Shown in pieces: positions 1 to 64,000 of a stretch of DNA of 64,000 bases. Each line of letters begins with the position of its first letter. Within the stretch, counting starts at the first letter, position 1. Origin of the DNA: Campylobacterales bacterium (GTDB taxonomy: Bacteria > Campylobacterota > Campylobacteria > Campylobacterales > Sulfurimonadaceae); the NCBI GenBank assembly GCA_016938735.1, contig JAFGUB010000014.1, positions 1-64,000 on the forward strand. Direction: 5' to 3'. The translations under genes and the position numbers were made by a program. The notes under the pieces are model-generated. The model searched no databases. It had not been told where the DNA came from and saw nothing but the letters and a program-made list of their open reading frames with translations.

Positions 1-59
1 AAGCCCTCCTTCGCTGATAATACTGCATCTTTCAGGTGTGGGAATGTAGGCCGCTGCAT
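1..59 (-). CDS. possible partial CDS running off the left edge
   Basis: An ATG at 59-57 on the minus strand opens a frame without a stop to the window edge (about 19 residues, beginning MQRPTFPHLKDAV). No clear Shine-Dalgarno sequence precedes it, only an A-rich AAAGAAC-like stretch. It would lie downstream of the mrp terminator. The fragment is too short to assign to a family and could be chance. Confidence 0.3.
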   Translation of the reverse strand, partial: MQRPTFPHLKDAVLSAKEG

Positions 60-142
60 AGTTCTTTTGGGTTTTCTTTTCTTTTTTCTATTTCTTCAAT
101 ATTATGTTTACATGTATACGATTATAAAAATCTCCTTTAGGT

Positions 143-172
143 AAATAAACTTCGTGCTGAAGCAACACGAAG
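143..172 (-). terminator. Rho-independent terminator of the mrp operon
   Basis: On the minus strand a 7-bp stem (CTTCGTG/CACGAAG, 150-156 with 166-172) with a 9-nt loop is followed by a T-rich tract (TTTATTT). It lies about 20 nt after the mrp stop codon. The rest of 60-190 is AT- and pyrimidine-rich; I see no gene there, only a one-mismatch copy of the TTACATGTAA palindrome at 108-117. Confidence 0.6.
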
Positions 173-190
173 CAGTACGCCAATTATCAT

Positions 191-1234
191 TTATACTGAT
201 TTTCGACTGATGTGCGCCAGTACATTATGCATGATTGATTTGTAATAGTCGCGATGCACTGGATCGCCCTGCGCTACGGTAGGTCTGCCCAAGTCGGAGT
301 CCTCTCTAATTTTCATTTCTAGTGGGATTTTTCCTAGAAGCGATAGACCGTATTTGATTGCAATTTTTTCACCTCCACCGTTTCCGAAAATGTTATATTG
401 AATACCCGTATCGGGAGCGATGAAAAAGCTCATATTTTCGACAACTCCGGCTATTGGAACGTTAATATCTTTAAACATCATTATGGCACGGCTGACATCA
501 TCTGTCGAAACCATTTGGGGAGTTGTGACGATAACACTGGTGGTAATAGGAAGTTCTTGTGCCATGGTGAGCTGAATATCACCGGTCCCTGGGGGCATAT
601 CAATAACCATAAAATCTAAGCTTCCCCATGCAACATCTTCTAAAAGCTGAATGAGTGCAGATACGGCGACCGAGCTTCTCCAGACTAAGGGGGTATCACT
701 TTTGGGCGTTGTTAATCCAACGCTCATGATCTTTAAGCCGTAATTCTCCGATGGAACAATCTTGTTTTCTTGATTCCATGAAATGCGTTCTGTATCGGTC
801 TGTGTGAGCCGCGGGACATTTGGGCCGTAGACATCAGCATCTAAAATCCCTACCTTATAACCTTCTTGTGCTAAGGCGATAGCTAGATTGACCGCTACCG
901 TTGTTTTGCCTACTCCTCCTTTGCCACTGGTTACCGCGATAATATTTTTTGCGTATGGGGCTCTATTGTTGGGATGAGCACTATGCCCATAATGTATATT
1001 CTTATTAGCAGTTTGTTTTTTTCTAATATCGATTTGCCTGAACTCTTCTGCAAAGGTATCGTTAATTAGATGCGTCAGTTTCAAGTAGCTATCATCACTC
1101 AGGGTGTGTAGTTCGATTTGTGCTCTGTCATTTTGAATCGTCGTTTCGCCAATCAGCTTGAGTTCACCTAGCGTCCGTGACGTGCCCGGATAGACCAGCT
1201 TCTCGAGCCGGTTTTTAAATTCATTGTTATTCAT
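191..1234 (-). CDS. mrp: Mrp/ApbC/NBP35-family P-loop ATPase, cysteine-free
   Basis: Mrp proteins are cytoplasmic P-loop ATPases, usually Fe-S cluster carriers. Residues 1-75 form the MIP18-like N-terminal domain. The deviant Walker A motif SGKGGVGKTT is near residue 105, followed by DADVYGPN and DMPPGTGD. The C-terminal CxxC that binds the cluster in typical Mrp is replaced (FIAPDTG), and I find no cysteine in the 347-residue protein. The start was chosen at the ATG overlapping the upstream gene's stop by 8 nt (ATGAATAA), because the longer frame adds 23 unconserved residues. It is the last gene of a three-gene unit divergent from the molybdoenzyme operon, so a role in maturing that enzyme is plausible but inferred. 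Family call is firm; Fe-S function is open. Confidence 0.92.
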   Translation of the reverse strand: MNNNEFKNRLEKLVYPGTSRTLGELKLIGETTIQNDRAQIELHTLSDDSYLKLTHLINDTFAEEFRQIDIRKKQTANKNIHYGHSAHPNNRAPYAKNIIAVTSGKGGVGKTTVAVNLAIALAQEGYKVGILDADVYGPNVPRLTQTDTERISWNQENKIVPSENYGLKIMSVGLTTPKSDTPLVWRSSVAVSALIQLLEDVAWGSLDFMVIDMPPGTGDIQLTMAQELPITTSVIVTTPQMVSTDDVSRAIMMFKDINVPIAGVVENMSFFIAPDTGIQYNIFGNGGGEKIAIKYGLSLLGKIPLEMKIREDSDLGRPTVAQGDPVHRDYYKSIMHNVLAHISRKSV

Positions 1235-1598
1235 ATGGATTCGATCTGCTTTCTCGTGCGATAAGATTTTTGGTGCCATTGGCTTTTTGTGCAAGCCGCA
1301 CAAGAGCGCTGTGGCTGTGTGGATAGCTTAATGAGAGGCGATGATACTCCTCTATGCGTCCGTCGATCAGATATGTCAGCGCTGACATCAGCTTAGGTAG
1401 AAGGGACTTTTGATCACAAATATTAAATAGCTCTTTGATGAGGATTTCACGACTATTCATTGATAGGCTGATCCCCAGCTCGTTTGCAATCATTAGTAGA
1501 TCACCATGTGATAAGAAAAGGCCCGAAAAATAGGTATTTAAAAAGTGGTTCTCAAGCGCAGTAAATTTACTGCGCTCCTCTTTATAATGCTCTTTCAT
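1227..1598 (-). CDS. hypothetical protein (123 aa) between LRV protein and Mrp
   Basis: I do not recognise this family. It is a small, mostly helical soluble protein with no signal peptide, no membrane segment and a single Cys. Its start overlaps the stop of the LRV-repeat gene by 4 nt (ATGA) and its stop overlaps the mrp start by 8 nt, so the three genes should be translated together. Position next to mrp and opposite a molybdenum/Fe-S enzyme operon suggests an accessory or assembly role, which is inference only. Confidence 0.75.
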   Translation of the reverse strand: MKEHYKEERSKFTALENHFLNTYFSGLFLSHGDLLMIANELGISLSMNSREILIKELFNICDQKSLLPKLMSALTYLIDGRIEEYHRLSLSYPHSHSALVRLAQKANGTKNLIARESRSNPYE

Positions 1599-2194
1599 GA
1601 GCGATCTTCCAGATTTTTTTGAGCGGCCCGCACCACATTCTCGTCTGTGTCTTGAAGTAATTTATTCAGTGTTACAACGGGAGTGGAAGCGTTTTCAGCG
1701 AGTCGCATCCGTACCATCTTGTCATTATCATCACAGAGAATATTTAGCAGCTTTACAGGGGTATTTGGATTTCCGGAGAGCCCATCCCGAACAATTTTTT
1801 CATCATTAAAGAAGCCTTCTAGGGTGGCAGTTGGGGTTGAGGGGTTGGTGGCGACAAGTGCGCGGACTAAGTTGACCGGATCTTTTGCGAGAAGCTCAAG
1901 AACCGAAGGTGGTGTGTGCGGATTTTTGGCAACAGCCCAACGAGCACCCATATCGACAGGATTGGTGGCGATATCACACAAAAGAGCGACCATAGTTTCA
2001 CTATACTCTTTGGTGTGTTCGTATACAGAGGTACGAAGCGAGAGGTTCATAGCAACTTGACCTACGATCTGTTTGTTGCTTCGGAACGATTCATAGATTG
2101 ATTTTACCTCTTCTATAGGGAGTGATTTGTCTTCTAGAAGAGTGATGAGCTGATCAACATCTTGGAGTTTGATCGCATCTGAGATGGAACTCAT
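1595..2194 (-). CDS. leucine-rich repeat variant (LRV/HEAT-like) protein
   Basis: About 199 residues. The C-terminal two thirds consist of roughly 24-residue repeats with the LRV signature N-x-x-T-P-x-x-x-L-x-x-L followed by D-x-x-x-x-V-R (for example ANPSTP, GNPNTP, ENASTP). Such alpha-superhelical repeats usually bind proteins. The start is taken at the second ATG (2194): AAAGG lies 9 nt upstream of it, whereas it abuts the first ATG at 2203. First gene of the unit with the unknown gene and mrp. LRV proteins are known from nif regions of Azotobacter, so a metalloenzyme-assembly role fits the context but is unproven. An exact TTACATGTAA (2211-2220) lies just upstream. Confidence 0.85.
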   Translation of the reverse strand: MSSISDAIKLQDVDQLITLLEDKSLPIEEVKSIYESFRSNKQIVGQVAMNLSLRTSVYEHTKEYSETMVALLCDIATNPVDMGARWAVAKNPHTPPSVLELLAKDPVNLVRALVATNPSTPTATLEGFFNDEKIVRDGLSGNPNTPVKLLNILCDDNDKMVRMRLAENASTPVVTLNKLLQDTDENVVRAAQKNLEDRS

Positions 2195-2415
2195 TGGCTG
2201 CATCCTTTGGTTACATGTAAAGTGATAAACGGGAATGGTATCGAAATATCATTAAGTGCCCATAATGAGGCAAATAATGAAGAAAAATTAAAGAAACGAT
2301 GCTTTTTGCAATAAGGTCAAATTATTAAAATTATTAATCATATTCGAAATGTTTCATTTCGTAATTTGTGATAATTGTGTGAGATTGATTAAGTCGAATA
2401 TCAGAGTGTACTTCT

Positions 2416-2421
2416 TATAAT
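2416..2421 (+). promoter_or_regulatory. -10 box of the molybdoenzyme operon promoter
   Basis: TATAAT stands in the 338-bp gap between the divergent LRV gene and the rhodanese gene, giving a leader of roughly 105 nt. No good -35 is visible at 17 bp; campylobacterotal sigma70 promoters often lack one. The rest of 2195-2532 is AT-rich, holds the palindrome copy at 2211-2220, and must contain the promoter of the minus-strand unit. I see no clear operator. Confidence 0.5.
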
Positions 2422-2532
2422 GGGCGCGTATATTGCACAATCATAACTGTTTCTAAAATTCCGAAAGTGCGGGTTTTATGAATCGTTGGATTACATGACC
2501 AAAATTAGACGCTACAAAAGAAAGGAGCGCAA

Positions 2533-3672
2533 ATGAAAAGTTTGCTAAAGGTGCTTGCGATTGCGGCAGCGTTTACAACGGCAGCAATGGCCAGTGGTAG
2601 CTATAAGGATAATAATATTCTTATTTCAGCAGAAGAGGCCGTCAAGTTAATTGGTGACCCGAAGGTGATGTTCGTGTCTGGAGACAGCGAAGATGTATAC
2701 AAGCTAGGGCATATAAAAGGCTCAGTCGAAATGTATGCGCATCATCTGCACCATGCAGATATTAACGGCAGAATGCACTGTGCACCGCTGTTTCGATGTC
2801 TGGATGATGCTGAACACTATATCGGAAGTAAAGGTATCGGCAATGACATGACAATTATTGCTTATGATGATTTCAAGGGGCCGAATGCAACCGGTGTCTA
2901 TTTCTTCTTCAAAAGCTACGGGCACAAAAATGTGAAAGTGCTCAATGGCGGTCGCGCAGCCATTATGGCAATCGACCCAGCCCAAAAGAAGTATGATGAG
3001 CTTTATGGCGAGCTAAAGGAAAGCAAGCGCTCCTTAAAAGATTCGAGCAAAGAACTGAAAGAGGCTAAAAAAGGTAAAAGCGAACTGACACCGGATCAAA
3101 TCGCGTCACTGAATAAAACCGTAGCCGATATGGAAGCCAAAGTTGCTTCATTGGAAAAGTCTATCGCGGAAGTAGAAGCGGAACTGCTGGTTGTCCGTGG
3201 TGACGAGCATGTCAAGGCGAAAACGTATCACATCAATAAGGATGACATTGATCTGTCATACATTGCAGGCAAAGAGGAGCTCAAGCACGCGATGGAGGAT
3301 ATTTTGAAAAACGGCAAAGATTCCAAATACGTCATCGTAGATTCCCGGAGCATGACTGAGATCATCGGTGAACGTAAGATGGACAATGTCGCACGTGGAG
3401 GGCATATTCCCGGTGCAACACTGCTTGAGTGGAACAAAATTTCAGATATGGATAACAAGCTTTCGTTTAAAAAAGCTGAAGAACTCAAAGCCGTTTTTGA
3501 TCAGTACAATATTACACCGGACAAAACAGTTTATGCTTATTGCCAGGTTGGTGCCGGGAGAAGTACGGAGATTATCACAGCGCTGAAGCTTTTAGGGTAC
3601 AAAAACGTTAAGGCCTATTCCGGTAGCTGGGATGAGTGGGGCAACGACATGAACTTGCCGATTAAACGATAA
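2533..3672 (+). CDS. exported tandem-rhodanese protein with coiled-coil insert
   Basis: Sec signal peptide (residues 1-20, MKSLLKVLAIAAAFTTAAMA). The first rhodanese-like domain (about 30-150) has no catalytic Cys: the active-site position reads AYDDFKG. A Lys/Glu-rich coiled coil (about 155-235) links it to a second domain (about 245-379) whose loop CQVGAGR carries the catalytic Cys. Rhodaneses transfer sulfane sulfur; this one would act in the periplasm. An AAAGGAG lies 6 nt before the ATG. It heads the operon and ends 15 nt before the molybdoenzyme alpha gene, so it may supply or bind a sulfur species for that enzyme. Exact substrate unknown. Confidence 0.88.
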   Translation: MKSLLKVLAIAAAFTTAAMASGSYKDNNILISAEEAVKLIGDPKVMFVSGDSEDVYKLGHIKGSVEMYAHHLHHADINGRMHCAPLFRCLDDAEHYIGSKGIGNDMTIIAYDDFKGPNATGVYFFFKSYGHKNVKVLNGGRAAIMAIDPAQKKYDELYGELKESKRSLKDSSKELKEAKKGKSELTPDQIASLNKTVADMEAKVASLEKSIAEVEAELLVVRGDEHVKAKTYHINKDDIDLSYIAGKEELKHAMEDILKNGKDSKYVIVDSRSMTEIIGERKMDNVARGGHIPGATLLEWNKISDMDNKLSFKKAEELKAVFDQYNITPDKTVYAYCQVGAGRSTEIITALKLLGYKNVKAYSGSWDEWGNDMNLPIKR

Positions 3673-3687
3673 GAAAGGAGTCTGAGT

Positions 3688-6588
3688 ATGACAAAATTGA
3701 TCAATAATAAAAGACGCGATTTTTTAAAGGTTTCCGGTATGACAGCGGCGCTGGTCGCGTCGCAAGGGAGTCTTTTTGCCAAAACTGAGGTCATGTCGGT
3801 TGAAAACGGAAAAAATGACTATCCGAATACAAGCTACACGGAGGAGATGTACCGCAACGAGTTCTCTTTTACCTATGGTAAGAAAGAAGAGCACGGCTTT
3901 GCCTACCACTGTGTAAACTGCCAAGGTAACTGCGCTTGGGAAGTTTGGTCGCATAACGGTGTAGTTACCCGTGAAAATCAATCCGCTCGCTATCCGGTGA
4001 TCAACGCAAAAATTCCTGATTTCAATCCACGTGGATGTAATAAGGGCGTACAGCACTCACAAACCATGTACCAAAAAGACCGCATCCTCTATCCTATGAA
4101 GCGTGTCGGTGAGCGCGGCGAGGGCAAATGGAAGCGCATTAGCTGGGATGAGGCGGCAGAGATCGTATGTCAAAATATTTTTGACACCTTGTCCGATCCT
4201 GAGCGTGGTCCTGATAAATTGATGGTGCATGCGGGTACCGGATTGTTGACTGAAGGCCGACGTGGGGCGCCGCTTCGTTTCTCAACACAACTTGGTGCAA
4301 ACCGTATCTATCCCTCATCTTATCTCGGGGACATGTTCTCTGGTGCGGCGATAGCCTATGGTGAAGGCAACTTGGGTTGTACGTGGGACTTTATGTACAC
4401 AGTTGATACTGCGGTCATGTGGGGCGGAAACCCTTCTGTATCGCGAATTCCCGATGCACACTTTGTATGGGAAGGTAAATACAACGGCGCTAAGATCATC
4501 GTTATCACGCCGGAATTCAATGCAACGGCAAAATCAGCTGACCTATGGATTCCGATCAAAGCCGGTTCAGACAATATTTTGGCCATGAGCGTGATCAATG
4601 TCATCATCAATGAGAAGCTCTATAAGCCTGAATTTATGAAGGTCTATACAGACCTTTCGTTCTTGGTAGACGTCAAAACCCAAAAAATGATTCGTCGCAA
4701 TGACATGGAGCACACCGAAAATAAAGAGGATCACCATAAATGGGATGAGCAATTTTATTGCTGGGATGAAAATGCGAAAGCTCCCTTCTTGATGCCGGGT
4801 ACGGAAGGTTCTGACGTACGCACCCTCCGTCTCCCCTCAAATGTCAAACCCACTCTGGAGGGAACATTTGTCATCAAAGATCATCATGGGCATGAGCGTG
4901 AAGTTACGACAGTCTTTGAAATGCTTAAAAAGTCGGCAGCAAAGTTTGCACCGGAGACAACACAGGAGACAACCGGCGTACATCCTGATACCGTCAGACA
5001 ACTGGCACGTGACATCGCGTTGCCTAAAGTTGTCGAGATCACTACCGGCTTTTCGCTCAATAAATATTTCAACGGAATGATGACCATTTGGAATGTCGCT
5101 TCTATTTGTGGTTTGACAGGTCGGATGGGGCCATATGGCGGTATTAACACCGAGAACGAGTTCCAGCTTTCCGGGTTGGGTGAGCTTTCTGGGTTTGCAG
5201 GAAAATACAATCCTCGCTTCGGCTCTGGTTTTGTAGGCGAGTTCATGAACGGTGACGGCATGAAAACGTTCAAGCAGTATTTCAACGATGATGATGTCAA
5301 GCGTGCCCAAAACGGCATGAGCAAAGATGAGTACATTACGGTTGTTGAAGAGTTGCTTGGTCGCGGCAAAAACGGTGGAGACAACATGACGTCCGAGCAT
5401 GGTAACGTGGTCAAGCCATGGTGGCTTCCGACGACGGCGTTAATTGTAGCTGACTCAGTATTTCGACGCAACAAGGCGAGCGAATACCGCAACGCGTTTT
5501 TGAAGCGTATGGATTTTTGGGCCTATGTAGACTATCGTATGAGTGAAGCAGCCCAATATGCGGATGTTCTTTTGCCGGCGAAATCGCATTACGAAGTGTA
5601 CGATTTACGCACATCACCCGGTTATCACCGTTTTACCAATTTGGCTCAGCCTGTTGCCAACATCAAAAATGTTGGAGGGGCGATGGATGAATGGAGCATG
5701 TTCACACTTTTGGCGAAGAAGCTTGAAGAGATTGCCAATCGCGCCGAAAACAAAGAGAGAGCCAAGATTAAAGATGATCCTCGTTATGCTAAACCGGGTT
5801 TTCATGACCTAACTATTTTTCATAAAGAGTTTACCAATACAGACGAAGAGTCTGAGGGCAACGGCGAGGTCTACTTGGGCACCGATAAGATGGCGGTTCA
5901 AGCAGCGCTCGAGAAGTGTGAGCAATATGAACCTTGGACTATGGAAAAAATGTACAACGCGGGGGGCTTTTTGCTCATCAATGAAAAAGCAGCACAAACA
6001 TCGCCGCTCTATTCGGATAAGCCCTACAACTCAAATGAGTTCCATCTCTTTAAATTTGAGCCGCTACATACCATGTCAGGCCGTCAAACCTTTTATGTTG
6101 ACCACGAAATGTATATCAAGATGGGAGCAGCAACCAATACAGGCATGAAAGGGATCCGCCCTGAGCGCAAAGAGTATCCTTATGTTTTGATGACTCCGCA
6201 TGCAAGATGGTCTATTCACTCCAACTATAAAACATCACGGACACTCCTACGCTTGCAGCGTGGTGTACCTGCCGTACAGGTTAACCGTGTCGTTGCTGAG
6301 AAAAAAGGAATCAGCGACGGTGATACCATCCGCATTTTTAACAGCCTCGGCGAATTTTACGCTATGGCGAAGCTCTCCTCATCGGCACCGGCTGATGGAC
6401 TTGTTATGGAGCACGGATGGGAGCCTTACATGTATCGATTTAATAAAGGTCATAACGAGGTCGTTCCTACAGCGCTCAACTTGTTGGAGCTGGCAGACGG
6501 ATGGGGTCACCTGAAATTTGGTGGTCTGTGGGATGGTAACCAGTATGCTTACGATGGTGCCGTCAATTACGAAAAAGCAAACGTTTAA
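3688..6588 (+). CDS. type II DMSO-reductase-family molybdoenzyme, catalytic alpha subunit
   Basis: 966 residues. A twin-arginine signal (KRRDFLK, R9-R10) directs the folded protein to the periplasm. The Fe-S motif is H74-x3-C78-x3-C82 with a fourth Cys at C117 (PRGC), the His-type FS0 cluster shared by NarG, SerA, EbdA and ClrA. D215 in YLGDMFSG sits where NarG has its Mo-ligating Asp, which places the enzyme in the type II group. Binds bis-MGD and takes electrons from or gives them to the beta subunit encoded next. Relatives act on nitrate, nitrite, (per)chlorate, selenate, dimethyl sulfide or hydrocarbons; sequence reading alone cannot choose. The operon lacks a NarI-type membrane anchor and has a periplasmic cytochrome subunit instead. 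Confidence 0.93.
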   Translation: MTKLINNKRRDFLKVSGMTAALVASQGSLFAKTEVMSVENGKNDYPNTSYTEEMYRNEFSFTYGKKEEHGFAYHCVNCQGNCAWEVWSHNGVVTRENQSARYPVINAKIPDFNPRGCNKGVQHSQTMYQKDRILYPMKRVGERGEGKWKRISWDEAAEIVCQNIFDTLSDPERGPDKLMVHAGTGLLTEGRRGAPLRFSTQLGANRIYPSSYLGDMFSGAAIAYGEGNLGCTWDFMYTVDTAVMWGGNPSVSRIPDAHFVWEGKYNGAKIIVITPEFNATAKSADLWIPIKAGSDNILAMSVINVIINEKLYKPEFMKVYTDLSFLVDVKTQKMIRRNDMEHTENKEDHHKWDEQFYCWDENAKAPFLMPGTEGSDVRTLRLPSNVKPTLEGTFVIKDHHGHEREVTTVFEMLKKSAAKFAPETTQETTGVHPDTVRQLARDIALPKVVEITTGFSLNKYFNGMMTIWNVASICGLTGRMGPYGGINTENEFQLSGLGELSGFAGKYNPRFGSGFVGEFMNGDGMKTFKQYFNDDDVKRAQNGMSKDEYITVVEELLGRGKNGGDNMTSEHGNVVKPWWLPTTALIVADSVFRRNKASEYRNAFLKRMDFWAYVDYRMSEAAQYADVLLPAKSHYEVYDLRTSPGYHRFTNLAQPVANIKNVGGAMDEWSMFTLLAKKLEEIANRAENKERAKIKDDPRYAKPGFHDLTIFHKEFTNTDEESEGNGEVYLGTDKMAVQAALEKCEQYEPWTMEKMYNAGGFLLINEKAAQTSPLYSDKPYNSNEFHLFKFEPLHTMSGRQTFYVDHEMYIKMGAATNTGMKGIRPERKEYPYVLMTPHARWSIHSNYKTSRTLLRLQRGVPAVQVNRVVAEKKGISDGDTIRIFNSLGEFYAMAKLSSSAPADGLVMEHGWEPYMYRFNKGHNEVVPTALNLLELADGWGHLKFGGLWDGNQYAYDGAVNYEKANV

Positions 6589-6597
6589 GGAGCATAG

Positions 6598-7749
6598 ATG
6601 TCAAAAAGACAATTAGCAATGGTTATGGACCTGAACAAGTGTATCGGGTGCCAAACGTGTACCGTAGCATGTAAAACCCAGTGGACCAACCGTAATGGGC
6701 GTGAATACATGTATTGGAACAACGTAGAGACCTATCCAGGTGCCGGTTATCCCAAAAACTGGATGGAATTAGGCGGAGGCTTTGATGCTGCGGGTGATCT
6801 TCAAGCGGGTGTTATTCCCAATCTTGAGGCAGATTATGGGGTCCCCTGGGACTACAACTACGATGAACTCTCTACCAATAATCTGATTGCAGGGAATGCA
6901 AAACCAGGCTTTAGCCCGAATGTAGAGCCGACTTGGGGTCCGAACTGGGACGAAGATGAAGGTGCGGGTATGTTCCCGCAGGACAACTATTTCTTCTATC
7001 TGCCGCGTATTTGTAACCACTGTACCAACCCGGGCTGCCTTTCGGCATGTCCGCGTGATGCGATTTTTAAGCGCGAAGAGGACGGCGTAGTGCTTGTAGA
7101 CTTAGATCGCTGTCAGGGGTATCGTTACTGTATTGCAGGCTGTCCGTATAAGAAAATCTATTTCAATCCAAAAATCAGCAAGTCTGAAAAATGTATTCTC
7201 TGCTTCCCGCGCGTAGAGCAGGGTCTGCCGCCGGCATGTGCCCAGCAGTGTGTCGGTCGTATCCGTTTTGTCGGCTTCTTGGATGACGAGGAGTCTCAGG
7301 TTTACAAGTTGGTGCATAAATACAAAGTTGCTTTAGGATTGCGTCAGGACTACGGCACTCAGCCAAACGTCTATTATGTGCCGCCGACCGAATCTCCTGC
7401 GAAGTTTGATGCAGACGGGAAAATTATCGAAGGCTCCACGCGTCTGCCGATTGAAGAACTTGAAAAACTCTTTGGACCTGGTGTGCATGATGCTATTAAG
7501 ACCATCAAGTCTGAAATGCAAAAAAGAAAAGAGACAGGCGAGAGTGAGTTGATGGATATTTTGATTGCGTATCAGCACGCCGATATGTTCCGCTTAGACA
7601 ATAACTACTACCAAGAGGTAGCGAAGTCGAAAGGCAATCGTTTGGCACCGCCTGTAGATACGCGCTATATCGTCGGTAAGCATACAGCAGGCGCACATGC
7701 GATCAATTTCTATCACGGCGGCGATTTTAAGGCAGGGGGACACCACTAA
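6598..7749 (+). CDS. molybdoenzyme Fe-S beta subunit (NarH/SerB/EbdB-like)
   Basis: 383 residues with four Cys-rich cluster motifs: CIGCQTCTVACK (C15-C25), CNHCTNPGCLSACP, CQGYRYCIAGCP and CILCFPR...CAQQCVGR. In the third motif an aromatic residue stands in place of one Cys (C-x5-C-x3-C), as in NarH, which predicts three [4Fe-4S] and one [3Fe-4S] cluster. No signal peptide, so it should be co-exported with the Tat-borne alpha subunit. It carries electrons between the Mo centre and the haem subunit. Starts 9 nt after the alpha stop with an AAGGAG site, and ends in a TAATG overlap with the gamma gene. Confidence 0.94.
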   Translation: MSKRQLAMVMDLNKCIGCQTCTVACKTQWTNRNGREYMYWNNVETYPGAGYPKNWMELGGGFDAAGDLQAGVIPNLEADYGVPWDYNYDELSTNNLIAGNAKPGFSPNVEPTWGPNWDEDEGAGMFPQDNYFFYLPRICNHCTNPGCLSACPRDAIFKREEDGVVLVDLDRCQGYRYCIAGCPYKKIYFNPKISKSEKCILCFPRVEQGLPPACAQQCVGRIRFVGFLDDEESQVYKLVHKYKVALGLRQDYGTQPNVYYVPPTESPAKFDADGKIIEGSTRLPIEELEKLFGPGVHDAIKTIKSEMQKRKETGESELMDILIAYQHADMFRLDNNYYQEVAKSKGNRLAPPVDTRYIVGKHTAGAHAINFYHGGDFKAGGHH

Positions 7750-8954
7750 TGAAAAAACTGAGCACATCTCTTATCGCAGCAGCATGGGCTGCAGCTTCAT
7801 TGATGGGGTTGCAAACGGCAGATATCGTTGCCAAAAAAGTGAACACCGATCTTTCAAAGATTTCGTACAGCGCTGATGTATGGAACGAAGCGGTATTTTC
7901 TGAAATAACGCTTTTCCCGCAAACTTCTATTGCGCTCAATGATAAAAAAGCTAACGATGCCAACGCCAATGCAAAAGCCAAAAAAGCGAAGGTGGCTGCG
8001 GTACATAATGGAATACAAATTGCCTTTTTAATCAAATGGGCTGATGGCTCCATGAATATCCAAAGCGGTTATAAAGCAGACATCTATGCAGACGGCTTTG
8101 CGGTACAGTTCCCATCAGGTGCATTTAAACCCGACACGCTGCCGTATATCGGCATGGGTTCAGAGGGCAGACCGGTCGTGGTGCATTTGCAAAAAGCCGT
8201 TAAGTCGTTTTATGAACCTAATGGAAAAGGAAATGTCTATTATCAGCTCAATCCAAACCAGACTGAGCTCTTCAATGAAGAGCTTGATGCTTATAACAAG
8301 AAGGTAAAGGCGATCGGAAGCAACGACTATGAGAAAGCATTCATAGCCGAGGGGTTCCGTTCTACCACTGAAATCAAAGATGGAACTGATCTCTCATATG
8401 CACGTTTAGGATACAAAACCGATGGTTGGATGGGTTCTTTAAGTCGATCGCTTAAAGATGTCTACGTTGATCTCAACCATGCAGCTATTCCTGTTGCTTT
8501 CGCGGTTTGGGATGGAGAAAAATTGGGCCGTGACGGGTTAAAGCACCTGACTTCATGGCTTTCTGTCTCACTTGAGGGGAATGGAGACGGATCGGCACTG
8601 ATTGCTGCCATCCAAGATGCTTCTGGTGACGTCGCCGCCGGCAAAGAGGCAGTAGCGACCAACGGGTGTGCAGGATGCCATCAGGTTGAAGCAACCGATG
8701 CACCCAACTACATGGGACCATCCCTGAGCAATATCGGCGGTTATGCAACAGCTTCTTATTTGCGTGAGTCAATCTTAAGCCCGTCTTCGGTCGTTGTGCC
8801 AGGTTATAACCGTAATGCCCATAGCAACTACATGTGGTACACTGAGGAGAATGGCAAGAGAGTCTCTACTATGACAGACTACTCTTGGCTAGATGCACAG
8901 ACGCTTGAAAATATGGTAGCGTATTTGCAAACACTCAAAGCGGAGGTTGAATAA
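7749..8954 (+). CDS. molybdoenzyme gamma subunit: EB_dh haem-b domain fused to cytochrome c
   Basis: 401 residues with an N-terminal Sec-type signal. Residues about 30-290 resemble the ethylbenzene-dehydrogenase/SerC-type haem-b domain (FLIKWADGS, YADGFAVQFP, VYVDLNHAAIPVAFAVWDGE). A c-type cytochrome domain follows with C307-A-G-C310-H311 and a likely distal Met late in the domain. Classical SerC, EbdC and ClrC are single-domain, so the fused c-type haem gives the complex its own outlet to a soluble cytochrome. NxrC-like proteins of nitrite oxidisers show comparable fusions. An Ala/Lys-rich insert lies near residues 60-80. Overlaps the beta and the next gene by 1 nt each. Confidence 0.85.
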   Translation: MKKLSTSLIAAAWAAASLMGLQTADIVAKKVNTDLSKISYSADVWNEAVFSEITLFPQTSIALNDKKANDANANAKAKKAKVAAVHNGIQIAFLIKWADGSMNIQSGYKADIYADGFAVQFPSGAFKPDTLPYIGMGSEGRPVVVHLQKAVKSFYEPNGKGNVYYQLNPNQTELFNEELDAYNKKVKAIGSNDYEKAFIAEGFRSTTEIKDGTDLSYARLGYKTDGWMGSLSRSLKDVYVDLNHAAIPVAFAVWDGEKLGRDGLKHLTSWLSVSLEGNGDGSALIAAIQDASGDVAAGKEAVATNGCAGCHQVEATDAPNYMGPSLSNIGGYATASYLRESILSPSSVVVPGYNRNAHSNYMWYTEENGKRVSTMTDYSWLDAQTLENMVAYLQTLKAEVE

Positions 8955-9355
8955 TGAAAAAGATGATGTTATTAGGCGTCGCGTTCTTCGCTTCATTGTA
9001 CGCGAGTGAAGGCGGTGTAGAAAAAGTTGGTTTTTTAACAACTGAATCTTGCGCCAAAGCTGGTGCGTTTACAGATTGTCGTTTAGAAAACTATTTTTGC
9101 GGTCAGAATGGCTGCTATCAGGAAACGGAGGCCGGAGTCAACAAGAACGAGCCTCTGGTACTCTTCTCTCACAATGACGGTGTGATCTACAAGTTGGAGA
9201 CGACGGAGGTCATTCGTGGAACGATGGATAAAGGTATCAACCGCAATGAGGTGACTATCGTCGGTGAATTCGATGCGAGCAGCAATACCATTGTTGTTGC
9301 CGAATTCAAAGCGCCTCCACCGCCAAAGAAGTCCTTTTTCAAAGGCTGCTTATAA
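8954..9355 (+). CDS. small Cys-containing periplasmic protein of the molybdoenzyme operon
   Basis: 133 residues: signal peptide (about 1-17, ending LYAS), then a compact domain with five cysteines (ESC, TDC, YFC, NGC and the C-terminal KGCL) and a proline stretch APPPPKK before the end. I do not recognise the family. A TAATG overlap with the gamma gene and a terminator directly after its stop make it the last gene of the structural unit. It could be an extra subunit or a redox/assembly partner of the molybdoenzyme; no more can be said. Confidence 0.8.
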   Translation: MKKMMLLGVAFFASLYASEGGVEKVGFLTTESCAKAGAFTDCRLENYFCGQNGCYQETEAGVNKNEPLVLFSHNDGVIYKLETTEVIRGTMDKGINRNEVTIVGEFDASSNTIVVAEFKAPPPPKKSFFKGCL

Positions 9356-9384
9356 ATTTCGAAGCTTTACGCTTCGGAATTTTC
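9355..9384 (+). terminator. terminator between structural genes and chaperone gene
   Basis: An 11-bp stem with one G-T pair (AATTTCGAAGC/GCTTCGGAATT) and a TTTAC loop ends in a short T run. It begins at the last base of the stop codon. It may attenuate rather than stop transcription, because the chaperone and ferredoxin genes follow on the same strand. Confidence 0.7.
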
Positions 9385-9446
9385 ACCTGTCTCCTACCTG
9401 ATCTTCATAGATCATGTCTACGCATTTCTCTCTTATAAGGTTAATC

Positions 9447-10019
9447 ATGCAGCATGAATACAGACTCTATACCTACGCCTTTTTATCGCGTGTAATGAGC
9501 GGTGAACCGGATCAGCGGTTTGTACACGATTTGCGGCACAATCGTGATCTTCTTGAAACCATCGGCGAAGAGACGCTACAGTGGTTTGATGAGCATGACG
9601 ATGAGGCTTTGCTGGATGCGCTCAACGCAGACTATAGTTCGATGTTTATCATCAACACGCAGCCTATTGAATCGTTTATTCTTGATGCTAAAAATGAGAC
9701 TTTGGTCGGATTACAAAATCCGGCTATGGCTTTTTATTTCCAAAACGGCTTTGAGGTGGACATGACACAGACCAATATCATGGCCCCGGATCATCTTTCG
9801 ATAGAGTTGGCGTTTATGCAGACTTTGGTCTATCGTGGTGAGCAGACACCGCAGTTGGAGTTTATGCAAGAGCATTTGATCCCGTGGGTGATTCCCTATA
9901 TGGCGGGGATGCGATCGATGGCTGACACCCCTTTTTATCATGATATGTGCAACTTCATCATAGAGTTTTTAGTGGCGGATTACGACTTTTTGATGCAGGA
10001 GCGTAGTCGTGGTGCTTAA
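9447..10019 (+). CDS. TorD/DmsD-family molybdoenzyme chaperone
   Basis: 190 residues, all-helical cytoplasmic protein. The hallmark P-D-H-L-x-x-E-L (APDHLSIELAFM) lies near residue 118. Such proteins bind the Tat leader of the cognate alpha subunit and hold it until Mo-bisMGD is inserted. The start was set at 9447, where AAGG stands 6 nt upstream; an ATG at 9414 has no ribosome-binding site. Placed after the alpha, beta, gamma and small genes as in ser, ebd and clr clusters, and overlapping the ferredoxin gene by 11 nt. Confidence 0.88.
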   Translation: MQHEYRLYTYAFLSRVMSGEPDQRFVHDLRHNRDLLETIGEETLQWFDEHDDEALLDALNADYSSMFIINTQPIESFILDAKNETLVGLQNPAMAFYFQNGFEVDMTQTNIMAPDHLSIELAFMQTLVYRGEQTPQLEFMQEHLIPWVIPYMAGMRSMADTPFYHDMCNFIIEFLVADYDFLMQERSRGA

Positions 10020-11088
10020 TAGCTTTGTGCAGGGTACGCAGCAGTTGAGCTATTCGGGGAGCAACTGTATCCGCAATGACTATTTTCATAACGACTGTCA
10101 TATTTGTGTCGATCTTTGCCCCAAAGAGGCTTTTGAGATCGTGCGGAATCGACTGGGATTTATCGAGTCAAAATGTATCGAATGTGCTGCTTGTATCGGC
10201 TCGTGTCCCACGGAGGCACTGCATCTCAAGAGCTTTGATCCCAACGCCTTTGTGCAAAGCAGATTGCAAGCCGATACGCTTACATGTAAGAAAAATACCC
10301 CCTGCTTGGCAGTTTTTGACCGTCACCATTTCATCACAATGGCGCTAGAGCATGATCTCACGCTCGATCTGAGCCACTGCGCCGATTGTCCGCTCAACGT
10401 GAATCGAACAATCCAATCGGTGATTCAAAGAGAGATTGACGGAGCACGCCATTTTTTAGAAGATGTTGCGCCGCAGCCACAGATTCATGTATTATATGAA
10501 CCCGCTGAGCCTACGGAGAATAGCCGACGGATGATCTTTCGAAGTGCTGTGGAAAAGATCAAGGAGGGTGCGAGCGGTGAGGGACAACCCGATATGGCGC
10601 TGACGCGTGCCCATCAAAAAAGCAACAGCAGCCATGAACCGCTCAAGCACATTGGACTTAAAGCGGCCATCAGAAAACATATCACCCGATTCGAGAGAAC
10701 CAAACGCAGCAGTGAAGAGGGACTTTTTTTTGACAAAGCCGTCACTTTTGAAGCCTGCAGTAATTGCGGTGACTGTATTCAGTTCTGCCCTACCGATGCA
10801 CTTAAGGCCACATCAGACAAGCATGGCATACTTTTTCAAGCAGGTGCTTGTATTGGCTGTGGTATCTGTGAGCACATCTGCAAAACCGATGCAATCTATT
10901 CGCCCGATCACTATGATCTCGTGGAGGCGGTTTTTGAACGCTCAAAAGTTTTGGTGCATTATGAGATGGTGATGTGTCAAGAGTGTCGTTGCCCCTATCC
11001 TTACCGGGGCGGCGAACCGATTTGTGACCGTTGCCGAGATTTTGCGAAAGATTTCGATTCGATGTTTAAGCTGGCGCGTGATTTTTAA
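10009..11088 (+). CDS. cytoplasmic polyferredoxin with four [4Fe-4S] motifs
   Basis: 359 residues with no signal or membrane segment. Two N-terminal motifs (CHICVDLCP, CIECAACIGSCP) and two C-terminal ones (CSNCGDCIQFCP, CIGCGICEHIC) form two ferredoxin pairs. A CADCPLN site lies between them and a zinc-ribbon-like CQECRCP...CDRC ends the protein. The start is GTG at 10009 or 10012, overlapping the chaperone gene. Probably passes electrons or helps cluster assembly for the exported enzyme; it recalls NapF-type accessory ferredoxins but is longer. It carries the first palindrome copy after an 8-kb gap (10280-10289). Confidence 0.85.
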   Translation: MVLNSFVQGTQQLSYSGSNCIRNDYFHNDCHICVDLCPKEAFEIVRNRLGFIESKCIECAACIGSCPTEALHLKSFDPNAFVQSRLQADTLTCKKNTPCLAVFDRHHFITMALEHDLTLDLSHCADCPLNVNRTIQSVIQREIDGARHFLEDVAPQPQIHVLYEPAEPTENSRRMIFRSAVEKIKEGASGEGQPDMALTRAHQKSNSSHEPLKHIGLKAAIRKHITRFERTKRSSEEGLFFDKAVTFEACSNCGDCIQFCPTDALKATSDKHGILFQAGACIGCGICEHICKTDAIYSPDHYDLVEAVFERSKVLVHYEMVMCQECRCPYPYRGGEPICDRCRDFAKDFDSMFKLARDF

Positions 11089-12128
11089 TCTTTAGCGCCG
11101 CTGTTTTTATCCATCTTCTCTTTTGCCGTTTTGATGGCGCTGCCCAGCGCCGTTTTGGCCGAGCTCCATGCGCTAATCCCCATTCTCTTCGCCTCTTGAG
11201 CGGTTTTGGAGTTGAGTACTTTGCTCCCCTTTTCAACCGCCACGTTGAAGCGCTCGCGCATAATCTCCATGGTCTCTTTCGAGAGGCTAACCAGCTCCTG
11301 CATATCGTAATGGATCTCTTTGGAGACGCGCTCAAGGGTCTCTGCGCAGCTTGCAGGTGCATGTTTGCCCGCCTCGCTGATCATTTGGCTAAAGAGCTGA
11401 TCGACCTTAAGCGGTTCGGCTGGATCTTCGATCAGCTCGTGTTTGGCCTCATCGGGGAGATAGTATAGCTGTTTTTTGAGTCGTGAAAGCGAGCGCACCA
11501 GCCCTGAGCGAATACCGCGTAATGTACCGCGCAAAATCTCCTCAGCCTGATTGGGCGAGGCCTCGGCCAATCCAAGTGCCGTGGTGAGCATCGTGGCAAT
11601 CACTTTGCGGATGCGTACCGCACCTAGCGGGCCTTCACTTAGGGTCTCATAAGTGATCTCTTTGACAATTTCACGGATGGTCTCTTCGATCTCATACCCC
11701 CGCTCAAGTGTGGTAATGATGGCCGATTCGACCATTTCGGCGAGCATATCGAAGAGATCGAGCGACTGGAGCTTGATCTGATGCACTTGAGCACGGATGG
11801 CTTCGTCTTGGTTGTCAAACTGTGCTTCGATGGCATTGAAGACCTCATACTTCGCGTCTTGTAGTGCTTCGCGTTTGCGCTCAATCTGGCGCTCTAGACG
11901 CTCTTTTTGAGTGAGTAGCGCTTGTAGCTCCTCTTGTAAGACAAGGGTCTCTTGAGAGAGGATCACGGAGCTTAGGGTTTTGAGCTGAGGCAGACTCAGA
12001 TGTGCGCAAGAGAGGTTCCACTCCTGCTCAATATGGCGCATCAGGGCGGTGACGCGTTCGTCTAACTCTGTGGCAGCGGTGTGTTTGTAGCTCTGGGTGA
12101 GATCGCGTTCGAAGGGTTGAAGATCCAC
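11085..12128 (-). CDS. hypothetical coiled-coil protein (347 aa)
   Basis: I do not recognise a named family with confidence. The protein is strongly helical: a coiled coil at about 60-110 (Glu/Arg/Lys-rich), an amphipathic middle with small residues, and a C-terminal stretch with alternating Ser/Ala/Lys residues that resembles phasin-like or stress-protein helices. No signal peptide. Its stop overlaps the ferredoxin gene's end by 4 nt on the opposite strand, and the DUF493 gene lies 12 nt upstream. Function unknown. Confidence 0.8.
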   Translation of the reverse strand: MDLQPFERDLTQSYKHTAATELDERVTALMRHIEQEWNLSCAHLSLPQLKTLSSVILSQETLVLQEELQALLTQKERLERQIERKREALQDAKYEVFNAIEAQFDNQDEAIRAQVHQIKLQSLDLFDMLAEMVESAIITTLERGYEIEETIREIVKEITYETLSEGPLGAVRIRKVIATMLTTALGLAEASPNQAEEILRGTLRGIRSGLVRSLSRLKKQLYYLPDEAKHELIEDPAEPLKVDQLFSQMISEAGKHAPASCAETLERVSKEIHYDMQELVSLSKETMEIMRERFNVAVEKGSKVLNSKTAQEAKRMGISAWSSAKTALGSAIKTAKEKMDKNSGAKD

Positions 12129-12140
12129 AGGTGCTCCTTG

Positions 12141-12416
12141 TTATAAAACCATTTTGATGTGTTGGTGGGCTTTGAGCGCTTCGTAGATAAAGGTGCGCTC
12201 ATCTTCGTTCATGACCAATAGGTCTAGATTCATGCTGAGGTAGCGGCCATTTTTTGAGATATTTGATGGGGTGAGCGTGTGTTCTTTTTCTAAAATCACC
12301 TCACATACAGCGCTAAAAATCAGCTCATGCGCTTCACCTACCAGTTTGTAGCGCCATGTGCAGGGGTAGGTAAGCTCTAGTTTGGGCAGGGGCTCGTTAC
12401 CGCTTAAAATCACCAC
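12141..12416 (-). CDS. DUF493/HP0495-family protein
   Basis: 91 residues, alpha/beta ferredoxin-like fold expected. It resembles the HP0495/YbeD family ([11 protein letters not shown] near the N-terminus, a conserved [15 protein letters not shown] strand and a C-terminal helix). YbeD-type proteins are thought to be small regulatory domains, with no firm function. Start overlaps the moaC stop by 20 nt, so it is co-transcribed with moaC. Confidence 0.85.
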
Positions 12417-12867
12417 TTTTGCCTCCGCTTTTGGATTCGAGTTGGATGGGACCGATCACCATCGATTTGTCGATCGCCTTGACCATGTCGTAGATGGTGA
12501 GCAGTCCAATACTTACCCCCGTGAGCGCCTCCATCTCCACGCCCGTCTGGCCGCTTAGGCGCGCGGTCACATAGAGTTTGAAGCTGTGGCGATGGGCAAG
12601 CTCTTCGATGTCGCAGTGAATGCCGCTGAGGTTCAGCGGATGGCACATGGGGATCAACTCGCTGGTCTTTTTGGTGCCCATAATGGCCGCAACGACAGCG
12701 GTTTGCAGGACAGGACCTTTTTTGCTGCTTTGGTTCACGACCGCCTCATAGGCATCGGGGCTCATGGTGATGATGCCGCTGGCAGTCGCTTCGCGGGTCG
12801 TATGCTCTTTGTTGGAGACATCGACCATTTTGGGTCGTTCTTTGTCGTCGAGGTGGGTTAAATGCAC
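12397..12867 (-). CDS. moaC: cyclic pyranopterin monophosphate synthase MoaC
   Basis: 156 residues. With MoaA, MoaC turns GTP into cPMP, the first step of molybdenum cofactor synthesis. The conserved MCHPL motif is at residues 74-78 and [23 protein letters not shown] contains the GxEMEAL site. The start is a GTG with AAAGG 6 nt upstream, placed immediately after a TTACATGTAA copy (12877-12886). A -10 box lies further up. Serves the bis-MGD enzyme encoded at 3688. Confidence 0.95.
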
Positions 12868-12901
12868 GCATAACCTTTACATGTAAGTGATGAATGCATC
12901 A

Positions 12902-12907
12902 ATTATA
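12902..12907 (-). promoter_or_regulatory. -10 box of the moaC promoter
   Basis: TATAAT on the minus strand about 35 nt upstream of the GTG start. The TTACATGTAA copy at 12877-12886 falls between it and the AAAGG ribosome-binding site, so it would lie in the transcribed leader or at the start site. Confidence 0.5.
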
Positions 12908-12927
12908 GCAGTGCTCCACAAACATCG

Positions 12928-14991
12928 CTACTGCTTTAAGGCCGACAATATCGATTTGGCTCCAGCGGCATCGAGCGGCTTGGCATAAAGATAGCCTTGC
13001 GCATGGGTGCATCCGTGTTGGTGCAAAAAGTGTGACTGTTGCTCTGTTTCAACGCCTTCGGCAATGATGCCAAGGCCTAGCCCCTGACACAGATGAATGA
13101 TTGAACGTACGATCTGACCATCGGAATGGCTTTGTGGAAGCGGACGGACAAAGGATTGATCGATTTTGAGGGTATCGATCGGGAGATGTTTGAGATAGGC
13201 AAGGGAGGAGTAGCCGGTGCCAAAATCATCAATCGCAATCTTGATACCTTCCGTACGCAAACGAGTGAAAATTTTACGGGCATAATCCGGATTCCTCATA
13301 ATCATACTTTCGGTCAGCTCGAGTTCCAGGGCGTTCTTGGGATAGCCTATACGCTTTAGAAAATCAGGAATGGCGTATTCAAGTTGGCCGTGAAGCAGTT
13401 GTTTGGCGGAGATATTGACCGCCATGTAGCCGACTTCAAGTCCTTCGGAGCGCCACTGCATGAGGGTGCGGCACGCTGTTTCAAGCACCCAAGCGCCAAT
13501 ATCGATAATGAGCCCCGTCTCTTCGGCAATGGGGATGAACTTTGCCGGCGAGACCAGCCCAAGCTCGGAATGTTGCCAGCGCACAAGGGCTTCAAAACCG
13601 ACAATTTTATTGGTTAGCATGTTGATTTGGGGTTGATAATGCAAAACGAACTCTTCATTTTTGAGTGCCTTGCGCAGTGCGCTCTCCATCGTGACACGCT
13701 CATAGGCGCGGCGGGTCATCTCCTGATTGTAAAAGGCGTAGGTATTTTTGCCTTCATCCTTGGCGTGGTACATGGCAGAGTCGGCATTGCGTAGCAGCGC
13801 TTCCGCGCTTTGGGCTTCTTGCGGAAAGAGGCTGGCCCCAGCACTACATGTAATATAGATCTCATGATGTTCCACAAACAGCGGATGCTGCAAGGAGCTC
13901 ATAAAACGGGTGATGACGGCTTCGGCATCGGTGCGGTCGCGGATATTTTCCACGATCAAGGCAAATTCATCACCGCCAAGACGCGCGACGGACGCATTGC
14001 CGGCGGCATCGGTCAGGCGGTGCGCGACCTCTTGAAGGACCATATCGCCAATATTGTGGCCAAATGAGTCGTTGATCTCTTTAAACCGGTCAAGATCAAG
14101 AAACCAGACCGCAAGCTGTTCGCCGGTACGCCGAGTGATCTCAAGCAAGGTGCGGAGTTTTTCTAAAAAAAGCAGTCGGTTGGGGATGCCGGTGAGTGCG
14201 TCATGGTGGGCCATGTGATCAAGCAGGTTGCGCTGATCTTCGAGTTTTTTTTGTTTTTGCTCCAACTCAAAAAGTGCACTGCGCAGCTCCTCTTGGGTGC
14301 CGAGCAGATTGATTTCAATCTTTTTAATCCCTTTTGAGAGGCTAAATGCTAAAGCAATCAGGGTACTGATGGCACTAAGGATCAGTACGAGCAGCCAAAA
14401 TTTGATGTGTTCGAGTTGGGTTGCGTGCTGGTTTTGTTCGTGTTGTTCAAGCGCACGCAGCTCGTCGAGCAGAAAATCCTCATACTGTTTGAGATAAGCG
14501 ATGGCGTTGGTGAGGTCGCGAATCTGCACGTAGTTCTCTGTGTGCGGCTCCGATACAAGCCCCTCTCCAAGGCGTCTGAGGAGGGATTTTTCCATCATGC
14601 TGCGTGGATCGAAGAGCGGCGCTTGCAGTACAATGCGAATCTTTTGGATCTCTTCCGTGATGATATGGGCAAAACCGCTCCACTCTTTGATGTTTGGGTG
14701 CGGACGTGCAGTGAGGGGCTTAAAGCGGGAATCAAACTGGCGTGCGGCTTCGAATAAAAGCTCTTTTTGTGATTGTAGTTCGCTCGTGGTCAGTAGCCGT
14801 TCTGTTTCGTATTTGAGCACAAAGAGCGACTCATAAGCCGCTTTCGTCACTTGGTGTGCGTCGTTGATATGCTCGTGGCGAAAAAGCAGTGCCAACAAAA
14901 GCGCACCTCCAAAGATCGAGCTAGCGAGCATGAACCAAAAGCTGTAGTTGGCAATTTGGCTCAGCGAGAGAGGGTGACGCAAAAGTTTCAA
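12928..14991 (-). CDS. membrane GGDEF-EAL c-di-GMP enzyme
   Basis: 687 residues. TM1 at about 14-36, a periplasmic sensor region of roughly 160 residues, TM2 at about 196-216, a coiled linker, then GGDEF and EAL domains. The GGDEF motif is intact (RLGGDEFALI) with no RxxD inhibitory site at the usual place. The EAL motif (FEALVRW), DDFGTGYSSL and IAEGVET are intact, so both cyclase and phosphodiesterase activities are possible. Its ATG overlaps the stop of the solute-binding lipoprotein gene by 4 nt, which suggests that protein supplies the periplasmic signal. Confidence 0.95.
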   Translation of the reverse strand: MKLLRHPLSLSQIANYSFWFMLASSIFGGALLLALLFRHEHINDAHQVTKAAYESLFVLKYETERLLTTSELQSQKELLFEAARQFDSRFKPLTARPHPNIKEWSGFAHIITEEIQKIRIVLQAPLFDPRSMMEKSLLRRLGEGLVSEPHTENYVQIRDLTNAIAYLKQYEDFLLDELRALEQHEQNQHATQLEHIKFWLLVLILSAISTLIALAFSLSKGIKKIEINLLGTQEELRSALFELEQKQKKLEDQRNLLDHMAHHDALTGIPNRLLFLEKLRTLLEITRRTGEQLAVWFLDLDRFKEINDSFGHNIGDMVLQEVAHRLTDAAGNASVARLGGDEFALIVENIRDRTDAEAVITRFMSSLQHPLFVEHHEIYITCSAGASLFPQEAQSAEALLRNADSAMYHAKDEGKNTYAFYNQEMTRRAYERVTMESALRKALKNEEFVLHYQPQINMLTNKIVGFEALVRWQHSELGLVSPAKFIPIAEETGLIIDIGAWVLETACRTLMQWRSEGLEVGYMAVNISAKQLLHGQLEYAIPDFLKRIGYPKNALELELTESMIMRNPDYARKIFTRLRTEGIKIAIDDFGTGYSSLAYLKHLPIDTLKIDQSFVRPLPQSHSDGQIVRSIIHLCQGLGLGIIAEGVETEQQSHFLHQHGCTHAQGYLYAKPLDAAGAKSILSALKQ

Positions 14992-16442
14992 TTCAGAGAC
15001 GCTTTGTATGCCTCGCGCTGGGAGGCGCGACCAAGCTCATCGGTGATGTGTTCCCACGATTGCGCTGCGGCGTCCAGCGCCTCTTTGGGGGCTTTGGCCC
15101 CCGTGAGTGCTTCGTAGACGAAGCTATCAAGCGCCTGATAGTAAAGACCGGCACCGGGGATGGTGATGTCGTAGACGACATTAGGATGCGAGAGTGAGGC
15201 AGTGATGGTCTCAAGATAGGCATTGGCCGACTCCGTAGAAAATCCGGCACCGTTCCACGACGCGGGATCGTCAAAGTGGGAGTAGCGCGAAGGGTTGACG
15301 GCTGTGCCGTTGGTTGCGGTCAGTTTTTTGGTCATCGCTTTGGAGGTCATGTGCGCGGCGAAGGCGAAGGCGAGCTCTTTGTGTTTGGAGGCTTTGTTGA
15401 TCAAAAACATCCAGTTGCCGCTAATGGAGGCGACGCGGTTGTAGCGATTTTCCCAGGTGTGGGTGCGGGCGTTATAGAGGGAGTCGCTGCCGGGGATCTG
15501 GGTGTAGCCTACTTTGTCGCGTACCTCCGAGAGCGGCGCATTGGCGACGATGGTGCCCATGTCGGCCCAATCCAGCGCCATAGCCACTTCGCCCGAGGCA
15601 AAACTATTACGCACGTCGTGTCCGGCAAAGTGCATTCCGCCCGGCGGGGCATAGCGGGTGTGTATGATGTACTCTTCAAGGGCACGCACAAAAGCCGGGT
15701 TGTTGATGCGCGGTTTCATGGTCTGGGGATCGAAGTAGAAGGCTTTGTCGTCAGGGTGTTTGGCGTAGGCGCCTGCTTGTGCTAAAAAGGGGAGCATCGC
15801 GATGTCGCCTTTGACGCGCAGACCGGCCATGCCGTATTCGGGTTTGCCGTCATGATCCCAATCCCAGCCGTTGAAAAATTCGGCAATTTCGCCAAAGGCT
15901 TTCCAGGTCGTCGGCGGTGCGAGTGGATAGCCGTAGCGCTGTTCAAAAGTTTTTTGATACTCCGGATTGTCAAAGAGATCTTTGCGGTAGTAAAGATTAA
16001 TGCAGTCGCCGTCATAAGGCAGCCCATAGGCGACGCCGCCCCAAGAGAGAACGCTGTTGCGGTAGATGGGCAAAACATCCTCCCACTCAATCTCTGCTTT
16101 GATTGTGTCGGGAATCGGTTCGATATGTCCGCCGCCAAGCAGCGTGCCGTTCCACATGGAGATGACGACGTAGACGTCGTAAAAGAGGTTAGGGTCATGC
16201 AAGGAGCGGTCAATCTTTTCGATGGTCTCGTCCCAACTTGGGGTGACGACCCGAATCTTGGCCCCTGTGCGCGCTTCAAAAGCAGCGACTTCATCCAAGA
16301 TGGGTCCTCGGATGAGGCGCGCATGAAGCGTCGGTACGATCAGGGTGATGGAGTGACCTTCAAAGCGGAGCACCTCTTTTTGGTCTGCCGGACGCTCACA
16401 ACCTGAGAGAAGTAAAAGTAGTACCAAGAACAAGCGGATCAT
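14988..16442 (-). CDS. family 1 extracellular solute-binding lipoprotein
   Basis: 484 residues. Lipoprotein signal with lipobox LLSGC (Cys about 14). The mature protein has the family 1 (maltose-type) binding-protein fold: LIVPTLH and EVAAFEARTGAKIRVV near the start, then FNGWDWDHDGKPEYGMAGL and FASGEVAMALDWADMG. No ABC permease or ATPase lies nearby; the next gene, overlapping by 4 nt, is the GGDEF-EAL membrane protein. I infer a sensory receptor rather than an uptake protein. Ligand unknown, a sugar or polyol being most likely from the family. Confidence 0.88.
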   Translation of the reverse strand: MIRLFLVLLLLLSGCERPADQKEVLRFEGHSITLIVPTLHARLIRGPILDEVAAFEARTGAKIRVVTPSWDETIEKIDRSLHDPNLFYDVYVVISMWNGTLLGGGHIEPIPDTIKAEIEWEDVLPIYRNSVLSWGGVAYGLPYDGDCINLYYRKDLFDNPEYQKTFEQRYGYPLAPPTTWKAFGEIAEFFNGWDWDHDGKPEYGMAGLRVKGDIAMLPFLAQAGAYAKHPDDKAFYFDPQTMKPRINNPAFVRALEEYIIHTRYAPPGGMHFAGHDVRNSFASGEVAMALDWADMGTIVANAPLSEVRDKVGYTQIPGSDSLYNARTHTWENRYNRVASISGNWMFLINKASKHKELAFAFAAHMTSKAMTKKLTATNGTAVNPSRYSHFDDPASWNGAGFSTESANAYLETITASLSHPNVVYDITIPGAGLYYQALDSFVYEALTGAKAPKEALDAAAQSWEHITDELGRASQREAYKASLN

Positions 16443-16468
16443 TAAGTTAACCTGATGGATTTGTACTA

Positions 16469-17047
16469 TTATGGCTGTTTATTGATTAGCATGCGCTGAA
16501 GCGCCGCATCGTACTCGTACGGATGGTTGAGATTGGCAAAGGGCGCTTCATCGGCAAAATCGACGTAGCGGGTATGCACGCAGGAGAGCAGCTTGCCCAA
16601 GCGGTGGTCATGCTCCTGCGCCATGCGTACAAAGTGCGGCGCGAGGCTGCGGTGGTAGATGCCGCAAAGCGGATGGGTGCCCTGTGGTGTACGGGCGATC
16701 ACGGCGTCTAGGCTCTCCTCATCGGCTTCGATCAACCGCATGATCTCATCTACGCCGACAAAAGGGGTATCGACGCTCAGCGCAAAAAAACGGCTTACAT
16801 GTAAGGCTTCAAAGGCGGCGATAAAGCCCGCAGTGGGGGCAAAATCGGCATGGGGCGGATCAAGGATTTGTTTACATGTAAAGGGGAGTGTGTCGGCATT
16901 TTTCACAGAGATATAGACCGCTTCAAAGATCTCTTCAAGCCGGCGCAGCTGAAACTCAGCGAGCGTCGGATAGCCGCCAAAAGGAAGCAGCGCCTTGTTG
17001 CTCCCCATGCGCGAACTTTTGCCGCCCGCAAAAAGCACGCCAATCAT
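16469..17047 (-). CDS. mobA: molybdenum cofactor guanylyltransferase MobA
   Basis: 192 residues. MobA joins GMP to molybdopterin to form MGD, the cofactor form used by DMSO-reductase-family enzymes. The nucleotide-binding motif LFAGGKSSRMGSNKALLPFGG is at the N-terminus, and DTPFVG and a PLCGIY site follow. The start is the ATG at 17047, which overlaps the phosphoesterase stop by 4 nt and places the motif at the usual distance. Two palindrome copies lie in it (16795, 16872), only 77 bp apart. Confidence 0.92.
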   Translation of the reverse strand: MIGVLFAGGKSSRMGSNKALLPFGGYPTLAEFQLRRLEEIFEAVYISVKNADTLPFTCKQILDPPHADFAPTAGFIAAFEALHVSRFFALSVDTPFVGVDEIMRLIEADEESLDAVIARTPQGTHPLCGIYHRSLAPHFVRMAQEHDHRLGKLLSCVHTRYVDFADEAPFANLNHPYEYDAALQRMLINKQP

Positions 17048-18153
17048 GTCCACTCCAAAAGGGTGATCTCGGCGCTTGAGCCCAGCCGCATCGGCGGCCC
17101 CCAAAAACCGATGCCGCTGTTGACGTAGATATGGCGATTCTCGCCCGTACCATGTAGGCCTTTGACATAAGGCTGCTGCAGGCGCACGAGGTAGTTAAAG
17201 GGCCAAATTTGCCCGCCGTGGGTGTGGCCGCAGAGCATGAGCGAAGGCTCAAACCCTTCCAGCGAAGCGATAAAACGGGGTTGGTGGGCGAGCAGCAATG
17301 TGGGCTTGTCGGGGAGATTTTGGGTTGCGGCGCGGATATCGGGCGCAAAGCTGCCATAACGCCAACCAAACACGTCATAGACTCCGCAGATCACAAAGTC
17401 GCCCAGATCGACATGCACATTGCCCAGCACCGTAATGCCGAGGCTGCGCAGGTGCGCCATCGTCGCTTCGACGCCGTGAAAATACTCATGATTGCCCGGC
17501 ACATAGAAGGTGCCCAGGCGGCTGCGCAAAAGCCTCAGCGCGTCCACCGCTTCGCGCAGCTCCTCTATGGGGGCATCGGTGAGGTCTCCGGTGATGACCA
17601 CCAGATCGGGTGAGAGGGCGTTGATGGTCTCGACACTTTGGCGCACAAAATCGGCATCGATCAGACCGCCGATGTGCATGTCGCTGATTTGTACGATGCG
17701 GATGGGATGTTGAAAACGCCCCTGATCGACGGTGAGGGCGACTACCGAGGGCGCTTTGGCCCCCTCCAGCGTCGCGCCGCCGATATAGGCCGAACCTGCC
17801 GCCAAAAAAGCGAGATCGCTGCCGCGTTTAAAGAGATTGCGGCGTTTGGGATCGAGGGGCAGGGCGCGCTGAAGCAGATGCACCAGCTCATAAAGCAGCC
17901 ACGAGACAAAGAGCACAAAGCCCACCCCCACGCTGAGCGAAACGAGATAGTGTAGCCATTCGGGGAAGTGGTGGAAATAGCGCGAGACGATGTAGAGTAC
18001 AATGCCTGCAAAGTTAAAAATCAAAAAAAAGCGCAGCGCACGTTCGCTTTGGCGGCTTACGTGTAAGCGCCGCACCACGCGGCTAAAGGCAAGATAGTGG
18101 ATCGCCGCAAAGAGCAGCGACATGAGCAGAGGAAAGAGAAGCTTGAGGCTCAC
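17044..18153 (-). CDS. membrane metallophosphoesterase (YkuE-like)
   Basis: 369 residues. Three or four TM segments fill residues 1-110, then a calcineurin-type domain carries the metal motifs SDMHIGG, GDLTD, PGNHEY and GHTHGGQ. The catalytic domain probably faces the periplasm, as in YkuE-type proteins. Substrate unknown; a lipid-linked phosphate is possible. It is coupled by 4-nt overlaps to leuC upstream and mobA downstream, with no obvious functional link. Confidence 0.9.
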   Translation of the reverse strand: MSLKLLFPLLMSLLFAAIHYLAFSRVVRRLHVSRQSERALRFFLIFNFAGIVLYIVSRYFHHFPEWLHYLVSLSVGVGFVLFVSWLLYELVHLLQRALPLDPKRRNLFKRGSDLAFLAAGSAYIGGATLEGAKAPSVVALTVDQGRFQHPIRIVQISDMHIGGLIDADFVRQSVETINALSPDLVVITGDLTDAPIEELREAVDALRLLRSRLGTFYVPGNHEYFHGVEATMAHLRSLGITVLGNVHVDLGDFVICGVYDVFGWRYGSFAPDIRAATQNLPDKPTLLLAHQPRFIASLEGFEPSLMLCGHTHGGQIWPFNYLVRLQQPYVKGLHGTGENRHIYVNSGIGFWGPPMRLGSSAEITLLEWT

Positions 18154-19415
18154 GCTTGGGCGGGATCGGTGATGTAGCCCGCAATGGCCGAAGCGGCGGC
18201 GACGGCGGAGTTGGCCAGATAGACCTTGGAGCTGCGGCTGCCCATGCGGCCGACGAAGTTTCGGTTGGTGGTGGAGACGGCCACTTCGTTATCGCCCAAA
18301 ATCCCCATATAACCGCCCAGACACGCCCCGCAAGTGGGGTTAGAGACCACGCCGCCGGCATCGACGATGATGTCGATGTAGCCCGCTTTGGTCGCTTCGC
18401 GCAAGATGCGCTGGGTTCCCGGAGTGACGATGAGGCGCACGTCGGGATGGACTTTTTTGCCCTCTAAAATCTCGGCGGCGACTTTCAGATCGCTCAAGCG
18501 GCCATTGGTGCATGAGCCGATAAAGGATTGATCGATCTTGATTCTGTCCGCAACCGCTTGGCTGATGCTGTGACCGTTGCTGGGCAAGAAGGGGTAGGCG
18601 ATCACGGGCTCAAGATTGGCGACATCGATCTCAAGCGTGCGCACATAAGCAGCATCAGGGTCGGAGTAGTGGATTTTTGCCGGACGCGCTAGGGTTTTGT
18701 CCGCCAAAAAGGCTTCGGTGGTCGCGTCATAGGCGACAATCCCGCTTTTGGCCCCCGCTTCGATGGCCATATTGCAGAGGCTAAAGCGGTCATCCATGCT
18801 CAGATGCTCGATTGTGCTGCCGGTAAATTCGAGCGTCTGATAGAGCGCGCCGTCCACGCCGATGAGGCGGATCACCTCCAAGATGAGGTCTTTGCCCGAA
18901 ACAAAGGGGCGCGGTTTGCCGCTAAAGATTACCTTGATCGATTCGGGCACTTTAAACCAGTTGCCCCCCGTGATCATCGCAAAGGCCAGATCGGTAGAAC
19001 CCATGCCCGTAGAAAAAGCGCCGAGCGCCCCGTGGGTACAGGTATGCGAGTCCGCGCCGATGATCACATCGCCCGGGACGACAAGTCCCTTCTCAGGCAG
19101 CAGCGCATGTTCGATCCCCATATCTTTTTCGTCAAAAAAGTGCTTCATGGCGTACTTTTTGGCGAAGTCACGGCTGATGCGGGCCTGGTTGGCCGAGGCG
19201 ATATCTTTGGCGGGGATGAAGTGATCGAGCACGATACAAAAGCCATCGGGGTTGGCGAGCTTCGTCGCGCCCGCCTCTTCAAAAGCGTGAATGGAGATCG
19301 GCGTGGTGATGTCGTTGCCGATGACCATATCGATGGGGCTGCGCACGATCTCTCCGGCATAGACTTTATGCCCGACGTGCTCGGAGAAGATCTTTTCGGT
19401 AATGGTTTGTCCCAT
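18150..19415 (-). CDS. leuC: 3-isopropylmalate dehydratase large subunit LeuC
   Basis: 421 residues, the length of the short bacterial/archaeal LeuC type. Isomerises 2- to 3-isopropylmalate in leucine synthesis with LeuD, which is not in the window. The aconitase-type motifs GADSHTCTHGALGAFSTGMGS and SCTNGR, and NPTCGACLGG with the cluster cysteines, are present. Start ATG preceded by AAGGAG that directly continues a TTACATGTAA copy. First gene of a five-gene minus-strand run. Confidence 0.95.
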   Translation of the reverse strand: MGQTITEKIFSEHVGHKVYAGEIVRSPIDMVIGNDITTPISIHAFEEAGATKLANPDGFCIVLDHFIPAKDIASANQARISRDFAKKYAMKHFFDEKDMGIEHALLPEKGLVVPGDVIIGADSHTCTHGALGAFSTGMGSTDLAFAMITGGNWFKVPESIKVIFSGKPRPFVSGKDLILEVIRLIGVDGALYQTLEFTGSTIEHLSMDDRFSLCNMAIEAGAKSGIVAYDATTEAFLADKTLARPAKIHYSDPDAAYVRTLEIDVANLEPVIAYPFLPSNGHSISQAVADRIKIDQSFIGSCTNGRLSDLKVAAEILEGKKVHPDVRLIVTPGTQRILREATKAGYIDIIVDAGGVVSNPTCGACLGGYMGILGDNEVAVSTTNRNFVGRMGSRSSKVYLANSAVAAASAIAGYITDPAQA

Positions 19416-19445
19416 AGAGGGCTCCTTACATGTAAATAGGGGCGA

Positions 19446-19467
19446 ATTATAGCCAAAGGGTTATAAT
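19446..19467. promoter_or_regulatory. divergent -10 boxes for leuC and the SDR gene
   Basis: TATAAT on the minus strand (19446-19451) serves leuC and TATAAT on the plus strand (19462-19467) serves the SDR gene. The palindrome at 19426-19435 falls just after the expected leuC start site and runs into its ribosome-binding site. Confidence 0.5.
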
Positions 19468-19488
19468 GCCATCCAAAAAGGGGCCTTG

Positions 19489-20319
19489 ATGACGCGCCAA
19501 TCGATTCTGATTACGGGATGCTCTAGCGGCATCGGACACGCGGTGGCGCATGACTTACATGTAAAGGGTTACCGCGTTTTTGCTACGGCCAGAAAGCTTG
19601 AGGATGTGGCGCGACTGGAGCGTGAGGGGCTTGAAGCGCTGCAACTTGACGTGACGGATGAAGCCAGCATCGACGCGGCGCTAGAGGAGATTTTGCGGCG
19701 CAGCGGCGGGAGGCTGGATGCGCTCTTTAACAACGCGGGCTACGGTCAGCCCGGAGCGCTGGAGGATATTCCCACTGAGGCGCTTAGAGCACAGTTTGAG
19801 ACCAATGTTTTTGGGATGCACACCCTTACATGTAAGGTTTTGCCGATCATGAGAACGCAAGGATATGGACGCATCATCTACAACTCTTCGGTGCTGGGAC
19901 TCGTGAGCCTGCGCTACCGGGGTGCCTACAACGCCAGCAAACACGCCATCGAAGCGCTTGCCGATACGATGCGTCTTGAGCTCTCCGATACCGACATTCA
20001 TGTAAGCCTCATCGAACCCGGCCCCATCACCAGTAGCTTTCGCGCCAATGCCTATGCGCACTTCAAGGCGCATATCGACGTAGAGCATAGCGCCCACTAC
20101 GAAGCGTACCAAAAGGCCATCGCGCGGTTTGAGGGGCACACCGGCAAAGACCCTTTTGAACTGGACGCTCTGGCGGTGAGCACCAAAGTACACCATGCCC
20201 TCAGTGCGCGCCGCCCCAAAGCACGCTACTACGTCACCGTCCCGACATGGCTGCTAGGAGGGCTAAAGCGCCTGCTGGGGACGCGCACGCTGGATCGGAT
20301 TTTGTTGCGTTTGGCGTGA
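19489..20319 (+). CDS. short-chain dehydrogenase/reductase
   Basis: 276 residues, classical SDR. The cofactor motif TGCSSGIG is near residue 8, NNAG near 84 and the catalytic Y-x-x-x-K (YNASK) near 148, with the Ser of NSSVLG upstream. The start was taken at the ATG at 19489 with AGGGG 5 nt upstream; a TTG directly before is possible. Stands alone between leuC and the antitoxin gene. Substrate unknown. Two palindrome copies lie in it. Confidence 0.9.
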   Translation: MTRQSILITGCSSGIGHAVAHDLHVKGYRVFATARKLEDVARLEREGLEALQLDVTDEASIDAALEEILRRSGGRLDALFNNAGYGQPGALEDIPTEALRAQFETNVFGMHTLTCKVLPIMRTQGYGRIIYNSSVLGLVSLRYRGAYNASKHAIEALADTMRLELSDTDIHVSLIEPGPITSSFRANAYAHFKAHIDVEHSAHYEAYQKAIARFEGHTGKDPFELDALAVSTKVHHALSARRPKARYYVTVPTWLLGGLKRLLGTRTLDRILLRLA

Positions 20320-20321
20320 TG

Positions 20322-20387
20322 CTAGGTGAACAGCTCTGCGTGTGTTCCGATTCTGGTGAGCGTCACACGTTTTGTGTCAACTTGATC
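20322..20387 (-). pseudogene. C-terminal stub of a RelE/YafQ-family toxin
   Basis: Overlapping the end of the antitoxin gene in another frame, 21 codons read DQVDTKRVTLTRIGTHAELF plus Thr and a TAG stop. The part from VTLTRIGTHAELF matches the usual C-terminal end of YafQ/RelE toxins (R-x-G-T-H-x-x-L-F). No toxin N-terminus exists here, so most of the gene has been deleted. The antitoxin's last residues are probably read out of frame from toxin DNA. Confidence 0.7.
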
Positions 20388-20638
20388 TCATCTTGAAGCT
20401 GCTCTAGGGTTACGTGCTCCAAATTGCGGCTCAGTCGCGCATCTTCCATGGCCGCAAGGGTCTCTTTGTTGGGGAGCTTCACTTCAAAGGGGATGCCCCG
20501 CTCCATCACCGATTGGGCCAAAAAGATATTAAACGCTTCGCTCAGTCCTAAGCCGTATTGCTTGAAAATGGCCTGCGCTTTGGCTTTGATTTCGGCGTCC
20601 AGATAGACGTTGGTGCGTACTTTATTGGCGCTTAGCAT
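20363..20638 (-). CDS. RelB/DinJ-family antitoxin, orphan
   Basis: 91 residues. N-terminal ribbon-helix-helix (KVRTNVYLDAEIKAKA) for DNA binding, then GLGLSEAFNIFLAQSV and GIPFEVKLPN as in DinJ. AGGAG lies 6 nt upstream of the chosen ATG (20638); the longer frame adds 24 unconserved residues. The partner toxin is reduced to a stub, so this is either a relic or a free repressor acting on other targets. Confidence 0.88.
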   Translation of the reverse strand: MLSANKVRTNVYLDAEIKAKAQAIFKQYGLGLSEAFNIFLAQSVMERGIPFEVKLPNKETLAAMEDARLSRNLEHVTLEQLQDEIKLTQNV

Positions 20639-20706
20639 AAGGGGCTCCTGTCGGATTGACTTTGAGTATTGTAACACACGGCGTGTGTTTTTAGAGGCTT
20701 TGCGGA

Positions 20707-21612
20707 TCACGCTTTTTTAAGCAGATCAAAGATGCTCACACCCTCAGGCAGCTTGGCGACGCCGTCGCGGTAGCTGCGGGTGTGGGCGATGATGCGTTTG
20801 AAGTGTTTGCGCAGCTCCGTAGTGTTTTGCACGTTGGGGCGGAACCAGTCGCCTTTGGCGCTAAAGAGCCAGTCGATGGCGGTTTTGATCTCGTGCAGAG
20901 CGTAGTTTTGGCGCTCATGCAGCAGCTTGATCTCTACCGCCCAGCTCATCACGTCAAAAGGGGCCTCAAACTGCGGATCGATGGCGGCGAGTTTGGCGAT
21001 GAAGTACTGCGTCAGCTCAAACTGCTCATTTGTGGCGCGGTACTCTTCGAGCATCGGGGCGGGGGCGGTTTTGGCGCGGCGGTTTTTTTCGCGCATCATC
21101 CAGCGGATAAACTCCGCGTGCCAGTCGAACGAGCGGTGGTTTTGGGAGCGCTGAAAGAGGTGAAAATCGTCAAAAATCTCGCTGCTGAGGTTGTTTTGGG
21201 CCAGTTGCGAGAGGGCGAAGGCTTCGAGTGCCTCGCTCTGATCGGCGGTGAGATTGAGGTAGTAGGTGGCGTCGCTACGCTCTTGGGCCACCGCAGAGAG
21301 CACGGCGGGAGCGGCGACGGAGGGGTTGTTGACGCGTTCGATGAGATCGGGATGGACGCTGTAGAGGATGGCGGTATTGACCCCTTCGCGGATGCGTTTG
21401 GTCTGCAGCAGCGATTTTTCCACCAGCGCATCAAGCGCCGCGACGCTCTGATCGATGGGGGTGCTAAGATGATCGGCCAGTAGACGCGCGCCTACGCCTT
21501 GGGTTTGTGCGCCCCAGCCGACACTATGGCGGATGATCAGCACCATCAGCGCACGTTGCAGCAGATTTAGGTCACTGCGATCAATCAGCTCAAAGGGGAC
21601 GCTGACCGTCAT
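20707..21612 (-). CDS. replication-protein-like winged-helix protein, function uncertain
   Basis: 301 residues. The N-terminal part looks like a winged-helix domain (FELIDRSDLNLLQRALMVLI). The C-terminal region with LHEIKTAIDWLFSAKGDWFRPNVQNTTELRKHF recalls the tail of phage replication O/DnaT-like proteins, in which a W-x(n)-L-R-x-x-F segment is typical. I am not sure of the family. It overlaps the preceding gene by 4 nt and ends shortly before the orphan antitoxin, which together suggest remains of a mobile or phage-derived unit. Confidence 0.7.
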   Translation of the reverse strand: MTVSVPFELIDRSDLNLLQRALMVLIIRHSVGWGAQTQGVGARLLADHLSTPIDQSVAALDALVEKSLLQTKRIREGVNTAILYSVHPDLIERVNNPSVAAPAVLSAVAQERSDATYYLNLTADQSEALEAFALSQLAQNNLSSEIFDDFHLFQRSQNHRSFDWHAEFIRWMMREKNRRAKTAPAPMLEEYRATNEQFELTQYFIAKLAAIDPQFEAPFDVMSWAVEIKLLHERQNYALHEIKTAIDWLFSAKGDWFRPNVQNTTELRKHFKRIIAHTRSYRDGVAKLPEGVSIFDLLKKA

Positions 21613-22151
21613 GGATGATGGCTCAGCCGCAGGCTTGGTGCGTCAAGTAGTTTGTCGTATTGTGCTTGAACCGTGCGCAAAAAGTGGGTTTTATCCCCCG
21701 CGACATGGTCAAAAATCCAGCGTTTCCCCAAATTTTTGATCACTTCGATGTCATCACTTTGCAGCAGCAGTTCGCCGCTGTTTTTATCGCGGATACGGCT
21801 GATGTGTACCTGTTCGAAGCGCTCCTGCGCAGGGGTTGGATCGTCGGCGAGGATGATGCTTTTACGCAATTCGTACATCACATCGTAGAGGTACTTGGAG
21901 CGTTTGGCGCTGTTTGCTTCGGCGGGCGCTTTGAAGCTTTGGGCGGTGAGGACGATCTTCTCGAAAGGGTTTTTGAAGGGGTGCTCATTTTGGGTCAGCC
22001 GCATCATAAACTCCTGATAGCGGCTAGAGTCGATGGCGCTGAGCAGGTCGGCGATGTGGCCGCGCAAAAAGATATCTTCCTCGATTTTGAAATAGCGCAT
22101 CAGCGCGGTGACAAAGTGCTCTTTGAGGGTGGATTCGGGGATGTTGATCAT
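21609..22151 (-). CDS. hypothetical protein (180 aa)
   Basis: Unrecognised soluble protein, helical, one palindrome copy just upstream (22187-22196). The start was placed at 22151 because AGGAG stands 5 nt before that ATG; the longer frame has no such site. Overlaps the replication-like gene by 4 nt, so the two probably work together. Confidence 0.75.
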   Translation of the reverse strand: MINIPESTLKEHFVTALMRYFKIEEDIFLRGHIADLLSAIDSSRYQEFMMRLTQNEHPFKNPFEKIVLTAQSFKAPAEANSAKRSKYLYDVMYELRKSIILADDPTPAQERFEQVHISRIRDKNSGELLLQSDDIEVIKNLGKRWIFDHVAGDKTHFLRTVQAQYDKLLDAPSLRLSHHP

Positions 22152-22227
22152 GGCGGCTCCTAGAGGGCGTGATTGTAGCAAAAAGGTTACATGTAAGCCA
22201 TAAAAGCGGCGCATTAGGCTGAGTCGC

Positions 22228-22233
22228 TATAAT
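22228..22233 (+). promoter_or_regulatory. -10 box before the PA14/GT39 genes
   Basis: TATAAT 29 nt upstream of the ATG at 22262, in the short divergent gap; GGGGAG serves as ribosome-binding site. Confidence 0.45.
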
Positions 22234-22261
22234 TTGCCTTCAACTTTTTTGGGGAGTTCGT

Positions 22262-22828
22262 ATGAAGTCGTGGGAGAAGGAGCACTTTTTGTTCGCGATT
22301 GTGGTGCTGATCGCAGTATTGCTGGCGGCCAAAACGGTCCATTTTGGAGGAAGCGGCGCGATTAATGTGAGCATTATGCCGCAGCAAGGGGGGATAGCGA
22401 CGCTTGATACCCCCAAAAACCACACCGAAACCAAAACGCTTCGGGTGCCGACGATCGATTTTGCCAATAAAAGCGTGCTGGAGCATCCGGACGTGGGGGT
22501 GCTGGGCTTTAGCAGCAACTTTTTCATGGAGCTACGCACCCGAATGCAGGTACGCCAAGATGGCCAATACACTTTTTATGTGGCATCGGACGACGGTTTT
22601 AGGCTGCACATCGATGATCGGGTGATCTGCGAACATCTGGGGGATCGACCATTTGCCACCTCGACTTGCACCGCCGCGCTTCAAAACGGGGCACACACGC
22701 TGCGCGTAGAGTATTTTCAAGGCGGCGGCCCGCTGGGGCTTAAGGCGCTCTACAAACACGAAGGGCAGGCATCGGCGCTGCTGATCGGCAAAAACAGCGA
22801 CGCAGCCTACTTTGAGGAGATTCAATGA
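22262..22828 (+). CDS. membrane-anchored PA14-domain protein
   Basis: 188 residues. One N-terminal TM (about 8-24), then a PA14-type beta-sandwich: YTFYVASDDGFRLHIDD is the typical core, and GAHTLRVEYFQGGGPLGLKA the typical final strand. PA14 domains bind glycans or act as adaptor domains; this one should face the periplasm. Overlaps the GT39-like gene by 4 nt, so a partner role in substrate recognition by that transferase is likely. Confidence 0.85.
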   Translation: MKSWEKEHFLFAIVVLIAVLLAAKTVHFGGSGAINVSIMPQQGGIATLDTPKNHTETKTLRVPTIDFANKSVLEHPDVGVLGFSSNFFMELRTRMQVRQDGQYTFYVASDDGFRLHIDDRVICEHLGDRPFATSTCTAALQNGAHTLRVEYFQGGGPLGLKALYKHEGQASALLIGKNSDAAYFEEIQ

Positions 22829-24285
22829 TCCGCAAACTCTGGAGCGAGCAGCGCGAACTGCTCTCATACATGCTGGCGGTGCTGATCATCGCCATGAGTA
22901 CCTACTTCGTCAACTACTACAATCCGAGCGCCGTCTTTTGGGATGAGAACTACCATATCGCTTCCGCGCAAAAGTACATCGGCGGCGTCATGTATATGGA
23001 GCCGCATCCGCCTCTGGGCAAGCTCTTCATCGCGCTGGGTGAGGTGCTTGTAAACCCCAACGAGGGCAAGGATCTGGCCTATTTTCTCTCCACCGACTAT
23101 ATCAAAACCTTTCCGCAGGGCTACTCTTTTGCGGGGGTTCGGCTCTTTCCGACCCTCTTTGGGGCGTTGGGCGGGGTGCTCTTTTTCCTGATCCTCTACC
23201 GCTTGGGACGGCATAGTGAGTACGCTTTCTTTTTCTCGTCGCTCTACCTGTTTGCCAACGCCTTTATCCTTCAGAGCCGCTCGGCGATGCTAGAATCGAC
23301 GCAGATGTTTTTCATCTTTGCCGCGATTTTGTACTTTTTGATCCTCTTTGACAAAGAGCAGCGCAAACTTTGCGAACACTTTATTCTGGGGCTGCTCATC
23401 GGACTGGCGGTGATGGTCAAGGTTAACGGCTTGATTCTGATTCTGCTCTATCCGTTTTTGCATTTCTACCGACAAACACCCCTCTCTTTGGCCTTACATG
23501 TAAAGCAGTTTGTGCTGAACGGTCTGGCGCTTGTAGCGGGTCTTGGCGCGGTGGCCGTCTTTATTTTTTATCTTCATTTCGCGCTGGGCAGCACTCTGGG
23601 GAGCAACCACTACAAGGCGTCGCAGGAGTACCAAACGATCCTTTCCGAGGGCAAAACCGCCTCGCCGGCGAATTTTGGCGTGATGCTGCGCGACAACCTC
23701 GTTTATATGAGCGACTACTCCAAAGGGGTGCCGCGCTATGACGCATGCAAAAAGGGTGAAAACGGCTCACTCGCCGCCACCTGGCCCTTTGGCAACAAGA
23801 GCATCAACTACCGCTGGGCCAAAGAGAACGGCAAGGTGAGCTACCTCTACTTGCAAGCCAATCCGATGATCTGGTTTGCGGTGGTTCTCGCGATGATCAC
23901 CGCCTTTGCGCTGCTGCTGGGGCGCTTTATTTTTGGCTTACATGTAAGCAATCAACGGCTCTTTTACCTGATCGGCATCTTTAGCGCGATGTACGCGTCG
24001 TATATGATCACGATGTTTAATATCGAGCGGGTGATGTATCTGTATCACTACTTTATTGCCCTCTTTTTCGGCACCTTTGTGCTCTATCTGCTCTTTCATT
24101 ATATTTTTGAGGAGGCGATCAGGCGCGACTCGAAGGTGCTTTACTGGGCGGTGCTCATTTTTGTAGCGGAGATACTCTACTGCTTCTATCTATTTGCGCC
24201 CTTCACCTACTATCAGCCGCTAGATACGATGGAGTTCTACCGTCGGGTCTGGTTTAGTTTTTGGAAACTTGAGCCGGTGCTTTGA
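22825..24285 (+). CDS. GT39 protein-mannosyltransferase-like membrane glycosyltransferase
   Basis: 486 residues, about ten TM segments. The first loop has WDENYHIASAQKY and EPHPPLGKL, matching the D-E and H-P-P-L-[AG]-K-L motifs of PMT/GT39 enzymes, which move a sugar from a polyprenyl phosphate carrier to a protein or lipid. Coupled to the PA14 gene and, by TGATG, to GtrA. Two palindrome copies. Acceptor unknown; the secreted Ser-rich proteins encoded at 38-46 kb would be natural O-glycan targets, which is inference. Confidence 0.87.
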   Translation: MIRKLWSEQRELLSYMLAVLIIAMSTYFVNYYNPSAVFWDENYHIASAQKYIGGVMYMEPHPPLGKLFIALGEVLVNPNEGKDLAYFLSTDYIKTFPQGYSFAGVRLFPTLFGALGGVLFFLILYRLGRHSEYAFFFSSLYLFANAFILQSRSAMLESTQMFFIFAAILYFLILFDKEQRKLCEHFILGLLIGLAVMVKVNGLILILLYPFLHFYRQTPLSLALHVKQFVLNGLALVAGLGAVAVFIFYLHFALGSTLGSNHYKASQEYQTILSEGKTASPANFGVMLRDNLVYMSDYSKGVPRYDACKKGENGSLAATWPFGNKSINYRWAKENGKVSYLYLQANPMIWFAVVLAMITAFALLLGRFIFGLHVSNQRLFYLIGIFSAMYASYMITMFNIERVMYLYHYFIALFFGTFVLYLLFHYIFEEAIRRDSKVLYWAVLIFVAEILYCFYLFAPFTYYQPLDTMEFYRRVWFSFWKLEPVL

Positions 24286-24659
24286 TGTCTCAGGTGCGGG
24301 GTTTTTTGCTGCTGGGGGCGCTGACGACGCTGATCGACTATGCGCTCTATGCCCTGCTGATCCTTTGGGACGTCGATTACGTCGCGGCGGTGGTGCTGGG
24401 CTATAGCGCAGGGCTGTGGGCCAACTACGCGCTGGGTCGGCGCTACGTTTTTCGCGCGGGCAGCAAGCTTGAGAGCAGCCGCAAGGAGTTTGTCGCGGTG
24501 GCGGTGATTGCGGTGGGGGGAGTTTTGATCAATATCTTGGCGGTTAAACTGCTGAGCCATGATCTCTTCACATTTGATCCGCTCTTTTCTCGTATTATAG
24601 GGATCGGCGCCGGTTTTGTATGGAATTATGGGATGAGAAAACGGTATGTCTATCATTAA
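24285..24659 (+). CDS. GtrA-family membrane protein
   Basis: 124 residues with four TM segments and the GtrA pattern (RGFLLLGALTTLIDYALYALL, then GYSAGLWANYALGRRYVF). GtrA proteins help flip or place polyprenyl-linked sugars. The start is the ATG at 24285 in a TGATG overlap. Together with the GtrB-like GT2 at 26490 and the two GT39 enzymes it forms a polyprenyl-sugar pathway. Confidence 0.9.
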   Translation: MSQVRGFLLLGALTTLIDYALYALLILWDVDYVAAVVLGYSAGLWANYALGRRYVFRAGSKLESSRKEFVAVAVIAVGGVLINILAVKLLSHDLFTFDPLFSRIIGIGAGFVWNYGMRKRYVYH

Positions 24660-26493
24660 AAGTAGAGATTTTAGGGCGTTTTTGCTGCTGCTTTTGGGCC
24701 TCTTGGCGATAGGGCTGTTTTATCGTTATCACCATGTGCAGATCGGTGTGTGCGAGATTCGCGCGGAAGGGTATGAAAAAAAGGCTGCTCTACCTATAAG
24801 CGAACCAAGCCAACGCCCGCAAACGTACCGCTATACCTGCAGCATTCACGCCTCCTTCGCCCAAAGCGTCAAAGTGGGGATCGCCGTGGATGAGCAGCTG
24901 CGCAAGCTTTGGCTTAATGATCAAGAGATCGCGCTCGAGTCGCTGCGCACCCAGTACCAAAAGCCGCTTCTTGATGATTGGGAGCGGGGGTTTCCTTTCG
25001 TGCTGCAGCTGCAAAAAGGGGAGAACATCCTGATGGTCGAGGGCTTTGACCAAGGGGGGCGATTTGGTCTGAAGATCGCGCAGAGTCTGGATCTTCTTGA
25101 GTACCTGCTACTTTTTGTTGTTGGCGTGCTTCCCTTGGTAAGCGGACTCTATCTGTTGCTCTTTGAGCGGCTACTGGGCGGATGGTGGGACTCATATCGC
25201 CATGCCTTGAAGATGAGGCATTGGCTGCTTGCGGTGGTTGTTGCGGGGATCGCTCTGCGCGCGGCTCTGCTGGTGGCTGCACCCAATACGATGTACCAGC
25301 ACGACTATCAAGGGCATGTGGACGCGATTCACTACTACGCCGAGCACCCCTTTACGCTGCCCCAAAGTGACAAGAGCCTGCAGTTTCCACAGCAGCCGCT
25401 CTACTACTGGATCAGCGCCGGCATTTACAACGCGGCTGTAGCACTGGATGCGCAGGAGCATGAGGCGATCTTCGCGATCCGCGCCGCTTCGCTTGCCTAT
25501 GCGGCTCTGGCGTTGTTTTTGGTCTATGCCATGGCCGGGCTCTATCTTCAAAGTGCGCTTGGACAGCTTCTATTTGTGGGCTTTGCGGCGCTGACGCCCT
25601 CGTTGGTCATCATGGGAGCGGTGGTCAACAATGACGCCCTTAACGCGCTTTTGGGTGTTTGGGCGCTTTATGCGCTCTCGTCTTATGTGCGTACATGTAA
25701 AGAGCGCTATTTTTGGAGCGCTTCGCTGGCCATTATCCTGGCGGCTCTGACCAAAATTTCCGCGCTACTTTTGGCGCTCTATTTCGTTGCGTGGCTGCTG
25801 TTGCTTTACTGGCGTGAAGGTGCCGATCGTAGGGTGCTTCAGTGGCGCATTTTGGGCTTTGGGCTTGCGGTGCTGCTGGTATTTGGCTTCGCTCTGCTCA
25901 AGGCGCATGTCCCGGTAAACGGCGAGTTTCGTTTTGTCAACAGTGCACTCTATGGCAATCAGATCATTCCCGCACTCGATTTTGGCTACCTTTTCTCGTT
26001 TTACTTCTCAGCGCTGATCGACGCGGCTCAATCGCATGTGACGAGCAATGATGCCGTTCGCTTTTCACTTCCGACTTATCTCTATGGAACGATGTTGATG
26101 GGGGAGTTTGATTACCGTAGCTACTGGAGCAGTGGCGGCTTTTTCAAGCTGGTTTCGCAGTTGATGCTCTTTTTGGGGGCGTTGTGGGTGGTGGGCTTGG
26201 CGGCGTATCTCTACTGCTGGCGTGCTTTGGGGCGTCTGCAGCAGATGCTGGTGGTGGCGGTCGGGATCAACCTTCTTTTGGTTCTGCAGTTTCTGTCTCA
26301 ATTTTGGGTCGTATGTAATTCGGATTTTCGCTATTTCGCTCCGACCTTCGGCGCGGTCGGACTGATCTTCGCTGCGGGGATCGAGCGGCTTTATGAGCGA
26401 TTTGAGCGGATCAGGACTCTTGTGAGCGTGTGGGCTGTGCTGCTGCTGGCCATACAGACGCTGTGGGTCTTGATGCTTTTGGTTAAAGTTTAG
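24646..26493 (+). CDS. GT39-family glycosyltransferase with N-terminal PA14-like domain
   Basis: 615 residues. TM1 (about 10-24), then a periplasmic beta-domain (about 30-145) whose end GENILMVEGFDQGGRFGLKIAQ resembles the last PA14 strand of the protein at 22262 (GAHTLRVEYFQGGGPLGLKA). About ten more TM segments follow with a GT39 loop (YQHDYQGHVDAIHYY, then FPQQPLYYW) in place of the classical DE and HPPL motifs. Overlaps GtrA by 14 nt. Probably uses a polyprenyl-phosphate sugar donor. Ends overlapping the convergent GT2 gene by 4 nt. Confidence 0.83.
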   Translation: MSIIKSRDFRAFLLLLLGLLAIGLFYRYHHVQIGVCEIRAEGYEKKAALPISEPSQRPQTYRYTCSIHASFAQSVKVGIAVDEQLRKLWLNDQEIALESLRTQYQKPLLDDWERGFPFVLQLQKGENILMVEGFDQGGRFGLKIAQSLDLLEYLLLFVVGVLPLVSGLYLLLFERLLGGWWDSYRHALKMRHWLLAVVVAGIALRAALLVAAPNTMYQHDYQGHVDAIHYYAEHPFTLPQSDKSLQFPQQPLYYWISAGIYNAAVALDAQEHEAIFAIRAASLAYAALALFLVYAMAGLYLQSALGQLLFVGFAALTPSLVIMGAVVNNDALNALLGVWALYALSSYVRTCKERYFWSASLAIILAALTKISALLLALYFVAWLLLLYWREGADRRVLQWRILGFGLAVLLVFGFALLKAHVPVNGEFRFVNSALYGNQIIPALDFGYLFSFYFSALIDAAQSHVTSNDAVRFSLPTYLYGTMLMGEFDYRSYWSSGGFFKLVSQLMLFLGALWVVGLAAYLYCWRALGRLQQMLVVAVGINLLLVLQFLSQFWVVCNSDFRYFAPTFGAVGLIFAAGIERLYERFERIRTLVSVWAVLLLAIQTLWVLMLLVKV

Positions 26494-27422
26494 ATCTTTT
26501 TTTCGATAATAAAGCGTGGGCGCTCTTTGCTCTCCATGTAGATTTTGCCGATGTATTCACCCACAATGCCCAGTGCAAAGACCTGAATCCCCCCGATAAA
26601 GTAGATCGGCAGCACCGTCGATGCCCAACCCGGCACCGCTTCGTCGCTAAAGAGTTTGACCCCAAGCACCCATGCGCTCATCAGTAAAGTGGCGATAAAG
26701 ATCAGAAAACCGGTGGCGGTAATGAAGCGCAGCGGCATGATCGAAAAGGAGGTAATACCGTCCCATGCGAAGCTGAGCATCTTTTTGAGTGGATATTTGG
26801 ATTCACCCGCAAAGCGTTCGGCGCGGTCGTAATAGAGCTGCGTACTTTTAAAGCCCAAAAGCGGCACCATGGCGCGTAAAAAGAGGTTGACCTCTTTGAA
26901 GCGGCGCAGCTCTTCAAGCGCGCGGCGGCTGAGCAGCCGGTAGTCGGCGTGGTTGTAAACGATATCGACCCCCATAAGGCGCATCAATTTGTAAAATCCT
27001 TCGGCGGTTGCGCGCTTGAACGGAGTGTCTACCGTGCGCTCTTTACGGACGCCGTAGACCACATCAAAACCCTTATGATACTGCTCCACCATCTGCTCGA
27101 TGATGGTGATATCGTCTTGCAGATCGGCGTCGATGCTAATGAGCGCGTCGCCCTCTACCGTGAGCAATCCCGCCAAAAGTGCGTTTTGATGGCCTCGGTT
27201 GCGCGAAAGTTTGAGTCCGCTTACATGTAAGGATTCAAGACAGAGCTGCTCGATGAGCGACCATGTAGTGTCTTTGCTGCCGTCATCGACAAAGCAGATG
27301 CGGCTTTGTGCGTCGATGATACCTCGTTCGATCAGGCGATCCAAGAGCGCAAGCAATCTGGCGGCGGTTTCGCTTAGCACCTCTTCTTCGTTGTAGCAGG
27401 GGACGACGATGCCAAGTCTCAT
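26490..27422 (-). CDS. GtrB/ArnC-like polyprenyl-phosphate glycosyltransferase (GT2)
   Basis: 310 residues. Cytoplasmic GT2 domain with VVPCYNEEEVL, FVDDGSKD, the DADLQDD metal site and GHQNALLAG, then two C-terminal TM segments. Makes polyprenyl-phosphate sugars used by GT39 enzymes such as those encoded opposite. It lies 1 nt after gspF on the same strand, so it may be read with the minus-strand T2SS genes. Confidence 0.92.
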   Translation of the reverse strand: MRLGIVVPCYNEEEVLSETAARLLALLDRLIERGIIDAQSRICFVDDGSKDTTWSLIEQLCLESLHVSGLKLSRNRGHQNALLAGLLTVEGDALISIDADLQDDITIIEQMVEQYHKGFDVVYGVRKERTVDTPFKRATAEGFYKLMRLMGVDIVYNHADYRLLSRRALEELRRFKEVNLFLRAMVPLLGFKSTQLYYDRAERFAGESKYPLKKMLSFAWDGITSFSIMPLRFITATGFLIFIATLLMSAWVLGVKLFSDEAVPGWASTVLPIYFIGGIQVFALGIVGEYIGKIYMESKERPRFIIEKKI

Positions 27423-27423
27423 G

Positions 27424-28644
27424 TCAAGCTCCGATGTTCATAGAAAAGATGGGCAGCAGCATCGCCGCAACGATAAAGCCGATAATGCCGCCCACAAAGA
27501 GCATGAGCGCAGGTTCAAGCAGGGAGAGAAAGAGCGCAATCTTGTCCTTGTTCTCTTCAAAGTAGAGCTCAGAGAGGTTTTGCAAGATGGAAGAGACTTC
27601 ACTCGTCTCTTCGCCCAGCGCAATGGCTTGAACAAAAGAAGAATCGATTTTGTAGCCGCCGGTGCGTAGCAGGGCGTTGGAGAACTTACTCCCCTCAACG
27701 ACCCGCACTGCCGCGTCGGTGAACTTTTTGCGGATGACGCTGTTTTTGACGATATTGGCGGCCAGATTGGCGGTCTGCACAAAGGGGATACCCGAGCGGA
27801 TCAGCACTGACGAGATGTACGAAAAGCGCCCCAGCTCCGAGCTTTGGATAATGGGGCCGAAAAAAGGGAGCTTCAGCATCATCAGATCGACGGCGTATTT
27901 AAAGGGGGCGCTCAGTTTCATCATCAGCGAAAAACCGACGATCAGCGCCACAAGTAAAATGGCCACGATATGCCACTGATGGGTGAAAAAATCCCCCAAA
28001 GCGATGACGAATTTGGTAATGTCGGGCAGCTCCTGGCCCAGCTGCTCGAATATGCCGGTGATCTTGGGCACCACAAAGGTGATCATAAAGGCCACCATAA
28101 AGAGCGAGACCACGATGATAAATGAGGGGTAGGCGAAGGCGTTTTGGATCTGTTTGTTGACGCGCGTCTGCTCCTTGAGAAAGACCGAGAGTTCCAGCAG
28201 CACCTCTTGCAAAATCCCGCTGTTTTCGCTCACCTTGATCGACTGCTTGTAAAAATCGGGCAGGGTGATGATGGATTGGGCATCGAGGGCCTGATAGAAG
28301 CTTTTACCCTCATCAAGCAGGGTGATGAGCGTGGCGATAAAGCTGGCGAGGGTTTTGTTGGCGGCGTACTGATTTTGGGCAAGGCGTAGCGCGTTGACGA
28401 TGGAGATCCCCGCTTTGAGATAGATGGAGAGGTCACGGCTGAGTGTGGCAAGCGCGGCGCTGGAGATGCTTTTGCGACGCTTGAAGCTGATACCTCCAAA
28501 GAGCGGTGCACTCTCTTCGCTGATGGAGGTATAGAAGATCTGCTTGGCGCGCAAGCGGCGCTTGGCATCTTCAAGATCGGCGGCTTCAATCAGCCCTTTG
28601 GTTTTGGAGCCGTCATTTAAAAGCCCTTTGTACTTAAATACCAT
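27424..28644 (-). CDS. gspF: type II secretion inner-membrane platform protein GspF
   Basis: 406 residues. Duplicated GspF domain with three main TM segments (about 165-190, 215-240, 375-400) and the N-terminal extension MVFKYKGLLNDGSKTKG typical of GspF. Anchors the assembly ATPase GspE. Last T2SS gene of the minus-strand arm (after the H-like and G pseudopilins). Confidence 0.93.
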   Translation of the reverse strand: MVFKYKGLLNDGSKTKGLIEAADLEDAKRRLRAKQIFYTSISEESAPLFGGISFKRRKSISSAALATLSRDLSIYLKAGISIVNALRLAQNQYAANKTLASFIATLITLLDEGKSFYQALDAQSIITLPDFYKQSIKVSENSGILQEVLLELSVFLKEQTRVNKQIQNAFAYPSFIIVVSLFMVAFMITFVVPKITGIFEQLGQELPDITKFVIALGDFFTHQWHIVAILLVALIVGFSLMMKLSAPFKYAVDLMMLKLPFFGPIIQSSELGRFSYISSVLIRSGIPFVQTANLAANIVKNSVIRKKFTDAAVRVVEGSKFSNALLRTGGYKIDSSFVQAIALGEETSEVSSILQNLSELYFEENKDKIALFLSLLEPALMLFVGGIIGFIVAAMLLPIFSMNIGA

Positions 28645-28652
28645 GCTGCTCC

Positions 28653-29207
28653 TTAGTGCACATAATCGCGCTCATCATTGGGTAGTTTTTGGGTGTTGTC
28701 GAAAAATGCGGTGACGGCATCGAAGCTTTGCGCAACCTTCACGGGGTACATGTAAGGGTCAAAGAGATAGAACTTCTTACCGTCTTCAAGCGCAAAATGC
28801 GAACCGCTGCGGTTGGCATGGAGCACATAGCGAAAGCAGACGTTGCTCAGCGTATGATCATCGGTGCGCATGGGTAGAAAATCGATGGGACGCACCTGCC
28901 CGAAACGGTCGGGAAAATAGACCTTCGGGGTGGCTTGAAAGAGTTTAAACCCCTCTTCGCTCGCTTTTTTACCGTCAAGGTAGAGATCACAGCTGCTGCA
29001 AGGCTCAAGGCAGATCACTTCGGCTTGGCGTTTGAACTCCAGCGTGGAGAGAAAACTTTGGAGGGTTTCAGGGGTGAGCCGCTCCTCTTGTTGCGTTTTG
29101 GGCGTGGAGAGTTTGTGCACGAATACGCCGTAGAGTATGGAAATAAGCACGACGACGAGCAGCAGCTCAAAGAGGCTAAAGCCCCTACTGCTTGATGCAG
29201 TCGGCAT
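28653..29207 (-). CDS. GspH-like minor pseudopilin
   Basis: 184 residues. Prepilin signature SRGFSLFELLLVVVLIS: a Gly at -1, Phe at +1 and Glu at +5, then one hydrophobic helix. The start MPTASSSRG at 29207 gives a normal short leader and overlaps gspG by 23 nt. A CLEPCSSC cluster lies in the globular part. H-like by position and length; could equally be an unclassified minor pseudopilin. Confidence 0.8.
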   Translation of the reverse strand: MPTASSSRGFSLFELLLVVVLISILYGVFVHKLSTPKTQQEERLTPETLQSFLSTLEFKRQAEVICLEPCSSCDLYLDGKKASEEGFKLFQATPKVYFPDRFGQVRPIDFLPMRTDDHTLSNVCFRYVLHANRSGSHFALEDGKKFYLFDPYMYPVKVAQSFDAVTAFFDNTQKLPNDERDYVH

Positions 29208-29607
29208 AGGTGATGTCTTTGTTCTCGCCGCTGCCGCCCTCTTTGCGATCGGCACCCAAAGAGATCAGGTTCAAGCCCTCCGCCGTCTGGACGTAGATAT
29301 AGTTGGATTTCCAAGGATCTTTGGGAACGATGCCGTTTTCAAAGTAGCCCGATGGCGCATAGTTGGGAAAGCTCTCAGGATTGGGGTTTTTGACCAATGC
29401 GTTGAGCCCCTGCTCCTGCTCCGGGTAGCTGCCGTTGTCGAGCTTGAACATATCCAGAGCGTTTTTAATGCTCTTCATCTGTACGCAGACGAGGTTCTGT
29501 TTGGCCTGTTCGCTTTTGCCGATGAGGTTGGGCATAACGAGCGCCGCCAAAAGTCCGAGAATGATGATGACGATCATCAGTTCCATGAGAGAGAATGCTT
29601 TTTTCAT
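29185..29607 (-). CDS. gspG: major pseudopilin GspG
   Basis: 140 residues. Leader MKKA then FSLMELMIVIIILGLLAALVMPNLIG, with Glu at +5, and the GspG C-terminal features GSYPEQEQGLNALV and PKDPWKSNYIYV. The residue before the cleavage site is Ala, not the usual Gly. Forms the periplasmic pseudopilus. The gene is followed by the H-like pseudopilin and gspF. Confidence 0.93.
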   Translation of the reverse strand: MKKAFSLMELMIVIIILGLLAALVMPNLIGKSEQAKQNLVCVQMKSIKNALDMFKLDNGSYPEQEQGLNALVKNPNPESFPNYAPSGYFENGIVPKDPWKSNYIYVQTAEGLNLISLGADRKEGGSGENKDITYADCIKQ

Positions 29608-29628
29608 AATTTAGGGATCTCCAGTAAT

Positions 29629-30225
29629 TTAGTTTTCTTCAGTTCCCGGCAATGGAAGAATTTTGGTTTTTGTTTCATGTCTCATATTCTGAACATCTTG
29701 AGAATCGATGGAAACAAAGTGCCGCTGCAACGGGTCAGAGAGCGCGTCTAGGAAATAGGCAGGCACTGATTGAGAGGTGTTGCTCTCCATGTGCCGGACG
29801 CGCAGAGTGATAGCAGATGAGTCTTGTTTGGCAAGATAATCGGGTACTTTGAGATTGAAGTTTTTACCATCAATGACGCCGGAAACATTCACATAGCTCT
29901 TGACCGGAAGTGAAGTGTCTTGATGCGGATTGATGATGGCGATTTCAAATGTTCCACTGCTATCAAATGCCTGTGCCTCAACCCCCTTTTCACGCTCTTT
30001 TTTGACGGTGGGTGCTGTATTGTTGGACGTCTGCTCTTTGTTTTGATGCGCTGTGGAGCTGTACGCTATCGGTGTGTTGTTTGCATGGCTGGGTGGATTG
30101 GGTTGAGACGAAGCGATGTCTGGTGAATAGCTTGCAGTCTGCGTTTCGTTTGAATCAAATATGACAAACAAAATTGCCATAGCGACAATTCCGGATGCGG
30201 TAGCCAGAAGAATATTTTTGTTCAC
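29629..30225 (-). CDS. hypothetical membrane-anchored protein of the T2SS locus
   Basis: 198 residues. One N-terminal TM (about 5-23), a Ser/Asn/Gln-rich linker to about 85, then a small beta-rich domain (FEIAIINPHQDTSLPVKSYVNVSGVIDG). Family not recognised. It is the first minus-strand gene, 21 nt before gspG and divergent from gspK, so it is likely part of the secretion apparatus or its regulation. Confidence 0.75.
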   Translation of the reverse strand: MNKNILLATASGIVAMAILFVIFDSNETQTASYSPDIASSQPNPPSHANNTPIAYSSTAHQNKEQTSNNTAPTVKKEREKGVEAQAFDSSGTFEIAIINPHQDTSLPVKSYVNVSGVIDGKNFNLKVPDYLAKQDSSAITLRVRHMESNTSQSVPAYFLDALSDPLQRHFVSIDSQDVQNMRHETKTKILPLPGTEEN

Positions 30226-30318
30226 AAACTTTCCTTATACTTCCGCTCAGACCGTGTTAAGTGACGCTTGAATAGACTTCGTCATTTTAATAAATAAGAG
30301 CTTTGAAAGATTTTACCG

Positions 30319-31242
30319 TTGAAAAAAGGCATCGCGCTTCTCATTACGATCGCTCTGGTGGCTGCGATTGCCGCGCTCATCGGTATTGCAGGCGGCATTG
30401 TAGACCACTCCTTTAAACGAATAACCAATAAACAGTTTCTCATTCAGTCCAATGCGATGCTTGACGGAGTCATCGAACTTTTGGGGCAGAATACATCGGA
30501 TGTCAACGACTCGATGACGCTCGATATCTTCTTGATGATGCCGTTTGTATTCGAGCAGAAAGAGCGGGGACTGAGTGTCGATATCACCTTCACTTCGGAG
30601 GCCGGCGGGCTCAATCTCAACCATATGTTACAAGAAGATAACACGACGCAGGAAAAAGCGCTAATCATAAAGCCAGCTTATGAAACCTATTTAGATCATA
30701 TACTTACGGTTTACAATGTCTCTGATAAAATTCTGCTCCAATCCATGATCGCCGACACCGTCGATTCTGACCTCAAAGAGCGCACCACAGGCTCTGAGAT
30801 CGCCTTTGAAAACCCGTTTTTTTCACAAGGCGCGATCTACTCATTGGAGCACATGGAGCAGATTCTCGAAGCGTATAAGCGTCTGACGCTAGACTTTAGC
30901 GTGGATGAGATACCGTGGGAACAACTGCTCTCTTTTCGAAGCGACGGCGTTGATTTCAACCATATTACGCCTGAAGCGCTCTCGATGCTGGTGGGCGGGC
31001 TTGAGCCTTCGGTGGTGGCTCAGATGACGACGGACCGCGTCGAAACGTTTGAAAGCTTTGAGGCTTTGGGGTTTGATAGCGAAACGATCAAAACGATGAA
31101 CGATTTAGGCGTTCTTTTTTTTGTGCCGCAGGTCAAGGCGTGGATCAATATTCGAAGCGATAATCGACATCTGGGGTTGACGTTTTCGTACCATTTACAA
31201 ACCAAAAAGGCGACGCAGATTGAGATTACCAACCAAAACTAA
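30319..31242 (+). CDS. gspK: GspK-like minor pseudopilin, TTG start
   Basis: 307 residues. N-terminus MKKGIALLITIALVAAIAALIG has the Gly before the cleavage site and, as usual in GspK, no Glu at +5; a large periplasmic alpha-helical domain follows with a helix-hairpin-helix-like VEPSVVAQM region (GGLEPSVVAQM). GspK caps the pseudopilus tip with I and J. The only sensible start is TTG at 30319. First gene of the plus-strand arm; the 93-bp gap before it must hold promoters for both arms. Confidence 0.82.
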   Translation: MKKGIALLITIALVAAIAALIGIAGGIVDHSFKRITNKQFLIQSNAMLDGVIELLGQNTSDVNDSMTLDIFLMMPFVFEQKERGLSVDITFTSEAGGLNLNHMLQEDNTTQEKALIIKPAYETYLDHILTVYNVSDKILLQSMIADTVDSDLKERTTGSEIAFENPFFSQGAIYSLEHMEQILEAYKRLTLDFSVDEIPWEQLLSFRSDGVDFNHITPEALSMLVGGLEPSVVAQMTTDRVETFESFEALGFDSETIKTMNDLGVLFFVPQVKAWINIRSDNRHLGLTFSYHLQTKKATQIEITNQN

Positions 31243-32167
31243 GCCGGCAGCTCTTCCCGTAGCGGTTGTCGGAAAGCAAAAGCAGATAAGCATCAGCGCC
31301 GAAAAAGTGAATCTGGTGCTGACTCCGGCCTTTTACTGGTTCAAAAAAGAGCAGTTGCCGGTGCAGAGCGTGGCCAAAGCAAAGCAGCTCGCACCGTCGC
31401 TCTTTGACGGAAGCGTCCCCGAGGGGAGCTACAGCTATGCCGCCATCAAGCAAGAAGACGGATTCTGGCTTTTTGCTTATGACGATGCGCTGATTGCGTC
31501 GCATCTGGCGCAGCTTGGCATCAAGAGCGCGCAGATCGCGGGCATCTACTTCGCGCAGACGGAGTGCAGCGATCTTGAGGAGCCGCTGCTGCTTGAGGAC
31601 GGTAGCGTTTTATTGCAACGCGGCGGTGTGGTGAGTGTGGTGGATCAGCGCTACTGCGATGCGACCCTTACATGTAAGGCCTATTTTGATACCCGAGCGC
31701 TCAGCAAGCATACGGTCAATGTCAGCTTTTTTCGCAGCAATCTGCTTGACGAGAAGCATCTGTATCGCCTTATGGCGCTTTGCATAGCATTCATCGTGGC
31801 GTTTTTTGCGCATTATCTGATGTTGCGCAGTGCGTTTGGGGAGTTGCTTGGCAAAGAGCAGGCAGTGATAGAGCACTATCAGTTACCGCAAACTTCGTTT
31901 GAGCTTGACGGGCTTAAAAATGCGCTTCAGGGCAAAGAAGCACAGCAGATGCAGATGCGAGAGCGCTTCAAGGCGTTTTTGTCCTTGCCGCTAGAGAAGG
32001 GGGAGTATCTGCAAAAAGTTCAAATCACGCAAAAAAGTGCGACGCTCGAGATCGTGCTGGGTCGGCCAGATCGCGCAGAGGTGCTTAAAAACGCATTCCA
32101 GAAAAGTGTGAATGTCACCTCCGCCAAAGTCGTAGACAAAACCTTTTATGTGGCGGTGGCTTTATGA
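31220..32167 (+). CDS. gspL: GspL-like T2SS inner-membrane protein
   Basis: 315 residues. Cytoplasmic N-terminal domain (shorter than in Gammaproteobacteria), one TM at about 187-205 (LMALCIAFIVAFFAHYLML), then a periplasmic ferredoxin-like domain. GspL links GspE to the platform. The start is TTG at 31220, overlapping gspK by 23 nt; no ATG is close. Assignment rests on position and architecture more than on motifs. Confidence 0.72.
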   Translation: MRLPTKTKPAALPVAVVGKQKQISISAEKVNLVLTPAFYWFKKEQLPVQSVAKAKQLAPSLFDGSVPEGSYSYAAIKQEDGFWLFAYDDALIASHLAQLGIKSAQIAGIYFAQTECSDLEEPLLLEDGSVLLQRGGVVSVVDQRYCDATLTCKAYFDTRALSKHTVNVSFFRSNLLDEKHLYRLMALCIAFIVAFFAHYLMLRSAFGELLGKEQAVIEHYQLPQTSFELDGLKNALQGKEAQQMQMRERFKAFLSLPLEKGEYLQKVQITQKSATLEIVLGRPDRAEVLKNAFQKSVNVTSAKVVDKTFYVAVAL

Positions 32168-32571
32168 AGCAGATCAATCCGCTCTATTTGTTGCTCTTTT
32201 TCGTATTGGCGCTGGTGCTGATGGTCTACAAAGTGGTTCAAACCGAATCCAAAATGCAGGAGAGTATCCAAAATGCCGCGCGCTACGAAGCGGACGGCAA
32301 GCAGATAGAGCAGCTAAAAAACCGTTGGAAGGATTCCGCCGTCATGCAAAAACGGGTGCAAACGCTGCTCTCGCACAAACCCTTTTCAGCTTATGTAACC
32401 AAAAACGAGCCGCACAAAAATGGTTACAAAGTGCAGCTTGAAGGGCTTGACAACACGACGCTTGATACCTTTGTCAATAAACTGCTCAATGAGGCCATTG
32501 CGCTGAAAAGTTTTGAAATCAGTCGCTTGTCTGAAAGCAACGCGACGGTCGTAGTGGAGTGTGCCTGGTGA
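32164..32571 (+). CDS. gspM: GspM-like T2SS inner-membrane protein
   Basis: 135 residues: one TM (about 7-24), a coiled coil, then a small ferredoxin-like domain. Overlaps gspL by 4 nt (ATGA) and the next gene by GTGA. Size, topology and position match GspM, which dimerises with GspL. Confidence 0.72.
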   Translation: MKQINPLYLLLFFVLALVLMVYKVVQTESKMQESIQNAARYEADGKQIEQLKNRWKDSAVMQKRVQTLLSHKPFSAYVTKNEPHKNGYKVQLEGLDNTTLDTFVNKLLNEAIALKSFEISRLSESNATVVVECAW

Positions 32572-33098
32572 AAAAAGTCAAAATATTGCTGCTTTACAGC
32601 GCCATTTTACTGGCACTTATCATCTTTTTTCTGCCCAAAACGCAGCTCTATTATCAGGCCGAAGCACTGTTGGCGGAGTATAAGGTCTTTATCTCACAAG
32701 AGCGTGTGATCGACAATGGCTTGACGCTCGGCTTGCAAGAGGGGACGATCTACTACGACGATATGGCTATTGCCGCGTTCGAGGCGATCCGGTTGCGTCC
32801 GTGGGTGTTTTACAACTCCCTCGTTTTAGAGCCTACGGAGCTTTCGGCTGAAATGGAGCAGTTTGTGCCGCGCAGCATTGATTGGCTCAAGATCACTTAC
32901 GCTGTGTATGATCCTTTACATGTAACCATAGAGGGCAGCGGAGCGTTTGGATCGGTAGAGGGATCGGTAGCCTTGTTTGACCGCAATATCTCGCTGACGC
33001 TAACGCCATCTGAAGCCCTGCTGGGCAAGAAACCGTTTTGGCTAGGCAAGCTCAAAAAAGATTCTGAGGGGGGGTATCGCTATGAAACAACTTATTAA
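32568..33098 (+). CDS. GspN-like T2SS protein
   Basis: 176 residues. N-terminal TM (about 6-22), then a beta-rich periplasmic domain (ITYAVYDPLHVTIEGSGAFGSVEGSVAL) like the repeated strands of GspN. Start GTG at 32568 in a GTGA overlap with gspM. GspN is an accessory T2SS protein found in only some systems. Contains a palindrome copy read as PLHVT. Confidence 0.65.
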   Translation: MKKVKILLLYSAILLALIIFFLPKTQLYYQAEALLAEYKVFISQERVIDNGLTLGLQEGTIYYDDMAIAAFEAIRLRPWVFYNSLVLEPTELSAEMEQFVPRSIDWLKITYAVYDPLHVTIEGSGAFGSVEGSVALFDRNISLTLTPSEALLGKKPFWLGKLKKDSEGGYRYETTY

Positions 33099-33876
33099 TC
33101 CCTCGCTCATTCGTCGTCTGATCTTTATTGGATGGATGGCGTTTGTTGTCAAAGCGGCGATGCTCACTTTGCTCTTTTTCTTGCCAAAGCAGGGGCTGGA
33201 GCGTTTACATGTAGCCGAGAATTCGCTCTATGGCTCCTACAAGCCTGCCTCCGCATTTGGATTGCAGGGTAAAAAAGCGGAAGCCCCCAAAGAGGCGCCG
33301 GTCTATCGGCTTGATAGCCTGACTCTTCAGGGGCTTTATGACGATCCACACAATCCCTTTATCGCGGTAGCCGAAGGTGCGACTGTGACGATGATCGGTC
33401 GGGGTGAGGTGTTCAAGGGGTATAAACTCATCGAAGTGCGTTCTGACCGCGCCGTTTTTGAAAAGGATGGCAAGCGCTATGAGCTGACGTTCAAAGAGAG
33501 TGGCATCAAAACCGACACCATGATTAGCGCCGCCGAACCTGAGGTGATCCAAGATGACTCCGCCGTTTTTGTCAAGCGCAACGAGATCGCCCACTACGCG
33601 AAAAACTTTGAAGATATCTGGAAAAACATCAAGATTCAAGAGCTGATCAAGGATAAAAAGCTTGAGGGTTTTGAGGTGACGTGGGTCAAAAAGGAGTCGG
33701 TGTTTGCGAAACTGGGACTGCGCGAAAAAGATATCATCGTCGCAGTGAACGGCCAGCGGCTCAAATCAATATCACAGGTATTTAAAATCTACAACAATAT
33801 GGACAAGCTTGACAGCCTCAAGCTGACGATCATGCGAGACAACCAAGAGAAGGAACTGGAATATGAAATTTTTTAA
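33082..33876 (+). CDS. gspC: T2SS protein GspC with PDZ domain
   Basis: 264 residues. TM at about 12-36, an HR domain (LDSLTLQGLYDDPHNPFIAVAEG), and a C-terminal PDZ domain (GFEVTWVKKESVFAKLGLREKDIIVAVNGQRL). GspC connects the inner-membrane platform to the secretin and may help pick substrates. Overlaps neighbours on both sides (17 and 14 nt). Confidence 0.9.
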   Translation: MKQLINPSLIRRLIFIGWMAFVVKAAMLTLLFFLPKQGLERLHVAENSLYGSYKPASAFGLQGKKAEAPKEAPVYRLDSLTLQGLYDDPHNPFIAVAEGATVTMIGRGEVFKGYKLIEVRSDRAVFEKDGKRYELTFKESGIKTDTMISAAEPEVIQDDSAVFVKRNEIAHYAKNFEDIWKNIKIQELIKDKKLEGFEVTWVKKESVFAKLGLREKDIIVAVNGQRLKSISQVFKIYNNMDKLDSLKLTIMRDNQEKELEYEIF

Positions 33877-35770
33877 TGCGGCGTTTTTGGCGGCGGCACT
33901 TCTTGTAAGCGGCGTATATGCTACGGCGGACGAACCCAAACCGACCCAGCGCGAACGGGTCAATCTGAAGCTCGACAATATCAAAATCGAGGATTTCATC
34001 GCGATGGTCGGCAAAGTAGTCAATAAAAACATACTGCTCTCCCAGCCGATTCCAGGCACCGTCAACTTTATCTCAACCTCTCCCATTTACAAAGACGAGC
34101 TGATGAACATCCTGATTGCCGTACTGGAGAAAAAGGGCTTCACGCTGGTGCAAAGCGGCAGCTTCTATACCGTAGAGCGCTCCAATACGGCGGTTAAGAG
34201 TAATCTACCTATAGGCACCAAAGAGAAGAGCCTGATGAAGACGGAGTTTATTCAGGTGACCAGCGAAAACGTGGATATTCTCGCGGCCAAAGTGCGCCAG
34301 TTTCTCTCCGAAGGGGGGAAACTGCTCACCATGAAAGAGACCAACACGATGATCGTGAGCGACTATCCCGCCAATATTGCCATCATCCAGAAAGTGACCG
34401 ATAAGATCGAAGCACAATATGCCGAGAATGCACAGGTCGATTTCGTTACCCTCAAAAACGCCAAAGCGAGCCGCATTCAGCCCCAACTGCTCAAAATCGC
34501 ACAGACTCTTATCAACCAGAAAGTCGAGAGCAACAAGGTCGATATCATCGCCGATGATGCCAGCAATGCGATTATCGTGCTTGCCTCCAGAGAGAATATC
34601 GAAATGCTCAAACCCATTGTGGATCGGCTCGATGCCAAAGATGACTCAAGTGACCAGCGCCTGACGATTCTGCCGCTGGAGAACTCCGAAGCCAAAAACG
34701 TTGTTGCCAGCTTGCAAACTATTCTGGATAAAAAGAAATACGTCAACGAAGCCAGCAAGCCGACTGTGAGCGTCTATGAGGAGCTCAACGCACTCGTGAT
34801 CTCCGCCACCGAAACCGATATCGAAGATATCAAAAAGATGGTCGAGGTGCTCGACATCGAAAAGCCGCAGGTCTTCGTGCGTGCGCGCATCATCGAGATC
34901 AGCAAATCCAAAGGGGATCAGATCGGCGCGCGTTACGGGCTGGCCGGCGGAGCGCTCACCAGCTCGGGACTGCTCAGCTTTGCCGCCAATCTGGGCGGCT
35001 CGTCCGTAGTGCTGCCCCAGGGGCTCAACCTCGACACCAGCGCCAAGTTTAGCGAAGGGATCGTCTTTGGGGCAACTATCGACTTTTTGGCGGGCAACGG
35101 TGCGGCGCATTCGCTCTCCGAGCCCACCTTGCTCTGCGTGAACAATCAAGAATCGACCATCTATGTGGGACAGACCCAGTCGATCGTTACCTCGACGGTG
35201 CAGGGCAATCAGAGTACCGATCTGGCGCGCAACACCGTCTCGCGCGAAGATATCGGTTTGACGCTCAAGATCAAACCGCGTCTCTCCTCCGGTGATAAGG
35301 TGACTTTGGTGGCCAACGCCAAGCTCGAAGACGTCATCCCCGGCTCTACGCCCGGCTATGTCAACACCTCCAAACGTGAAGTGACCACCACGGCCATCGT
35401 ACAAGACGGTGAAAGCGTCATTATCGGCGGACTGCTTAGCGATAAAGAGCGTGACAGCAATACGGGGATCCCTCTGCTTAAAGACATTCCGGTCTTAGGT
35501 GCGCTCTTTGGCTATACCGACACGTCTAAAGAGGAGATCAATCTGGTGATTATTCTCACCCCTTACATCGTGCGCAACAATGAGGATCTGCCCCGCGTGC
35601 GCAAGCTGATGCAGCAGCTTGACGAGATCCAAAACGAATACGAGAAGCTGCTGGGGAGAAAACTCGATGAACGCCTGCAGGAGATCCAAAAAGAGGAGGG
35701 TGCACAGGCACCCGATGCCAAATCTTCCGCGCCAAGCGCTATGGAGATGATCTCTCCTTCAGGAGTGTAG
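33863..35770 (+). CDS. gspD: T2SS outer-membrane secretin GspD
   Basis: 635 residues. Sec signal (about 1-22), N0 to N3 periplasmic domains, and a C-terminal secretin domain with VSREDIGLTLKIKPRLS and VQDGESVIIGGLLSDKE followed by GIPLLKDIPVLGALFG. Ends in a Glu-rich, Ser/Ala tail (about 595-635). Forms the outer-membrane channel for folded exoproteins. gspE begins at the next base. Confidence 0.96.
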   Translation: MKFFNAAFLAAALLVSGVYATADEPKPTQRERVNLKLDNIKIEDFIAMVGKVVNKNILLSQPIPGTVNFISTSPIYKDELMNILIAVLEKKGFTLVQSGSFYTVERSNTAVKSNLPIGTKEKSLMKTEFIQVTSENVDILAAKVRQFLSEGGKLLTMKETNTMIVSDYPANIAIIQKVTDKIEAQYAENAQVDFVTLKNAKASRIQPQLLKIAQTLINQKVESNKVDIIADDASNAIIVLASRENIEMLKPIVDRLDAKDDSSDQRLTILPLENSEAKNVVASLQTILDKKKYVNEASKPTVSVYEELNALVISATETDIEDIKKMVEVLDIEKPQVFVRARIIEISKSKGDQIGARYGLAGGALTSSGLLSFAANLGGSSVVLPQGLNLDTSAKFSEGIVFGATIDFLAGNGAAHSLSEPTLLCVNNQESTIYVGQTQSIVTSTVQGNQSTDLARNTVSREDIGLTLKIKPRLSSGDKVTLVANAKLEDVIPGSTPGYVNTSKREVTTTAIVQDGESVIIGGLLSDKERDSNTGIPLLKDIPVLGALFGYTDTSKEEINLVIILTPYIVRNNEDLPRVRKLMQQLDEIQNEYEKLLGRKLDERLQEIQKEEGAQAPDAKSSAPSAMEMISPSGV

Positions 35771-37285
35771 ATGGTTCATCTTCCGCGTATCGAAAACATC
35801 GATCTTCATCCCCAGCAGATTGAAGGCATCGATACCAATCTCGCCGTCAAAAACTATATGCTTTTGACCGAACTGCACGGCGAGCCCCACGTCATTATCT
35901 CAGAGCGTCACCTCTCCAGCGCACTTGACTTTCTCGCCAAGCAAGAACTCACCCTGCCGATAGCCATGGCGGATGAAGACAGTTTTGATCGGCTCTATAA
36001 CAAATTCTTGGAGCTGCGCACGGATGCGGAGCTGGGCTCGCTCGAGCAGGGCGAAGAGGAGATCGAGACAGATGATATCTCGCTCTCGGAGTTTTTGCGC
36101 AACAGCTCCGATTTGCTCACCAGCGAAGAGTCGGCGCCCGTTATCAAGTTTGTCAATGCCCTCTTTTATCAGGCGCTCAAAAGACGCGCTTCGGATATTC
36201 ACATTGAGGTACATGAGAAACGTAGTGAAGTTCGTTTTCGTATTGACGGTGCGCTGATCAAAAACGCCGACATCGACAACCGCATCGCCACACTTATCAT
36301 CAGCCGTATCAAAGTCATCTCCAGCCTTGATATCTCCGAAAAGCGGATTCCTCAAGACGGTCGCACGCAGGTGAAGATCGCCGGAAAAAACATCGACGTG
36401 CGGGTTTCGGTGCTACCGACCTACTACGGGGAACGGGTCGTTATGCGGATGCTGATGCAATCCGAAGACATTCCGCACATGGTCGATCTGGGGTTTGAGC
36501 CCAAGCTGGTGCGCCAGCTTGATGAGCTGCTCAAGCACTCACACGGAATTATTCTCGTTACCGGCCCCACGGGAAGCGGTAAGTCCACTACTTTGCACGC
36601 CTTTTTACAAGAGGTGGCCAAGCCCGACATCAACGTCATTACCATCGAAGACCCGGTCGAGTACAAAGCGGACAACATCAACCAGATCCAAACCAACGCC
36701 AAAGCGGGGCTTACCTTCGCTTCGGGGCTCCGCTCGATCCTGCGCCAAGACCCCGACGTGGTAATGATCGGTGAGATCCGCGATACCGAAACGGCGCAGA
36801 TCGCCATCCAGGCGGCACTGACGGGGCATCTGGTCTTCTCAACCCTGCATACCAACAACGCTACGGCCGCCATCACGCGTTTGATCGATATGGGGATTGA
36901 GCAGTTTCTGATCGGTTCATCGCTTTTGGGGGTATTGGCGCAGCGACTGGTGCGAAAGCTTTGCGTGCATTGCAAAGAGGAGGATTTCTTGGCCGAAGAG
37001 TTCGCCAAAGAGTTCGATCTACCCGAAAACGCCAAAATCTACAAATCAAACGGCTGCTCCAAATGTAACTACACGGGTTACAACGGTCGCCGCGCCATCG
37101 GCGAGTTTTTTGTGCTTGATGACAACTTCCGTAGTATGCTCAAAGAGCGCATGAGTGACCATGTGATCCGCAATCAAGCCATCGCGCAGGGGATGGAAAC
37201 ACTCTCCGATCAGCTTAAAATTCTTTTGCTTGACGGCACCACCTCCATGCACGAGATCATCCGTGTGGGTGTCAAAGATACCTGA
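35771..37285 (+). CDS. gspE: T2SS assembly ATPase GspE
   Basis: 504 residues. Walker A GPTGSGKSTT at about 265-274, Asp box ITIEDPVEY, Walker B MIGEIRD, and a four-Cys zinc site (CVHC...CSKC) near 400-430. Powers pseudopilus assembly at the inner membrane. The N-terminal domain is short. Stop overlaps the gspI start (TGATG). Confidence 0.96.
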   Translation: MVHLPRIENIDLHPQQIEGIDTNLAVKNYMLLTELHGEPHVIISERHLSSALDFLAKQELTLPIAMADEDSFDRLYNKFLELRTDAELGSLEQGEEEIETDDISLSEFLRNSSDLLTSEESAPVIKFVNALFYQALKRRASDIHIEVHEKRSEVRFRIDGALIKNADIDNRIATLIISRIKVISSLDISEKRIPQDGRTQVKIAGKNIDVRVSVLPTYYGERVVMRMLMQSEDIPHMVDLGFEPKLVRQLDELLKHSHGIILVTGPTGSGKSTTLHAFLQEVAKPDINVITIEDPVEYKADNINQIQTNAKAGLTFASGLRSILRQDPDVVMIGEIRDTETAQIAIQAALTGHLVFSTLHTNNATAAITRLIDMGIEQFLIGSSLLGVLAQRLVRKLCVHCKEEDFLAEEFAKEFDLPENAKIYKSNGCSKCNYTGYNGRRAIGEFFVLDDNFRSMLKERMSDHVIRNQAIAQGMETLSDQLKILLLDGTTSMHEIIRVGVKDT

Positions 37286-37752
37286 TGCGTAGCGCCTTTA
37301 CCGTCGTAGAGGTGGTGATTGCCGCCGTGATCGCCACCATCGCAGGCGTCGGGCTACTGCAGATGAATGCCAACTACGCTTTTTTGTTTGCGCGGATGGA
37401 GCAAAAATCGATCAGCAGCGAGGTGCTCTCATTGGTGGGTTTTCACGCTGATAAGAAGTATCATAAAACGACCAAAACGCTTGAGGATCTGCTAGACCGC
37501 ACCTACGACATCCAAAACGACGATCTGCGAAAATGGCTCGGTGAGACGAAGCTTGACTACACCGAGCATCTGATTGAGACGATTACGTTGGGCGAAGAAG
37601 AGTTAGGCGGCGACTTTGGCAACTATGAGATGGAAGATGCAAGCGAAACCTCTGCTCTTGCCCCGGTGATCCAATTTGAGCTGCTGGAGATCCACGTCGA
37701 AGGCGAAACCATCCGCGGCAGCGTCTTACATGTAAGGCCGGTGACGCTGTGA
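37285..37752 (+). CDS. gspI: GspI-like minor pseudopilin
   Basis: 155 residues. MRSA leader then FTVVEVVIAAVIATIAGVGLL with Glu at +5 and Ala at -1. Forms the pseudopilus tip with J and K. Overlaps gspE by 1 nt and gspJ by 4 nt. Carries a palindrome copy near its end, read as SVLHVRPV. Confidence 0.82.
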   Translation: MRSAFTVVEVVIAAVIATIAGVGLLQMNANYAFLFARMEQKSISSEVLSLVGFHADKKYHKTTKTLEDLLDRTYDIQNDDLRKWLGETKLDYTEHLIETITLGEEELGGDFGNYEMEDASETSALAPVIQFELLEIHVEGETIRGSVLHVRPVTL

Positions 37753-38309
37753 GAAGAGCCTTTACCATCATGGAGCTGCTGGTTTCAAGCGTGCTTATCG
37801 TGATGATTACCCTATTTTTGTACAACGCCATCGCGTCGATGACCCTCTCTAACCGCACCCTTGCCAAACACGACGACGCGGAGCACAACCGCAGCAAAAT
37901 ATTCGATCTTTTGTACCGCGATCTGCAAGAGTCCTTACATGTAAAGGTCGAACCGACCGAAGATAAACACTTCGCGATTGTCAAACTGCAGACGCGCAAT
38001 TCGCTGCACGAGATTGCCATGCCGTACGTCGTATATTTGATCCATACCCAAAACAACGCACTCACCCGCTTGGAAGCGGCCAAAGAGATCGTTTTACCCA
38101 TCTCTTATGAAGATCGGTTCAGCGTGCATGCCGATAGACTTCTAGAGGGTGTGAGTGATTTTAACCTCTACACCGCGACGCAAGAGCAGAACATCACGGC
38201 AGAATCAAATACGACCGCTGATGCGAATTTATCTATAACAAATAGTGTATTGCTCTTTTTGAAGGTAAAAAACTGGTCATCACCGATGCTCTTCGAGCTC
38301 GCCCTTTAG
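37749..38309 (+). CDS. gspJ: GspJ-like minor pseudopilin, GTG start
   Basis: 186 residues. Leader (V/M)RRA then FTIMELLVSSVLIVMITLFLYN, again Ala at -1 and Glu at +5. Start GTG overlapping the gspI stop (GTGA). Last gene of the plus T2SS arm; codon and base use shift to AT-richer DNA right after it. Position and size support J. Confidence 0.82.
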   Translation: MRRAFTIMELLVSSVLIVMITLFLYNAIASMTLSNRTLAKHDDAEHNRSKIFDLLYRDLQESLHVKVEPTEDKHFAIVKLQTRNSLHEIAMPYVVYLIHTQNNALTRLEAAKEIVLPISYEDRFSVHADRLLEGVSDFNLYTATQEQNITAESNTTADANLSITNSVLLFLKVKNWSSPMLFELAL

Positions 38310-38391
38310 TAATTATTAATCGAATCTCGATAAAATACTCACGTTTTAGTTGATTGGCCAATCAGCTATAAAATCCATACAAGGACTATTT

Positions 38392-39582
38392 ATGGCAAAC
38401 AAACAGATTCTGAGTGTTGTCGCTGCAACAGTACTGGCAGCGTCATTTACTCTAACAGGATGTGGTAGTAGTTCAAGCAAGAGTTCGAGTTCAAGCTCTA
38501 CTTCAAGCTCTACTTCAAGCTCTACTTCAAGCTCTACTTCAAGCTCTACTTCAAGCTCTGAAAGCAGCAGTTCTTCAAGCGTTGTTCCTTCAACGATCGT
38601 TCGCGTTTCAGATGCATATGTTGTCAATGCTACGGTAATGGCAGGCGCTAAAGAGTTCCCAATCTATGTAGGCGCGGGACAGTATGAAATCGCTGAAGAT
38701 GCGGTTGTCGGTGACCTGATGGCTACTGGCGGTGTAAACGATGCTAATGCTAACGATAGTGCCGATAACGGTGAATCAATGGCACCGACGCTGAAAGCTC
38801 CTTCAGGTTATGCCAATATCAACCCATTCACGACCATGATGGTTGATAACAACAAGACAGCAGAAGAGCTCGCAGCACTTTATCCATTCTCGGCCGCAGT
38901 AGCTGCTAATTTTGACTTTGACGTTGTAGCTGCCGGTTTGAGTAATCTTGACGTGGCAAAAGAAGCTGCTATTGCTGCTTTGACGATTTCAGGCGAACAA
39001 AACGGTATGCCTGCGGCAAGCAGCTCAAGCAGCGTATGTTCCAATGGCGGGGAAGTGCTTCCTGGAGGAGGAAATACATGTGAAACTCCTGCAAGTAGCT
39101 CATCCTCAAGCAGCGTAGTTAGCAGTACAGGCGGTATTTTGCCTTCTGCAAATGCACTCAGAGGAATCTTGCCGGATGAAGGCAATACTGGAGATACCGT
39201 AACCCCATCTTCATCATCTGTTGCCTCTTCTAGCAGTACAGGAATTTTGCCTGATCAAGGTCAGGGTGCTTCATCTAGCAGCTCATCTACATCTAACGTG
39301 GTAAGTGATGCGATTGCAGCAATCAATGCGTGTAGCGACGTTGCATGTGTGGCAGCTAAGTTCGAAGAAACATTGGCTCTGGTCAATGGTACATACACTG
39401 CACCGGTTGCTTCAAGCAGCGAGGAAGCTTCATCTTCTGTATCCTCTGAGCCAACACAAGCAGAAATTTGTGTAGCCAATGGCGGTACATGGATTGCTGA
39501 AGTCAATTCATGCTCCATGCCGGTCACCAGCAGCTCCTCTTCTGTAACCAGCAGCGGCGGCGGCGTGCTTCCAGGCGCTTAA
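38392..39582 (+). CDS. Ser-rich lipoprotein A, putative T2SS-linked surface protein
   Basis: 396 residues. Lipobox LTGC near residue 20, then a Ser/Thr tract (about 24-60) coded by a 12-bp tandem repeat. The next domain (about 65-205) contains RVSDAYVVNATVMAG, an EF-hand-like acidic loop (DANANDSADNGE) and PFTTMMV. A Ser-rich, Gly-Ile-Leu-Pro stretch and a C-terminal motif C-x3-GGTW-x6-C (ICVANGGTWIAEVNSC) follow. Paralogue of the lipoprotein at 40906. RBS AAGGA before ATG 38392. Directly follows gspJ; exported to the surface by T2SS is inference. Confidence 0.85.
   Translation: MANKQILSVVAATVLAASFTLTGCGSSSSKSSSSSSTSSSTSSSTSSSTSSSTSSSESSSSSSVVPSTIVRVSDAYVVNATVMAGAKEFPIYVGAGQYEIAEDAVVGDLMATGGVNDANANDSADNGESMAPTLKAPSGYANINPFTTMMVDNNKTAEELAALYPFSAAVAANFDFDVVAAGLSNLDVAKEAAIAALTISGEQNGMPAASSSSSVCSNGGEVLPGGGNTCETPASSSSSSSVVSSTGGILPSANALRGILPDEGNTGDTVTPSSSSVASSSSTGILPDQGQGASSSSSSTSNVVSDAIAAINACSDVACVAAKFEETLALVNGTYTAPVASSSEEASSSVSSEPTQAEICVANGGTWIAEVNSCSMPVTSSSSSVTSSGGGVLPGA
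38491..38559 (+). repeat. 12-bp in-frame tandem repeat (5.75 copies)
   Basis: Five perfect copies of TCAAGCTCTACT and a nine-base partial copy encode Ser-Ser-Ser-Thr units in the linker of lipoprotein A. The unit is a multiple of three, so copy-number changes would alter linker length without a frameshift. Confidence 0.95.
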
Positions 39583-39589
39583 TATTATG

Positions 39590-39613
39590 CGATGTGCGCA
39601 CTGGCGCACATCG
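39590..39613 (+). terminator. hairpin after lipoprotein A
   Basis: A perfect 10-bp stem (CGATGTGCGC/GCGCACATCG) with ACTG loop, followed by GTTTCTT. Probably a Rho-independent terminator or an mRNA end stabiliser. Confidence 0.75.
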
Positions 39614-39653
39614 GTTTCTTCCTTCTGCAAACAAATCTTTCAAAGTGATTTTT

Positions 39654-40406
39654 ATGAAAACTATTACCCTTCTTTTATTGTTTTTACCCTCTCTTTTTGC
39701 TGTAGAGATTACCATTAAACCAAGCAGCACGTATACCGCGAATCAGCAGGAAGTCGGTTTGCTCCAAAGCATGTTTATGAAACAACGAATCCAAATTGAT
39801 GCGGATGATGCATTGGATCTGATCCAACAAAACCGCTTTCTCTCTGACCATTACCTGGCAACCAACAAAATACCTGAAGAGGTGATGTTAAATCTTAGAC
39901 TTGAGTTTGAAAAGCATCTTGCATCAGAAGTTGTAAGAGAGATGGAAGCCAAAATTACTATTGATGATGAAGTTACCAAATCTTATTACGTTGCCAACAA
40001 TGAAGAGTTCAAGAAACCAAAATCGATTAAACTGAGTATTTTCAGATTTGAAACCTTTAATGAAGCATTAGCGTTTTATACACAGTTCGTCGATTTGAAT
40101 GCCGAAGTTGATTCATTTGCCAAAGAGCACAATATCTCTTCTAGTACAGAAGCAATAGAGATCAATAAGCTGAACAAACTTTTTCAGGAGATGATTGCAC
40201 AATCCAAAACAAATCCTCCTTTCCTTCTGCCACCTCAATTTTTTTACAAACATTACAGTGTTCTTTATGTTAGATCGGTATCAGAACAGGGTGTTTATGA
40301 ATATGAAGATGTGAAGGATAAGATAGAGAAAATCATTCATGAGCAGGCGCTTGATCGCATGAAAAAAGAGTTGCTTAAGCCATATAGACAAAAAGAAGAG
40401 AGCTAA
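39654..40406 (+). CDS. SurA/parvulin-like periplasmic chaperone
   Basis: 250 residues. Signal peptide MKTITLLLLFLPSLFA. The middle (ITIDDEVTKSYYVANNEEFKKPKSIKLSIFRF) has the form of the segment that leads into a PpiC-type parvulin domain, and helices before it resemble a SurA N-domain; the parvulin part itself is degenerate, so isomerase activity is doubtful. Flanked by the two Ser-rich lipoprotein genes, it may chaperone them. Ends 2 nt before the next gene. Confidence 0.72.
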   Translation: MKTITLLLLFLPSLFAVEITIKPSSTYTANQQEVGLLQSMFMKQRIQIDADDALDLIQQNRFLSDHYLATNKIPEEVMLNLRLEFEKHLASEVVREMEAKITIDDEVTKSYYVANNEEFKKPKSIKLSIFRFETFNEALAFYTQFVDLNAEVDSFAKEHNISSSTEAIEINKLNKLFQEMIAQSKTNPPFLLPPQFFYKHYSVLYVRSVSEQGVYEYEDVKDKIEKIIHEQALDRMKKELLKPYRQKEES

Positions 40407-40408
40407 TT

Positions 40409-40840
40409 ATGATGGCGCGTAAATTAGCTCTTTTATTTCTACTAATCACATTTAGTGGATGCGAGCCTAAGTACCAATTCGCGTCTTTAGATGAGAATTT
40501 GAGCTTGAAAAACTCGGCAGAGCGATCACTGAGTAAAAGACACTTGGCATATTGGGAGCTCATGTCACAAAAAAAGTTTACCGATACGTACGATTTTGAA
40601 TTGCCTTATCAACGATACATTTATGGCGAAGAGTGGTATCAAACATTTTTTGAAGGGAACAACAAAGAATACAAAGTCATTTTAAGAGAGATTGAATGGC
40701 TTGATGAGCAGAGCGTCATCGCGCATACGGAGTATAAAAGAGAGAAAAATCGCCATATCTTTAAAGATAAATGGTTTTATGTCAATGGCAAGTGGTATCA
40801 TATGTTCCCAACTTCTAAGCTTCCGAAAGCGGAAGAGTGA
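40409..40840 (+). CDS. small lipoprotein of unknown function
   Basis: 143 residues. Lipobox FSGC near residue 18. The mature part is rich in aromatic and charged residues (YQRYIYGEEWYQTFFEG, WFYVNGKWYHMF) and resembles an NTF2-like small alpha+beta domain, though I cannot confirm this. It starts 2 nt after the SurA-like gene, so the pair is co-translated. Confidence 0.78.
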   Translation: MMARKLALLFLLITFSGCEPKYQFASLDENLSLKNSAERSLSKRHLAYWELMSQKKFTDTYDFELPYQRYIYGEEWYQTFFEGNNKEYKVILREIEWLDEQSVIAHTEYKREKNRHIFKDKWFYVNGKWYHMFPTSKLPKAEE

Positions 40841-40905
40841 AGAGAGAGCATTAGCTTCATTAGCGGTGTGTATAAGCTCCATTTGAAGTCAATAAAGGAT
40901 CTATA

Positions 40906-42222
40906 ATGAATAGTTACAGCAAGTGGATAGGCGTTATTTCAATTTCTGCGGCGACCTTTTTGCTCGCATCGTGCGGTGGGGGTGGAGGAAGCTCAAGTAG
41001 TTCTGAAGTATCTTCATCTTCAGAAATTTCGAGCAGCAGTAGTGAAAGTAGCCAGATAAGCAGCTTCGCTTCTACTTTGGTGCGTGTCTGCGATGCTTAT
41101 GTCGTCAATGCTGATGTCAGGGCTGGAACAAATCAATTCAATCTTGAGCATGAGGCAGGGCTGTATGAGATCAACCAGCCAAACATGGGTAATTTGGCAT
41201 TGGTTTCTGAAGGAGGAGTTAATGATTTAAATGGCGATGGAGAACCTTCTATTGGCGAACCGAATGCACCGGATATGAAAGCACCTGCTGGATATGCGCA
41301 TATTTCGCCATTTACGACAATGTTGGTCAATGGAGTTGATATCGCGGCGCAAGCTGATTATCAGGCGGTAGCACAGTTTGCCCCACTCTATGATTTTGAT
41401 CCTGTCGCGGCAGGAGCAGAGTTCGCCAATGGTATTGCGCAGGCAACCGCGATAGCCGCACTGAGACTTTCAGCCGGCGGTGATGGTTCGATGGAACTAC
41501 AGAGTTCTTCATCCTATGGTGATGACTCGCTTCCCGGTGCTGGCGGATCGGTGGCATCAAGCTCTTCCATTGTGGTTCAAAGTAGTTCCAGTAGCGTTTC
41601 TGGCGTCACCTCTGCTCCAAGCGGTGGTGTGTTGCCGCAAGCGATTGGATATAGAGGTATTCTACCGGGTAATGAAAGCAGTACCGGCACGTCTTCATCA
41701 CTAAGATCGAGCTCCAGTTCAATCGTTTCTTCGGTATCCAGCGCTAGCAGTTCATCTGTTCTCAGCAGTGTGGCTTCTTCGAGCAGTTCAGTTTCCTCCA
41801 CCCTTAATATGCTTCAGCAGGCAATTGACGCCATAAAAAATGCAAAGAATCTTGAAGAGCTCAATCTACTTCTCAAAACCTATATGGCCTATTATAATGG
41901 TAGCTATGCAAACTCCAGCGCCAGTAGCTCTCTCGTGATGAGCTCAAGCAGCCAATCAAGTGCAATCGGTACCTCAGATGACTGTTTGCCTGGTTATGAT
42001 TGCGCCAGTAGCTCAAGCAGTCTTGTTTCATCGATTTCAAGCAGTAGCGCTCAAAGCAGCACTCTTGCAGCGAGTTCTTCATCCGTAAACAGCGCGCAGC
42101 AGGTATGTATCGCTGCAGGCGGCACATGGATCCCAGAAGTCAATGGCTGTTCTATGCCGGCTACCAGTAGCTCATCCTCTTCAAAACCCTCTACTGGCGG
42201 GGGCACGGTGCTGCCACAGTAA
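40906..42222 (+). CDS. Ser-rich lipoprotein B, paralogue of lipoprotein A
   Basis: 438 residues. Lipobox LLASC then GGGGGSSSSS. The domain at about 50-190 aligns with lipoprotein A by eye (RVCDAYVVNADVRAG, GGVNDLNGDGEPSIGE, KAPAGYAHISPFTTMLV); its loop DLNGDGEPSIGE fits an EF-hand-like Ca site better than A does. Long Ser/Ala/Val tracts and IGYRGILPG link to a C-terminal CIAAGGTWIPEVNGC motif and GGGTVLP end. RBS AAAGGA. Probably surface-exposed. Confidence 0.85.
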   Translation: MNSYSKWIGVISISAATFLLASCGGGGGSSSSSEVSSSSEISSSSSESSQISSFASTLVRVCDAYVVNADVRAGTNQFNLEHEAGLYEINQPNMGNLALVSEGGVNDLNGDGEPSIGEPNAPDMKAPAGYAHISPFTTMLVNGVDIAAQADYQAVAQFAPLYDFDPVAAGAEFANGIAQATAIAALRLSAGGDGSMELQSSSSYGDDSLPGAGGSVASSSSIVVQSSSSSVSGVTSAPSGGVLPQAIGYRGILPGNESSTGTSSSLRSSSSSIVSSVSSASSSSVLSSVASSSSSVSSTLNMLQQAIDAIKNAKNLEELNLLLKTYMAYYNGSYANSSASSSLVMSSSSQSSAIGTSDDCLPGYDCASSSSSLVSSISSSSAQSSTLAASSSSVNSAQQVCIAAGGTWIPEVNGCSMPATSSSSSSKPSTGGGTVLPQ

Positions 42223-42225
42223 CTC

Positions 42226-42254
42226 TTTTGGCTTCTCAATCGAAGAAGCCAAAA
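42226..42254. terminator. symmetrical hairpin after lipoprotein B
   Basis: An 11-bp perfect stem (TTTTGGCTTCT/AGAAGCCAAAA) with a 7-nt loop begins 3 nt after the stop codon. It lacks a downstream T run on the plus strand, so termination is uncertain; an mRNA 3' end role is as likely. Confidence 0.5.
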
Positions 42255-42269
42255 CCCCTCTTGCCTCTC

Positions 42270-42298
42270 TTGCATACTTTTTAAATTTTCGATATAAT
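42270..42298 (+). promoter_or_regulatory. strong sigma70 promoter of the secreted protein gene
   Basis: -35 TTGCAT (42270-42275), a 17-bp spacer and -10 TATAAT (42293-42298). This is the best promoter in the window. The start site would be near 42305. Confidence 0.75.
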
Positions 42299-42311
42299 CC
42301 TGCTCGATGCA

Positions 42312-42360
42312 ACGGTTTTGCCGAGTTATGCTCGAGCAAAAACGAACTCGGTTCAACCGT
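42312..42360 (+). promoter_or_regulatory. structured 5' leader hairpin
   Basis: ACGGTT (42312-42317) pairs with AACCGT (42355-42360), and CCGAGTT (42321-42327) with AACTCGG (42345-42351), separated by a 3x3 internal loop. A competing hairpin TTTTGC-CGAG/CTCG-A-GCAAAA (42316-42341) uses the same bases. The hairpin sits within 10 nt of the predicted 5' end, as in ompA-type stabilising leaders. The ribosome-binding site follows, fused to the palindrome (42373-42382). Confidence 0.65.
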
Positions 42361-42391
42361 ATGCAAAAATTCTTACATGTAAGGAGCTTTT

Positions 42392-43738
42392 ATGAGCTTT
42401 AAAAAAGCGATCGTATCTAGCGTAGCAGCAGCTGCTCTTGCAACTTCAGCTTTTGCAGGTACTGGTGCAATCCAAGTTGCTGCGGACAAAACAGGTGACT
42501 ACCTTCTTTTCCCAGCATATTATGCTAACTCTGCCGGCTGGAAAACAGATCTTCGTGTTGTCAACACAAACACAACTGCTTCAGTAGTTGCAAAAGTGGT
42601 TATCCGTGACGCTCGCCAGTCTGAGGAAAAAGTGGACTTCGTGATCTATTTGACACCAGGTGACGTATGGTCAGGTCTGATCTATGAATCTGCCGGCACG
42701 ATTCACGTCTCTTCAAGCGACGATTCACTCGTTATCGGTGGTGTACCTGCGAACGAGTCTCCTGTAGATCTCGTGTTCCCAGCTGCATCTAATGGCCAAG
42801 TAATTACTTCTGGTTACGTCGAAGTATTTGGTCTTGTACAAACTGATGATGCTTCTGTAGCTTATACTAAAAAAGACGGTACTTCAGGTACTGAAGACCT
42901 TGGCGACGCTCCAGTTGATAAACGTGCGCTTTATCAGTGGTTTACAACTTCGTTGTATGACTCTTCAGTTGCTGTAACTGAGAAAAGAGAAGTGAGCAAT
43001 AACGATCTTACTGGTCAAGCTGTAGTCTATGCAGACAACACCAGCGGGCAACTTGCAATGACTACTCCTGCTACTGCTATGGAAGGTTTGATGGGTACAG
43101 CTTATCCTAACAATGCTGCTTACATTGCTGCAAACATTATTGGTAAAGACACACTTCTTTCTAACCATGTTATCGCCCTTGCTAGTCAAACAAAATATGC
43201 TGGCGGCAAATGTGATCTGGTCGACGAATACGAATCAGCTATTGCTAAATACGCATCATACGTAGTTCATTACGGTGATACAACTGTTGACGAAAGTGCG
43301 CTTCTTGCCCTTTTCCCAACTAAAAAATACCGCTTGCAAGAGCCAGATGTTGCATGTACTATCGGTGAAATCTTCGAAGCTAAAACGGTAGCAGAATATG
43401 CATGGGCACAAAGTAGTGACTTTATGGTTACTTACGGCCAAACTCCACGTGACATGATGGAAAATACTCCAAGCACACCACCTCCAGGCGAGGTATCTGG
43501 TGGCGATGAAACTACTATCGATCCAGATCAGTGTGACCGCGAGCTTTGCCAAATCACTGTTGTCAACAGTGTTGGTGCAGAAGGTTATGTCACTTACGTA
43601 TTCACCGGCGAAGCTGAAAACAACAGCACTGTTGTTTCACCAATGCCTTATGAAACTCGTGTTATGACTGCTAAAAATGTTGGTGGCGCTAACGTTACTA
43701 ACATGATCAGCCCTGCATTCGTCGGCGGACAGTACTAA
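42392..43738 (+). CDS. abundant exported beta-rich protein, likely surface protein
   Basis: 448 residues. Sec signal (about 1-22, ALATSAFA). The first domain has DYLLFPAYYANSAGWKTDLRVVNTN and YLTPGDVWSG, a pattern I associate with exported proteins of deltaproteobacteria and Campylobacterota without known function. Four cysteines: two mid-protein (GKCDL, DVACT) and a CDRELC pair near the end. A second beta-domain ends VGGQY. Strong promoter, AAGGAG site and codon use (many GCT, GGT, ACT) point to high expression. Candidate T2SS cargo or cell-surface layer part; not proven. Confidence 0.82.
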   Translation: MSFKKAIVSSVAAAALATSAFAGTGAIQVAADKTGDYLLFPAYYANSAGWKTDLRVVNTNTTASVVAKVVIRDARQSEEKVDFVIYLTPGDVWSGLIYESAGTIHVSSSDDSLVIGGVPANESPVDLVFPAASNGQVITSGYVEVFGLVQTDDASVAYTKKDGTSGTEDLGDAPVDKRALYQWFTTSLYDSSVAVTEKREVSNNDLTGQAVVYADNTSGQLAMTTPATAMEGLMGTAYPNNAAYIAANIIGKDTLLSNHVIALASQTKYAGGKCDLVDEYESAIAKYASYVVHYGDTTVDESALLALFPTKKYRLQEPDVACTIGEIFEAKTVAEYAWAQSSDFMVTYGQTPRDMMENTPSTPPPGEVSGGDETTIDPDQCDRELCQITVVNSVGAEGYVTYVFTGEAENNSTVVSPMPYETRVMTAKNVGGANVTNMISPAFVGGQY

Positions 43739-43750
43739 GTTATCTCTATA

Positions 43751-43777
43751 TCAAAGAAGGATTTACTCCTTCTTTGA
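43751..43777 (+). terminator. terminator after the abundant secreted protein
   Basis: Perfect 11-bp stem (TCAAAGAAGGA/TCCTTCTTTGA) with loop TTTAC and a pyrimidine-rich tail. The remaining gap to 43895 is AT-rich and holds a TGCAG/CTGCA hairpin (43845-43859) and two CTATAG copies (43864, 43876); it likely contains the next promoter. Confidence 0.75.
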
Positions 43778-43895
43778 CCTCTTCTTCATTTAATCTACAT
43801 ATTCTTTTACTATTGTTTTTTTAAACTATAGGGATATATTGGTTTGCAGTTAGTCTGCATTTGCTATAGTGTTTTCTATAGATAAAGGATTTACA

Positions 43896-46175
43896 ATGAA
43901 AAAATTAGCTCTTATATTCGCTTTATTGAGCGGATTGTTGCATGCAAGTTTCTATTCTGTTCATCAAGCACCACAAAGCAATGGGGTCCAAGGTGCCGTT
44001 AATCAATTCAACAGCATCGTACAATCTGGTTCATATGGATACTTCACGCACGCTTTTACACTTGATAAGTTTCAGTCAAGCAATGAATATGGATTGTGTG
44101 ATCAAAATGGTTATGAAGAGGTAAAGCTGTATGTTCCCGGTGGTGCGACAAGCGTCAAAATTCTTTTTTCAACAGAACGTAATACTAACTTTAAGATTTA
44201 TTCAAAGTTTGAGCCATCATCAGGTTTTAATACGACTCAAACAACACTTTTTGATAATGTGAATTATCAGCAACCAGCTTCTTATCACTTTATTGCAAAT
44301 AATGCCGGACTGCTCTTATTCCCAGAAACTACATTAAATCGTTTAGTAGGTACAACAGGTGGATGGCTCTACCTAATGGTGATTAATGATACACCTGTAC
44401 GGCCTAGTTCATATATTAACAACAAAGCAATGACGCTAAATATGTCTTATACATTGTTTATCAATAATCATACTAATTATAAAACATGGCTAAATCGTAC
44501 CTATATTCAGTCTAATGGTGACCCAGTAGAGAGTGCTGCGAATTTGTATGTTACATCAAATAGTTGTAGTAGCGGTCCTCGTACATCGACATATGCACTC
44601 AGCACAAGTGGAACATTGTACGACGGTTCAGGATCATACGAACCGGAACCTGAATTAACACCGCAAGAGCAGTGCGAGCAGCAGGGAAAATATTGGATTG
44701 CTTCTAGCAGTACATGTACGACTCAAGAGGTGTACAACTGTATCGTAACTCAAGCAGGCACGTGGAATACAGGAGAAAATCGGTGTGTGACTCCGGCTGA
44801 AGTTGCATGTAATAATGTAAGTACGACTAAATGGTATGTGGCAGGGTCTGAATGTCTGGATAAAACCAAGACGGTCAATGGCCAATTGATGGATGGTTAT
44901 TGGAATATTTCAGAGTTCCGAGCAAACAGCGAAGGGTGGAGTACACAGCTGAGTGTTAGAAATTTGAATACTAATGCGTCAAGTGTTAATACAACAGCTG
45001 TGAAAGTATTGAATATGCAACAATCAGTACAAAGTTTGTTACGAACCAATGCCGTTGCTGGTACACAAACATGGCAAACCAAGCTTTATGAATCTGGCGG
45101 AAAAGTCTACTTTGAAACCATAGGAGATAGTGCCAATCGCAGTGAACTTAATCCCAAAATCAACGTAGGTTCGATCAAAGTAGAATCGTCGCCCGTCGAT
45201 CGCTTAAGTGAGTTGCAAGTTACTGCCGACATTACCTACACTGCACCTAGCTCGAGCTCAAGCTCTAGCCAAAGCAAATCCATCGAACAGATCGAATGTG
45301 AAAATGGTGGCAATGTATGGAGTGCGGAGATTAACCAATGTATGTATACGACGACTTCTTCAAGATCAAGCAGCAGCTATTCAAGTGTGGCGCAAAACGA
45401 TACACAGTTGAGAGCCGAGTGTGAAAGCTTAGGTAATTACTATACATGGAACACAGCGCTACGTCTTTGTATGTATTCACCACCTGCAGTTTCCAGCTCA
45501 TCAAGATCCAGCTCCTCTAGCTCATCCTCGACTTCTGTCTCTAGTGCCGAGCAAGAGTGTCTCAATCGAGGTGAGGGCTATTTGTGGAATAATGAGCTAC
45601 GTTTGTGTCTGCAGGTTGCACAATCTTCATCGAGTGTGAGTTCTACTATAAGTGATGCACAAGTGAGATCTGTGGTTGTTCCAGCCGTTGCTGCGAAAAC
45701 CTACGATATTGCTGGATATTTTATTCACTTCGGTTCAGGATCATACGATTGGGCTTACGTAACTACATCAGGTGGCATCATTGCAAAGTTAACCGGTATT
45801 GATCAAAATGGCTTCTTGACTTGGGAAAAACTAAAATACGGTGATGTTAACCTATTGAGCGGGGCTGAATTTAATGCAAATTTCACGCAAGTCACATTTG
45901 GAGAGCTGCTGAGTGTTCCCGGCACGGATTCATCTACAGCGCAAAAGCTCGCCGCAAAAACGTTTGAAATTACCGGTGTTTTTGTTCACTATGACAGTGG
46001 TGCCTACGACTGGATCTATACATCACTATCTGGTTCAGTCTCTGCTAAGTTGACTGGCTTGGATGAAGCTACAGGTTACTTAACATGGGTATGGCTTGAA
46101 GGTAACGGCATTGATGCTTTTAGCTCGATAGAGCTTCTTCCTGGCAACACTATTCACTTTGGAACAGCCAAGTAA
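43896..46175 (+). CDS. large modular secreted protein with Cys-pair and Ser-linker modules
   Basis: 759 residues. Signal peptide MKKLALIFALLSGLLHA. An N-terminal beta-domain (about 20-250), then six Cys-pair modules of the form C-x(n)-W-x(n)-C near residues 259, 280, 304, 466, 507 and 553. A beta-domain at about 325-440 (NISEFRANSEGWSTQLSVRNLNTN) resembles the protein at 42392. Ser linkers separate later modules, and a duplicated C-terminal domain of about 70 residues (AKTYDIAGYFIHF and AKTFEITGVFVHY) ends it. RBS AAAGG sets the start at 43896. Looks like an adhesin or surface-binding protein; cargo of the T2SS is inferred. Confidence 0.8.
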   Translation: MKKLALIFALLSGLLHASFYSVHQAPQSNGVQGAVNQFNSIVQSGSYGYFTHAFTLDKFQSSNEYGLCDQNGYEEVKLYVPGGATSVKILFSTERNTNFKIYSKFEPSSGFNTTQTTLFDNVNYQQPASYHFIANNAGLLLFPETTLNRLVGTTGGWLYLMVINDTPVRPSSYINNKAMTLNMSYTLFINNHTNYKTWLNRTYIQSNGDPVESAANLYVTSNSCSSGPRTSTYALSTSGTLYDGSGSYEPEPELTPQEQCEQQGKYWIASSSTCTTQEVYNCIVTQAGTWNTGENRCVTPAEVACNNVSTTKWYVAGSECLDKTKTVNGQLMDGYWNISEFRANSEGWSTQLSVRNLNTNASSVNTTAVKVLNMQQSVQSLLRTNAVAGTQTWQTKLYESGGKVYFETIGDSANRSELNPKINVGSIKVESSPVDRLSELQVTADITYTAPSSSSSSSQSKSIEQIECENGGNVWSAEINQCMYTTTSSRSSSSYSSVAQNDTQLRAECESLGNYYTWNTALRLCMYSPPAVSSSSRSSSSSSSSTSVSSAEQECLNRGEGYLWNNELRLCLQVAQSSSSVSSTISDAQVRSVVVPAVAAKTYDIAGYFIHFGSGSYDWAYVTTSGGIIAKLTGIDQNGFLTWEKLKYGDVNLLSGAEFNANFTQVTFGELLSVPGTDSSTAQKLAAKTFEITGVFVHYDSGAYDWIYTSLSGSVSAKLTGLDEATGYLTWVWLEGNGIDAFSSIELLPGNTIHFGTAK

Positions 46176-46183
46176 AATACTTC

Positions 46184-46210
46184 AGCACGGGAAGACCCGT
46201 GCTTTTCTTT
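46184..46210 (+). terminator. Rho-independent terminator ending the secreted-protein cluster
   Basis: Eight-bp stem (AGCACGGG/CCCGTGCT) with AAGA loop followed by TTTCTTT, 8 nt after the stop codon. Confidence 0.85.
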
Positions 46211-46257
46211 CATATACTTAATCAAAATTTTTTTGTAGATTAGTGATTTCATAATCG

Positions 46258-46332
46258 TGGAGGGCCTACCCAGACTCGAACTGGGGATGGGTGATTTGCA
46301 ATCACGTGCCTTACCAACTTGGCGATAGACCC
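46258..46332 (-). tRNA. tRNA-Cys (GCA)
   Basis: 75 nt including encoded CCA. Acceptor stem GGGTCTA/TAGGCCC with one G-T pair, anticodon loop ATTGCAAAT, T-loop GTTCGAG, discriminator T as usual for Cys. Last of four tRNAs on this strand. Confidence 0.95.
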
Positions 46333-46346
46333 GAAGAGAATTGAGG

Positions 46347-46434
46347 TGGCGGACAGACTGAGATTCGAACTCAGGAAGGTATTACCCTCGCCGGTTTTCA
46401 AGACCGGTGCATTCAACCGCTCTGCCATCTGTCC
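46347..46434 (-). tRNA. tRNA-Ser (TGA)
   Basis: 88 nt with CCA. Acceptor GGACAGA/TCTGTCC, discriminator G, anticodon TGA, and the long variable arm of tRNA-Ser. Confidence 0.95.
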
Positions 46435-46470
46435 AATAAAATGTAGAAGTATCCAAAAGCGCCTTAGGCG

Positions 46471-46557
46471 TGGTGCCCGAAGCCGGACTTGAACCGGCAC
46501 AGTGTTGCCACCGAGGGATTTTAAGTCCCTTGCGTCTACCGATTTCGCCATCCGGGC
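46471..46557 (-). tRNA. tRNA-Leu (TAA)
   Basis: 87 nt with CCA. Acceptor GCCCGGA/TTCGGGC, discriminator A, anticodon TAA, and a long variable arm. Confidence 0.95.
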
Positions 46558-46567
46558 CTAAAGCAAA

Positions 46568-46609
46568 ATACCTCAGATGAAACTTTATGAAAAATCTCAC
46601 CTGAGGTAT
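46568..46609 (-). other. inverted repeat between tRNA-Gly and tRNA-Leu
   Basis: ATACCTCAG and CTGAGGTAT form a perfect 9-bp stem around a 24-nt AT-rich loop, with TATTTTGC after it on the minus strand. It could be an RNA processing signal or a partial terminator after tRNA-Gly. Confidence 0.5.
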
Positions 46610-46616
46610 GAAAAAA

Positions 46617-46691
46617 TGGAGCGGGAAACGAGGTTCGAACTCGCGACCCCAACCTTGGCAAGGTTGTGCTCTACCACTGAGCTATTCCCGC
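46617..46691 (-). tRNA. tRNA-Gly (GCC)
   Basis: 75 nt with CCA. Acceptor GCGGGAA/TTCCCGC, discriminator T, anticodon GCC, D-loop AGCTCAGTGGTAGAGC. First of the four tRNAs in transcription order. Confidence 0.96.
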
Positions 46692-46772
46692 GCTCATAAA
46701 CTTTATTGCTTATTGGGCCGAAAGTATATCAAATCGTTTTGCCTTTGTAAAGGGGTTTTGCGAAAAAATCGT

Positions 46773-46778
46773 TATAAT
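46773..46778 (+). promoter_or_regulatory. -10 box of ilvD
   Basis: TATAAT 28 nt before the ATG of ilvD. The palindrome copy at 46788-46797 lies at the predicted transcript start and continues into the AAGGG ribosome-binding site. Confidence 0.5.
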
Positions 46779-46806
46779 TTTGAAAACTTACATGTAAGGG
46801 AAAATG

Positions 46807-48495
46807 ATGCGCAGTGATACCGTAAAAAGAGGATTTGATAAAACCCCCCACCGAAGTTTGCTACGGGCTACAGGATTGAAAGATGAGGATTTTGACAAGC
46901 CATTTATCGGTGTTGCCAACTCTCATATCGATATTATTCCGGGACACTTCTTTTTGCAAGAGTATGGCCGCATCGTCAAAGAGGCGATCCGTGAGGCGGG
47001 TGGCGTGCCTTTTGAGTTTAATACCATCGGCGTCGATGATGGCATCGCAATGGGGCATGACGGGATGCTTTACAGCCTGCCCAGCCGTGAGCTGATCGCC
47101 GATAGCATTGAGACGGTGATGAATGCGCATAAGCTCGATGGACTTATCTGTATTCCCAACTGCGACAAGATTGTTCCGGGGATGCTGATGGGAGCGCTGC
47201 GGGTTAATGTGCCCACGATCTTTATCTCGGGCGGCCCGATGGCGGCAGGGCATAAAAAAGACGGTACGCCGATTGACCTTGCCACGGCTTTTGAAGCGGT
47301 GGGCAAACACAGCGACGGCAAAATGAGCGATGAAGAGCTCTATGAGATTGAGTGTAATGCTTGTCCTTCCGGAGGCTCATGCTCTGGTATGTTCACGGCT
47401 AACTCTATGAATACGCTCTGTGAAGCGATGGGTGTGGCACTACCGGGCAATGGTACGGTTCTGGCACAAACGCCTGAGCGTATCGAAATGCTCAAAGTCG
47501 CCGCCAAGCGCATCGTGGAGATGGTGATGGATGCCAACCCCTCGAAATGGAATATGCGCAACATCCTCAATGACAAAGCCGTGCACAACGCTTTTGTGGT
47601 TGATATGGCCATGGGCGGCTCATCTAACACGGTCTTGCATATGCTCAGCATCGCCAAAGAGGCGGGCGTGGATTTTGACATTACACAGATCAATAAGATC
47701 AGCGAGAATGTGGCGCATATTGCCAAAATCTCCCCTTCGCTCTCTACCGTACACATGGATGACATCAACCGTGCGGGTGGGGTCAATGCGGTTATGAAAG
47801 AGGTGAGTCGTCGCGGCGGAGTCTTACATGTAGAGGCGATGACGGTGACGGGTGAGACCATCGGCGAGCGGATCAAAGATGCCGTGATTAAAGATTCAAA
47901 CATCATCCACACCAATGAAAACGCCTACTCGCCAGTAGGGGGCCTTTCTATTCTTTTTGGTAACCTTGCCGAAGAGGGCGCGGTGGTCAAGACGGCGGGC
48001 ATCGCCCCTTCGATGCGCCGCTTCAAAGGTAAGGCGGTCTGTTTTAACTCTCAGCAAGAGGCGATTGCGGGGATCGTCGGTCACAAGGTTAAGGCGGGCG
48101 ATGTGGTGGTGATCCGCTATGAAGGCCCCAAGGGTGGCCCCGGAATGCAGGAGATGCTTGCGCCTACCTCACTCATTATGGGTATGGGGTTGGGTGAGAG
48201 CGTAGCGCTCATTACCGATGGACGTTTCTCCGGCGCAACGCGCGGTGCCAGCATCGGGCATGTCAGCCCTGAAGCGGCCGAGGGTGGCCTGATCGGGCTC
48301 GTAGAAGATGGCGATGAGATTGAGATCGACGTGGATGCACATCTGTTGCAGCTCAACGTAAGCTATGAGACACTAGAACAGCGCCGCTTGCACTTTGCGC
48401 CGATCAAAAAAGAGATCAGTTCTAAATGGCTTAAGCGTTATAGCCTGTTGGTGAGCAACGCCAGCAACGGCGCGGCGCTCAAAACGGAGCTATAA
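46807..48495 (+). CDS. ilvD: dihydroxy-acid dehydratase IlvD
   Basis: 562 residues. Converts dihydroxy-acids to 2-keto acids in valine, isoleucine and leucine synthesis; a [4Fe-4S] or [2Fe-2S] enzyme. Conserved sites: [27 protein letters not shown] and [10 protein letters not shown] with VSPEAAEGG. Start taken at the second ATG, giving the usual MRSD N-terminus and a 7-nt spacing to AAGGG. Confidence 0.96.
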
Positions 48496-48522
48496 TCACG
48501 CATTACGAGTAAGGAGGAGATG

Positions 48523-49059
48523 ATGGCTTTGGTGCTAGTGGATTTGCCCCATTACACTTATGATGATTATGTCGAATGGGAAGGAAAATGGGAGCTGATT
48601 GACGGCATTGCCTATGCGATGGCGCCATCTCCGGGGTTTGAGCATCAGAGCATTTCTCAGTGCCTTGCGGCTGAGCTACACAATGCGCTTAAAGCGTGTC
48701 GGCATTGCAAAGCACTTTTGCCAATTGATTGGCAAATCAGCGACGACACCATCGTTCAGCCCGACAACATGGTGTTCTGTGGCGAGATTCGCGGTAACAA
48801 AAAGCTGCTCACCACCCCATCGATCATCTTTGAGATCCTCTCCCCCTCTACCTCACACAAAGACCGCAGTGTCAAATACCGCCTCTATGAAGCGGCGGGG
48901 GTGGAATATTACGTCATCATCAGCCCCAGCACCAAGGTCAGCGAGATCTACAAGCTGCATGAAGGGCACTATTTGCTGGAGATGGAAAACGAGAAAGAGC
49001 GCTTTGGCTTTGAGCTTCCCGAATGTCACTTTGAGCTCGATTTTGCGACGCTCTTTTAG
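48523..49059 (+). CDS. Uma2/DUF820-family putative endonuclease
   Basis: 178 residues. PD-(D/E)xK-like fold expected: WELIDG near the N-terminus, VQPDNMVFCG with the metal Asp, PSIIFEILSPST and KYRLYEAAGVEYYVI. Biological role of the family is unclear. The second ATG was chosen because the AGGAGG sits too close to the first. Its end overlaps pglF by 4 nt on the other strand. Confidence 0.88.
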   Translation: MALVLVDLPHYTYDDYVEWEGKWELIDGIAYAMAPSPGFEHQSISQCLAAELHNALKACRHCKALLPIDWQISDDTIVQPDNMVFCGEIRGNKKLLTTPSIIFEILSPSTSHKDRSVKYRLYEAAGVEYYVIISPSTKVSEIYKLHEGHYLLEMENEKERFGFELPECHFELDFATLF

Positions 49060-50816
49060 GGGCGGTGGTCAAACTCCGTGACGATAGTGCCCAACTGTTG
49101 TATGGGGTCATTACATGTAAGAAGCGTATCGATTTGCTGTGCAAGCGTATCAAAATCGTAAGCGCTCTTTTTGGCAACAAAAATAGATGAAAACTGCGTC
49201 TGTTTCTCCTGTTCGTCGATCAAAAGCTCTTCGTAGAGCTTCTCCCCGCTTCTAAGCCCGCTAAAGACAATCTTTACCTCATGCTCTTTGCCATAGAGCC
49301 GAATCATCGTTTTGGCCAGATCAACAATCTTGATGCTCTCTCCCATATCGAGGATAAAAAGTTCACCCCCTTTGGCGATGGAGGCGGCTTGCAGTACCAG
49401 TTGGCACGCTTCGGAGATGAGCATAAAGTAGCGCGTCATCTCAGGATGGGTGACCGTCACGGGGCCGCCGGCTTCGATTTGGGCTTTGAACTTAGGGATC
49501 ACGCTGCCGCTAGAGCCCAGAACGTTGCCAAAACGCACGCAGACGATCTCACTCTGTCTTGGGGGGACGTTTTGGGCGTAGAGTTCGGCAACGCGCTTGG
49601 TGGCACCCATGACGTTGGTGGGGCGCACCGCTTTGTCGGTGGAAATGATCACCACTTTGGGGATGCCCGCCTCGATGGCGCAGTCGATGACGTTTTTGGT
49701 GCCGAAGATATTGTTCTCGATGGCAGCCGTGATGTTGGCTTCGCACAGCGGCACATGCTTGTAGGCGGCGGCGTGGATCAGCACGTCAATCGCTTCTGAA
49801 GCCATCAGCGCAGCGAGTTTGCTTCGGTCGGTAATCGAGAGCAGCTTGAGCGCGGCATGGGGGAGCCGTTCGCCGATTTGATAAAGGTTAAACTCGCTGC
49901 TCTCGACCAAGATAAGCTTCGCAGCGCCAAAGGCGGCGCACTGCAGGGCGATTTCACTGCCGATACTGCCGCCTGCGCCCGTGATGAGTACGGTTTTGCC
50001 GCGAATAAAGGACTCGACGACGCTATGGTCAAGGTCTTTGGGGTGGCGCGCGAGCAGCTCTTCGATAGAGAGCTCTTCGAGCTTTTCACGCGCGCCGCCG
50101 AGCAGCTTGTATTTGCGGATATGGGTGATCTCATGACGCGAGAGGGTGTCGTAGAGGGATTTTAGCGCTGTCGTGTCAAGTTCAGCCGTGATGATCGCGG
50201 CGCGGGCTTGGATGCAGAGGGACTCAAGGGCGCCAAAGGGGTAGATTTTGATGCCTGAGAGGTAGCTGTTTTGTGCCTCCGCGCTTTCATTTGGGGCTAA
50301 AACGATGGCGATGGGATGGTAGGGAATCGCACCCTCAAAGGCGGTTTTGATGAGTGCGACGCTTTTGGCGTTCATACCGATGATGAGCGTAGGCGGTGCA
50401 TCGCGGTGATGCTGTGCTCCGAGCAGCCGTTTGCTACCGCGCAGCAGCCCTAAAAGCGCCATAGAGAGGAGCAGATCGATCAGAATGACGCTGCGGGGAA
50501 AGGGATTAAAAGGCGCTTCATAGAGTAAAAAAAGCAGCGTAAAAAGCGCATAGGCGCTCACATGTGCCAAAAGCAGGGCTTTGGCCTCGCTTAGTCCGAA
50601 AAAACGCCAGATGATATGATAGCCCCTAAAGAGGGCAATGAAGCCTGTTTTGAGCAGCGCCAGCAAGCTAAATACCGCCCAAAAGGGCTCTAAAAATTCA
50701 TCAGGAACCGAAAAGTTAAAGCGCAGCGCGTAAGCACCGTAGAGCGAAGCAAGCGAGAGCAGTGCATCGGCAATCACGAAAAAGGCGATCCGCTTTGCGG
50801 CGGTGGGGCGTAGCAT
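49056..50816 (-). CDS. pglF: UDP-GlcNAc 4,6-dehydratase, PglF-like
   Basis: 586 residues. About four TM segments (1-150), a cofactor-binding linker domain, then an SDR domain with TGAGGSIGSEIALQ and STDKAVRPTNVMGATKR, where Met replaces the usual catalytic Tyr as in PglF/CapD/FlaA1. First step to UDP-di-N-acetylbacillosamine. The start 50816 gives a 1-nt overlap with pglE (TGATG). Last gene of the long operon. Confidence 0.92.
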   Translation of the reverse strand: MLRPTAAKRIAFFVIADALLSLASLYGAYALRFNFSVPDEFLEPFWAVFSLLALLKTGFIALFRGYHIIWRFFGLSEAKALLLAHVSAYALFTLLFLLYEAPFNPFPRSVILIDLLLSMALLGLLRGSKRLLGAQHHRDAPPTLIIGMNAKSVALIKTAFEGAIPYHPIAIVLAPNESAEAQNSYLSGIKIYPFGALESLCIQARAAIITAELDTTALKSLYDTLSRHEITHIRKYKLLGGAREKLEELSIEELLARHPKDLDHSVVESFIRGKTVLITGAGGSIGSEIALQCAAFGAAKLILVESSEFNLYQIGERLPHAALKLLSITDRSKLAALMASEAIDVLIHAAAYKHVPLCEANITAAIENNIFGTKNVIDCAIEAGIPKVVIISTDKAVRPTNVMGATKRVAELYAQNVPPRQSEIVCVRFGNVLGSSGSVIPKFKAQIEAGGPVTVTHPEMTRYFMLISEACQLVLQAASIAKGGELFILDMGESIKIVDLAKTMIRLYGKEHEVKIVFSGLRSGEKLYEELLIDEQEKQTQFSSIFVAKKSAYDFDTLAQQIDTLLTCNDPIQQLGTIVTEFDHRP

Positions 50817-51925
50817 CACGAGAGTGCCTCTTTGAGATGCGCGCACACCCGCGCCACATCGTCGCGCTCCATTTGGGTGCCGCTGGGCAGGCAGAGTCCC
50901 TGTGCAAAGAGATCGTCACTCACGCCACGGCTTACATGTAAAGCATCTTTAAACAGCGGTTGGGCGTGCATCGGTTTCCAGAGCGGTCGGCTTTCGATGT
51001 TGTGCGTTTCAAGGTAGCGCATTACATGTAAGGGATCGGTACGCTCAAAGGTGAGGGTGGTGAGCCAGCGGTTATGGCGGCTCTGGGGCAGTTCGGGCAT
51101 AAAGGTGATCTCTTCTGTGTCGCCTAGCTCCTCTTGATACCACTCAAAAATCATCCGACACTTCTCAACGCGCTCTTCGATCACCTCCATCTGTGCCACG
51201 CCGATAGCGGCGAGGATATTGCTCATGCGGTAGTTGTAGCCAAACTCGATATGCTCATAGTGTGGGGCGTTTTCCTTGGCTTGCGTGGAGTAAAAGCGAG
51301 CCTTGTCAATCAGCGCTTTGTTTGCACTCACGAGCATCCCGCCGCCGGAAGTGGAGAGGATCTTGTTGCCGTTGAACGAATAGACGCCCAGATCCCCAAA
51401 GGTGCCGCTGTTGCGAGCGTGATAGAGCGAGCCTAGACTCTCGGCGGCATCTTCGATAAGGGCAATGCCGTGATGCTTACATGTAGCGATGATCGGCTCT
51501 AAATCGGCGCAGCCTCCATAGAGGTGGGTGAGGATCAGGGCTTTGGGTTTTGTGGGCGCTTTGGCAATCGCCTCTTCCAAAAGTGCAGGGTCAAGGTTCC
51601 AGCTTTGCGTGTCTGAGTCGATAAAGAGCGGCACGGCGTTTTGATACATAATGGCTGCAATCGAGCCGATAAAGGTAAAAGAGGAGGCCAGCACCACATC
51701 CCCCGCGCCGATGCCCAGCACCCGAAGAGCCAGATGCAGCGCGGCGGTGGCGTTGATCGTAGCCAGCGCGTGGGGCGCGTGGGTGTAGTCGCAAATTGAC
51801 GCCTCGAAGCGATCTACAAACGGCCCCAGCGGGGCGATGTAGTTGCTCTCAAACGCCTGCGCGATATAGTGCTGCTCACGACCGCTCATGTGCGGCGGGG
51901 AGAGGAAGAGGCGGGGATGGCTCAT
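50816..51925 (-). CDS. pglE: PLP sugar aminotransferase, PglE-like
   Basis: 369 residues. DegT/DnrJ/EryC1 family: substrate loop NYIAPLGPFVDRFE, IEDAAESLGS and the PLP lysine in SFNGNKILSTSGGG. Puts the 4-amino group on the PglF product. Overlaps luxC and pglF by 1 nt each. Carries two palindrome copies 90 bp apart. Confidence 0.92.
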   Translation of the reverse strand: MSHPRLFLSPPHMSGREQHYIAQAFESNYIAPLGPFVDRFEASICDYTHAPHALATINATAALHLALRVLGIGAGDVVLASSFTFIGSIAAIMYQNAVPLFIDSDTQSWNLDPALLEEAIAKAPTKPKALILTHLYGGCADLEPIIATCKHHGIALIEDAAESLGSLYHARNSGTFGDLGVYSFNGNKILSTSGGGMLVSANKALIDKARFYSTQAKENAPHYEHIEFGYNYRMSNILAAIGVAQMEVIEERVEKCRMIFEWYQEELGDTEEITFMPELPQSRHNRWLTTLTFERTDPLHVMRYLETHNIESRPLWKPMHAQPLFKDALHVSRGVSDDLFAQGLCLPSGTQMERDDVARVCAHLKEALS

Positions 51926-53133
51926 CAGCGCACCTCCACTTCGCGGCAGAAGCTGCGCAGCAGATCAAAGCCGTCCCAGACGTCGGAGAAGTCGAGGGAT
52001 TGCCCGATGGGGACGATGCGGTCGATGCCAAGCGGCCGGTGGCTGCGGATCAGGGTGCGCAGATACTCGGGGGTGAGGCCGAAATAGGCCATGGTTTGGT
52101 ATTTTTTACCGATTTGGGGCATAAGGGTCTCCAGGGTGTCGCAGTGGTATTCGTAAAAGAGGCCGTTGCCACAGTGGTGCGTCGCGTCAAAAGTGCTGAG
52201 GCGCTTTAGTGCGGTTCGGCTCACATACGGGTTTGGTCGCTCACTTGGGGCTTCGGCATCGATGGCCATAGCGCAGGCGGCGACGAACTTGTTCATCACG
52301 TCTGCGGGGGCCATCGGCGGTGTTTTGTGCGCTACATGGGCGCTCAACAGTTCCCAAAACCGCGCTTGCGCTTTGGCGTTTTGTGCGCTCTTGCCGATCC
52401 AGACGATCATGCGGATCGAGGAGCAGGCCATCTGGGCAAATCCGTAGGCGTCGTTGTAGAAGCGCTCAATGAGTGATGCAAGCGCGGCTTCGTCGGCCTC
52501 AAGAAGCGCGTCGGCGTTGATGGCCGCAAAGGAGAATTTGTCGGCAAAGGCGAGTTCGACGGCGGTGGGTTTAAGTGCTATGGCGCGGATGGCTGCGATG
52601 GTAGCGTCGCCGCCCCAGATGACGCGCACGTCGCAGCGCTGTGAAAGCGTGTGGGTCACCGCGTCGTCGTGTCCGTAGCGGATAATGGCGATACGCTCGC
52701 GCAGAGGTTCAAAGCGCGGCTCATCCAGCAAGGAGCTCACCGCTTCAAGCAGCATGGTGGTTTGTGCGCCGCTGTTTGGGCTGATACGGATGATGTTGCT
52801 GTTGCCGCAGAGCATGGAGAGAAACCACGAATAGATGAAAATGGTATCGACGTTGGTGGGCGCAATGTGAAAAGCGACGCCCCTGCCGATCCAGACCCGC
52901 TCCCCCATCTGAGCTTCAAAGCGTTGGCGCAACTGCTTGATATGGGCCTCTCGCATCCAGAAGGCCAAAGCCGCAAACTCAGCAAAGGGGCGAAAACGCG
53001 CCTCTTCGCGCAGGGTTTTGGAGAGCGCGACGATGAAGTCGCATGAGCGCGGATCGAAAGGCGCCAATGGGGTGTTCTCGATACGCAGCGACGCAAGATC
53101 GCCAGCGCCGCGCGGTGTGATGAACGCTATCAT
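51925..53133 (-). CDS. LuxC-like acyl-CoA/acyl-enzyme reductase
   Basis: 402 residues. Aldehyde-dehydrogenase-type fold: APTNVDTIFIYSWFLSMLCGNSNIIRIS, and YGFAQMACSSIRMIVWIG containing the catalytic Cys of LuxC. Reduces an activated acyl group to an aldehyde using NADPH. Start set at 53133, overlapping luxE-like by 4 nt. No luciferase genes are present; the setting between pglE and the acyl-activating genes implies a role in a sugar or lipid modification. Confidence 0.88.
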   Translation of the reverse strand: MIAFITPRGAGDLASLRIENTPLAPFDPRSCDFIVALSKTLREEARFRPFAEFAALAFWMREAHIKQLRQRFEAQMGERVWIGRGVAFHIAPTNVDTIFIYSWFLSMLCGNSNIIRISPNSGAQTTMLLEAVSSLLDEPRFEPLRERIAIIRYGHDDAVTHTLSQRCDVRVIWGGDATIAAIRAIALKPTAVELAFADKFSFAAINADALLEADEAALASLIERFYNDAYGFAQMACSSIRMIVWIGKSAQNAKAQARFWELLSAHVAHKTPPMAPADVMNKFVAACAMAIDAEAPSERPNPYVSRTALKRLSTFDATHHCGNGLFYEYHCDTLETLMPQIGKKYQTMAYFGLTPEYLRTLIRSHRPLGIDRIVPIGQSLDFSDVWDGFDLLRSFCREVEVR

Positions 53134-54215
53134 GCGTGCTCCTGTGCATGGGTGTCGCTGCATCCGCGCAGCTCCGTTTTTGGCAGGCGGCCGTGTACTT
53201 TGAAATATTTTCCTTTGCGACCGCACGCGCAGTCATCTTCGCCCAGCACGACGCCGAGATCTTCGCTCAGCAGTACATGCCCCGGATAGCTGCGCGGCAG
53301 CAGCGAAAAGAGCTCGATCAGCCCGCTTTGACCCATTTTTAGCGGCGCAAAGCTCATAGGATCACGGATCAGTACATCAGAGAAGAGCGGGGTGTGTAGA
53401 TGGCCCTCTTCGCACTCGACGAAGATGGAACCGACCTGCTCGACCATACCGTAAAAATCGTGGATGCGCCCGATGGAGGTTTGCGCGCGCAGCGCGGCTT
53501 TGAAGGTGGCGTTGTCAACGGCTTGATCGATGAGGCTTTTCCAGCCGCCGCTGTGAATGAGGATCGCCTCAGAGAGATCAAGATGTCGGTGCGCGGCTTT
53601 GAGCGGCTGATAAAAGTACTGCCAGACCATAAAGGTAAATCCAAAAATCAGCATCGGCCCCCCGCCGTGACGCTGCACAAAGCGCTCAAGGGCGTCAACA
53701 TCAAGGTGCATCTGATCATCGAGCACGTAGGTGTGATCGCGCCCAAAGGTTGAAAGCCCCATGATCCCCGCCGCTCTGGCGGAGAAGGCGTGGCGCCCTC
53801 CGATGGTGCTTGGGGTGTCGATGATGAGCATCGGTAGGCGCGTTTTGCCCAGAAAATCCTGCATGATCTTGACCAGCACGCGGCTTTGAAGCGCGGCGGT
53901 GTCGCGGTCGAGATAGATTTTGGAGCGCTGCTGCGAGGTGGTGCCTGAAGAGCTGAGGGTCTTGAGCACCTCCTCTTGGGGGCAACTGCGCAGTTCAAAT
54001 TGCTTAAAGAGGCGCACCGGCACAAAGGGGAGGGCTTCTAAGGAGGCGGCATCCTGGGTGTAGCCGCCGTAGACGCCCTCTAAAATCCGCGCATAGGGGG
54101 CGCACTCACGGCGGTGATGCTCTGTGAGTGCGCGCAGCCCCTCTAGCAGCAGCGGCTCTTTTTGGTCGCGCGTGAGGCTGTAGGGACTCAAGCTCATCAG
54201 TGTATCGAGGTTCAT
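53130..54215 (-). CDS. LuxE-like acyl-protein synthetase
   Basis: 361 residues. LuxE/acyl-adenylating fold: LSSSGTTSQQRSKIYLDRD (nucleotide loop), FGFTFMVWQ, and the conserved end CACGRKGKYFKVHGRLPKTELRGCSD. Activates a carboxylate as acyl-AMP and holds it as a thioester. The start 54215 overlaps the ligase stop by 4 nt. Works with the LuxC-like enzyme encoded next. Confidence 0.9.
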   Translation of the reverse strand: MNLDTLMSLSPYSLTRDQKEPLLLEGLRALTEHHRRECAPYARILEGVYGGYTQDAASLEALPFVPVRLFKQFELRSCPQEEVLKTLSSSGTTSQQRSKIYLDRDTAALQSRVLVKIMQDFLGKTRLPMLIIDTPSTIGGRHAFSARAAGIMGLSTFGRDHTYVLDDQMHLDVDALERFVQRHGGGPMLIFGFTFMVWQYFYQPLKAAHRHLDLSEAILIHSGGWKSLIDQAVDNATFKAALRAQTSIGRIHDFYGMVEQVGSIFVECEEGHLHTPLFSDVLIRDPMSFAPLKMGQSGLIELFSLLPRSYPGHVLLSEDLGVVLGEDDCACGRKGKYFKVHGRLPKTELRGCSDTHAQEHA

Positions 54216-55609
54216 GCACACCGCTCCATCAATGTTTGGTAGTCGATCTTGCCTGAGGAGAGGCGGGGAATGTCGCCGACATGGACACACCGATAGACGC
54301 TGTGGTGAAAGCCGAGGCGCGTTTTGATCCAAGCGCTGATCGCTTCGGGGGCGTTTGGGTCGGTGGTGACGATGAGGAGGGTGTTGTCGCTGCCGGTGCA
54401 GATCGTCTCAAAGCCCTCTACATGTAAGCGCTGCTGCAGCTCATCTAGCCCCACGCGGTTGCCGTGGAGTTTGATAAAGCGTCCCAGCCTGCCGGTGATC
54501 GTATAAAAGCCCTCCTCATCAACGACGGCCAGATCGCCCGTGTGCAAAAGCCCGCCTAGCGTGTCGCCCGCTGAGAGGTCATCCGCACTTTGCGCGTAGC
54601 CCATCATCACATTCGCGCCTTGGTAGATCAGCTCGCCCTCTACACCGGGCGCGCCGATGGGCGTTTGGCTCTGCGGATCGATCAGACTCAGCGTGCCGCC
54701 CGGAATAGCCAAGCCGATGCTGTGCGGGTGCGTCTCAAGGGCGTCAGGCGGTAGATAGGCGATGCGCGCCGTTGCTTCGGTTTGGCCGTACATTACAAAA
54801 AACTCCTTGCCGCTCCGGCAGGCCCATGCGTGAATCGCGGCAACTTTTTGCGCATCAAGTCTGCCGCCGGCTTGGGTGAGATAGCGCACGTGCGGGAGGG
54901 TGCGGCTTGGCAGGCCCGTGCGCAAAAAGAGCTCATAGTGGTAGGGCACGCCTTGTAAAGTGGTGACGCCGAAGCGCTCCACCTGCTCCCAAAACGTGCG
55001 CTCCAGCACCGACGCTCCGCTAAGCAGCAAAGCGGCGCCGACTTCAAGGTAGGTGTGGATGATCGAGAGGCCGTAGGAGTAGTGAAACGGGAGCGAGGTG
55101 ATGGCGACGTCGTCAGGGCGGATGGGCAGGTAGTGGATAATACTTTGGCAATTGGCGCTTAGGTTGCGTCTGCTGAGCCGTACCATTTTGGGCGAACCGG
55201 TACTGCCTGAGGTGCCCAGCAGCAGGGCAAGATCATCATGCAACGTCGGCGCTTCGGTGTACGCGCCGTAGAGTCCGTAGCCGCGCCATGCAAAGAGCGG
55301 CGCGTTTTCGTCGTGCTTTTTCCAGATGAGGTTGGGGCGGTAGGCCGCTATGATGGCCTCCAAAAGCGCCGCGTCCGTGCGCTCATCGAGCATCATCACG
55401 GCGTGTTTGCCGCGCAGTGCGGCTAGGTAGCCAATCAGGCTCTCGGCGTTACGGTCGCACAGAATCAGCAGCAAGCAGCGCTCTTTGGGGAGCTTACATG
55501 TAAGGCGGTCACAGAGTTGCGCTACCTCTGCGTAGCTGTGCGTCGCGCCGTCAGATTCGATCAGGCAGGTGCGTGAAGCGTAGCGCTCAAGCTGCGACGC
55601 AAAGCTCAT
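54212..55609 (-). CDS. AMP-dependent acyl-activating ligase
   Basis: 465 residues. ANL-superfamily motifs: LLGTSGSTGSPKMVRLSRRN, MYGQTEAT, LLHTGDLAVVDEEGFYTITGRLGRFIKLHGNRVGLDEL and the catalytic Lys in SSGKIDYQ. Probably loads an acyl group onto the ACP encoded two genes upstream. Overlaps SDR and luxE-like genes by 4 nt each. Confidence 0.9.
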   Translation of the reverse strand: MSFASQLERYASRTCLIESDGATHSYAEVAQLCDRLTCKLPKERCLLLILCDRNAESLIGYLAALRGKHAVMMLDERTDAALLEAIIAAYRPNLIWKKHDENAPLFAWRGYGLYGAYTEAPTLHDDLALLLGTSGSTGSPKMVRLSRRNLSANCQSIIHYLPIRPDDVAITSLPFHYSYGLSIIHTYLEVGAALLLSGASVLERTFWEQVERFGVTTLQGVPYHYELFLRTGLPSRTLPHVRYLTQAGGRLDAQKVAAIHAWACRSGKEFFVMYGQTEATARIAYLPPDALETHPHSIGLAIPGGTLSLIDPQSQTPIGAPGVEGELIYQGANVMMGYAQSADDLSAGDTLGGLLHTGDLAVVDEEGFYTITGRLGRFIKLHGNRVGLDELQQRLHVEGFETICTGSDNTLLIVTTDPNAPEAISAWIKTRLGFHHSVYRCVHVGDIPRLSSGKIDYQTLMERCA

Positions 55610-56352
55610 ATCAGCATCCCTCCGTCTACCCCGATCACCTGTCCCGTGACATACGCGGAGAGATCGGAAGCGAGGTAAAGTGCGGTGTTCGCGATATCTT
55701 GCGGGGTGCCGATGCGGCCCATGGCGATGGAGCGTAGACGCTCCTCAAACTTTTGTGCGCTGAGCGAACGGGTCATGTCGGTGTCGATAAACCCCGGTGC
55801 GATGGCGTTGACGCGGATATGCTGCGCGGCGAGCTCTTTGGCAAGTGATAGGGTGATGCCCAGTAGCGCCGCCTTGCTGCCGCCGTAGACCGCTTGGCCG
55901 GCATTGCCGTGGGTGGCGATGATGGAGCTGATGTTGATGATGGAGCCGCCGCCGTTTTTGTGCATCAGACGTGCGCCATACTGCGCCATGTAGAGCGGTG
56001 CGAAGGTGTTGATGCCAAAGGTGCGCTCAATCTGGGCTTGGCTCACCATGCCCAGGAGCGCATCATCGAGAATGCCGGCGTTGTTGACGAGAATGTCGAG
56101 TGTTTTGACCGTTTTAAAGAGGCTCTGGTAGGCACCTTTGACGGCTTGCGCGTCGGCGACGTCTAAAGGCAGCGCGATGGCTTCAACCCCATAGTCTTGC
56201 GTGATTTGCGCGGCGGTGCACTCAAGAGAAGAGGCATCTCTAGCGCAGAGAACCACGCGGCAGCCGTGGCGGGCAAAGGTGTCGGCGATGGCCAGCCCGA
56301 TCCCGCGACTGGCACCCGTAATCAGCGCCGTTTTGCCGCGCAGCATCAGCAC
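55606..56352 (-). CDS. FabG-like SDR of the acyl cassette
   Basis: 248 residues. TGASRGIG, NNAG, catalytic YGGSKAALLG and the FabG end YVTGQVIGVDGGMLI. Likely reduces a 3-oxoacyl-ACP or an aldehyde within the cassette. The start overlaps the ACP gene by 7 nt. Confidence 0.9.
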   Translation of the reverse strand: MLMLRGKTALITGASRGIGLAIADTFARHGCRVVLCARDASSLECTAAQITQDYGVEAIALPLDVADAQAVKGAYQSLFKTVKTLDILVNNAGILDDALLGMVSQAQIERTFGINTFAPLYMAQYGARLMHKNGGGSIINISSIIATHGNAGQAVYGGSKAALLGITLSLAKELAAQHIRVNAIAPGFIDTDMTRSLSAQKFEERLRSIAMGRIGTPQDIANTALYLASDLSAYVTGQVIGVDGGMLI

Positions 56353-56585
56353 GCCACTCCGTGCGCGCGCAGGATCTCATAGGCCGCTTTGAGTGAGCTC
56401 ATGTTGATGATCTCGTCGGTATCGAGCATGATATCAAAGCCCTCTTCGAGCGCGGCGATGAGGCTCATGTGTGCCACGGAGTCCCATTCGTCGATGGTGT
56501 TGTAGCGTAAGTCGTCATGGACGCGGGAGGGATCGATGCCGAGGGATTGGGCGAAGATGGTGCGGATTTTTTCTGTTGGGGTCAT
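56346..56585 (-). CDS. dedicated acyl carrier protein
   Basis: 79 residues, four-helix ACP pattern; the phosphopantetheine Ser is in EWDSVAHMSLI, with DSV rather than the common DSL. Divergent enough from fatty-acid AcpP to be pathway-specific. Overlaps pglD by 4 nt. Carries the acyl group for the ligase, SDR and LuxE/LuxC-like enzymes. Confidence 0.88.
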   Translation of the reverse strand: MTPTEKIRTIFAQSLGIDPSRVHDDLRYNTIDEWDSVAHMSLIAALEEGFDIMLDTDEIINMSSLKAAYEILRAHGVAC

Positions 56586-57205
56586 GGTAGGGCTCCTTGA
56601 TGTTGAGTTAGTGCGGTTTTGATACGTGCCGGTACGCCTGCGGCCATCACGTTTGAGGGGAGGTTACATGTAACCGCGCTGCCGGCGGCGATCATCGTAT
56701 GTGCACCGATCGCAATGTTCTGAATTACGCTTGCTCCGATACCGATCTGTGTGCCTTCACCGACGCGCACTCCGCCGGCCAGTGCCGCTTTGGGGCTTAC
56801 ATGTACGAAGTCGCTCAGGTTGCAGTCATGCTCGATGACGCAGCCGCTGTTGAGGATGCAGCCTTCGCCGATACGCGCGTCCGCATTGACCACGCACAGC
56901 GCCATCACGACGCTGCCGCTGCCGATACGCGCCGATGGGGAGATGACGGCCGATGGGTGAATGAGCGTCTCAAGGGTGAAGCCGCGCTCTAGTAGCCTCT
57001 GCGCTACCTGAGCGCGGATGGCGTTGTGGCCGATGCCCAGTGCGACGGGAATGCTTACATGTAAGGCATCGTCAAAGCGCAGCACCCCTGTTTTTTGGGG
57101 ATCGTCATCGATAAATTCGATCGGCGCGTAGCCGCAGGCTTTGGCGATATCGGCGAGTACTTTGCCATGCCCGCTTTGGCCGTAGATGTACAGCGGCTTA
57201 GTCAA
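56582..57205 (-). CDS. pglD: sugar N-acyltransferase, PglD-like
   Basis: 207 residues. N-terminal nucleotide-sugar domain (IYGQSGHGKVLADIA), then left-handed beta-helix hexapeptides (NADARIGEGCILNSGCVIEHDCNLSDFVHVSPKAAL). The His of IEHD is the expected catalytic base. Acetylates the 4-amino sugar in Campylobacter; here the adjoining ACP cassette raises the option of another acyl donor. Two exact palindrome copies plus one variant. Confidence 0.9.
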   Translation of the reverse strand: MTKPLYIYGQSGHGKVLADIAKACGYAPIEFIDDDPQKTGVLRFDDALHVSIPVALGIGHNAIRAQVAQRLLERGFTLETLIHPSAVISPSARIGSGSVVMALCVVNADARIGEGCILNSGCVIEHDCNLSDFVHVSPKAALAGGVRVGEGTQIGIGASVIQNIAIGAHTMIAAGSAVTCNLPSNVMAAGVPARIKTALTQHQGALP

Positions 57206-57242
57206 GGCACTCCTCTGACTTTTGCATGAAATGTTCCTTTTC

Positions 57243-57494
57243 TTAATAGTGAAACCGACACGAAACGATTAAAAGTGCGTCATCATCAAGGGTGTACACC
57301 AATCGGTGCTCGTCGTTGATACGCCTTGACCAGTAGCCGCTTAATTGATGTCTTAGCGGTTCTGGCTTGCCGATTCCTTCAAAAGGGGAGCGCATGGTGG
57401 CTTGGATCAGTGTGTTGATTCTTTTAAGCATCTGTTTGTCGTTTTGCCATGAGAGGTACTCCTCCCATGCCGATTGGCTCCAGATCAGTCGCAT
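57243..57494 (-). CDS. yoeB: YoeB-family toxin
   Basis: 83 residues. LSGYWSRRINDEHRLVY and the catalytic end CRFHY match YoeB, a ribosome-dependent mRNA nuclease. All key C-terminal residues are present, so it looks functional. Overlaps its antitoxin gene by 10 nt. Confidence 0.93.
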   Translation of the reverse strand: MRLIWSQSAWEEYLSWQNDKQMLKRINTLIQATMRSPFEGIGKPEPLRHQLSGYWSRRINDEHRLVYTLDDDALLIVSCRFHY

Positions 57495-57748
57495 GAAATC
57501 AGTGGCTGCTCTACCGTGGCGCCGCGCTCGAACTCGGCAATGGAGTCAAGCAAGCGTTTACGATTGGCAGGAGTTGAGAGAAGATAGTCGCTCTCTTTGA
57601 GGGCGTTGTACTCCTCCATAGAGATGACGACCACATTCTCTTTGCCCTTGCGGTGGATGATCACCTCATCATGATCATAAAATACGGCGTCAAAGAGCGC
57701 TTTGAGGTTGCTGCGTGCTTCGGTGAGGCTGACTACTTGCATCATCAT
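57485..57748 (-). CDS. yefM: YefM/Phd-family antitoxin
   Basis: 87 residues (85 if the third ATG is used). VVSLTEARSNLKALFDAV and VVVISMEEYNALKES are the YefM DNA-binding and dimer parts; the C-terminal tail should wrap YoeB. The pair sits between pglC and pglD and is read with the operon, perhaps also from its own promoter in the 28-bp gap. Confidence 0.93.
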   Translation of the reverse strand: MMMQVVSLTEARSNLKALFDAVFYDHDEVIIHRKGKENVVVISMEEYNALKESDYLLSTPANRKRLLDSIAEFERGATVEQPLISCD

Positions 57749-57776
57749 TCCTTACGTTTTTTTGTACATGATTCTA

Positions 57777-58388
57777 TCATGACTTGGGTGAACCTTGAAA
57801 TTTTTCCATACTCACATGCCCCTGCGCGCTCACCCCATCACGCCCCAGCACTTTGCGCACCGTCAGCCATGCGATTTTGAGATCCAGCCAAAAGCTCTGA
57901 TGTTCCACGTACCAGACGTCATAGGCAAACTTCTGCTCCCAGCTAATCGCGTTGCGGCCATTGACCTGCGCCCAGCCGGTGATGCCGGGGCGCACTTCGT
58001 GGCGGCGGGCCTGCTCTGGAGTGTAAAGGGGCAGGTATTCGGGCAGTAGCGGTCTTGGGCCTACAAAACTCATCTCGCCGCGCAGGACGTTGAAGAGTTG
58101 CGGCAGCTCATCGAGGCTAAGCGATCGGATGGTTTTGCCGATACCGCGCAGACGCTCTGCGTCACTCAGCGGTGCACCCGAAGCATCTGTTTCATTGCTC
58201 ATCGTGCGGAATTTGTAGATGCGAAAGAGCGCACCGTGCAGCCCGGGGCGCGTCTGGGTGAAGAGGATGGGACTACCCATTTGAATGCGAATCAGAGCGG
58301 CGATCAGCAGCATCAGCGGCCACAGCAGCAGCAGTAGCAGCAGTGCGAACATGCGGTCAAGCAGAGGCTTGAGCAGTAATCTATACAT
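57777..58388 (-). CDS. pglC: phosphoglycosyl transferase, PglC-like
   Basis: 203 residues. Small monotopic PGT: N-terminal re-entrant helix, [29 protein letters not shown] and [14 protein letters not shown]. Moves phospho-di-N-acetylbacillosamine (or relative) to undecaprenyl phosphate. The start at 58388 overlaps pglA by 8 nt. Confidence 0.94.
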
Positions 58389-59523
58389 CGATAAACCTAC
58401 TATAAAGCTCAAGATACTGTGCCGTTACGGCGCGGGTGTCAAACTCCGCTACCGCTTTGGCGCGTCCTGCAGCACCCATTGCAGCGCGTCTTGAGGGGTC
58501 GCGCAGCAGCGTCTTGATCGCCTCCTTGAGTGCCCCTGCATCGCGCGGCGGCACCAGCAGACCGTTTTGGCCATCAATGACCACTTCGCGGCACCCTACC
58601 ACATCCGTGGTGACGATCACTTTGCCCATCGAAGCGGCTTCGAGCAGGGTTCTGGGCACCCCTTCGCGGTAGCTGGGCAGGACATAGAGATCACACAGGG
58701 CGGTGAGCTCCACAATGTCGTCGCGCTGGCCTAGCCAAAGCACTTTGCCAGAGCGCAAAAACGCCTCATCGGCGCTGCTGGGGTTGCCCACATCGGTGCC
58801 TCCTGCGAGCACAAAGAGGGTTTGCTCATCACTAAGCGCCTCGGCGGCCGCGTAGAACTCGCGTACCCCTTTGTGCCAGATGGCGCGCGCGACCATGAGT
58901 ACAACGGTTTTGCCCTTTACATGTAAGGCTTCGCGTAGCGATTCAAGCTTGAGCACATCCACCGCTTCGGGGGAAAAATGCTCGGTATCGACCCCGACAC
59001 TTTTGATGATATGCACCTGTTGGCGCGCAAGCAGCCCCTTGGCGATCATATACTCGGGATCGTCGCTATTGACAAAGACGGCACCGTCACAGCGCGCGAA
59101 CGCCGCCTTGTAGAGCCGCTCCATCACGAAGCGCACGAGGCGGTTTTTGAGGGTGTCGTCGATATAAAACGACCCCATCCCCTCGACAAGGTTGAGCACC
59201 GTGGGGATTCCCGCACGCCGCGTGGCGAAGGTGCCGTAGATATTGGGCTTGGCGGTGAAGGTGTGGAGCAGATCGAGCTTCAAAGGGTGCAGCGCTTCGG
59301 TGATGGCACGTAGGGCGAAGAGCTCTTTGAGGGGATTGAGGCTGGAGCGCTCAATGGTGTAGGGGATTACATGTAAGCCCAAAGAGCGCATTTTCTGGCT
59401 GTGGCTCCCCTCGGGGCAGATGGCATAGACCTCATGACCGCGCTCTTTGAGCGCCATCATGATGGGCAGGCGAAAGAGGTAGAGGTTGAGATCCAGATGC
59501 GACAAAAAGCCGATGCGTGCCAA
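58381..59523 (-). CDS. pglA: GT4 glycosyltransferase, PglA-like
   Basis: 380 residues. GT-B fold: [37 protein letters not shown], and [23 protein letters not shown], the retaining GT4 E-x7-E region. Adds the second sugar to the lipid-linked bacillosamine. Lies 3 nt after pglB. Two palindrome copies. Confidence 0.9.
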
Positions 59524-59526
59524 GGG

Positions 59527-61650
59527 CTACCTTTTGAGTTTGAAGACTTTGGCCCAAGGGGTCATGATGACGCCTTCAAACAGTGCGGGGTCATACTGCT
59601 CAAGTACGAAGAGCTGGATGTAAAGTGACTCCATCACTGCATGATCGAGCAGCAAAAATTGATTGTAGCTCTTGAGGTAGATGAGATTGAGCGCACCGTT
59701 TGCATGGAGGTTTTGGATATTTTTTTGCACCTTGCCCTGCGCATCGTAGGCGACGGTGACAAACTGAGCGAGGGGGACTTGCTGCTGGCCGAGCATAATG
59801 ACCCCCTTGCCTTTGTCCAGCGCGATGCCGTTGCCTAGATGCAGCATCGCACCGGCATCTTTGAAGGCGGCGGTGTTGTAGAAGAAGGGGCGTTCTTTGG
59901 CTGCGCCGCTGCGAAGGTCGAGGTTGCTAAAGAGCGCAACGGTGGGGAAGATGCTCATCATACGCAGCGGCAGGTAGAGATAGACGTCGCGCGTGCTTGC
60001 GGGGGGCGTGAACTCCGGGGTGCCCAGCGATGCGAGAAAGGCGTCCAGATCGCTTTGGTTGTAGTCGCGCATGGCGGTGAGCAGGTTGTCGGAGTGGTTG
60101 GTATCGAAGCCGCGCTCGGTGTACTCGACATCCAGCCGCGCCATGTTGGCCCCGGGTAGAGGCGGCTGGGTGAGGGCGAAGCTGGTGGCGAAGTTGTCCT
60201 TGCCAGTGTGCTTGCCGCCATCAATAAGCGTGCGCACGTCGCTGTAGTAGCGGATGGGATAGCCAAAATCCCACCAGGTCACCACGTAGTCTTCGCGGCC
60301 TGCGATGCGGCCTAGGTCGTCAAGCACCTTGACCTCTTCTTTGTTGAAAACGGTGGGGACTTTGTACTCAACGATATGGTCAATGTTGGGATAGAGGGCG
60401 GCGGCGGTGGCGAGGGTGACGAAGAGGATGCGGCTTACATGTAAGGTGCGGTCGATAAAGATGAATTTTTCAAGGAGCTGAGCACCAAAGAGGATGAAGT
60501 AGCCCATGCCCAGCGCCATAACGGGCACGGCGTAGACGGTAAAACGTAGCCCCGCCTCAAAAGCGATAAAGCCCAGACCGACCATCGGCAAAGCGAGCAG
60601 CATCACCTTGTGGCGCCACATCAGCAGTCCAAGACCCAGCAGTGCGAAGAGAAAGGTGAGGGTCGCGCCGCTGATGCGCGCGGCGAAGACGTCAAAAGGG
60701 ATCTGCCCCGCTTCGCGCACGGTTTGGACGACATCGAAATAGCGCAGGGTGAGGTTGAGATCATCTGCGTGCAGGGAGCGGAACAGATAACCTTGAAGCT
60801 GCGCGATCACGGGAGCGAAGCCGCCGGTGAGGAGCATCAGCGCCGCAGCGGCAGCCAGTAGGGCGAAGATGACGCTGCGCGTTGAAGCTTTGGGCAGATA
60901 GTGAAAAGCGCCAAAAAGTGCCAGTGCGAGCAGAAGCTTGAGGTACCACGCCATGAGTGCCATCGAGAGGAGCATAAAGATCAGGATTTTGTAAAAAAAG
61001 AGGTTGCGCCGCTCAAAGATCAGGGTATAAAGCAGCACCATCCCCGTCATGGCGAGGCTCAGCGAATAGCTCTGCGGATACCACCAACTGTTGGCGATGA
61101 TAAAGAGCGGCAGGAGGAGCAAGTAACGGTTACGCCCATAGGTGGCGGCGGCGATAAGGCTGTAGAGCACCAGTGTAGGCAGCACGATGGTGAGCATGTC
61201 GGTGTCGTAGTAGCCCGTCATGGTGCGGTTGTAGTAGCTGTGGGTGATGCCACCGAGTAGCGCGGCGATAAAGCCTAGATAGTCGTTGCCGAGCGTTCGG
61301 CCGATGAGCATCAGCGGCACCACCAGCAGCGAACCGATAAAGGCCGGCATGTAAAGAATAAGCGTCTCAAAACTCACCGGTAGCACCTTCGCCAGCAGCG
61401 CCGTCAGTGCGGCGAGGGGATTGCCACAGTAGGAGAGGTCGCGGGGATTACATGTACCCGCCATCATATCCCGCGCCCCTTCGGCAAAGGCGTAACCGTC
61501 GTTGGTATTGATCATGATCTGATCGTTCCAGTAAAAATCGGGACTCCCCGAGAACTGGTAGACCCAGATAAAGCGCACAGCGACGCTAAAGGCGTAGGCG
61601 AGAAGGAGCAGGAGGAGAAATCGGCTTACATGTAAAGGGGTGGCATTCAT
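59527..61650 (-). CDS. pglB: oligosaccharyltransferase PglB (STT3)
   Basis: 707 residues. Thirteen or so TM segments, then a periplasmic domain. The acceptor site WWDFG at about 459-463 is followed by YPIRYYSDVRTLIDGGKHTGKDNF, very close to Campylobacter PglB (which has WWDYG). N-terminal loops with NTNDGYAFAEG and GYYDTDML hold the metal Asp residues. Transfers the glycan en bloc to Asn in D/E-x-N-x-S/T sites in the periplasm. Confidence 0.96.
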   Translation of the reverse strand: MNATPLHVSRFLLLLLLAYAFSVAVRFIWVYQFSGSPDFYWNDQIMINTNDGYAFAEGARDMMAGTCNPRDLSYCGNPLAALTALLAKVLPVSFETLILYMPAFIGSLLVVPLMLIGRTLGNDYLGFIAALLGGITHSYYNRTMTGYYDTDMLTIVLPTLVLYSLIAAATYGRNRYLLLLPLFIIANSWWYPQSYSLSLAMTGMVLLYTLIFERRNLFFYKILIFMLLSMALMAWYLKLLLALALFGAFHYLPKASTRSVIFALLAAAAALMLLTGGFAPVIAQLQGYLFRSLHADDLNLTLRYFDVVQTVREAGQIPFDVFAARISGATLTFLFALLGLGLLMWRHKVMLLALPMVGLGFIAFEAGLRFTVYAVPVMALGMGYFILFGAQLLEKFIFIDRTLHVSRILFVTLATAAALYPNIDHIVEYKVPTVFNKEEVKVLDDLGRIAGREDYVVTWWDFGYPIRYYSDVRTLIDGGKHTGKDNFATSFALTQPPLPGANMARLDVEYTERGFDTNHSDNLLTAMRDYNQSDLDAFLASLGTPEFTPPASTRDVYLYLPLRMMSIFPTVALFSNLDLRSGAAKERPFFYNTAAFKDAGAMLHLGNGIALDKGKGVIMLGQQQVPLAQFVTVAYDAQGKVQKNIQNLHANGALNLIYLKSYNQFLLLDHAVMESLYIQLFVLEQYDPALFEGVIMTPWAKVFKLKR

Positions 61651-61686
61651 AAAGGTGAATCCTCATGGGAAATGGATGGGGGCATT

Positions 61687-62787
61687 TTAGCGGGTTTGGG
61701 TATCTTGATAAAGATTTATCCACTTTAAAGCGATCCGATCCAGTGAAAAATGCGCATCGATGCGTGCTTTGGCAGCATCAAGCAACGCTTTTTTGCGCTC
61801 ATTGGGCAGATTGAGGGCGTCAAGCAGGCATTGGGCAAAGGTTTCACTATCGCCCACGGGGGATAAAAAGCCATAGCCTCCGAGTACCTCTTTGACCCCT
61901 CCGCAGTCGGTTGTAACGACCAAAAGAGCACTTGCCATCGCCTCCGCCACGACAAGACCAAAACCCTCAAAATCAGAGGAGAGGCAAAAGAGATCGGAAG
62001 CGCTCATTAGTTCGGCGATATCGGTACGAAAGCCTAAAAAACGAACCTGCTTCTGGATGTGTAAATGATCGCATAGGTTTACAAGCACATCGTGCAGATA
62101 GCCCTCTCCAGCAATGCAGAGGTATAGATCGGGGCGGGTTTTTAGTGCCAGAGCAAAGGCGTGTAGCATCATAGGATAGTTTTTTTGCACCTCAAGTCGC
62201 CCGACGCACAGCAGTAAAGGAGTCTTCTCGTCAATTCCCAAAGAGGTTCTAATGTGTGTGCGCAATGCAGCGTTACATGTAAAGCGTTCGGTGTCGATAC
62301 CGTTATATACCGCGATCATCTGCCCAGACTTGACGGCACCCTTGGCAATAAATGTATCGACGGCCTCTTGTGAAACATTGGTGCTTAGATCGGCCAAAGT
62401 GTTGCTAAGACGATAGAGCAGCATTCGGATGCGTCCTCCCTCGTTGGCATTGTGTGCCGTACAGATCAGTTTGGGCATAGGGATAAAAAGTCGCGCACAG
62501 CGCGTAAGCAGATTGGCATGTACCATGTGGCTGTGAACGATATCAGGTTTGAAGCTGCGGATGACTTGGATGAGGGCATAAAGCGTACGCAGCAGACTGA
62601 TAGGATTGTTGCGAAGCTGCAATCCTTTGAGTGTTACCGCAGGTTCAAGCGGACGCAGTAGTGCCTCTCCAAAAAGATACACGATGCACACAGTATGACC
62701 CATTTGGGCGAATCGATCAGCCAGATCACACACCTGTCGCTCCGCTCCGCCTCTGCCCAAACCTGTAATCACCAGCAAAATCTTCAT
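61687..62787 (-). CDS. GT4 glycosyltransferase
   Basis: 366 residues. GT-B fold: GLGRGGAERQVCDLA, HSHMVHANLL, YNGIDTERF, VGRLEVQKNYPMML and SSDFEGFGLVVAEAMASA. Start 62787 by the 4-nt overlap with the GT2 gene. Likely PglJ/PglH-type role in extending the lipid-linked glycan. The 36-bp gap to pglB is the largest here. Confidence 0.88.
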   Translation of the reverse strand: MKILLVITGLGRGGAERQVCDLADRFAQMGHTVCIVYLFGEALLRPLEPAVTLKGLQLRNNPISLLRTLYALIQVIRSFKPDIVHSHMVHANLLTRCARLFIPMPKLICTAHNANEGGRIRMLLYRLSNTLADLSTNVSQEAVDTFIAKGAVKSGQMIAVYNGIDTERFTCNAALRTHIRTSLGIDEKTPLLLCVGRLEVQKNYPMMLHAFALALKTRPDLYLCIAGEGYLHDVLVNLCDHLHIQKQVRFLGFRTDIAELMSASDLFCLSSDFEGFGLVVAEAMASALLVVTTDCGGVKEVLGGYGFLSPVGDSETFAQCLLDALNLPNERKKALLDAAKARIDAHFSLDRIALKWINLYQDTQTR

Positions 62788-63551
62788 TTGAGCCAACCGT
62801 ACAGTGTGCATTGGAGTAGTCGTATCAGCGCTTTGAGGCGTTCGATTAGTCTCTTTTCACGGCGCAGTCGATCGGCATAATAGAGCCCAAAACCTTTGGG
62901 ATTGACACGCAGATTTTTTTTGAAGTTGGCACTGTAGCCATCGGGTAAGTATTCACATAGATAGGGCGCGATATGGGGGAAATAGCAGATACTTCCCTCA
63001 TCGGCGATGCAGTTCCAGATGAGCAGCTCCGGCACAAAGCGCTCCCCTTGGATCATAGGAAAAGGATGGGCGCGAAGAGCGTCCGTGCGGAAGATGTAGG
63101 CGAGATCCCCTTGAAAGTAGTGGCTGGCTTGCATGGGGTGCATGACGATCATCTGCGGCATATCCGTAGAGTTGCCGATGATGGTGCCGTTGAAATAGGC
63201 ACGACGAAAACACCATCCGATGTGATTCAGGTGTGGTGCAATCTGTGCTTCGATCACTTCAAGCGCATTCGGCATAAGCGCATCGTCGCTATCGACGATG
63301 AGGCAATACGCTCCTCGCGCGGCAGCGGTGCCTGTGTTGATGGCGATATGTTTGCCGCTGTTCTCTTGGTACATGTAACGGATCTCAAACAAGGCGTTTG
63401 ATTGAAATCCTTCAACGAGCTTTTGTGTCTCATCACTGCTGCCATCATCGATGATCAGCCATTCAAAAGAGCCGTTTTGGTGCATTAGGCTTTCAAACAG
63501 GCGCGTTAAAGTATAAGCGCGGTTGTAGGTGGGGGTAAGAACGGTGATCAT
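62784..63551 (-). CDS. GT2 glycosyltransferase
   Basis: 255 residues. GT-A fold: VLTPTYNRAYTLTRLFESL, IIDDGSSDET, SGKHIAINTG and IVDSDDAL metal site. Start at 63551 in a 4-nt overlap with the upstream gene. Adds a branch or chain sugar; specificity unknown. Confidence 0.88.
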   Translation of the reverse strand: MITVLTPTYNRAYTLTRLFESLMHQNGSFEWLIIDDGSSDETQKLVEGFQSNALFEIRYMYQENSGKHIAINTGTAAARGAYCLIVDSDDALMPNALEVIEAQIAPHLNHIGWCFRRAYFNGTIIGNSTDMPQMIVMHPMQASHYFQGDLAYIFRTDALRAHPFPMIQGERFVPELLIWNCIADEGSICYFPHIAPYLCEYLPDGYSANFKKNLRVNPKGFGLYYADRLRREKRLIERLKALIRLLQCTLYGWLK

Positions 63552-64000
63552 GCGATGGGCTTGCGGAGTAGGGTTTTGAGCAGTAGCACCCAAAAGTGTC
63601 CGCCGAGGCTAAAACGATGGCGCACAATCAGCCATAATCGTTGTATCAAGGGCGCGGAAGCATAAGAGAGGTAGGCGTTAAAAAGCACGATCTGATCTTT
63701 TGAGAGTTGATTTTTGTAGCGCTCATAAAAAGCCTGTTTCTCCTCATAGTGCGCACGGCTTAAAACCGCTGCACCGGAGCGGAAAAAACCCTTGGCTATT
63801 TGAAGTTTGCTGCGTGCGGTAGCTCCGGTAACGTTACGGTCGTGTTGTCTGTAGAGCATCAAGGGTTTATTCAGAAAATAGACCGCGCCAAAGGTATGTG
63901 CCAACAGCGAAACAATATCATCGTGCATATAAAAAGGGACAGTGTAGTTTTTGGCCTCATCAATCAGAGCGCGATTCATCAAGATAGAGCAGCCCTGATA
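63548..64000 (-). CDS. GT2 glycosyltransferase, C-terminal part (cut by window edge)
   Basis: About 150 residues to the edge; the frame stays open to base 64000. It begins inside the domain (YQGCSILMNRALIDEA, then HDDIVSLLAHTFG), the acceptor-side part of rhamnosyltransferase-like GT2 enzymes, with RQHDRNVTG after it. The N-terminal nucleotide site lies outside the window. Confidence 0.82.
   Translation of the reverse strand, partial: YQGCSILMNRALIDEAKNYTVPFYMHDDIVSLLAHTFGAVYFLNKPLMLYRQHDRNVTGATARSKLQIAKGFFRSGAAVLSRAHYEEKQAFYERYKNQLSKDQIVLFNAYLSYASAPLIQRLWLIVRHRFSLGGHFWVLLLKTLLRKPIA

Follow-up and report, generated by a model that had tools for sequence, protein, structure and literature searches.

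Repeated two-cysteine tryptophan modules in three exported proteins of a type II secretion cassette from a Campylobacterales bacterium

Why does a short pattern of two cysteines and one tryptophan recur six times in one large exported protein and once in each of two lipoproteins, and what could it do there? The question is raised by a 64,000-nucleotide stretch of a Campylobacterales genome (contig JAFGUB010000014.1, positions 1 to 64,000; referred to here as the window), from a bacterium whose relatives include deep-sea vent species. In an earlier note on this DNA the pattern was said to look like a small disulfide knob, used as a binding or sorting module.

Eight C-W modules were located in the window: six in the open reading frame at 43896-46175, one in lipoprotein A (39469-39513) and one in lipoprotein B (42106-42150), so that the number and placement first reported were confirmed. 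Counted from the ATG start of the large protein, the six modules begin at residues 260, 282, 305, 468, 509 and 555, each one or two residues away from the positions proposed before (259, 280, 304, 466, 507 and 553). All six are read on the forward strand: module 1 (44673..44717; CEQQGKYWIASSSTC), module 2 (44739..44786; CIVTQAGTWNTGENRC), module 3 (44808..44855; CNNVSTTKWYVAGSEC), module 4 (45297..45341; CENGGNVWSAEINQC), module 5 (45420..45470; CESLGNYYTWNTALRLC) and module 6 (45558..45608; CLNRGEGYLWNNELRLC). The pattern common to all eight modules is C-x(6-8)-W-x6-C. The narrower form C-x(2-4)-G-x-W-x(6)-C fitted the modules of lipoproteins A and B and had to be given up for the other six (2/8 fit): a glycine occurs at +4 after the first Cys in 6/8 modules, at +6 in module 2, and is missing from module 3. 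The modules of A and B, reported as C-terminal, lie near the C-terminus and are followed by a Ser/Gly tail. Ser tracts, which had been described as adjoining the modules, flank those of A and B and modules 4-6, but not modules 1-3 (flank Ser 0.04-0.10).

When the large protein was shuffled 20,000 times, the mean was 0.014 modules and the maximum three, versus six observed; no shuffle reached six (0/20,000), and chance was rejected as the source on that ground. A single module was reached in 18/20,000 shuffles of lipoprotein A and in 34/20,000 of lipoprotein B. The C-W modules of the three window proteins are real and non-random. Each carries two Cys, and the six modules account for 12 of the large protein's 14 Cys; together with export, this makes disulfides likely. 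A module profile was run against the organism's own genome (2.85 Mb, 62 contigs, E up to 10), and its eight matches were these eight modules, although the power of the profile is limited: a clear module of genome G480 scored only E 0.013 and went unreported at E up to 0.01. All matches fell in the three module proteins, whose genes all adjoin T2SS genes, and no cytoplasmic protein in the whole genome was matched, both in keeping with the earlier note.

The large protein (759 aa; 43896..46175, forward strand; signal peptide assigned by eye) consists, in order, of the signal peptide, an N-terminal domain (43896..44624, also present in relatives), modules 1-3, a domain resembling protein S (44898..45200; 27% identity to S, E 2e-8 in a single comparison), Ser tracts with modules 4-6, and two tandem C-terminal YDW repeats (45687..46163; GYFxHYGxGxYDWxY...KLxGxDxxGxLxW). 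Its AlphaFold2 model was poor (mean pLDDT 36.5, too poor for a fold search); modules 5 and 6 were drawn in it, at low pLDDT, as a helix followed by a hairpin. YDW repeats were found in 7/397 genomes of the phylum, one of the seven weakly. They are often tandem and occur in many exported proteins: subtilase, CAP and, by eye, beta-propeller-like proteins. Genome G053 (contigs C1 and C2) held at least 15 YDW matches, with 15/44 candidates scored. A YDW repeat was also seen on another contig of the source genome (C9, 198396-198827).

The genes of the module proteins share their neighbourhood (22262-46175 in the window) with genes for T2SS components, a foldase, protein S and a PMT-type O-mannosyltransferase. 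Lipoprotein A (38392..39582, 23% Ser) and lipoprotein B (40906..42222, 26% Ser) are encoded on the forward strand, carry a lipobox recognised by eye and are paralogues (44% over 206 residues). Between them, on the same strand, lie a PpiC-like foldase (39633..40406; Rotamase_2 E 0.0016, below the curated cut-off, with a plasmid homologue annotated as peptidylprolyl isomerase) and a small conserved lipoprotein-like cassette protein (40409..40840). Protein S (42392..43738, forward) stands just before the large protein and has no C-W module. Its N-terminal part was modelled as a beta-sandwich and matched TM1070 of Thermotoga (PDB 1nc7) with Z 9.3 over 110 residues at 2.6 A; the Foldseek E was 3e-3, with no match at 0.001, the mean pLDDT of the whole S model was 51.8, and such a fold shows no function by itself. 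The secretion genes recognised by Pfam were GspD secretin (33863..35770, forward), GspE ATPase (35771..37285, forward), GspF (27424..28644, reverse) and a PDZ protein, GspC-like (33082..33876, forward); two pseudopilin-like genes (37285..38309, forward) have N_methyl matches below the curated cut-off and homologues on the plasmid. Gsp letters other than D, E and F are provisional assignments from gene position. The PMT-type protein O-mannosyltransferase (22825..24285, forward; PF02366 E 7e-27, PF16192 E 6.5e-18) is preceded by a PA14-domain protein (22262..22828, forward; Pfam) and followed by a GtrA/DPMS transmembrane protein (24282..24659, forward; Pfam). A family 2 glycosyltransferase (26490..27422, reverse; Pfam) is a candidate polyprenyl-phosphate mannose synthase, its substrate being presumed. 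A PglB-type STT3 oligosaccharyltransferase (60400-61566, reverse) lies in the same window, so that genes for both N- and O-glycosylation occur near the cassette. The three module-carrying proteins belong to one conserved T2SS/foldase/S/PMT cassette.

A known domain was considered as the identity of the module and found little support in the databases searched. With 12 and with 21 modules, no Pfam family was matched at E 10, carbohydrate-binding families included, and NCBIfam gave no match to the module. The matches elsewhere were weak for a motif of about 20 residues, which is hard to detect: four PHROGs were matched by one member each (best E 0.049), and with E up to 10 allowed the PDB gave two and four sequences (0.24 and 0.042 at best). 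The best PDB match was to a phage baseplate protein over 13-14 residues, followed by weaker tetranectin and chiasm-protein rows. Whole window proteins gave sub-threshold family matches only, and one PDB match at E 0.37. In viral contigs, a DNA pattern for C-x3-GGTW-x6-C was found in at least 120 stretches, and in 27 of the 121 matches listed no open frame was longer than that of the module, where equal frames would give about 20. Among the 103 that remained without duplicates, D, E or Q preceded the first Cys in 13/23 stretches with that frame versus 14/80 (p 0.0004), and D or N followed the Trp in 10/23 versus 20/80 (p 0.07, not clearly enriched); judging from these residues, some of the viral motifs are probably real and most of the matches probably chance. 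A 22-residue consensus gave no match against plasmids and eight partial records at E 9 against phages. A CEANGGYW motif was also seen in a protein of loci L033 and L036 (genome G154), the end of which resembles a filamentous-phage coat protein by eye.

The Ser-rich part of these proteins, here called the stalk, is what varies among relatives. Sixteen hand-chosen proteins were compared (L019, L060 and L292, with modules or module parts, were left out), and 10 of the 16 held 23 C-W modules. The flanks (25 residues each side) contained at least 24% Ser for 19/23 modules, a figure uncontrolled for the Ser-richness of the proteins themselves; the modules outside Ser tracts were modules 1-3 of the window and that of L123. 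The same four residues, C, G, W and C, are found in modules of related proteins from other genomes. C-W modules occur in 5/11 large-protein relatives (those of the window, G027 and L123, and two of G053) and are missing from 6/11 (G168, G531, L131, G005 and both of plasmid pNitYY0826), and copy number ranges from 0 to 6. The W-to-C spacing, six in the window, ranges over relatives from 4 (G053, G446, G480, pNitYY0826) to 9 (G027), with 6 in L123. Other contents are found in the stalk: CPSGYSYDPDLGYC and similar loops in the G168 and L123 large proteins and in one from pNitYY0826, longer two-Cys loops in G531 and the other pNitYY0826 protein, MopE repeats in G005 (E 8.9e-44), and Ser alone in L131; Trp is missing from many of the alternative loops. 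Since the stalk of one relative or another holds C-W, CBM14-like or other two-Cys loops, MopE or only Ser, the knobs look exchangeable. In G053, four knob-plus-linker units of 168 bp are identical in DNA, which suggests that stalk length changes by whole units; a fifth shares 89/168 bases over the stretch compared, with the module itself identical. Ser tracts, C-W modules and YDW repeats are combined in CAP-domain proteins of G446 and G480 and, by eye, of L292.

The CBM_14 (peritrophin-A, PF01607) domain has six conserved Cys in three disulfides. The stalk loops of some relatives match its profile over positions 24-49 and share an aromatic-x6-Cys with the eight window modules. The Pfam cut-off (22.1 bits) was passed by L123 and one pNitYY0826 large protein (23.8 and 25.4 bits), each score being the sum of two copies that cover only positions 24-49 of 53; G168 (16.6 bits) and G480 (15.1 bits) stayed below. 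Unlike CBM_14, these loops amount to half a domain, the modules have two Cys each, and the C-W modules do not match the profile; those of other genomes are mostly W-x4-C or W-x9-C, in contrast to the aromatic-x6-Cys of the CBM14-like loops. Cu-binding_MopE (PF11617), which fills the stalk of the G005 relative, is another sequence family and was not found in the window protein.

The reading that we put forward, with the chances of its being right or wrong about equal, is that the knobs are exchangeable beads on the Ser-rich, probably O-mannosylated stalks of the cassette proteins, where they would stiffen and protect the stalk and make weak multivalent contacts. Each module would be a disulfide-closed helix-hairpin knob of about 20-25 residues. 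The small disulfide knob of the earlier note fits what the sequences offer (two Cys per module, exported proteins, repeats) and the low-confidence helix and hairpin of modules 5 and 6. The knobs would be strung as beads along the stalks of putative surface lipoproteins and of a multidomain protein presumably exported by this T2SS, and would stiffen the stalk and shield it. An exposed Trp, repeated in several copies, could provide weak multivalent contact with a glycan or another surface, in the manner of small carbohydrate-binding modules attached by Ser linkers. Binding is a plausible role: some stalk loops resemble chitin-binding loops, which speaks for a binding job, although a half-domain match is not membership. 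Against the proposal stand the position of the C-W modules outside carbohydrate-binding families and that of modules 1-3 and L123 outside Ser tracts. The poor model of the large protein, the lack of Trp in many alternative loops, the variable W-to-C spacing and the loose link between stalk type and glycosylation genes described below also count against it.

Comparable arrangements exist elsewhere. In the T2SS-bearing marine degraders Saccharophagus and Teredinibacter, polyserine linkers join small modules of secreted proteins, enzymes to carbohydrate-binding domains. The module proteins resemble such T2SS-associated Ser-linker proteins in that their genes stand beside T2SS genes (GspD, GspE and GspF by Pfam) and in that, relatives included, Ser surrounds most modules, modules 1-3 and L123 excepted. 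They differ in that the linkers of the marine degraders join enzymes, whereas no carbohydrate enzyme was recognised by Pfam in the module-bearing proteins scanned, and in their module, which is only about 20 residues long and has a single Cys pair. Both 'polyserine linker' and 'type II secretion' are terms used in the Saccharophagus and Teredinibacter genome papers (PMC2386152, PMC2699552). In Caldicellulosiruptor bescii, a GT39 (PMT) gene is reported to lie near celA, and its deletion to have removed glycosylation of secreted multidomain enzymes (PMC6151902). A PMT-family gene near genes of secreted multidomain proteins is common to both, but C. bescii is a thermophile that degrades cellulose, its linkers are mainly Thr/Pro and its carbohydrate-binding modules are known ones, and for the window proteins the glycosylation is presumed.

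A purely structural spacer, in which protease-resistant beads set the length and stiffness of the stalk and bind nothing, is the strongest competitor, and we consider it possible but rather unlikely. It would explain why relatives swap the knobs for different two-Cys loops, for MopE repeats or for Ser alone, and why in G053 knob and linker have been copied as one unit, identical in DNA. It is harder to reconcile with the CBM14-like loops in the stalk of some relatives and with an alignment of 12 modules from three genomes (window module 3, without G, omitted), in which C, W and C were invariant and G nearly so.

Metal or sulfur chemistry, with Cys pairs that bind metal or react with vent sulfur, is very improbable: the stalk of one relative (G005) does hold MopE-type putative metal-binding repeats, but the C-W modules have no further metal ligand in common and their spacing suits a disulfide. 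Export or sorting by the T2SS, the second role suggested in the earlier note, is very improbable. The T2SS adjoins the genes of all three module proteins; however, the module is missing from protein S and from the subtilases with the same C-terminal YDW repeats, its copy number is variable, and its absence from 6/11 large-protein relatives led us to reject sorting as the main reading. Different two-Cys units in the same place also point to a shared job, that of a rigid closed bead, and argue against a specific address. If cargo is marked by any domain, the YDW tandem, which may serve in cargo recognition or anchoring, is a better candidate than the modules. A chance or low-complexity artefact, which Ser-rich, repetitive proteins might favour, is negligibly probable in view of the shuffles and of the same C, G, W and C in related proteins elsewhere.

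The beads-on-stalks reading concerns proteins whose cassette is also found on plasmids. A tblastn search with protein S retrieved three plasmid records, all from Nitratiruptor (YY08-26, YY08-13, YY09-18). Relatives of the cassette make up most of pNitYY0826_PLS (35.3 kb) and pNitYY0918_PLS (24.5 kb), the latter assigned from annotation and gene order; the secretion proteins of pNitYY0826_PLS were 28-75% identical to those of the window in computed protein matches. Both plasmids are annotated with secretion genes, a foldase, an S8 protease, an O-glycosylation-type glycosyltransferase (PMT), GtrA and a family 2 glycosyltransferase; on both the cassette adjoins replication genes, and S and the large protein are annotated as 'hypothetical'. 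The idea that every Nitratiruptor plasmid carries the cassette was rejected, as the plasmid of YY08-10 is annotated with other genes and has no counterpart. The isolates have one plasmid of 24-35 kb each (PMC9723563), and the main text of that strain paper contains no word starting with 'secretion'. T2SS-annotated genes induced by sulfur or metals are reported for Sulfurovum and Nitratiruptor (PMC10045233, PMC10092412); these genes are not equated here with those of the cassette. In the open-licence PMC articles searched, the literature on type II secretion in the phylum was sparse, and neither a T2SS-PMT cassette nor the C-W module was found.

Across the phylum, protein S was detected in 9/397 genomes (E up to 1e-4), and wherever S and a large-protein relative were seen at one locus, S lay upstream. 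Within the stretches fetched, S was followed by the large protein in the source genome (G000), G053 (two copies), G168 and G005, and stood alone in G040, G432 and G444. A large-protein relative also follows S at loci L123, L125 (G027), L126 (G531), L127, L128 and L131; the L131 protein may be of a different family in its N-terminal part. Contig 2 of G168 carries S, the large protein and PMT; in G058, S accompanies a lipoprotein, a foldase and a small protein, and in G249, GspE- and GspF-like genes. Loci L127 and L128 are labelled Saprospiraceae, a likely misbinning as they resemble Nitratiruptor cassettes (up to 65% identity). Locus L130, labelled Persephonella, holds S and a protein like that of L131 by eye, and is a relative of the Nitratiruptor cassette. 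With a limit of E 0.05 the module profile reached 12/397 genomes, in most cases weakly; within the family to which G053 belongs it reached 4/22 genomes with a limit of E 0.01.

Ser tracts of the stalk are probably O-mannosylated. A PMT orthologue occurs in 5/14 genomes examined (G000, G001, G053, G168, G568), and Ser tracts are present in cassette proteins of all of these except G001, which is known from its PMT contig only. The PMT orthologue was not found in G027, G531 and G566, fragmented drafts in which the cassette contigs end early. A strict coupling of Ser tracts to PMT is not supported: both Ser tracts and C-W modules occur in G446 and G480, where this PMT is missing and weaker PF02366 proteins are present. 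In G005 and G567, which also lack it, no Ser run of lipoprotein A exceeds 5, and the protein instead carries 14 and 11 D/E-x-N-x-S/T sequons versus shuffle means of 0.8 and 0.6, an excess that is inflated because one duplicated unit counts many times. The swap was seen in lipoprotein A and not in the large protein of G005, which has 0 sequons. STT3 was present in 11/12 genomes examined, with or without Ser stalks (it was not found in G566), and is not discriminating because it is found whatever the stalk. Sequon-repeat lipoprotein A genes were located at L124 (4236-5390) and L129 (7513-8553), in genomes without the PMT orthologue.

The module alone is a modest find, a compact repeat absent from Pfam and NCBIfam at the thresholds used; the surrounding cassette is of more interest. 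We propose tentatively, rating it slightly less likely to be right than wrong, that this is a partly plasmid-borne glyco-secretion cassette in which a T2SS with its own PMT builds modular surface stalks of Ser tracts and two-Cys knobs, and in which lineages have swapped the way the anchored lipoprotein is glycosylated, by PMT on its Ser tracts in some and at PglB-type sequons in others. If this is true, a T2SS that shares small plasmids of vent bacteria with its own mannosylating enzyme and with stalk-like substrates would form a self-contained kit for surface display, and the change from Ser tract to N-glycosylation sequon in lipoprotein A would offer a comparative test of the purpose of the stalk sugar.
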